From IMG/VR virus record IMGVR_UViG_3300045999_008943, positions 1 through 22,873 of that record: DNA of 22,873 nucleotides; one strand, given 5' to 3'. A program made the position numbers and the translations under genes. This DNA comes from a virus. Below are positions 1-22,873 of this stretch, in pieces (the first letter of the stretch is position 1; every line of letters starts with the position of its first letter). A model generated the notes under the pieces. The model made no database searches. It was not told the origin of the DNA and was given only the letters and a program-made list of their open reading frames with translations.

Positions 1-2750
1 GTAAGTAGGTCTCTTATGTAAAACTGACCCTTGTAAAGCTCAGAAATTGGCGTTAAGCCGTCTGCCGCCCTTCTTACTTGATACCCTCTTACGGGATCTA
101 CAAAATAGTGCGAACCCTTGCTTCTTACAAGACTTGTTGGCTGATCTCCAAGGCCATACATTCCCACAAGATATCTAACGTTATTAGTTGTAATAATAAC
201 ATTTGTGGTTGTAACTACGGCCTGTCCAGCGGTGTCCTGAAGATACTTCGCATAAATTCCGTACACCCCTACTCCCCTTTCTTGATATAAGTAAAGCGTC
301 CTATCCTCCACCATCATTCGTCGAATAGGACCTCTTGACCTATCTACCTCGTCAAAATCGGCTGGCCTAAATATGTTTAGCTGGTTGATATCGGTTCCTT
401 GCTCATACATTCCACCCCACCTAACCATTGCCTGATTGTATATGGTTTGGGCGTCTGGATTGATAGTCCACGCCCTTCCGTTGGAATTTACGGCGCTAGG
501 GAAATAGTCGTTGTAATTAGCGTCCATAAAATATTCGGAAGTAACCGAAGATGTGTTGGTGCTTATAAACCATCCTCTTTCTCTGTAATAAACATCGCCT
601 TCAAACCACTGAAAAGTAGCTGGGTTGGTGGAAGTTTGGTCTCCTGTTTGTCCCTTGTGATACCGTACGCCTCCTTGTGTGTAAATATTATACTTTTCTC
701 CAAATTCATAAAAGAATTGTCCTTCGTCTGATACCACGGGCCTTGGAGTGTAAATCTCAATCAACATTGTCTGAGAGTATGCAACTGTCGGAAGTGTTGA
801 GGGTTTTGTAACTTTTAAGAACTGGCCGTTTGTTAAGGTGTTTGGGGCGGTCATTGTTCTTTGAAACGTGCCTAAGATTTCAAAGTCAAGTTGAAGCGGG
901 GCTCCGCTTCCGTTCACATAAGGAACGAAATTTCCGCCAGTATAAGCCGCCATAACTCGAACCCTATCTCCTTCTGCGAAATCATAAGAGGGAACAAATC
1001 CCGTATTCTGAGTTTGCTGGTAAGTTAAATTCTGGATACAGAAATATAAAAATCCGTCGCCGGGATCAAGATAGTCATTGGTTACCCAATATAAAAAATT
1101 ATTAGGCTTTAGGTCGGCTCTTACCCATTGGTAAGATACCGCCCAATCTGGAGGGGTATGATTTATAGAGGCGGATATAAAAGGTACTTGTATTATATTG
1201 GATGCAACAGAAAAGACAGGGGTAGTTATCGCAAAATCATTTGTATCTATGGGGTCGCCCACAAAAGATACCACTCCATTGGTTTTTCCAAATTCGTCAA
1301 AATAAACCAGCCCTAATCTTTGAGGGCAGTTCCACTTCCAAGAAGCTTGCGCTACCTCGGTGCCCGCGGTTGATACGCTTACAGCTACATTCGTGATAGT
1401 TCCAGCTCCCGTTGACGTAAATACCCGAAATACTCCAGAAGTGCCAAAATCATCTACCGATATGTTAGTGCCTTGTATAAGCGCCTTTAAGCCAGCTACA
1501 ACATCATCTATTGTATCTCCCCCAACCGTCGTGTAGGTTACGTTTCTAGGAGATGAATCGCCCGTGGTTCCAGAATTGTAAGTAAAATAAACGGTATACT
1601 GCGCACCTGTACTAATCGTACTTCCTATGATAACAATAAAAGAATTTGGCCCCGTGTATGAAAAAGATATACCCGGTGTATTTGGGTTGCCTACCCCAGT
1701 AGTTACGGTGACATCCACATCTTCCCGCGCAATAGCATCATAACCTTCTGTAATACCTCCATAAATTAAAGTATTACCATTTAAGAGTTCGAGTGTATTG
1801 GCAAGGTCTGGCAAGTAACTAAAATACAAATCGGTCTCTACCGCGGGAACGGTTACATAAGCCCCGTTATTAAAAAAATTATATACGAAGGCTGAATTAG
1901 GCGGTAGTTGATATTGCTCTAGATTTATGCTATCTATTTCGAAGAAATCACTCCAAGTATTGTTTACATTTACTTGACCAACAATTTCTATTGATTTACA
2001 ATCCACGCCACCCGAATAAACCTCAATTTCAATGTAGTTGTTTTGGGTAGCGTTATTGGAAGTGTTTGGGGCATAACCATTTACTGGAAGGGCTATCTTT
2101 GATATGGGAGAAAAAGTCGATTTTTCTCCATTTTCATAAACCCATCTATAAGAAAAACGAAACAACTTCTTTCTTAGGTTATTGGTAGTAACTCTTGTGT
2201 CGCTTCCGTATTCTGTAAGGGGAGGGGTTAGTGGCGCATTTTTAGCTGCCGTTAACATATCTAATGTGAAAGGTGCGAGGGAAGATACGGTATCGACATT
2301 CAAATACTTAGGCGGATTAACTTCGTCAGTCCAGTATAATAAATTCCCTTGGCCTTCGTCTCGGTATACCAGCGCCACAGAATGGACGGGATGGTTAGCG
2401 TCAAAATTTAAGACATCGCTAAGGCTATCGGTATTACAAAGAAAAACTTTTGTAATTGTCTCGTTATCTACGTTTAATTGATAGATACCGTGATTTCCCT
2501 GACTATTATAGTTAAAAAAGTAAATAAGTTGATTAACCTGATCAAAGTATGAGCCTATGCAAATATTGTCTCCGTTGGCGGGAAGTGATGAATTAGGTAT
2601 AATGTAGTTCCCTTTTACATTTTCCGCCGTTAAACCATTTTGACCTCCGTAAAAACGCAAGTTCTTGGCGTCGATATGTTGGGGAGCAAGGACATTTTCA
2701 GGCTTGTCGTCCAAGTTCATTACCCCAGAAAATCTTTTTACGTCAATCAT
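1..2750 (-). CDS. Large tail protein (stabilization/muzzle-like), 3' end outside window
   Basis: An uninterrupted minus-strand frame runs from ATG at 2750 to the left edge, giving at least 916 codons with no stop; the C-terminus is missing. The start reads MIDVKRFSGVMNLDDKPEN and lies 6 bases after the stop of the preceding gene. The protein is rich in beta strands and aromatic residues. Short repeats such as NQLIYFFNYNSQGNHGIYQL (about residues 75-95) and GNLLYWTDEVNPPKYLN look like propeller blades. A Gly/Thr/Ser/Val-rich stretch at about residues 340-470 looks like an inserted Ig-like domain. Size, beta content and position directly after connector genes match the large tail stabilization or muzzle protein of crAss-like phages; this is inferred from context, not from an alignment. 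A giant tail hub or fibre protein is the main alternative. Confidence 0.72.
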   Translation of the reverse strand, partial: MIDVKRFSGVMNLDDKPENVLAPQHIDAKNLRFYGGQNGLTAENVKGNYIIPNSSLPANGDNICIGSYFDQVNQLIYFFNYNSQGNHGIYQLNVDNETITKVFLCNTDSLSDVLNFDANHPVHSVALVYRDEGQGNLLYWTDEVNPPKYLNVDTVSSLAPFTLDMLTAAKNAPLTPPLTEYGSDTRVTTNNLRKKLFRFSYRWVYENGEKSTFSPISKIALPVNGYAPNTSNNATQNNYIEIEVYSGGVDCKSIEIVGQVNVNNTWSDFFEIDSINLEQYQLPPNSAFVYNFFNNGAYVTVPAVETDLYFSYLPDLANTLELLNGNTLIYGGITEGYDAIAREDVDVTVTTGVGNPNTPGISFSYTGPNSFIVIIGSTISTGAQYTVYFTYNSGTTGDSSPRNVTYTTVGGDTIDDVVAGLKALIQGTNISVDDFGTSGVFRVFTSTGAGTITNVAVSVSTAGTEVAQASWKWNCPQRLGLVYFDEFGKTNGVVSFVGDPIDTNDFAITTPVFSVASNIIQVPFISASINHTPPDWAVSYQWVRADLKPNNFLYWVTNDYLDPGDGFLYFCIQNLTYQQTQNTGFVPSYDFAEGDRVRVMAAYTGGNFVPYVNGSGAPLQLDFEILGTFQRTMTAPNTLTNGQFLKVTKPSTLPTVAYSQTMLIEIYTPRPVVSDEGQFFYEFGEKYNIYTQGGVRYHKGQTGDQTSTNPATFQWFEGDVYYRERGWFISTNTSSVTSEYFMDANYNDYFPSAVNSNGRAWTINPDAQTIYNQAMVRWGGMYEQGTDINQLNIFRPADFDEVDRSRGPIRRMMVEDRTLYLYQERGVGVYGIYAKYLQDTAGQAVVTTTNVIITTNNVRYLVGMYGLGDQPTSLVRSKGSHYFVDPVRGYQVRRAADGLTPISELYKGQFYIRDLL

Positions 2751-2756
2751 TTCTTT

Positions 2757-3527
2757 TTACGATTTAACGGCTAGTCTTTGATTTGCAAGGTTCCATTCGT
2801 ATAGATCAGAAAGCTTCACCGCGTCGTATCTGGCGATAGCAATTCTTCTTTCGTTATAGTAATCCGATCTTCTATCCCTTTTATCGCCAAGACTTCCCCG
2901 ACGAGATGGAGGCATACTTATTAAATCCTTCCACCTTAAATAAGCGATAACCGCCTCCTTAAATTGGATAGGAATAAAATACTCTCCACCAGAAACAGGC
3001 GAAGCAATATACTCTAGCATCACATATTCAAAGTCATAATATTCGTCGAGTACGATAACGCCGTTCTTATTGTCAATCTTAAATGACCCGACAAAAGGCG
3101 AGCCGCTAGGAAGTCCATATAAGTTGCTTAGCCCGTACCCATTCCAAAAATTCCACCACACAATTCCTTGAGGGCTGTAACCTGTTACAATCGAAGGGTC
3201 TTGAGTTTGGGCAAGACGATTAGGCTGCATATCAAAGGCGGTAGTCAGGTTATTGTTGACCATCAAAGGAATGATGGCGCCTTCGTTATTTAAGATGCCT
3301 ACTTTGGTATAATTTAGATAGTCGGCGGGAAGTGTTACCGTTAAATTAGGGTTGACGGGAAGTTTTACAGACTTAACACTATAAAAGAAGTCAAGGCCTA
3401 GTTCGGTCATTGCCCTATAAGCCAAGTTCCAGCACTTAAAGTACTTGTGGTTGCCCTGCTCGGACTCGGTGAGGTAATCGGTGATCGCCTCGTCTATTGT
3501 GACCCATTGTCTATTTTGTGTTGCCAT
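2757..3527 (-). CDS. Head-tail connector / ring-type virion protein (256 aa)
   Basis: A 256-aa protein starting MATQNRQWVTIDEAITDYLT. The N-terminal third is helical and acidic (ITDYLTESEQGNHKYFKCW). The middle has hydrophobic beta-like segments (VKLPVNPNLTVTLPADYLNY), and the C-terminus is basic (PPSRRGSLGDKRDRRSDYYN, about residues 206-225). This plan, a helical start, beta core and helical end with a rule about plain asparagine/tyrosine-rich loops, is common in adaptor or ring proteins joining portal and tail in podovirus-like phages, and the gene sits between GroES and the large tail protein. The leader carries GGGGAAGAT directly before ATG, unlike the A-rich leaders of its neighbours. 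The exact ring or adaptor identity is not resolved. I see no enzymatic motif. Confidence 0.6.
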   Translation of the reverse strand: MATQNRQWVTIDEAITDYLTESEQGNHKYFKCWNLAYRAMTELGLDFFYSVKSVKLPVNPNLTVTLPADYLNYTKVGILNNEGAIIPLMVNNNLTTAFDMQPNRLAQTQDPSIVTGYSPQGIVWWNFWNGYGLSNLYGLPSGSPFVGSFKIDNKNGVIVLDEYYDFEYVMLEYIASPVSGGEYFIPIQFKEAVIAYLRWKDLISMPPSRRGSLGDKRDRRSDYYNERRIAIARYDAVKLSDLYEWNLANQRLAVKS

Positions 3528-3544
3528 ATCTTCCCCTTACATTT

Positions 3545-3808
3545 TTATTCGGTCGCTAGTATTGCAGCGTCCTCTAACAAATAATGCCTTTCGCCCTTTA
3601 CATCTACGGGTATTCCCCAGTCCTTCATACGATAAGCCACCTGTCCGGGTTTTAGCGTCATTTTCTTTTCTCTACTACCTCTTCCCACAGCAATAATACT
3701 TACTTTATTGCTTTCTTTTCTTGCTGATTCAGGGACAAATATTCCGCCTTCAGAAATCTCGTCTGCTGGGAAGGGTTTTACAAGAACGTGGTTACGAATA
3801 GGCTGCAT
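3545..3808 (-). CDS. Phage GroES-type co-chaperonin (Cpn10)
   Basis: The 87-aa length is close to the usual 95-100 aa of GroES. The start MQPIRNHVLVKPFPADEISE matches the first beta strand of Cpn10 (consensus RPLxDRVLV). The segment EISEGGIFVPESARKESN (residues 18-34) aligns with the GroES mobile loop that docks onto GroEL, keeping the Gly-Gly-hydrophobic-hydrophobic core. It is followed by VSIIAVGRGSREKKMTLKPG, corresponding to the GroES strand and turn before the roof region, and the protein ends with YLLEDAAILATE, the typical EDILA-like final strand. The gene is set between connector genes, so it is probably expressed with virion proteins. By analogy with T4 gp31, it likely replaces host GroES to help the host GroEL fold a phage protein, perhaps the capsid or a tail protein; this role is inferred. 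Confidence 0.88.
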   Translation of the reverse strand: MQPIRNHVLVKPFPADEISEGGIFVPESARKESNKVSIIAVGRGSREKKMTLKPGQVAYRMKDWGIPVDVKGERHYLLEDAAILATE

Positions 3809-3812
3809 ATAA

Positions 3813-4445
3813 TTAGTTTGCTGTTAAATCAGAACCATCGTTAACTAAATCTTGAGGACGTTGCTTCATTAGCAACAACTGCTGCTGCACATATTGGATG
3901 ATAACAGGCATATAGTCGGAGGGTACATTCAGGACGCTAGTTAAACTTGAAGATACCCCACCACTTACCATCGTTACGCTGGCAGTATAGTTGCTTAAAA
4001 TCTGGTTGCTTATTACATACACCTTATCTCCTTCGCTATAAAACAAAGTTTTGCTAGGGATATTAGGCATACTCTGGAAGTAAGTTTTTTGATTTTGTGT
4101 CAGGGGAACACACGGTTGCGATACGACACCTTGAGAATCCTTGAATTGAAGGGTAGATATTCCCTCACTATATCCTATCCCCACAGGGACTTGAGGAAGG
4201 GTTATTTTCCAGAGGTTTCTTTCGTCTCTGACTGCAACCAAGCCCTTAAAAGTAGTATAAAAGCTATTGTTAACAAAGGATATGCCCTCAAGTTTTAAGT
4301 TGTCCGTATAGTTTGTTCTGGCCGCTACTGCAATGCCCTGATCAATATATTGGTTGACAAGCATCGGGGTAATCGAAGAGTCCTCTTGCACATACCCTCC
4401 GTATACTTGCCTTAAAATCTGCTCTATTAATTGACCCCTCGTCAT
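3813..4445 (-). CDS. Connector/tail-region virion protein (210 aa)
   Basis: I place the start at ATG 4445 (MTRGQLIEQILRQVYGG) because the longer frame would begin at a TTG at 4451, two codons earlier, and overlap the upstream stop. The N-terminus is helical (QLIEQILRQVYGG, then SSITPMLVNQYIDQGIAVAA), the middle is beta-rich and the C-terminus is a glutamine-rich helix (VIIQYVQQQLLLMKQRPQDL, about residues 178-197). This helix-sheet-helix plan is common in head-tail connector or ring proteins. The gene follows the fibre gene, with its stop 2 bases before this ATG, and precedes groES by 4 bases. Structural role is inferred from context; no enzymatic motif is visible. Confidence 0.6.
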   Translation of the reverse strand: MTRGQLIEQILRQVYGGYVQEDSSITPMLVNQYIDQGIAVAARTNYTDNLKLEGISFVNNSFYTTFKGLVAVRDERNLWKITLPQVPVGIGYSEGISTLQFKDSQGVVSQPCVPLTQNQKTYFQSMPNIPSKTLFYSEGDKVYVISNQILSNYTASVTMVSGGVSSSLTSVLNVPSDYMPVIIQYVQQQLLLMKQRPQDLVNDGSDLTAN

Positions 4446-4447
4446 TA

Positions 4448-5407
4448 TCAATAAATTTTATTCAGGATGAAAATATCGCTGTAGATGTTGTTTCCTGTAG
4501 AAGCAGATCCCCATTGAGCTGTAACATCTAATGTATTACTAATTGTTGTATCAAACGTAGTGTTGTTCACTACATTAAACCCAAATCCTTGAACAGAAGC
4601 GTTGTTAGTTTTTGTGTAATGAAAACTACCTAGTGATACAATAGATGCTACACCAGCAGTTCCAATTTGTCTAATTGTAAAATCAATATTTAAAGACCAC
4701 ACATCATTTATAACACTACTTCCAAGATTCTGTAGACCACTATCTAAAAGAAGAATAGATCCAGCCCTCACTCTAATTCTAATAGTTTGATTATTACTAG
4801 CATTTACAACACCACCAAATATAGCTCTAAAGCTATCCCCAACACTAAATCTGTTAGCTGGTACGGTTAATGTTCCTACGCCTCCATTTATTAATGTAGT
4901 TTCTACAGTGGTATTAGTAATTATGGTGCTATTTGCTGTTTGCGCAAAGAGTCCGTAATTTAATGACAAGGTATTAGCGTCTATAACTAAAGAATCCTCG
5001 GTTTCGGCAACAGAATAGGTTTTGTTTTTGTAATATATATCGGCGTTAACTCCTGCAGCGGCATCGATATTTTCCCATATAGATATATTGCTAGCTGGGA
5101 ATGTATATTGTACGCCTGCGGGAACTTGCGGATCTTCGTCTATTTGTATAACAGTTGCCTGAACCTGCGTTGCACTTCCTACGTTAGCCGCTGTCAATAA
5201 GGTGGAAAGCGTTTCGGATACATAAAACACTTGACTACCTAATTTATTGCTTGTATTGGGGTAGTAGAATATTGCAGCGTTAACGGCAGCAATAGGAAGC
5301 GTAGCTTCCTTTATCATAATATCGCTCGTAAGGAAAGAAATCTCAGTAGCGGACGGTAGCGGACTGCCATCTATTTGATATACCGTTGCTTGAATCTGAT
5401 TTGCCAT
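4448..5407 (-). CDS. Fibre-like virion protein with duplicated N-terminal domain
   Basis: A 319-aa protein with three visible parts. Residues 1-75 and about 80-145 are two copies of one domain: each opens with QATVYQID or QATVIQID, has a middle strand (VNAAIFYYP / VNADIYYK) and ends in a YxVxET segment followed by a short helix. The remaining residues (about 150-319) are Asn/Thr/Ser/Val-rich beta strands including TLTVPANRFSVGDSFRAIF, a pattern seen in trimeric TNF- or jelly-roll-like heads of phage fibres. I infer that the repeats anchor it to the virion and the C-terminus is exposed, possibly for host binding. The C-terminal half looks more AT-rich than the N-terminal half, and the whole gene lacks the GGGAAG motif, both fitting recent exchange. 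The separate plus-strand gene at 22323 resembles the repeated domain. Confidence 0.65.
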   Translation of the reverse strand: MANQIQATVYQIDGSPLPSATEISFLTSDIMIKEATLPIAAVNAAIFYYPNTSNKLGSQVFYVSETLSTLLTAANVGSATQVQATVIQIDEDPQVPAGVQYTFPASNISIWENIDAAAGVNADIYYKNKTYSVAETEDSLVIDANTLSLNYGLFAQTANSTIITNTTVETTLINGGVGTLTVPANRFSVGDSFRAIFGGVVNASNNQTIRIRVRAGSILLLDSGLQNLGSSVINDVWSLNIDFTIRQIGTAGVASIVSLGSFHYTKTNNASVQGFGFNVVNNTTFDTTISNTLDVTAQWGSASTGNNIYSDIFILNKIY

Positions 5408-5409
5408 TT

Positions 5410-6114
5410 TTACTGCCCTTGAAACTGAATTTGATTAGCGTAAGCCGCTACATCATTGTACTGTAAATTTACACCAATTAATCGTAATGCGCGAGCAATA
5501 ATTTCCATAATTGACACGTCATCCCACACGGGTTGTACACTATTGGCTGCGCTGTAAACGGGAACGCCGTTTAAATCAAGCGTGTAGCCCCACACCATAT
5601 CGGGTGGTTCAATAATATAGCTTATTCTAGCGCTGCCTAATCCAAATGGTGCAAATTGAAAGCCATTGTTTTGTATCATATAGGCGGGCCAGCTATCGAT
5701 AGGGTCAATTACGCTATTGTAAATTGAGTAGAAATAGTGCTGCTGCACTTCCCTAATTCTCTCGTAGCCATAGGCGCTCCACATTGCATCGGTTTGCATA
5801 TAAGCGCCGCCGCTTGGAAGCTGAGAGGCTGCGCTTGGGTAGGGGGAATAGCCGGTGCTATCAATTGATAGCCAAGTCTGATAAATAATTGGGGTAAGCC
5901 TCTGCCGCAAGACGGCATTTTGGCCAAACTCGACTCTTGCGACAGGGCGCCCCGGTTGGTATTGCTGAAAATTACCCAAGAGATAGGATACGTAGCCCTT
6001 CTGGGCGATATTTATGCTGTTGTTAAAATCCTCTGGTGCCAAATATCCTTGTTGAAGGTTCTTGCTCACCGCATAGAGGACTATCTTGTACACATCATTA
6101 ATATTGTATGCCAT
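5410..6114 (-). CDS. Connector/ring-type virion protein (234 aa)
   Basis: A 234-aa protein starting MAYNINDVYKIVLYAVSKNL, with a helical N-terminus (VYKIVLYAVSKNLQQGYLAP) that resembles the first helix of small connector subunits. The middle is Tyr/Pro/Ser-rich, and a helix near the C-terminus reads VSIMEIIARALRLIGVNLQY (about residues 199-218). The last residues (AAYANQIQFQGQ) are polar. It lies 2 bases upstream of the fibre gene and 33 bases after the preceding gene. The plan and the position between capsid and tail genes favour a head completion or ring protein that assembles on the portal. No family was firmly recognised, so this is a context-based call. Confidence 0.58.
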   Translation of the reverse strand: MAYNINDVYKIVLYAVSKNLQQGYLAPEDFNNSINIAQKGYVSYLLGNFQQYQPGRPVARVEFGQNAVLRQRLTPIIYQTWLSIDSTGYSPYPSAASQLPSGGAYMQTDAMWSAYGYERIREVQQHYFYSIYNSVIDPIDSWPAYMIQNNGFQFAPFGLGSARISYIIEPPDMVWGYTLDLNGVPVYSAANSVQPVWDDVSIMEIIARALRLIGVNLQYNDVAAYANQIQFQGQ

Positions 6115-6131
6115 CTCTTTTTATATTGTTG

Positions 6132-6143
6132 CGGGAAGTCCCG
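6132..6143. repeat. Intergenic 12-base palindrome carrying GGGAAGT
   Basis: CGGGAAGTCCCG, with 5-base arms and a 2-base centre, lies in the 33-base gap between the genes at 5410-6114 and 6148-7032. It is the one GGGAAG copy I found outside coding sequence, so it cannot be explained by protein coding. Confidence 0.65.
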
Positions 6144-6147
6144 ATAG

Positions 6148-7032
6148 TTATGAAATCTTTTTTAACTGATCTCTAAAGGCTTCTCCCTCTTGGGTATTAG
6201 TAAGTGCTAGGTTTAAGAGATACTTTTCGGGGGTGTCTTGCTTTGACATTACGCCAATAAGACCGCCTCCGTTTGACCAGTATATCTTCCCCGGCTCTCT
6301 ACCAATTTCAATTTTAGAATCAAGAATACCGCGTTTAATCATCCACATAATGTCTATTTCCTTAGAGTCCTTAGTTTTTTGGAAATACTCTGGATTGCGC
6401 TTTGCATATACCATATATTCCCTCCGCAGACCATCATCCGTCTTTGGCAAACCTAAGTCGTCAATAAGACGGATACCTAAGAAAGCAGCGTGCTTGCGCA
6501 TCTTTTCGGCTGGCATCTCTTTGGCTAAAATAGCCATTTCGAGTTCCATCGATTCACGCCTAAACATTTCTTCTTGTTCTCTTGCAGGATCGTATTCGTA
6601 AAATTCAAAGTGGCTACCTGTTTTATTGCTAGAGCTACCAACATTATGCCTTGTAATACGCGCAAATTCAAGTGCGGTAGTATCCCATTCTGGAATACGA
6701 AGGATTTTGGTGCCTCTAACAAAGCTAAGACTACGCATATTGTTTCTTACATATTCGGGTGTGATATCTTTTTGTTCTTTTACCCAAATTGTATCAACGC
6801 CCGAAAGAAGTCTTATGCGCTCCATCTTGCCTGTAGCTGGATTGATAACGTCATCAATTCCCGGGACATGCACACCACCTTTTCTTGTATTAGCCAATAG
6901 CTTAAAGATGTGGTATCTTACTCCCCTTTCTTGTCTTAATTCCGTTACGATTTCCTGTTCCCCAAGTGAAAGAGCTTCTGTGTTTTTTTGTTCGCCGCTA
7001 AGCGAGAACTGAACATCTGATAATTTTGCCAT
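6148..7032 (-). CDS. Conserved phage protein after the capsid gene (294 aa)
   Basis: A 294-aa protein, MAKLSDVQFSLSGEQKN at the start. It is strongly charged, with a helical central part rich in Glu/Arg/Met (AREQEEMFRRESMELEMAIL, about residues 149-168) and further helices to about residue 235 (IDIMWMIKRGILDSK). The C-terminal part has YWSNGGGLIGVMSKQDTPEK. Near residues 42-60 is KLLANTRKGGVHVPGIDDVI. No catalytic motif is obvious. Placement after the MCP and the inserted endonuclease, and before connector genes, suggests a head-associated or assembly protein, for instance a vertex or auxiliary head component. It begins after a leader rich in A and T with no Shine-Dalgarno sequence. Function is not recognised. 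Confidence 0.55.
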   Translation of the reverse strand: MAKLSDVQFSLSGEQKNTEALSLGEQEIVTELRQERGVRYHIFKLLANTRKGGVHVPGIDDVINPATGKMERIRLLSGVDTIWVKEQKDITPEYVRNNMRSLSFVRGTKILRIPEWDTTALEFARITRHNVGSSSNKTGSHFEFYEYDPAREQEEMFRRESMELEMAILAKEMPAEKMRKHAAFLGIRLIDDLGLPKTDDGLRREYMVYAKRNPEYFQKTKDSKEIDIMWMIKRGILDSKIEIGREPGKIYWSNGGGLIGVMSKQDTPEKYLLNLALTNTQEGEAFRDQLKKIS

Positions 7033-7059
7033 TTTATTGGTTTTTTAATTTTTTACCAT

Positions 7060-7791
7060 TTAAGCTGCGCGCCCCGCAATGTGCGGGCGGTTTTTGATTT
7101 GAATCTTAATTCCTGAAACATCAATTTTTAATGGATAGCCTTCTTGTTTTTTTCTAAAGAAATAACCTCCAGCGTGTTTTTGTTTACCATTAGCTGCGTC
7201 AATAACGCATCTACGATTTATGCTTAAAGCTTTTGCCGCGGCACTTAAGTAAGAATATTCAGCAATAAAATCACCATTTAAATCGTAAACCACAACGGGA
7301 ATATATTGCCTTTCCTTCGACTTTTTATGGCACTCAATAGACGGTTTTACGCCGTTTATCTTATTGTAAAAACTTACGCTTCTAGCGATTTTTTTCTTGG
7401 TTTCGTCTGATACTTTTTTGCCCCAGCTTGGCGCCTTTTCCCCTCTTCTCATTTTAGCTCTTTCTACCCTTGTCTTGTCGTTTTTCCAAGACTCACGATA
7501 GTCACCTCCACGAGTAAGGTTCATGCCGTCAAGATTTTCTGCTGCATAAGTCTTCAATTCAGCTATCCAATAAATCTCGCGTTCATTAAGTAATTCAACT
7601 GAAATATTATCTTCTATAACCTCAAAAATATGGGCATCCCATCCGTACTTTTCAATACTGCGAAGAATAAGGCTTTTACCCTTTTTCTTTCTTTTGCTTT
7701 TGTATTGAATAATACGTTCCTTTGCGGCCTTAGTTGTTTGACCAACATAAACCCTTTCGGTAGGACTTGTTATTTTGTATATTAAACCCAT
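7060..7791 (-). CDS. GIY-YIG homing endonuclease with NUMOD-type DNA-binding repeats
   Basis: A 243-aa protein from ATG at 7791; the longer frame to 7836 would start at GTG and add 15 residues of hairpin sequence. MGLIYKITSPTERVYVGQTT is a GIY-YIG core (LIY and YVG, residues 3-5 and 15-17). The catalytic Arg is probably in KERIIQY, and the metal-binding Glu is in LNEREIYWIAEL (about residues 68-79). A basic segment RRGEKAPSWGKKVSDETKKK (about residues 113-132) is NUMOD3-like. The region VVVYDLNGDFIAEYSYLSAA followed by AKALSINRRCV is NUMOD1-like, for sequence-specific DNA binding. Such free-standing enzymes cut an allele lacking the gene and spread by repair. It lies between the MCP and the following gene, has no GGGAAG motif and carries GC-rich hairpins at both ends, all consistent with recent insertion. 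Confidence 0.9.
   Translation of the reverse strand: MGLIYKITSPTERVYVGQTTKAAKERIIQYKSKRKKKGKSLILRSIEKYGWDAHIFEVIEDNISVELLNEREIYWIAELKTYAAENLDGMNLTRGGDYRESWKNDKTRVERAKMRRGEKAPSWGKKVSDETKKKIARSVSFYNKINGVKPSIECHKKSKERQYIPVVVYDLNGDFIAEYSYLSAAAKALSINRRCVIDAANGKQKHAGGYFFRKKQEGYPLKIDVSGIKIQIKNRPHIAGRAA
7070..7089. other. GC-rich hairpin at 3' end of endonuclease gene
   Basis: The sequence CGCCCCGCAATGTGCGGGCG forms an 8-bp stem with one bulged base and a 3-base loop. It overlaps the last codons of the endonuclease (NRPHIAGRAA). On the plus strand it is followed by GTTTTTG, giving a weak terminator shape, but no plus-strand gene precedes it. Confidence 0.5.
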
Positions 7792-7808
7792 TTTTTTAGT
7801 TACAAAGG

Positions 7809-7834
7809 GAGCCGCCCATGTGACTGGGCGACTC
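7809..7834. other. GC-rich hairpin between MCP and endonuclease
   Basis: An inverted repeat CGCCCA (7813-7818) and TGGGCG (7825-7830) encloses a 6-base loop. After one mismatch the stem extends by three further base pairs (GAG/CTC). It starts 15 bases after the MCP stop. The T-tract downstream on the minus strand is weak, so it may be an attenuator, an mRNA 3'-end stabiliser or a leftover of insertion rather than a full terminator. Confidence 0.55.
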
Positions 7835-7848
7835 ACCTAAGTTAATGA

Positions 7849-9285
7849 TTATGAAGCTTGTACGATGACAAACTGGTTGGCCGCTGCTACCCTCGACCCA
7901 CGATACGTGATCATCTCCACGTTATCGTTCATTTGTCCTGAAGTTGGGTTCTGAGAACCACCACCCCACTGCCATACACGAATACCATTTCCTATAGTTC
8001 CCCCTTTTGGTGGGGCCTGATACATAATGGTAATGTTCTTATACAGCTTGCTCGCATCTTTCGCATCGCGAGTTTCTCCTTGAGGACAGATCATTCCGAA
8101 GTTGCGGAAGAAGTCTGTGGTAGGAGTAACACCAGTCAAGAACTCGGTGTTAAATGGACGATACTTCTTCACTTTGAAGTGGTAACCATCGATCATAATT
8201 GACTTACAACCGTAGTTGATGGCAGCCTCTTCAGACTTTTCGTTAGCACCCCAAACCCATGCACCAGCAGGGAAAGCGGCGAACAATCCGTCAGAGAAGT
8301 TTTGGTTTTGGTAAATGTCCTGCAACCACAGGTTCTCACTTACGCAACCATTAACGTCCATAATACGAGTGATTTCGTGGATCTTTGCGATATCCAGATT
8401 ACCGGGTGTGTAACCAACGGTTTCTCCATCGGCAAGAACCTTGGGGATGATACCCTCAGAACCTACTGAAGTAGAGGTGCTAAGACCTGTGTTGTTTACA
8501 ATGTTACCGCGCATCAACTTCATCTCTACGTCATCCTTGAAACGGATATTTGACTTAACAAGTCCTTTCAGGGTGAAGAGGGAAGTTCCGGCTTGAGCTC
8601 CACCAGCAGGTACATCACCAGAGAAACCGCCAGTATAGTATACTTCGGTCATTTCGGCGAGGTCAGTAGCAGAGAAAGTCTCACGCATTTCGGTAATGGT
8701 GTTGGTATACTTCTCGTCCAACTGAATCATAGGCTGATTGGTGTTAGAAGCCTCACCAGCATCCATAATACCACCGAAGATCAGGGTATCAGTTGCAAGG
8801 AAGCTAGAGCTACCAGCAGAAGCCAAAGATTGAGTAGAAATCTTGGGACGAACGGTGAAGGTAAAGGCATTAGGAGTAGTTCCTGTAATTGCCAAGATTT
8901 GACCTTCTACGTTAGTTGAAGCTACGCGAACAGTTTCACCGGGACGAAGAGGAGCTTGGGTACCGCTGTTGTAGTGGTAACCAGCAGCCAAAGTCAGGGT
9001 AATTGTGGCACCGGCAGAGGCAGCTACGTTAGCGGCTGACTGAATACCAGTGATCAATTTACCGCGGTTTTCAAACCAGAAGTAATCACGGTTTTTAACC
9101 TCTTCCATTCCAGCGAAAGTAGACAACCACCAAGTGAAGTCTTCGCTGCCATATTTTTCAACGTAGTTTTTGTAGTACTGTGGTGTCAATAGTTGAAGGT
9201 CGGACACCAGTTGTCTCGTTACGCCACCGCTAAGGCTAATATTACCCGGCTGTAGTATATTCGAGGTAGGAATTCCAAGAGCCAT
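7849..9285 (-). CDS. Major capsid protein (crAss-like HK97-fold)
   Basis: A 478-aa protein, close to the roughly 490 aa of crAss-like major capsid proteins. It begins MALGIPTSNILQPGNISLSG. An N-terminal region with LTPQYYKNYVEKYGSEDFTW (residues 33-52) is followed by a long beta-rich insertion (about residues 85-170: AAGYHYNSGTQAPLRPGETV) and then an aromatic and acidic central segment (MIQLDEKYTNTITEMRETFS). Near the C-terminus is FFRNFGMICPQGETRDAKDA, after the YHFKVKKYRPFNTEFLTGV strand. It follows the scaffold gene by 33 bases, has an A/T-rich leader with no Shine-Dalgarno sequence, and is followed by a GC-rich hairpin. The position of scaffold directly before it supports the call. I read the family from pattern, not from an alignment. 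Confidence 0.87.
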   Translation of the reverse strand: MALGIPTSNILQPGNISLSGGVTRQLVSDLQLLTPQYYKNYVEKYGSEDFTWWLSTFAGMEEVKNRDYFWFENRGKLITGIQSAANVAASAGATITLTLAAGYHYNSGTQAPLRPGETVRVASTNVEGQILAITGTTPNAFTFTVRPKISTQSLASAGSSSFLATDTLIFGGIMDAGEASNTNQPMIQLDEKYTNTITEMRETFSATDLAEMTEVYYTGGFSGDVPAGGAQAGTSLFTLKGLVKSNIRFKDDVEMKLMRGNIVNNTGLSTSTSVGSEGIIPKVLADGETVGYTPGNLDIAKIHEITRIMDVNGCVSENLWLQDIYQNQNFSDGLFAAFPAGAWVWGANEKSEEAAINYGCKSIMIDGYHFKVKKYRPFNTEFLTGVTPTTDFFRNFGMICPQGETRDAKDASKLYKNITIMYQAPPKGGTIGNGIRVWQWGGGSQNPTSGQMNDNVEMITYRGSRVAAANQFVIVQAS

Positions 9286-9318
9286 TGTCTTAAAATTTAA
9301 TTGTTAATGTTAATTGTT

Positions 9319-10539
9319 CTACGAGTTCTTCCAGATATACTCAATTTGCTTATCTAGCTCTGATTTAGAGGATGAAGGATTGAAGGTTGATTGGGCTGTC
9401 TGGGAAGTCACGCTTACGTTACTCGTCTTTTTGATGTACTCGGTCAACCGCTTGGATGCCGCATCATTGACAAATTTTTGGTTCATTTTACCATCGCTTT
9501 GTAAAAGCGTTAAGTCGCGGATAATCTGGTTGGTATTTAATTGATACCCTCCTTTCCCATCGTCTTTCAACCACCTTTCCGCCAATACCACATTAGCGTC
9601 AAAGTTAGCGTCTGCAAATCGTTCCAACTGCGAAGAAACTACACTTTTCTCTTCGTCTGATACAGCATAAGATAACGGTATCTCAACTTCCTCGTCTTTT
9701 ACCGATACATTAAAACCATCAAAAGAAGATAGCGCAGCTTTCGCGGACTCCTTGAACTGATTCATCAATGCTTCCGTAGCCTCCAATTCCTCTTGGGTGG
9801 GCTGGTAGTTTTGCGACTCGGATTCAAATTGTACGTCAGGAAGAACTAGCTCGTTTTTGAACTTCTCCAGCTCAGGCTTGGCAAGCTTTGCCTCGATAAA
9901 CATTTCTGTCTCGATGTCTTTTGCTTTGGCCTCCCAGCTCTGGAGTCGTTCTTGATATTCGTCATCTGTTTCCATATCACCTTGATTAGGCTTGTTGGGA
10001 ACAGAAAATTGTTTATTAAACTTATACTCAATTTCAGCAGGAGTTAAGTCCTTGTACTTTTGCTGCATATTGAGCTTGATAATTTCAGCGGCAGACCTTG
10101 TGTCTAAGTCAGTAATAGACGAAAGTCTGTCAAATTTCTTTTTGTTTTCCAAAAAAGAATAGAGGTCATCTTCTTTGCCTTCTTGTAAAAGCTTGAAGAA
10201 TTTAGCACTTTGCTCGTTGGCAAATTCTACTTCTGCTTGGGAAGATGAGCCTTCGCGAAGCTTGCGCAGTTCCTCTATTTCGGCCTTAGCGGCATCGGCG
10301 TTTTCCCAGCCAAATTGTGTTTTTAACCACTCATCTGCATCTACTACCTCTTCCTCGTATTCTTCTTGGGTGTCGGGGGAAGTTGTGGTAGTCTGCTCTT
10401 CTGGCTGTTGCGTTACATTGTTCGCAAAGTCTGGCGTTTCAGACCAAGCGTTGTCCGAAAAAGGATTGAAAGCTTGTACGTTTTCCTGTACAGATTCCTG
10501 TACATTCTCTTGAGGCGTGTTTGTTGTTGTTTCTGACAT
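9319..10539 (-). CDS. Putative capsid scaffolding protein
   Basis: A 406-aa, strongly acidic protein directly upstream of the MCP, the usual place of a scaffold. The N-terminal 75 residues are low-complexity Gln/Thr/Glu/Asn (NTPQENVQESVQENVQ, then EEQTTTTSPDTQEEYEEE), probably disordered. The rest is mostly helical and charged, for example ADAAKAEIEELRKLREGSSS, PAEIEYKFNKQF and QERLQSWEAKAKDIETEM, with likely coiled coils. The C-terminus is polar and ends in a basic-acidic helix, SKSELDKQIEYIWKNS, which could bind the capsid shell. Scaffolds are usually removed from the mature head. No protease motif was seen, so exit or cleavage by another protein is assumed. Confidence 0.72.
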   Translation of the reverse strand: MSETTTNTPQENVQESVQENVQAFNPFSDNAWSETPDFANNVTQQPEEQTTTTSPDTQEEYEEEVVDADEWLKTQFGWENADAAKAEIEELRKLREGSSSQAEVEFANEQSAKFFKLLQEGKEDDLYSFLENKKKFDRLSSITDLDTRSAAEIIKLNMQQKYKDLTPAEIEYKFNKQFSVPNKPNQGDMETDDEYQERLQSWEAKAKDIETEMFIEAKLAKPELEKFKNELVLPDVQFESESQNYQPTQEELEATEALMNQFKESAKAALSSFDGFNVSVKDEEVEIPLSYAVSDEEKSVVSSQLERFADANFDANVVLAERWLKDDGKGGYQLNTNQIIRDLTLLQSDGKMNQKFVNDAASKRLTEYIKKTSNVSVTSQTAQSTFNPSSSKSELDKQIEYIWKNS

Positions 10540-10563
10540 AAGTGTTTATTATGGTTATACAAA

Positions 10564-10995
10564 TTAGCTTAAGGTCAAACGATAAATTGTTTTAGCCGCA
10601 AGACCAGAAAGCTCTTGAGATCTATTTTCTACGTCAAGTAATTTTTTCTCACAAGCAAATTCGTATAAGTCATAAGAAAAATCAAGTAACTCTTTAACGA
10701 GTTTTACCGATGATTCGTGACCGCCGTACTTTGGAGCGGCAATTCGGTTCAAGGGGCCAAGACGCTTTCCGTCCATATAGCCCATTATTTTTTCTGGGAT
10801 ATCGTCAGAGAAGTCCTCGAGTCCTTCGTATAATTTACCGAGCGCGTCGTGCTCCCATCCGCCTTTAGTTTGCTGATGAAATTCGTGAGCGGCATCGTGG
10901 AAGTAGAATAATCTATCGCGGATTTCTTCGGGTGTAAGGGAAGTCTTGACTTTCGCCTCTTCCCCAGACATTCTGATTTTAGCTGTAATTGCCAT
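10564..10995 (-). CDS. Dps/ferritin-like protein (probably DUF5856)
   Basis: A 143-aa, mostly helical protein. Residues 20-70 carry the pattern of ferritin-like folds: RLFYFHDAAHEFHQQTKGGW (residues 28-47) then EHDALGKLYEGLEDFSDDIP (48-67). H33, H37, H40, H49, D61, D65 and E68 are candidate metal ligands. The C-terminal half (SVKLVKELLDFSYDLYEFAC) supplies the remaining helices. A family like this, catalogued as DUF5856, occurs in crAss-like phages near capsid genes. Possible roles are metal storage, protection of DNA or a packaged virion protein; none is shown here. The gene overlaps the upstream small gene by one base (TAATG) and is separated from the scaffold by 24 bases. Confidence 0.72.
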   Translation of the reverse strand: MAITAKIRMSGEEAKVKTSLTPEEIRDRLFYFHDAAHEFHQQTKGGWEHDALGKLYEGLEDFSDDIPEKIMGYMDGKRLGPLNRIAAPKYGGHESSVKLVKELLDFSYDLYEFACEKKLLDVENRSQELSGLAAKTIYRLTLS

Positions 10996-11171
10996 TATGA
11001 TTTCTTTTTCTTGGTTCTTAATTTAATTTTCTTTTCCTGCTTCAGCATTTCCTTGGTGGGCGCCTTTGGGGTTGCTCCTGTGCGCTTGTTTTCGGCAGCC
11101 TTTTCGCGAATAGAATCCCATAATCCTTTTTGAGAGTAACTTCCGTCCGCTCTTTTAATCATTTCTTTCAT
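10995..11171 (-). CDS. Small basic protein, 58 aa
   Basis: A small gene reading MKEMIKRADGSYSQKGLWDS at the N-terminus and ending in a lysine-rich tail (KQEKKIKLRTKKKKS). It is coupled on both sides: its ATG overlaps the upstream stop (ATGA at 11168-11171) and its stop overlaps the downstream ATG (TAATG at 10993-10997). The coupling and intact frame argue that it is real. The sequence is strongly basic, so binding to DNA, RNA or an acidic scaffold is possible. Function is unknown. Confidence 0.72.
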   Translation of the reverse strand: MKEMIKRADGSYSQKGLWDSIREKAAENKRTGATPKAPTKEMLKQEKKIKLRTKKKKS

Positions 11172-11374
11172 TTCTTACCCGTTAATACGTTTTTCTTAAA
11201 TAATGCACGCTTTTTGGCAAGCTCGCCAAGCTCCCCACTTTCGGCCGCCTTCATTTTAGAAGCTGGGATAGGCTCCCCCTTCTTGGTGCCAAGCTGAGCG
11301 CGAAGAGCCCCCGCCTTAAACTCTATAGGCTTTTGTCCCTTCTTTTTTACTTTAAGCTTTACTACTTTTTTCAT
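11168..11374 (-). CDS. Small basic phage protein, 68 aa
   Basis: A 68-aa lysine-rich protein starting MKKVVKLKVKKKGQKPIEFK. The core ALRAQLGTKKGEPIPASKMK (residues 23-42) and the ending KKRALFKKNVLTGKK fit a family of small proteins I associate with phage head genes (pattern LxxQLGxxxGxxIPxxKM, then RAxFxKNVLTG). It starts one base after the stop of the 117-aa gene (minus strand) and its stop overlaps the next start. It may be a DNA-binding or capsid-assembly factor. The function is not established. Confidence 0.72.
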   Translation of the reverse strand: MKKVVKLKVKKKGQKPIEFKAGALRAQLGTKKGEPIPASKMKAAESGELGELAKKRALFKKNVLTGKK

Positions 11375-11375
11375 T

Positions 11376-11729
11376 TTAACAGATTTTGTAAAGCCTTACC
11401 AATGCTTTTGTAACAGTTACAGAAGTTCCAGAAAGCTGAAGGAAACGACCGATATATCCAAAGCGGACAAGTCCTGATGCTGCTAGGGAAGATACGGCGG
11501 TACCAGAAGCGAGATTGGTACCCTGAACAGCCACGAAATTGGTAGCCGAAACGGCTGATCCATCGGATACACCCTCTACGTCTCCAGAATCGTTAGTGTG
11601 CAAGAAATTGACCGTACCGCTAGGGCTTACTAAATGAACAATTGCATAGTCAAATCCACCCGTGTCAAGTTGGACTTTGGAGTCGGCGTTGAAGTCTGCC
11701 GTAACGTCTAATACTATTTGAACTGACAT
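11376..11729 (-). CDS. Small beta-rich virion-region protein, 117 aa
   Basis: A 117-aa protein starting MSVQIVLDVTADFNADSKVQ. It is rich in Val, Ser, Thr and Gly, with alternating hydrophobic residues (FDYAIVHLVSPSGTVNFLHT; LVRFGYIGRFLQLSGTSVTV), as expected for a beta sandwich. It ends LVRLYKIC. There is no signal peptide, helix or catalytic motif. It lies between two small head-region genes, so a minor capsid or decoration protein is plausible, but the identity is unknown. Confidence 0.62.
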   Translation of the reverse strand: MSVQIVLDVTADFNADSKVQLDTGGFDYAIVHLVSPSGTVNFLHTNDSGDVEGVSDGSAVSATNFVAVQGTNLASGTAVSSLAASGLVRFGYIGRFLQLSGTSVTVTKALVRLYKIC

Positions 11730-11739
11730 ATTATTTGTT

Positions 11740-12018
11740 TTAGGTTGTGATTACAATTGATGCGCCAGAGGCTAAATAACCGGGCTGGCTGGGTGAAGCA
11801 AAATCAAGATTAGGCTGCAATGGAGTTACATCAAAACTAATGCCATAAAGGTCTACTCTTGCAACGGTTCCGTAAACTGCTACGCCAGAAATAGAGCAAG
11901 GCTGTCCGGGTCGGAGGCTTGCTAGATTTGATTGATCGGCCGCATTGAGCGTTACAACGACACCTTCGCCTCGTAAGGCTTCGGCTGCTTTTCTATTAGT
12001 TACTGTTACTGTGGGCAT
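11740..12018 (-). CDS. Small beta-rich virion-region protein, 92 aa
   Basis: A 92-aa protein starting MPTVTVTNRKAAEALRGEGV. Its middle reads LRPGQPCSISGVAVYGTVAR and it ends SGASIVITT. The sequence is rich in beta-forming residues and short turns, and looks like a compact beta barrel. It directly follows the portal gene with an A-rich 14-base gap, and precedes the 117-aa gene by 10 bases. I infer a minor head protein. No family is recognised. Confidence 0.62.
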   Translation of the reverse strand: MPTVTVTNRKAAEALRGEGVVVTLNAADQSNLASLRPGQPCSISGVAVYGTVARVDLYGISFDVTPLQPNLDFASPSQPGYLASGASIVITT

Positions 12019-12032
12019 TTTATTTTATTTTT

Positions 12033-14471
12033 TTATTGTTGGGGAAGTTGTGGTTCTTGCATCATTTGTTCTTCTGAGGGCATTTCGCCTTGCGGCATTT
12101 CTTCCCCCGCACCCATCTGCTGCTGCATAGCTGCTGCCATTTGCATCTTAGCAAGTACTTCTTCTTGTTTTTCTTGGGAAGATATGGCTGCCGACAAGGC
12201 TACATTTTCCATCACAGCCTGAATTAAAGGCTGAATTTCTGGCGGAATCGGCTGGCCTGTTTCCATGTGCTTTAGATAGGCTTGGGTCGCCATCTGAAGC
12301 ACAGCCGTTTTATTTTGAGCATTAGCGGCTGTTTCCGCTCTCTTCATATCCATTAAGCCTTCTTGCTCTTTGGTAGCTCTTTTTTCTTGTTCTGCTATTT
12401 GGGCAGCCTGTATCTGGCCTTGAATTGTTGCTTCTTGATTTTGGGCAAGCTTTGTCTGATTATAGATAATCATTTTCTTCTGCGATCTTCTAAATAAGGC
12501 TTCCGCCAGCTTGACGTCCTCTTTTGCCACCCGCATAATTTGGAATGGGTCTAAGAAAAGCACTAGGTCGGGGGAAGATGCGAGAGCCTGATTAAGCATA
12601 GCCTCAAAACGAGTTAGCTCATACTGGTCAGGAAGCATCTGTATTCTTGCATTAAAGATGCGGGTAGCAATTTCGCTGTTATCGACCTTTACGATATCGC
12701 GATACACGCTTGCGCCGTACATTACAGATGTCTTGAGAAGCGAGGCAACCTTTTTGGCGGTTTCCGCCATACAATTAGTGTATGCCCAATAAAAGTAATC
12801 GGTGGCGTTTTGAGCTACCTGCTCTGCGGTGTTAATATTAGATACAGCAACGCGAGGCTGGATGGCGGCAGCTATGAGGTTCGGGTCTTCCCCTAACTCG
12901 TCTTTCAAAATCTGATAGTGCTTATCGTACAGAAGAATAAGTCCTTGCAGTTGTGCCAAGAAGCCAGAATTTGAAAGCTCTTGGATGGGAACAGGAACGG
13001 CATTCCCTTCCGCATCTCTACCTCTATAATATATATCTCCAGTCTGATCAAATAGCTTTTTAACATCGATGCCCTTGTTTTGGTCACCTAGTCCGTAATC
13101 TATATTTTGCAGAGCGTCCCAATTGACAGCAGCCCCAGTAGGACGCATCTTTGCCACTAATTGCTGCATCTTTAAACGAGCAATAATCATCTGGTCTACC
13201 GGCTCTTGAATTTTTTCTGGGATGGCTAGGGAAGTCATATCGTAGTTCTGTACCATATAGAATGTGTACGAGAACTCAGAATTTCCAATCTCCTTGGGGT
13301 CTTGTGGACGAATCATATTAGTCTTCAACCCCCACTCAAGCATTGTATTCGTAGGACGGCAATAAACCCCGCGATAGATATTCCACTTTGTATCAGAAAT
13401 CAGTTTTTCGTTTTCGGCAATCTTTTCTGGCCTGCCTTTCTTAAGTATCGTGCTTTTATTCTTCTTAGTTGTTACAACGGTGTAATCATCTTTGTCAACA
13501 GTCTTTAACTCAAACTCAATAACATCGATATTCCATTCATCGTAAGGGCGAAGGAAGGTTACGTTCCACTCGGTTAGCCAAGTAATATTGTCGTAAAGCT
13601 GAAACTCTTTAGAGAATTGAGCCATCTTGAAAATATCTTCCTCGCTAACCTTGCCCCCAAACTCGACGCCATACTTTCTTCTCAGTTCGCTAATCTTGTA
13701 GGTTCTTACAACACCACGCCAAGTAGTATCTCTAAAATCGGGATAAGTAGAGTAAGAGTAAAAACAATTCTCAGGCTTTAGCCATTCAACGTGAATAACA
13801 CCTTGATCGTCCATCCAAGTATAAGTGCCTACAAACCCTGTTTCGGCGCTGTCGTGCAGCATTTTTTCTTTCAGCGTATCAAACCATCCATTTGCGGCCA
13901 ATACATCGTTGCACGCCATTTCGTATCCAATCTCTTCTGGCAAACGCTGGAATTGCATTTTCCAGAGCTTTAGCTCTTCTTTATCTTCAGGGAGATTTTC
14001 GTCTTCGGGAAGAAGTGGCACACCCGACTCTTGTTGCAAGCGCTCAAGCATTGCTCTGTTTTCGAGTATAAACTCGAGGTCTTCGTATTCTTTTTGCTTC
14101 TGGGTTGTAGATATACTATCTACTGCGGTTACTTTAATTTTTTCACTACGGGTCATCCAGCGACCAACAAGGCCAGACACAATTCGATTAACTATGTTTA
14201 TTGACTGCCAGTTAATATTTAAGTAGTTGACCTTGCCGTTAAACTCAAGCAAATCTTGGAACTTACTCATTGGAACACGGCCATTCGCATAACCGCGATT
14301 AGTTCTCCAGCGAGCATTGCGAACCCAAAAATAACTAGAGATACCACCCCTGATGGTCGAATCAATATAAATCGCTAGCCGCTTCCCGTATTCCCAATCA
14401 GATTTTTCCTTGATGGTTAGTTTGGGATCAAGCTGAAACGTCTTTAATGGCTGAGCAGAGTAATCCTGCAT
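12033..14471 (-). CDS. Portal protein
   Basis: An 812-aa protein, the size of crAss-like portals, placed between TerL and the head proteins. The start MQDYSAQPLKTFQLDPKLTI leads to a helical N-terminal region. A basic/aromatic segment (SSYFWVRNARWRTNRGYANG, about residues 40-59) and a later segment, MVQNYDMTSLAIPEKIQEPV (about 405-425), are typical of portal stem/wing regions. The C-terminus is helical and Gln/Ala/Met-rich (QKTKLAQ-like stretches; AKMQMAAAMQQQMGAGEEMP), resembling a long portal barrel or crown tail. The gene is preceded by a 55-base A/T-rich gap holding a promoter-like -7 box (14492-14499). The portal is the DNA channel at one capsid vertex where the terminase docks. The call rests on size, context and general pattern. 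Confidence 0.85.
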   Translation of the reverse strand: MQDYSAQPLKTFQLDPKLTIKEKSDWEYGKRLAIYIDSTIRGGISSYFWVRNARWRTNRGYANGRVPMSKFQDLLEFNGKVNYLNINWQSINIVNRIVSGLVGRWMTRSEKIKVTAVDSISTTQKQKEYEDLEFILENRAMLERLQQESGVPLLPEDENLPEDKEELKLWKMQFQRLPEEIGYEMACNDVLAANGWFDTLKEKMLHDSAETGFVGTYTWMDDQGVIHVEWLKPENCFYSYSTYPDFRDTTWRGVVRTYKISELRRKYGVEFGGKVSEEDIFKMAQFSKEFQLYDNITWLTEWNVTFLRPYDEWNIDVIEFELKTVDKDDYTVVTTKKNKSTILKKGRPEKIAENEKLISDTKWNIYRGVYCRPTNTMLEWGLKTNMIRPQDPKEIGNSEFSYTFYMVQNYDMTSLAIPEKIQEPVDQMIIARLKMQQLVAKMRPTGAAVNWDALQNIDYGLGDQNKGIDVKKLFDQTGDIYYRGRDAEGNAVPVPIQELSNSGFLAQLQGLILLYDKHYQILKDELGEDPNLIAAAIQPRVAVSNINTAEQVAQNATDYFYWAYTNCMAETAKKVASLLKTSVMYGASVYRDIVKVDNSEIATRIFNARIQMLPDQYELTRFEAMLNQALASSPDLVLFLDPFQIMRVAKEDVKLAEALFRRSQKKMIIYNQTKLAQNQEATIQGQIQAAQIAEQEKRATKEQEGLMDMKRAETAANAQNKTAVLQMATQAYLKHMETGQPIPPEIQPLIQAVMENVALSAAISSQEKQEEVLAKMQMAAAMQQQMGAGEEMPQGEMPSEEQMMQEPQLPQQ

Positions 14472-14491
14472 CTTAATATTTTTATCCGAAA

Positions 14492-14499
14492 CAAATATA
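14492..14499 (-). promoter_or_regulatory. Bacteroidota-type -7 promoter box upstream of portal gene
   Basis: On the minus strand this reads TATATTTG, an exact match to the Bacteroidota -7 consensus TAnnTTTG. It sits 21 bases before the portal start in the 55-base gap after TerL. A TTTTTTG run lies 12 bases upstream, which is closer than the usual -33 spacing. Transcription would start near 14485. Confidence 0.5.
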
Positions 14500-14526
14500 G
14501 TTAAATTTTATCAAAAAATTTTTTTC

Positions 14527-16599
14527 CTATCTTGCTGTGTTTGCGTAAACCCTAATTAATGGCGTTTGAGGTGGAGCTGGCTTATAGATAGGCTCCAACC
14601 CGCCAACGAGCGCAATCATTGCGCTAACTGTTCTGTCGCTTGGAGTACGCTTAGACGGGTCGTAGTTCTTGAGGTCTTCGAGTAATTCTATCCAGTATAT
14701 TTTTTCGCAATAGTGTTCAATATAACTAATCATCGTGTCGTTTTGCTTAGTCATAGCAAAATCAGTAATTGGGAAGCCGTAGTGCCTTTCTTGATTTGAG
14801 GCGGTGCTTTTTTTGTTCGGGTCTATCGCATTAATCGGAAACTTTGCTAAATACCCCAGCTTGCCTCTTGACTTGAAATAGGTATAATAATCATCGGCCA
14901 CAAATTCGTAATAGCATTGAAATCCTAGATACTCTGCGGCTAGAAGTATTTGATTATGAAGCTCGTCCTTCTCTTGCGGTCTTCCGTAAAGGTGAGCGGT
15001 AAACAACCCTGTATTTTCTGGATCTCTTAGGTCGTATTTTAAGTATACCCAAGCAGAAGCTTTAGAGCCGTATTTTTTACCACCCTGCGAATTTGAGTAT
15101 CCATCAACCCCTATCACGCCCACATCTGTTCTGGAAGGCTTTTTTATCCCATTATCCCAATAGTGTTTATTTGATTCGCTTGCTCTAAGGTCGCCTATAA
15201 ATTCCCAGCAGAAATTTTGCTCGGTCTCCTTGGCGTCCCTCCACTTTATACTTTGGGTCACTTCGTCTCTAAAAAATAAAACTTTTCTTTTGAAGACTGT
15301 TTGTTCTTTCAGCTTCTCTATTTGTTCATTTAATTTTACAACATTGAAAATACAATCGGCGTTTGCCGACATAAAAGCCTCTACCTCCGTACAAGGGTTC
15401 ATACGGATTTCTTCCTCAAGGTCGTCGCCGCTTCTTCCCTCTCGCCTCTTAACAATATAAGCCTTAGAGCCTAGTTCTATATCCTCTTCACTAATTTCAC
15501 TTATTGTGTTTCCGTCTTCGTCTTTGACCACCCATTTTTCTACCAGATAAGATTTTTGTTCGGGTGTAGGGGAATCCGTGACAGAGAATCCATACTTGTC
15601 TATAAATCCCTCGTATCCGTCATAAGCGGGACTAAAATATCTCACCAAGCGGTTAACCGTAGGGGAGCGCTTACCCAGATCCGCGTTTTCCCATAACAAC
15701 TTAAACTCGGAACCACCCTTTGATAGCTTATTGACCGTAGAGGGCATTTCCACAAAACCGACACGCTTAACACCCTTTACAAGCGTCTTAGAAATAATAG
15801 CAAAAAGCTGAGACGCCTGCACTTCTTTTTCTAGCTTTCCAAACTCGTCTAGTAGCAAACGGCTCATACGACCCCTATCGTATGCATTTAGAACAGGTGC
15901 TCGGTAGTTAATTTTCGATCTATTGCCTTCGTCCTCCTTTTGGGTGGCAGCGCTTCCCTCCCTTACATTTGATGCCTTTTGGGCAAAGACAAGCTCGGTT
16001 ACGCTATCTTCTCGGTTTATTTGCTTTGGCTTTAGAAACGCTGGCAATTGCCTATACCCATACGCCACCATCTCCGTAAACGTAGCCCGGCCATCCTCGT
16101 TAGATTTAGATACCAGACCGCAGTTAGAGTTTTTGTAAAAGATGGCCTCGTAGACGAGATTTGAAGTTGCTTGGGAAGATGCACCCTCACGACGTTTCTT
16201 GGAGCGGATAATTCCGAGAGCCCACGGCACATTTTCCCAATGCTCTAAATAAGTAAAATAACGCCTATCACAATCCCTATATTCTGGCCTAGACCCATCC
16301 TCTAGTGTCCACCATTGAAGATAAAAATAGTATTTCCTTGTAATGTAGTATGGCTTACCGCAGATAAAGACCCATACGCCTTTTTTGCATCGCTCTAGCT
16401 CTCTTATTGCATAATCCTCTTGCTCTTCGGTAAGTATTAAATCTCCCGTTTTGGTATACTCTACCTTGTCAAAGTATTCTGGCAAATCCTCCCTAATCCA
16501 CATTTGCTCTTCCTTGGGCTTATCCCAGTTAAGAATTTTATCGTGCGGGGGAAGTTCTGGTATCCTACATTGCGTACCATATATTAACTCCGTAGCCAT
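14527..16599 (-). CDS. terL: Terminase large subunit (ATPase and nuclease)
   Basis: A 690-aa protein that packages DNA at the portal. The N-terminal ATPase contains a Walker A-like loop IIRSKKRREGASS (residues 130-142), where an Arg/Lys-rich stretch precedes Gly-Ala-Ser-Ser in place of the classical GKT/S, as in crAss-like terminases. The Walker B motif is RLLLDEFG (247-254), with D251 and E252. The C-terminal RNase H-like nuclease has acidic residues in VGVIGVDG (D499), EFVADDYYTYF (D569/D570) and PSDRTVSAMIALVG (D655), with cutting of concatemers as the expected role. The ATG overlaps the stop of the upstream 43-aa gene (TAATG). Length and motif order are complete. Confidence 0.92.
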   Translation of the reverse strand: MATELIYGTQCRIPELPPHDKILNWDKPKEEQMWIREDLPEYFDKVEYTKTGDLILTEEQEDYAIRELERCKKGVWVFICGKPYYITRKYYFYLQWWTLEDGSRPEYRDCDRRYFTYLEHWENVPWALGIIRSKKRREGASSQATSNLVYEAIFYKNSNCGLVSKSNEDGRATFTEMVAYGYRQLPAFLKPKQINREDSVTELVFAQKASNVREGSAATQKEDEGNRSKINYRAPVLNAYDRGRMSRLLLDEFGKLEKEVQASQLFAIISKTLVKGVKRVGFVEMPSTVNKLSKGGSEFKLLWENADLGKRSPTVNRLVRYFSPAYDGYEGFIDKYGFSVTDSPTPEQKSYLVEKWVVKDEDGNTISEISEEDIELGSKAYIVKRREGRSGDDLEEEIRMNPCTEVEAFMSANADCIFNVVKLNEQIEKLKEQTVFKRKVLFFRDEVTQSIKWRDAKETEQNFCWEFIGDLRASESNKHYWDNGIKKPSRTDVGVIGVDGYSNSQGGKKYGSKASAWVYLKYDLRDPENTGLFTAHLYGRPQEKDELHNQILLAAEYLGFQCYYEFVADDYYTYFKSRGKLGYLAKFPINAIDPNKKSTASNQERHYGFPITDFAMTKQNDTMISYIEHYCEKIYWIELLEDLKNYDPSKRTPSDRTVSAMIALVGGLEPIYKPAPPQTPLIRVYANTAR
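16545..16561 (+). repeat. 17-base exact repeat, copy 1 (contains GGGGGAAGT)
   Basis: GCGGGGGAAGTTCTGGT occurs here, inside terL, and again at 19023-19039 inside a methyltransferase gene. In terL the core codes Glu-Leu-Pro-Pro and in the other gene Arg-Thr-Ser-Pro, so the two copies are in different codon frames. Confidence 0.85.
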
Positions 16600-16730
16600 T
16601 AAGACCTGCCTTGACCGCGATATACTCGCGATTTTCTATCGTGCTTATTTCTGCTTTTTTGGGCTTTGCCTCCTTTTGTTTTAAAGAAGACTACCTTGTT
16701 GTTGGTGCCGCTAGATTTTGACTTTGCCAT
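16599..16730 (-). CDS. Small basic protein before TerL, 43 aa
   Basis: A short frame from ATG 16730 to TAA 16599-16601, starting MAKSKSSGTNNKVVFFKTKG and ending RKSRVYRGQGRS. It is rich in Lys, Arg, Ser and Asn. The stop overlaps the terL start (TAATG), and the previous gene's stop is 1 base upstream of the ATG, which supports a real, translationally coupled gene. Function is unknown; DNA or RNA binding is possible. Confidence 0.65.
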   Translation of the reverse strand: MAKSKSSGTNNKVVFFKTKGGKAQKSRNKHDRKSRVYRGQGRS

Positions 16731-16731
16731 A

Positions 16732-17058
16732 TTATTCTCTTACGTCTGCGATTCTATCAAGAAATGGTTTTTTCTGCTCTTCTTTCTTAAAGCCAATGCT
16801 TTCCCTCAATGACTTTATTGACTCGCTTACTGCGCTACTCTTTTCAAGTATCTTAAAGATTCTCTCAAAGCTCTTGTCCTTGGCGTCATCAATATTTACA
16901 TTCTTAAGATTTACGCTATTTAGCAGATCGGCCATCTCATTTGCCTTTCTTTGCAGGCTATAAAACAGCTTTTCCACGCCATTGCTTCTATACGCCTCAA
17001 GCTCCTTTTCGAGCTCGGCTATTCTGTCTTCAAGAATTTTTTTTGCTGCGTCTGTCAT
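16732..17058 (-). CDS. Coiled-coil protein upstream of terL (small-terminase candidate)
   Basis: A 108-aa protein that is almost wholly helical. AAKKILEDRIAELEKELEAY (residues 4-23) is a clear heptad coiled coil, followed by VEKLFYSLQRKANEMADLLN and a second helical stretch (SFERIFKILEKSSAVSESIK). The C-terminus is charged (FKKEEQKKPFLDRIADVRE). Small terminase subunits are short helical oligomers coded just upstream of terL, and this protein fits by size and position, but no DNA-binding helix-turn-helix was recognised. It could equally be a structural or regulatory coiled-coil protein. It overlaps the preceding gene by 4 bases (ATGA). Confidence 0.55.
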   Translation of the reverse strand: MTDAAKKILEDRIAELEKELEAYRSNGVEKLFYSLQRKANEMADLLNSVNLKNVNIDDAKDKSFERIFKILEKSSAVSESIKSLRESIGFKKEEQKKPFLDRIADVRE

Positions 17059-17714
17059 TGTATCGGTTTTGCGGTAGATGGGCTTAGCCCTATAAGTAGT
17101 TTGCCGTTGTTATACAAATCGGTCAAATCGTTTCTTACTGCTATTACCTCTTCTCTTTCATGGTCTTCGTCGGGGAAGTGGCGGAATCGAATTAGCCTAT
17201 CCTCACGACCATCAAGCCCCTGAAAGATAATCTCATAATCACAAGCCTTGAGGGTTTGAACAATGCCGCCCGCCAACTCTCCTGTTGTTACATATAGCAC
17301 ATCAGGCACAAGGGTTGGCTCAATACCCTCAATTAAACCATCATAGGGCCTGTAAACACGAAGACCAAAATCAAAGCTTTTGAGTGGCCTCCACGTTTCT
17401 CCATCTAGCCACGCAAAACACTTCTCAATTGGAACTGAAAAGTATTTTATATCACTACTTTCTACCTCACCAGAAAGTCTGGTCCTGTCAAAAATCTTGT
17501 AAGTGTCATGCGTGACGTTTGGGTGAATCAAGATTTGACTGCCAGACTCTATGTCTTCTCCGTCAATAACAATAGCATTAACGGGTTTTGTTTCTCTTTG
17601 GTTTAAGTTGTTGTACTCTCGTTCTAGCCTGATCTTAGTGCCATCCGAAAACGTATGGCTATTTTTGCTTTCTAAGTCAACGCTAATAACAACTCGTCCC
17701 TCTACTGCGAGCAT
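17055..17714 (-). CDS. Conserved beta-rich phage protein (219 aa)
   Basis: A 219-aa protein, MLAVEGRVVISVDLESKNSH at the start. The first 75 residues show a barrel-like pattern (VVISVDLESKNSHTFSDGTK; PVNAIVIDGEDIESGSQILI) that resembles a GroES-like fold. The rest is rich in Gly, Tyr and Asp (FDFGLRVYRPYDGLIEGIEP; YVTTGELAGGIVQTLKACDY). I recall similar sequences in phages and prophages of Bacteroidota, without known function. No catalytic motif was recognised. It overlaps the coiled-coil gene by 4 bases and is preceded by a 25-base gap, so it belongs to the pre-packaging operon. Confidence 0.6.
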   Translation of the reverse strand: MLAVEGRVVISVDLESKNSHTFSDGTKIRLEREYNNLNQRETKPVNAIVIDGEDIESGSQILIHPNVTHDTYKIFDRTRLSGEVESSDIKYFSVPIEKCFAWLDGETWRPLKSFDFGLRVYRPYDGLIEGIEPTLVPDVLYVTTGELAGGIVQTLKACDYEIIFQGLDGREDRLIRFRHFPDEDHEREEVIAVRNDLTDLYNNGKLLIGLSPSTAKPIQ

Positions 17715-17739
17715 AAGCGTTTGTTTGTTTAATATAAAG

Positions 17740-18012
17740 TTACTGCTTTTTTGCGGACTTTGCAGCTCTCATAAGCGGGCTTTCCATTCTTTTTTTTGAG
17801 ATGTAATCTTTAGCCAACTTATCTACTCTTTCTTGATTTGCCTTTTCCATAAGCTCCTTTTTCACCTTATCGGCTTCGGCTTTAGGAATTACAATTTTAC
17901 CTACTGGCTTCTTTTTGCCATAAAAATCTTCAGCCTCAAGGGCTTTTACTAGATCGGCTTCTCTTTTTTTGTCGGCCGCTGTTGGCCTGTCTTTTGGTAA
18001 CTGCTGTGGCAT
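17740..18012 (-). CDS. Small charged coiled-coil protein, 90 aa
   Basis: A 90-aa protein with about one third Lys and Glu: MPQQLPKDRPTAADKKREAD, then a helical EADKVKKELMEKANQERVDK and a basic end (KKRMESPLMRAAKSAKKQ). It has an A-rich leader with no Shine-Dalgarno sequence. It lies two bases after the upstream DUF6321-like gene. Size and charge suggest a nucleic-acid-binding or packaging accessory protein, but the identity is unknown. Confidence 0.62.
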   Translation of the reverse strand: MPQQLPKDRPTAADKKREADLVKALEAEDFYGKKKPVGKIVIPKAEADKVKKELMEKANQERVDKLAKDYISKKRMESPLMRAAKSAKKQ

Positions 18013-18014
18013 TT

Positions 18015-18326
18015 TTATTTATTTTTATTGCGTTCAGAAATGTTTTTGGCTTTCGCTTTAGCATCTGCCTTCGAAGAGGCGCCCCAAGCACGAAGAGATA
18101 AAAGTAGTCGGGTAGGCTTTCCATCCTTGTACTCTGGCCCCGGCATACCGCCCATACGAGCGAGGAAGCTTGCTCTGCGGGGATTGTCTCCAGACTTAAC
18201 AGGAGCTTTTAGGGTACCACCTGTTTGAGCCTTATAGGATTCGCGACCCTTCTTATTTAAGCCGCCTTCAGGGTTCTTCCCTTCTTTTCTAGACCAAGCG
18301 GCTGTTTTAAATCTTAACTTAGGCAT
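18015..18326 (-). CDS. DUF6321-like phage protein, 103 aa
   Basis: I place the start at ATG 18326 (MPKLRFKTAAWSRKEGKNPE), because the longer frame to 18389 overlaps the upstream methyltransferase by 41 bases. The pattern WSRKEGKNPEGGLNKKGRES (residues 11-30), followed by KAPVKSGDNPRRASFLARMG, is typical of a small phage family catalogued, I believe, as DUF6321. It is basic and rich in Gly and Ser. Its role is unknown; phages often code it near packaging genes. It ends with an Arg/Lys-rich helix (KAKNISERNKNK). Confidence 0.72.
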   Translation of the reverse strand: MPKLRFKTAAWSRKEGKNPEGGLNKKGRESYKAQTGGTLKAPVKSGDNPRRASFLARMGGMPGPEYKDGKPTRLLLSLRAWGASSKADAKAKAKNISERNKNK

Positions 18327-18348
18327 ACCTATCTTTTGATACCCAAAT

Positions 18349-18870
18349 TTACAATTTTTTTGCGACCAAATAAAAAGAATACTTATCATCCCCTACATCA
18401 AGACCGTGCTCTATAATTTCAAAATAGGGTAAAAAATAAGGGTGACCAGTAAAGTTAAGCGCCTCCCCGCAAAAGGTGCGCTTAAACCAAAACAAAAAGT
18501 CCTCGTATTTGATGTCGTGAAAATGCTCCGGGTTTTCCTTATTAGGGTAGTGGTCTCCGTCTGGTAGGTAAAGGATGAAATAACCTCCCTGCTTTAAGAG
18601 CTTAGACCACTCCAATATAGCCCTAAAATGATCTGGAAGATGCTCTAGGACGTGAGAGCTAAAGCAACAATCAAACGACTCTAAAAGCTCTGGGAACTTT
18701 GTATCAAGGTCGTACAAGCTGGTGGTTGTTTTTTGGACGTGGGGGAAAACGCGACCATCAATCCCGACCGCGTGCTGGCAGACGAGTTCGTCTCCGCAGC
18801 CAATATCAACGACTTCCCCGACTAAGTACTTGTTTATTTTCCACCTAATTTTTGCTGATTCAGTTGCCAT
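18349..18870 (-). CDS. SAM-dependent class I methyltransferase (173 aa)
   Basis: A 173-aa methyltransferase-like protein with motif I VVDIGCGDE (residues 20-28) for S-adenosylmethionine binding and an acidic end of strand 2 at VGIDGR. The motif SSHVLEHLPD (71-80), followed by LLKQGGYFILYLPDGDHYPN (91-110), is the strand-4/strand-5 region of Methyltransf_11-type small-molecule enzymes. The DNA-methyltransferase (D/N)PPY motif is absent, so DNA is an unlikely substrate; a sugar, lipid or small molecule is more likely. It lies next to another methyltransferase and two glycosyltransferases. It ends FYLVAKKL, a typical last strand. Confidence 0.82.
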   Translation of the reverse strand: MATESAKIRWKINKYLVGEVVDIGCGDELVCQHAVGIDGRVFPHVQKTTTSLYDLDTKFPELLESFDCCFSSHVLEHLPDHFRAILEWSKLLKQGGYFILYLPDGDHYPNKENPEHFHDIKYEDFLFWFKRTFCGEALNFTGHPYFLPYFEIIEHGLDVGDDKYSFYLVAKKL

Positions 18871-18871
18871 T

Positions 18872-19396
18872 TTATTTTTTTATGCCCCAAAAGTATAGAT
18901 CGCAAGAAGGGCTGGTTTGTACTGTAAATTCATATTGTTTAAAATAATGACTAAAATCAATAGCCTTATCTACGTCTTCAATACCTAGATTTTTATAATA
19001 ATCATTTGTGTAAGGTGAGTCGGCGGGGGAAGTTCTGGTTGTACCGTGTTCTGGTCGACCCGTCGTAGCGCAACTAAAAAGCATTAGCCCGTTTGCCTTC
19101 GTCAGTTTAATCATATTATTTAAAGTCTTAGGCCAAAACTCGTCGTGTTCGAGGCACTCCGTAGAAATTACCACATCAAATCCGTGCGCATCGTTTACTT
19201 CGTGACCCCTGCAAACTAAGTCCACGTTTTCCCCATACCCTATATCCACTCCCAAATACTTATAGTTATCAAAAAGATACCTGTTATTCCCGTTTAAGTC
19301 CAAGGAGCCAATATCTAAGACCCTGCAATTAATAAACCTTTCAGGAAATTTTGATTTTACCTGAAGTAAATATTTTATCTGTGCTTCGTGTGCCAT
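18872..19396 (-). CDS. SAM-dependent class I methyltransferase (174 aa)
   Basis: A 174-aa protein with motif I RVLDIGSLDLNGNNRY (residues 25-40), in which GSLDLNGN replaces the common GxGxG, and YLGVDIGYGENVDLV (47-61) holding the acidic residue at the end of strand 2. VVISTECLEHDEFWPKTLNN (75-94) is the strand-4/helix region, and ANGLMLFSCATTGRPEHGTT (101-120) is strand 5 with a loop. This matches Methyltransf_11/FkbM-like small-molecule enzymes. The gene overlaps the end of the glycosyltransferase by 22 bases and ends one base before the next methyltransferase, so the three are probably one coupled unit. Its likely substrate is a sugar or glycoconjugate, by context only. Confidence 0.78.
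   Translation of the reverse strand: MAHEAQIKYLLQVKSKFPERFINCRVLDIGSLDLNGNNRYLFDNYKYLGVDIGYGENVDLVCRGHEVNDAHGFDVVISTECLEHDEFWPKTLNNMIKLTKANGLMLFSCATTGRPEHGTTRTSPADSPYTNDYYKNLGIEDVDKAIDFSHYFKQYEFTVQTSPSCDLYFWGIKK
19023..19039 (+). repeat. 17-base exact repeat, copy 2 (contains GGGGGAAGT)
   Basis: The same GCGGGGGAAGTTCTGGT as at 16545-16561, here in a methyltransferase gene and in a different codon frame. The flanking bases differ, so it is not a longer duplication. Confidence 0.85.
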
Positions 19397-20814
19397 TCAA
19401 TAGCTTTAATTACCTGATCGGTGCCGTATTTAGCGCAAGGGGGATAATTTGAATCAATATAACAATCCGAACTTTCAACCCCTATTTGTTCGTGCCAGCA
19501 GTAAGGTTTGTTACAAATTGGGTTTTCGGCAGAATGATTAGTAAGAACTGTTTTATTAGACAGTTCCACATGGACTATCTCGGGATTAGTGTTGCCAAAA
19601 AAGATAATTGATGGGACATCGAACCCGGAGGCGATGTGGCTAACCCCGCTGTCAATCCCAATAAATAGGCTAGCGCTTGCCACAACATAGCATAAAAAAT
19701 GCTCGTTTATAGTATTAACGTAGGTAGCGTTTTTGATAAGGGGCACATTTCTTTTTCCTACTTGAAAAACCGAATACCCGTTGTTTTTTAAATGCTCTAC
19801 CACGGCTTCCCAATCCACCCCAAAAACATTCCTCCCAGATTGTCTAATTCCTTCAAGGTGTATAACGCAAGCCTTTTGAAACAACTTAGTTCCAGCGTGA
19901 ATCTCAAAGCCTAAGTGTAATTTAGGATTTCTCATTTCTCCGTCATCGATGCCGCAGAATTGGTAGTAGCTCAATAATCTATTTTGTTTTGGTAGGGCTT
20001 CATAGGCCATATCCAAGTTGTAGTGTTCCGCCTCGGGCAACAATCTTCCGTCTACTTTACTTATGTGATGTACAGGGAAGTAGTGGTTCACAAAAAGCAT
20101 ATAAAACTGCTCAGGCGTGTCAAGTACCACCCTGTAACCTCTTTTGTGAAAATGGTGTAAAACGGGCTCAACTAAGATAACATCACCCATAGCTGCGCTG
20201 CGCTTAATAACAACGGTTTTCTGAAATGGCTTGTGGAACCTGCCATGAAAGCCGAAGGTATCATACATAGGCGTACGAAGCTCAAACGCGAACCTATCCG
20301 CAAGGTCTTCGTCGGGAAATTTAATGTCGTATTTTTTAACAAGATAATCTCTATACAAACGCCCTATCGCTTGATCTTCTGGGTCTGAAGCAAAAATAAA
20401 ATCATCTTTTGCGAGTACGTCTTGAAGCTTTTTAGACCTAAGAGAAAAACCGCCATTCCCCACATTTTTGCCGTCTGTATAAAGCCAAGGAGATCCTATA
20501 TAATCGTAGTTTAAAAAATCTTCCCGCCAAGATTTTCCATTTAAAACATATCCATCGTGCTGAATGAGCAAAACAAATTCCGTATCAAAATGCTTGTTTA
20601 ATTGCTTGATAATAAATTCCGAATACTCTTCCTTTGACCTGATGCTGGGTATAGTTACAATATCAATGTCTTTAAAATGGAATTTTCTATCGGTTAAAAA
20701 CCTTACGGACGCAAAATCACATTCGGTCATACTTTTTCGTATAGCCGCTAATGCTTCGGCGTGCCTTGAGCAGTCAACGCATATTAGGGTTACCTTATCT
20801 AGGTTTGGCTTCAT
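19375..20814 (-). CDS. Fused DUF5672 and GT9-type glycosyltransferase (479 aa)
   Basis: A 479-aa two-domain protein. Residues 1-195 match the DUF5672 family linked to glycosyltransferases: FVLLIQHDGYVLNGKSW (80-96), YDYIGSPW (103-110) and VGNGGFSLRSKKL (118-130). Residues 200-479 look like glycosyltransferase family 9: TVVIKRSAAMGDVILVEPVL (200-219) is the N-terminal Rossmann start, and FIGIDSGVSHIASGFDVPSI (384-403) with IFFGNTNPE is the typical C-terminal nucleotide-sugar site. Two separate sugar-transfer modules in one chain are unusual. Likely substrates are a surface polysaccharide, a virion glycan or a modified base. The gene overlaps the following methyltransferase by 22 bases and the preceding 41-aa frame by 20 bases. 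Confidence 0.82.
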   Translation of the reverse strand: MKPNLDKVTLICVDCSRHAEALAAIRKSMTECDFASVRFLTDRKFHFKDIDIVTIPSIRSKEEYSEFIIKQLNKHFDTEFVLLIQHDGYVLNGKSWREDFLNYDYIGSPWLYTDGKNVGNGGFSLRSKKLQDVLAKDDFIFASDPEDQAIGRLYRDYLVKKYDIKFPDEDLADRFAFELRTPMYDTFGFHGRFHKPFQKTVVIKRSAAMGDVILVEPVLHHFHKRGYRVVLDTPEQFYMLFVNHYFPVHHISKVDGRLLPEAEHYNLDMAYEALPKQNRLLSYYQFCGIDDGEMRNPKLHLGFEIHAGTKLFQKACVIHLEGIRQSGRNVFGVDWEAVVEHLKNNGYSVFQVGKRNVPLIKNATYVNTINEHFLCYVVASASLFIGIDSGVSHIASGFDVPSIIFFGNTNPEIVHVELSNKTVLTNHSAENPICNKPYCWHEQIGVESSDCYIDSNYPPCAKYGTDQVIKAIEWHTKHR

Positions 20815-20920
20815 TCCAAGATTTTTTAAGTCTACGGTAGACTGTTTTAGTTTTGTCGGGGGAATTGGCGGTAATCGATTGAGCTAACTTTCTGAGTTTC
20901 TTAGATACTTTTTTTCTCAT
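20795..20920 (-). CDS. Small basic protein, 41 aa
   Basis: A frame from ATG 20920 (overlapping the upstream TGA as ATGA) to TAA at 20795, overlapping the glycosyltransferase start by 20 bases. It reads MRKKVSKKLRKLAQSITANS at the start and has the YRRLKKSW pattern, common in tiny basic phage proteins. Overlaps at both ends fit translational coupling. The role is unknown, and a short size makes the call less certain. Confidence 0.52.
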   Translation of the reverse strand: MRKKVSKKLRKLAQSITANSPDKTKTVYRRLKKSWNEAKPR

Positions 20921-21138
20921 TGTTTCCAGTTTATAGGTATTTCAATATCAAATCCCTTGCCGTGCATCGGGTTTCCGTATACGCGAATATCGTCTGAGTT
21001 GTAATGTTTTATAAGTCCACCCTCAAGCCTAACCAGCCAAATTGTGTTTACGTCAATTCCGTAATCAATAATTAATATAGCTTCCCCTTCTCCGTGTGGA
21101 GTGTGTACGGGAAGTGGTGTTTTAAATTCGTGTATCAT
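20917..21138 (-). CDS. Small unknown protein, 73 aa
   Basis: A 73-aa protein: MIHEFKTPLPVHTPHGEGEA, then ILIIDYGIDVNTIWLVRLEG and a C-terminal Lys/Gly-rich part ending EIPINWKQ. It looks like a small beta barrel of about five strands, without a signal peptide or catalytic motif. Its ATG overlaps the stop of the DUF1599-like gene by 4 bases, and its stop overlaps the next start, so it is coupled to both neighbours. Function is unknown. Confidence 0.62.
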   Translation of the reverse strand: MIHEFKTPLPVHTPHGEGEAILIIDYGIDVNTIWLVRLEGGLIKHYNSDDIRVYGNPMHGKGFDIEIPINWKQ

Positions 21139-21455
21139 TTCACTTTTTTACTTTCCAAATAAGCCGCAAAAAGCATCGCATAATTAGCTAAGTCAAGCAG
21201 CGTATCTTTTACGCTTTCATCCTTCACCACAAGTTCTCCCCGCTTAACAAAAGACCCTATCCTTGCCATCTTATCGGTCATTCTTGTTACAAATCCCTTT
21301 TCGGTTTCTATCCCAAACGACTCTACCGCCCTAAAGTTAGCAAATGGATCTATTGTATCCTTGGCGCCAGTATAGTCTTGGTTCTTCTTTTGCATCGTGC
21401 CAATACAAGACCCAAAGAACTCTTCAGCAAATTTCACTAATTCCTCTCGGTTCAT
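21135..21455 (-). CDS. DUF1599-like (nucleotide-modification-associated) protein
   Basis: A 106-aa helical protein with the pattern KKNQDYTGAKDTIDPFANFR (residues 23-42), VTRMTDKMARIGSF and ESVKDTLLDLANYAMLFAAY (80-99). The paired DYxG...DPFxNF...DK...DxxxDxxNYA layout matches DUF1599, also called nucleotide modification associated domain 1, which is found in phages with modified DNA. A related all-alpha fold, the MazG/dUTPase-like NTP-pyrophosphatase, suggests nucleotide binding or hydrolysis. The gene overlaps both neighbours by 4 bases. Its presence is a hint, not proof, that this phage alters nucleotides. Confidence 0.74.
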   Translation of the reverse strand: MNREELVKFAEEFFGSCIGTMQKKNQDYTGAKDTIDPFANFRAVESFGIETEKGFVTRMTDKMARIGSFVKRGELVVKDESVKDTLLDLANYAMLFAAYLESKKVK

Positions 21456-22258
21456 TTTATCATTTTATTAAAGTAAAACTCCACCCCGCCCTGATGGTAA
21501 AAGTCGTAAGCGTTTTCCCCTATTGGGACGACATTGGGCATCATCGGGAAAAGTTCTAAAATCCGAGGCACCTTTAGCGCTTCGGCTATTTGAAAACAAA
21601 AGCTTTGATTGCCCAAAAAAAACTTGCAATGCTTGATATTTTGCGCCAAATGGTAGAAGTTGTCTGGCTCCAACAGCGGTATATCGAGGTTCCAGTTTTT
21701 GCAAAACAAATCCCTCTCCTTGGCTAGACCAGCAAAGACCAGCTTATCCTGATGCTCCCTTAAAAAGAAGTAGTTAATCAGGTAGTTTCTATGCCTTTGG
21801 GTAAAGTTTATGATGACCTTGTCGGTCGGCTGCACGAATTTTATTGTCTCGGGAAGTTCTATCCAAGGCTTAGAAAGGTCGGAAGCCATTTGCGGGAAGG
21901 CGTAGTTAAACCAGCGGTTCAGACACCCCTTTGGCTGGTTAGTATAGTGCTGCATCCGAATAAGGTCAAAATCGACGTCCACGTCTTCCCCCGCATACAC
22001 CAGAAAATCTTCGATATAAGGCTGTTCTTTTAGTAGCGGGTAGAGCATATCGAACATATACTGCGACATACAGATAGGCTCGTCAAATTCGTTTTTAAAG
22101 GGATGGATACTGCCATCATAGCTAGCCCCCTGCATCCCTATTCTTTGATAGACAACACCCTTTCGGCCTGTATCCTCCCACATCTTTTTAATCCCAGCTA
22201 AAAAGCTTATAAGATCGCCAGAAGGGGAAGAGGTTTTGTATTTTAAGGGAATTTTCAT
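21452..22258 (-). CDS. Glycosyltransferase-like protein (268 aa)
   Basis: A 268-aa protein, first of the minus-strand glyco-cluster after the divergent region. MKIPLKYKTSSPSGDLISFL begins it. The segment TDKVIINFTQRHRNYLINYF (146-165) and the C-terminal HCKFFLGNQSFCFQIAEALK (210-229), followed by VPRILELFPMMPNVVPIGEN, resemble the C-terminal nucleotide-sugar half of GT9/GT-B enzymes, with a Gly-Asn-Gln in place of the usual Asp-Ser-Gly. The N-terminal half is less conserved. It probably transfers a sugar in the same pathway as the fused glycosyltransferase. An inactive or divergent enzyme is possible. Confidence 0.66.
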   Translation of the reverse strand: MKIPLKYKTSSPSGDLISFLAGIKKMWEDTGRKGVVYQRIGMQGASYDGSIHPFKNEFDEPICMSQYMFDMLYPLLKEQPYIEDFLVYAGEDVDVDFDLIRMQHYTNQPKGCLNRWFNYAFPQMASDLSKPWIELPETIKFVQPTDKVIINFTQRHRNYLINYFFLREHQDKLVFAGLAKERDLFCKNWNLDIPLLEPDNFYHLAQNIKHCKFFLGNQSFCFQIAEALKVPRILELFPMMPNVVPIGENAYDFYHQGGVEFYFNKMIK

Positions 22259-22274
22259 AATTTTACTTCGATAT

Positions 22275-22292
22275 TTCGCAAGCGTTTGCGAA
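22275..22292. promoter_or_regulatory. Inverted repeat in divergent intergenic region
   Basis: TTCGCAA (22275-22281) and TTGCGAA (22286-22292) are a perfect 7-base inverted repeat with a GCGT spacer. It lies in the 64-base gap between the divergent genes at 22258 and 22323, so it could be an operator controlling one or both. Confidence 0.5.
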
Positions 22293-22316
22293 GAGTTTTC
22301 TTCACAGCTTAAATTG
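22285..22316 (+). promoter_or_regulatory. Possible promoter for the plus-strand gene
   Basis: A TTTG at 22285-22288 and TAAATTG at 22310-22316 are 21 bases apart. This is close to the Bacteroidota -33/-7 arrangement, although the -7 box lacks one T of TAnnTTTG. The -33 element overlaps the inverted repeat. The start codon lies 6 bases after the box, which is very near. Confidence 0.35.
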
Positions 22317-22322
22317 TTTAAA

Positions 22323-22583
22323 ATGGCTAATCTTTTCTTGGTGCAAGTCTATGGTATAGACGCACCCGGTGGAGCAACTGAAATTGCGGCTGCTGGCGGA
22401 CAGGCTAACCTGTTTGCTTCTTACAGCCCTATTCACGTTTACCCCACTACTGAAAAAAGAGGTGTAGCGCAAGTACAATGTAACGCTGTTGTTGAGGTAC
22501 TGCCACAGGGATTGAATCAAATCTCTACCAAGTACTTTACCGACAGAACTGTTGCTCAGGTACAGACTTTGGCTAACGCCTAA
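22323..22583 (+). CDS. 86-aa beta-rich protein, only plus-strand gene
   Basis: An 86-aa protein starting MANLFLVQVYGIDAPGGATE. I chose ATG 22323; the longer frame would start at 22236 inside the opposite gene's start region. Its order, VQVYGID at the start, an I-x-V strand (SPIHVYP), a CNAVVEVL strand and a final YFTDRTVAQVQTLANA, resembles both repeats of the fibre protein at 4448-5407 (QATVYQID...VNAAIFYYP...VFYVSETLSTLLTAAN). I infer a shared virion domain, here alone. It has its own terminator and promoter-like region and opposes all other genes, so it may be expressed separately, perhaps at a high level. Decoration or auxiliary capsid protein is a guess. Confidence 0.68.
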   Translation: MANLFLVQVYGIDAPGGATEIAAAGGQANLFASYSPIHVYPTTEKRGVAQVQCNAVVEVLPQGLNQISTKYFTDRTVAQVQTLANA

Positions 22584-22606
22584 TTGAGTTTTACTCATTT
22601 GAAAAG

Positions 22607-22629
22607 CCGACCCAAAAGGTCGGTTTTTT
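22607..22629 (+). terminator. Rho-independent terminator after the plus-strand gene
   Basis: CCGACC (22607-22612) and GGTCGG (22618-22623) form a 6-bp stem with a 5-base CAAAA loop, followed by TTTTTT (22624-22629). It is 24 bases after the stop and also overlaps the end of the convergent minus-strand gene; A-rich bases upstream could allow weaker termination in the other direction. Confidence 0.85.
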
Positions 22630-22795
22630 ATTGTCTAAACTTTTCAACCAAATCAGATAGCTCTTTTTCCTTTTGTGTTAGGGAAGTCCTAACAATCTCT
22701 TTTAGCTTGTTTAATAACGCAACTTGCTCAGAAATATCAAGTTGAATAATTTGCTCAACGACTCGATCGGCGTTGATTTGTTTTTTTCTTGCCAT
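22628..22795 (-). CDS. Small coiled-coil protein, 55 aa
   Basis: A frame from ATG 22795 to TAA 22628: MARKKQINADRVVEQIIQLD at the start, then helical LLNKLKEIVRT and a charged helix KEKELSDLVEKF. The ATG overlaps the stop of the upstream partial gene (TAATG), which supports it. Its stop lies inside the terminator of the plus-strand gene. It is probably an all-helical oligomer. Function is unknown. Confidence 0.62.
   Translation of the reverse strand: MARKKQINADRVVEQIIQLDISEQVALLNKLKEIVRTSLTQKEKELSDLVEKFRQ
22677..22693. repeat. GGGAAGT copy inside a 17-base inverted repeat
   Basis: GTTAGG (22677-22682) and CCTAAC (22688-22693) flank GAAGT. A similar dyad is present at 6132-6143, CGGGAAGTCCCG, where it is intergenic. 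Confidence 0.55.
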
Positions 22796-22873
22796 TAGTC
22801 AATGTATTTGTTTCTTAAAAAATAGGAGATTAGCTGGGCGGTATTTTTGCAGTTGAATTTAGCCCTAAGAAGC
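22795..22873 (-). CDS. Partial gene at right edge (C-terminal 25 residues)
   Basis: An open minus-strand frame enters from the right edge and ends with TAA at 22795-22797, overlapping the next ATG. The visible residues are AKFNCKNTAQLISYFLRN followed by KYID. This resembles the recognition helix region of LuxR-type helix-turn-helix domains (KNTAQLxxY), but the piece is too short to be sure. Confidence 0.45.
   Translation of the reverse strand, partial: LLRAKFNCKNTAQLISYFLRNKYID

Follow-up and report, generated by a model that had tools for sequence, protein, structure and literature searches.

A dispersed, asymmetric DNA motif under selection in one phage clade, and a phage helix-turn-helix protein as its possible reader

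The window is the whole stretch of viral DNA analysed here (22,873 nucleotides; IMG/VR record IMGVR_UViG_3300045999_008943, positions 1–22,873). Its terL and methyltransferase genes, both on the minus strand, share the exact 17-mer GCGGGGGAAGTTCTGGT at positions 16545–16561 and 19023–19039, as an earlier note on this DNA had pointed out. Translation confirms that the two copies are read in different frames (TerL, ...PELPP...; methyltransferase, ...TRTSP...). The related copies placed by that note at about 10376 and 12041 are indeed the next best matches, TCGGGGGAAGTTGTGGT (10373–10389) and GTTGGGGAAGTTGTGGT (12038–12054). Four copies are an understatement of the extent of this family: the 17-mer pair belongs to a dispersed DNA motif that has about 50 copies in the window. 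The sites are listed below with their weight-matrix scores, together with a gene at the end of the contig that is considered further on.

1713–1734, plus strand, motif site, score 19.4
2271–2292, minus strand, motif site, score 18.7
2486–2507, plus strand, motif site, ATTCCC core variant, score 13.8
2572–2593, minus strand, motif site, score 11.7
2885–2906, plus strand, motif site, score 20.0
3319–3340, minus strand, motif site, score 11.1
3349–3370, minus strand, motif site, score 10.3
3522–3543, plus strand, motif site, score 19.1
3604–3625, plus strand, weak motif site, score 9.2
3673–3694, plus strand, motif site, score 17.3
4096–4117, minus strand, motif site, GTTCCC variant, score 18.1
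4151–4172, plus strand, motif site, score 11.0
5112–5133, minus strand, motif site, score 13.4
5836–5857, minus strand, motif site, score 16.8
6125–6146, minus strand, motif site, score 19.3
6278–6299, plus strand, motif site, score 14.2
6409–6430, plus strand, motif site, score 13.5
6849–6870, plus strand, motif site, score 13.5
8572–8593, minus strand, motif site, score 18.3
9394–9415, minus strand, motif site, score 16.6
10369–10390, minus strand, motif site, TACCACAACTTCCCCCGACACC, highest score of the window, 24.7
10930–10951, minus strand, motif site, close opposite-strand pair with 10951–10972, score 18.7
10951–10972, plus strand, motif site, partner of 10930–10951, score 16.9
11478–11499, minus strand, motif site, score 17.4
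12034–12055, minus strand, motif site, AACCACAACTTCCCCAACAATA, 3′ end of the portal gene, score 22.0
12093–12114, plus strand, motif site, score 20.1
12168–12189, minus strand, motif site, score 17.9
12564–12585, minus strand, motif site, score 19.7
12879–12900, plus strand, motif site, score 15.4
13221–13242, minus strand, motif site, score 15.9
13999–14020, minus strand, motif site, score 18.1
15426–15447, plus strand, motif site, score 17.3
15562–15583, minus strand, motif site, score 11.7
15679–15700, plus strand, motif site, score 15.5
16165–16186, minus strand, motif site, score 14.4
16225–16246, plus strand, motif site, score 13.9
16541–16562, minus strand, motif site in terL, TACCAGAACTTCCCCCGCACGA, first copy of the exact 17-mer, score 21.5
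17165–17186, minus strand, motif site, score 17.3
18735–18756, minus strand, motif site, score 17.9
19019–19040, minus strand, motif site in the methyltransferase gene, AACCAGAACTTCCCCCGCCGAC, second copy of the 17-mer, score 21.4
19220–19241, plus strand, motif site, score 16.4
19798–19819, plus strand, motif site, score 13.7
20067–20088, minus strand, motif site, score 18.5
20852–20873, minus strand, motif site, score 18.6
21101–21122, minus strand, motif site, score 16.2
21843–21864, minus strand, motif site, score 13.3
21977–21998, plus strand, motif site, score 20.0
22673–22694, minus strand, motif site, intergenic, score 17.7
22795–22872, minus strand, last 25 codons and stop of a GerE/LuxR-type helix-turn-helix gene, candidate reader of the motif (tblastn, relatives 80%–83% identical)

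An alignment of all CTTCCC contexts gives a consensus of about 20 bases, RYCRYRW-CTTCCC-CMRMM, which continues into a tail of some 15 bases rich in A and poor in G; the 20 bases carry about 17 bits of information, and sequence representations are CCACAACTTCCCCCAC and RYCRYRWCTTCCC. Among the 6-mers of the window, CTTCCC shows the strongest over-representation (28 copies on the coding strand, 5.8 expected). Whole-genome EM was run with a third-order background; without a higher-order background it fell onto codon periodicity. The weight matrix, trained on three relatives with the window left out, finds 48 sites in the window, compared with 9.8 ± 2.3 after synonymous-codon shuffling, which preserves proteins and codon usage, and five in the reversed sequence. 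Sites occur on both strands roughly once per 400 bases (roughly 2.5 per kb). They are mostly intragenic, and in most contigs the intergenic share is about that expected from length. Sense and antisense copies are about equally frequent, and the A-rich, G-poor tail lies downstream of the motif in both gene orientations. Rfam and tRNA searches of the window found nothing.

The earlier note considered a chance 17-base match very unlikely. Dinucleotide shuffles yield 0.03 matches to the 17-mer pattern (three mismatches or fewer), but codon-aware nulls are more realistic for such a repeat. At least one 17-base direct repeat arises somewhere in 14 of 400 synonymous and 14 of 400 codon-shuffle simulations, and in up to 24 of 200 fourth-order, 3-periodic ones, or about 4%–12%; an unrelated exact 17-mer pair is also present in the window (10306/21033). 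The improbability was therefore overstated for the pair alone, which is only mildly surprising; the family of copies is decisive.

Genomes throughout a clade of environmental phages, with TerL identities of 79% or more, are filled with the motif, and TerL relatives at 56% identity or less lack it. Of eight clade contigs tested, seven have CTTCCC as their top-ranking 6-mer and one has it in second place. In group A genomes the density is 2.4–3 sites per kb (0.2–0.35 in reversed controls). The core is conserved 2–4 times above controls, although sites turn over: TTCCC is retained at 56%–75% of group A sites, compared with 13%–34% for reversed CCCTT. Spacing depends on strand. In group A, pairs of sites within 100 bp are depleted to about a third of the expected number when they share a strand, and enriched about 1.5-fold when they lie on opposite strands; in group B the effect is weaker but still significant. 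No helical phasing of paired sites was found.

Outgroup phages show no dispersed motif with an extended consensus, only enriched single k-mers (GCTGTC in G023, CCCGTA in L031). The strict pattern gave 26 scattered matches across all viral contigs, none convincingly enriched. Phage isolates have no DNA match to the window; at the protein level, Cellulophaga and Flavobacterium phages are only 24%–27% identical. The extended consensus, weight matrix and survey of relatives, which the earlier note had suggested as a check, thus bear out its proposal that the copies share a signal in the DNA and are not homologous as protein: the consensus is independent of frame and gene orientation and is conserved and enriched in relatives, and composition- or codon-aware models fail to explain it. 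That this is a DNA-level motif under selection is near certain.

In bacteria, no enrichment was found in >600 Bacteroidota genomes, i.e. a set of 395 and a set of 249 from the order of a Crocinitomicaceae genome. These have 0–9 and 0–1 matches per genome, respectively, where the phage density would give hundreds (looser pattern). Across the 84,980 species scanned, matches scatter like chance and no locus or genome hit is enriched. No TerL relatives were found in bacterial genomes.

The helix-turn-helix gene at 22795–22872 continues beyond the contig end. The full-length protein in relatives, encoded for instance at L252:3651–3872, has 74 residues and matches Pfam GerE (PF00196) with E = 3.5e-6 and 27.0 and 24.8 bits, above the curated cut-off of 23.5. 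Its predicted structure has the four helices of a LuxR-type fold (pLDDT 83), and the best PDB matches to the model are the HTH domains of RhlR, VraR, LiaR and GerE (query-normalised TM 0.7–0.8), with a best Foldseek E-value of only 0.011. In group B the recognition helix reads NRNTFAYHLRF in place of NKNTFAYKLQL, and the group B variant of the motif has C-A before CTTCCC. Every long clade contig that spans the locus has the protein, and outgroup contigs lack it. All 14 contigs found to encode the protein carry the motif, including two found via the protein only. This co-occurrence is confined to one clade, and the association is therefore not phylogenetically independent. The gene lies at the divergent early/late junction, with a putative host-type promoter (TTTG..TATCTTTGC, read from the sequence) just upstream. 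In group A genomes its promoter region has no motif site, unlike that of a classical autoregulator. Other clade-specific genes, e.g. a Lin1244-type replication protein and short unknowns, are alternative reader candidates, and a host protein could also be the reader. The clade phages also encode a primase-helicase.

We tentatively favor, as a possibility somewhat short of probable, a dispersed, asymmetric, phage-specific element bound genome-wide by a protein, the best candidate being the small helix-turn-helix protein of GerE/LuxR type that the phage itself encodes. Selection maintains a copy of the motif roughly every 400 bp, on either strand, usually within coding sequence and regardless of frame. 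Given the equal frequency of its sense and antisense copies, the motif acts as DNA and not through mRNA or protein. The likeliest mechanism is that a sequence-specific protein binds all along the viral genome, where it would organise, compact or mark the viral DNA. A symmetric dimer of the candidate could join two asymmetric sites, which would explain the tendency of close neighbors to lie on opposite strands.

It is rather unlikely, but worth weighing, that the element works on each strand separately during replication, recombination or packaging, as a Chi-like, priming or loading signal required on either strand at intervals of a few hundred bases and read by a phage or host replication or recombination protein. 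Sites on one strand tend not to lie closer together than about 100–150 bp while the strands are otherwise equally supplied, as though each had to have a set of its own; the motif is asymmetric with a G-poor, A-rich downstream strand, and the primase-helicase and Lin1244-type protein would fit such a role. However, an element of about 17 bits and 20 bases is longer than known primase or Chi signals, which are short (3–8 bases), and a signal of this kind does not predict opposite-strand clustering.

Stoperator-like silencing, in which a helix-turn-helix regulator on many sites blocks transcription elongation, appears improbable. Repressors of cluster A mycobacteriophages bind 24–34 asymmetric 13-bp sites per genome (PMC3029335), and the position of the helix-turn-helix gene at the early/late junction would suit a regulator; the present sites, however, are mostly intragenic, equal in both orientations and several times denser than stoperators.

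A motif owned by the host (an uptake signal, Chi or other chromosomal code) to which the phage has adapted is distinctly improbable as well. Its core with a downstream AT-rich tract, on both strands, intragenic and at about 1–2.5 per kb, resembles the Haemophilus uptake signal. Pasteurellaceae phages carry the uptake signals of their hosts (PMC6776037). Yet the motif follows phage phylogeny, and none of the sampled bacterial genome sets and scans above shows enrichment. That the motif merely reflects codon usage, codon-pair bias or composition is hardly credible: genes prefer some motif phases and fourth-order Markov models account for some of the surplus of CTTCCC, but synonymous shuffles fall far short of the observed site count, the long extended consensus occurs in several frames and equally in sense and antisense, and strand-dependent spacing and site conservation contradict it. 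An RNA-level function (ribosome binding site, terminator or Rho site) was rejected on the equal frequency of sense and antisense copies.

A motif with >100 intragenic copies per 45 kb that does not come from a sampled host would mean that some viral process, e.g. compaction, self-recognition, replication or packaging, reads the whole genome. With its strand-aware spacing, the motif may possibly constitute a virus-specific, genome-wide address code by which a phage protein coats, folds or identifies the whole viral DNA. Bacterial chromosomes are known to carry selected DNA codes that span the genome (uptake signals, Chi, KOPS); nothing comparable to such an address code was found in the literature searched.

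Uptake signal sequences combine an asymmetric core with a downstream AT-rich tract and occur within genes in hundreds of copies, on either strand, at about one per kb. The phage motif shares this anatomy with the Pasteurellaceae signal. It has no sequence similarity to the uptake signal, is confined to one phage clade with strand-dependent spacing, and was not found at high density in any sampled bacterial genome. Stoperators likewise are asymmetric sites dispersed over a phage genome, and are bound by a phage-encoded helix-turn-helix protein, where here the binder is a candidate only; they lie mainly between genes and point one way relative to transcription (PMC3029335), in contrast to the dense, intragenic sites in both orientations described here. 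Architecture-imparting sequences, KOPS among them, are short words of chromosomal DNA that are over-represented and under selection, octamers with a leading-strand bias that increase towards the terminus (PMC5993296). The phage motif is longer and viral, and within the contigs its strands are balanced and its density is roughly even. No phage GerE-type protein tied to a genome-wide intragenic motif is known in the literature searched. Lambda NinH is a phage-encoded Fis-like nucleoid protein, a NAP mimic (PMC7166090). Like NinH and the GerE (PF00196) proteins, the candidate reader is a small stand-alone helix-turn-helix protein, although it belongs to a different HTH family from NinH.

An exact 17-base sequence is present in terL (positions 16545–16561) and in the methyltransferase gene (19023–19039), in the differing reading frames that an earlier note had described, and the two related 14-base copies claimed there were also found. 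The further claim that a chance match is very unlikely holds only moderately for this pair, since some 17-base direct repeat arises in 3.5% of synonymous or codon shuffles of the window, and simulations under a 4th-order periodic model contain one in up to 12% of cases. Taken alone, the pair is not overwhelming evidence; the motif family as a whole is far outside chance. (A second exact 17-base repeat, CCAGCCAAATTGTGTTT, at 10306–10322 and 21033–21049 in two unrelated genes, is probably due to chance because it is absent from all relatives examined.)

No 6-mer in the window exceeds its expectation under synonymous-codon shuffling, which preserves every protein and the codon usage, as strongly as CTTCCC, the motif core as read on the coding strand. 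The alignment and weight-matrix checks proposed in the earlier note both bear this out. All 46 CTTCCC contexts in the window, when aligned, display a consensus spanning −6 to +9 and beyond. A matrix trained on three other contigs only, with the window held out, finds 48 sites, as compared with 9.8 ± 2.3 in synonymous shuffles (maximum 17) and 5 in the reversed sequence. In the closely related contigs (group A, ~270 kb) the consensus is RYCRYRW-C-TTCCC-CMRMMA, with TTCCC almost invariant; the density is ~2.5 sites per kb and the information content ~17 bits. In group B, whose TerL is about 80% identical to that of the window, the motif is related, but its left side is less pronounced and its A at −1 more so. 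Further downstream, bases +9 to +26 of the motif strand are rich in A and poor in G for sites in either orientation relative to the gene; thus the full element is asymmetric and about 35 bases long.

The motif occurs on both strands and is mostly intragenic, equally frequent in sense and antisense, and broadly even in density over contigs up to 70 kb. The strand order of sites is non-random: same-strand neighbors closer than 100 bp are below expectation in every genome, and opposite-strand neighbors are above it. Within 100 bp, contig G009 has 5 same-strand neighbors (16.3 expected) and 29 opposite-strand (16.4 expected), and G005 has 3 (17.2) and 27 (17.5). Group B departs less from expectation, e.g. 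68 (84.7) and 102 (83.5) in G014. Some orthologous sites are counted in more than one genome, so that these genomes are not independent, but almost every genome shows the effect when taken singly. No helical phasing of sites was found.

Between group A contigs (75%–82% nucleotide identity), TTCCC cores are unchanged at 56%–75% of sites, as compared with 13%–34% for the reversed pentamer CCCTT and 26%–40% for any pentamer, and 20%–48% of sites are without a counterpart at the aligned position. Such purifying selection with turnover is the mark of a dispersed code rather than of single regulatory sites.

The virus is related to Cellulophaga and Flavobacterium phages, and in the collections searched is represented by environmental contigs only. 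The motif is found in all contigs whose TerL is at least 79% identical to that of the window (weaker in the short AT-rich contig L017), and is absent from TerL relatives at 56% identity or less and from Cellulophaga phage phi38:1. One of these outgroup phages, G023 (L241–L243), is strongly enriched in GCTGTC (67 vs 24) and in CCGGCA; no extended consensus was found, and these may represent a different dispersed word.

Among 84,980 species of bacteria and archaea, the strict consensus gave 90 scattered matches, with no locus among them enriched. A looser pattern, which occurs at 66–219 per Mb in group A and at phage density should give several hundred matches per bacterial genome, gave 0–9 per genome in 395 Bacteroidota, similar to its reversed control; for a tighter pattern, each of 249 genomes from a single order had 0–1. 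Judged by the bacterial and archaeal genomes sampled, the motif is probably not host-derived. A Bacteroidota-type promoter-like sequence (TTTG ... TATCTTTGC), recognized by eye upstream of one gene, that of a small helix-turn-helix protein, in five related contigs (G003, G005, G007, G009, G017), suggests Bacteroidota as the host phylum. It stops a few bases short of the ATG of this gene, which suggests that the early transcript has little or no leader.

Features of the window considered here are:
3545–3808, phage-encoded GroES-like co-chaperonin (phrog_3188)
7060–7836, GIY-YIG-like endonuclease gene (YKITSPTERVYVGQT) adjoining the major capsid gene, recognized by eye
18349–20814 and 21452–22258, methyltransferase-like and glycosyltransferase-like gene cluster, between the terminase region and the contig end
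22795–22872, helix-turn-helix gene, last 25 codons only

Genes similar to the endonuclease gene are dispersed among structural genes in relatives G017 and G014, which suggests homing endonucleases. The methyltransferase-/glycosyltransferase-like cluster is typical of surface or DNA modification, its putative role. CCWGG does not occur in the window (~27 expected) and is missing in nearly all motif-bearing relatives (L003–L016, L018–L023). Words containing GATC are likewise missing from G013 and G023, and the phi38:1 stretch has no CTGAAG; to judge by word counts, this is strong restriction-site avoidance.

The helix-turn-helix gene, first on the structural-gene side of a divergent junction, is one of those common to groups A and B and undetected in outgroups. 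Its 71–74 residue product, a candidate reader of the motif, is a GerE/LuxR-type helix-turn-helix protein: it matches Pfam PF00196 (GerE; 27.0 bits, cut-off 23.5), and its four-helix model (pLDDT 83) resembles LuxR-type domains and GerE. A search of all viral contigs yielded 14 with the protein, two of them missed via TerL, and the motif is present in 14/14. Groups A and B differ in and beside the predicted recognition helix (NKNTFAYKLQL vs NRNTFAYHLRF) as well as in the motif; the parallel would fit a reader of the motif, yet represents one evolutionary split only.

We think it most likely that this protein binds along the entire viral genome and would thereby fold, coat or mark the DNA. A two-fold symmetric dimer bridging two asymmetric sites would favor opposite-strand pairs. 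The analysis establishes the motif, its selection, its restriction to the clade, its strand pattern and its co-occurrence with the protein, from which binding, the geometry of the dimer and the function are inferred. Against this protein as reader, no independent protein–motif pairs were found outside the clade, and in group A genomes the promoter region of its own gene has no motif site; another clade gene, e.g. that of the Lin1244-type replication protein, is a possible reader.

Among known systems, the nearest in phages are the mycobacteriophage stoperators, which are sparser, mainly intergenic and in one orientation (PMC3029335); the motif is several times denser and displays neither of the latter two features, which define stoperators. 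Pasteurellaceae uptake signals, which phages of these bacteria also carry (PMC6776037), are closest in anatomy; the trait that defines them, occurrence in the genome of a host, was not found for the motif in the bacterial genomes sampled. Architecture-imparting octamers are strand-biased (PMC5993296), unlike the phage motif, whose sites are balanced between the strands of the contigs. The motif thus belongs among the dispersed genome-wide DNA codes, already known as a kind, and there is a sizeable chance that it represents something new in viruses.
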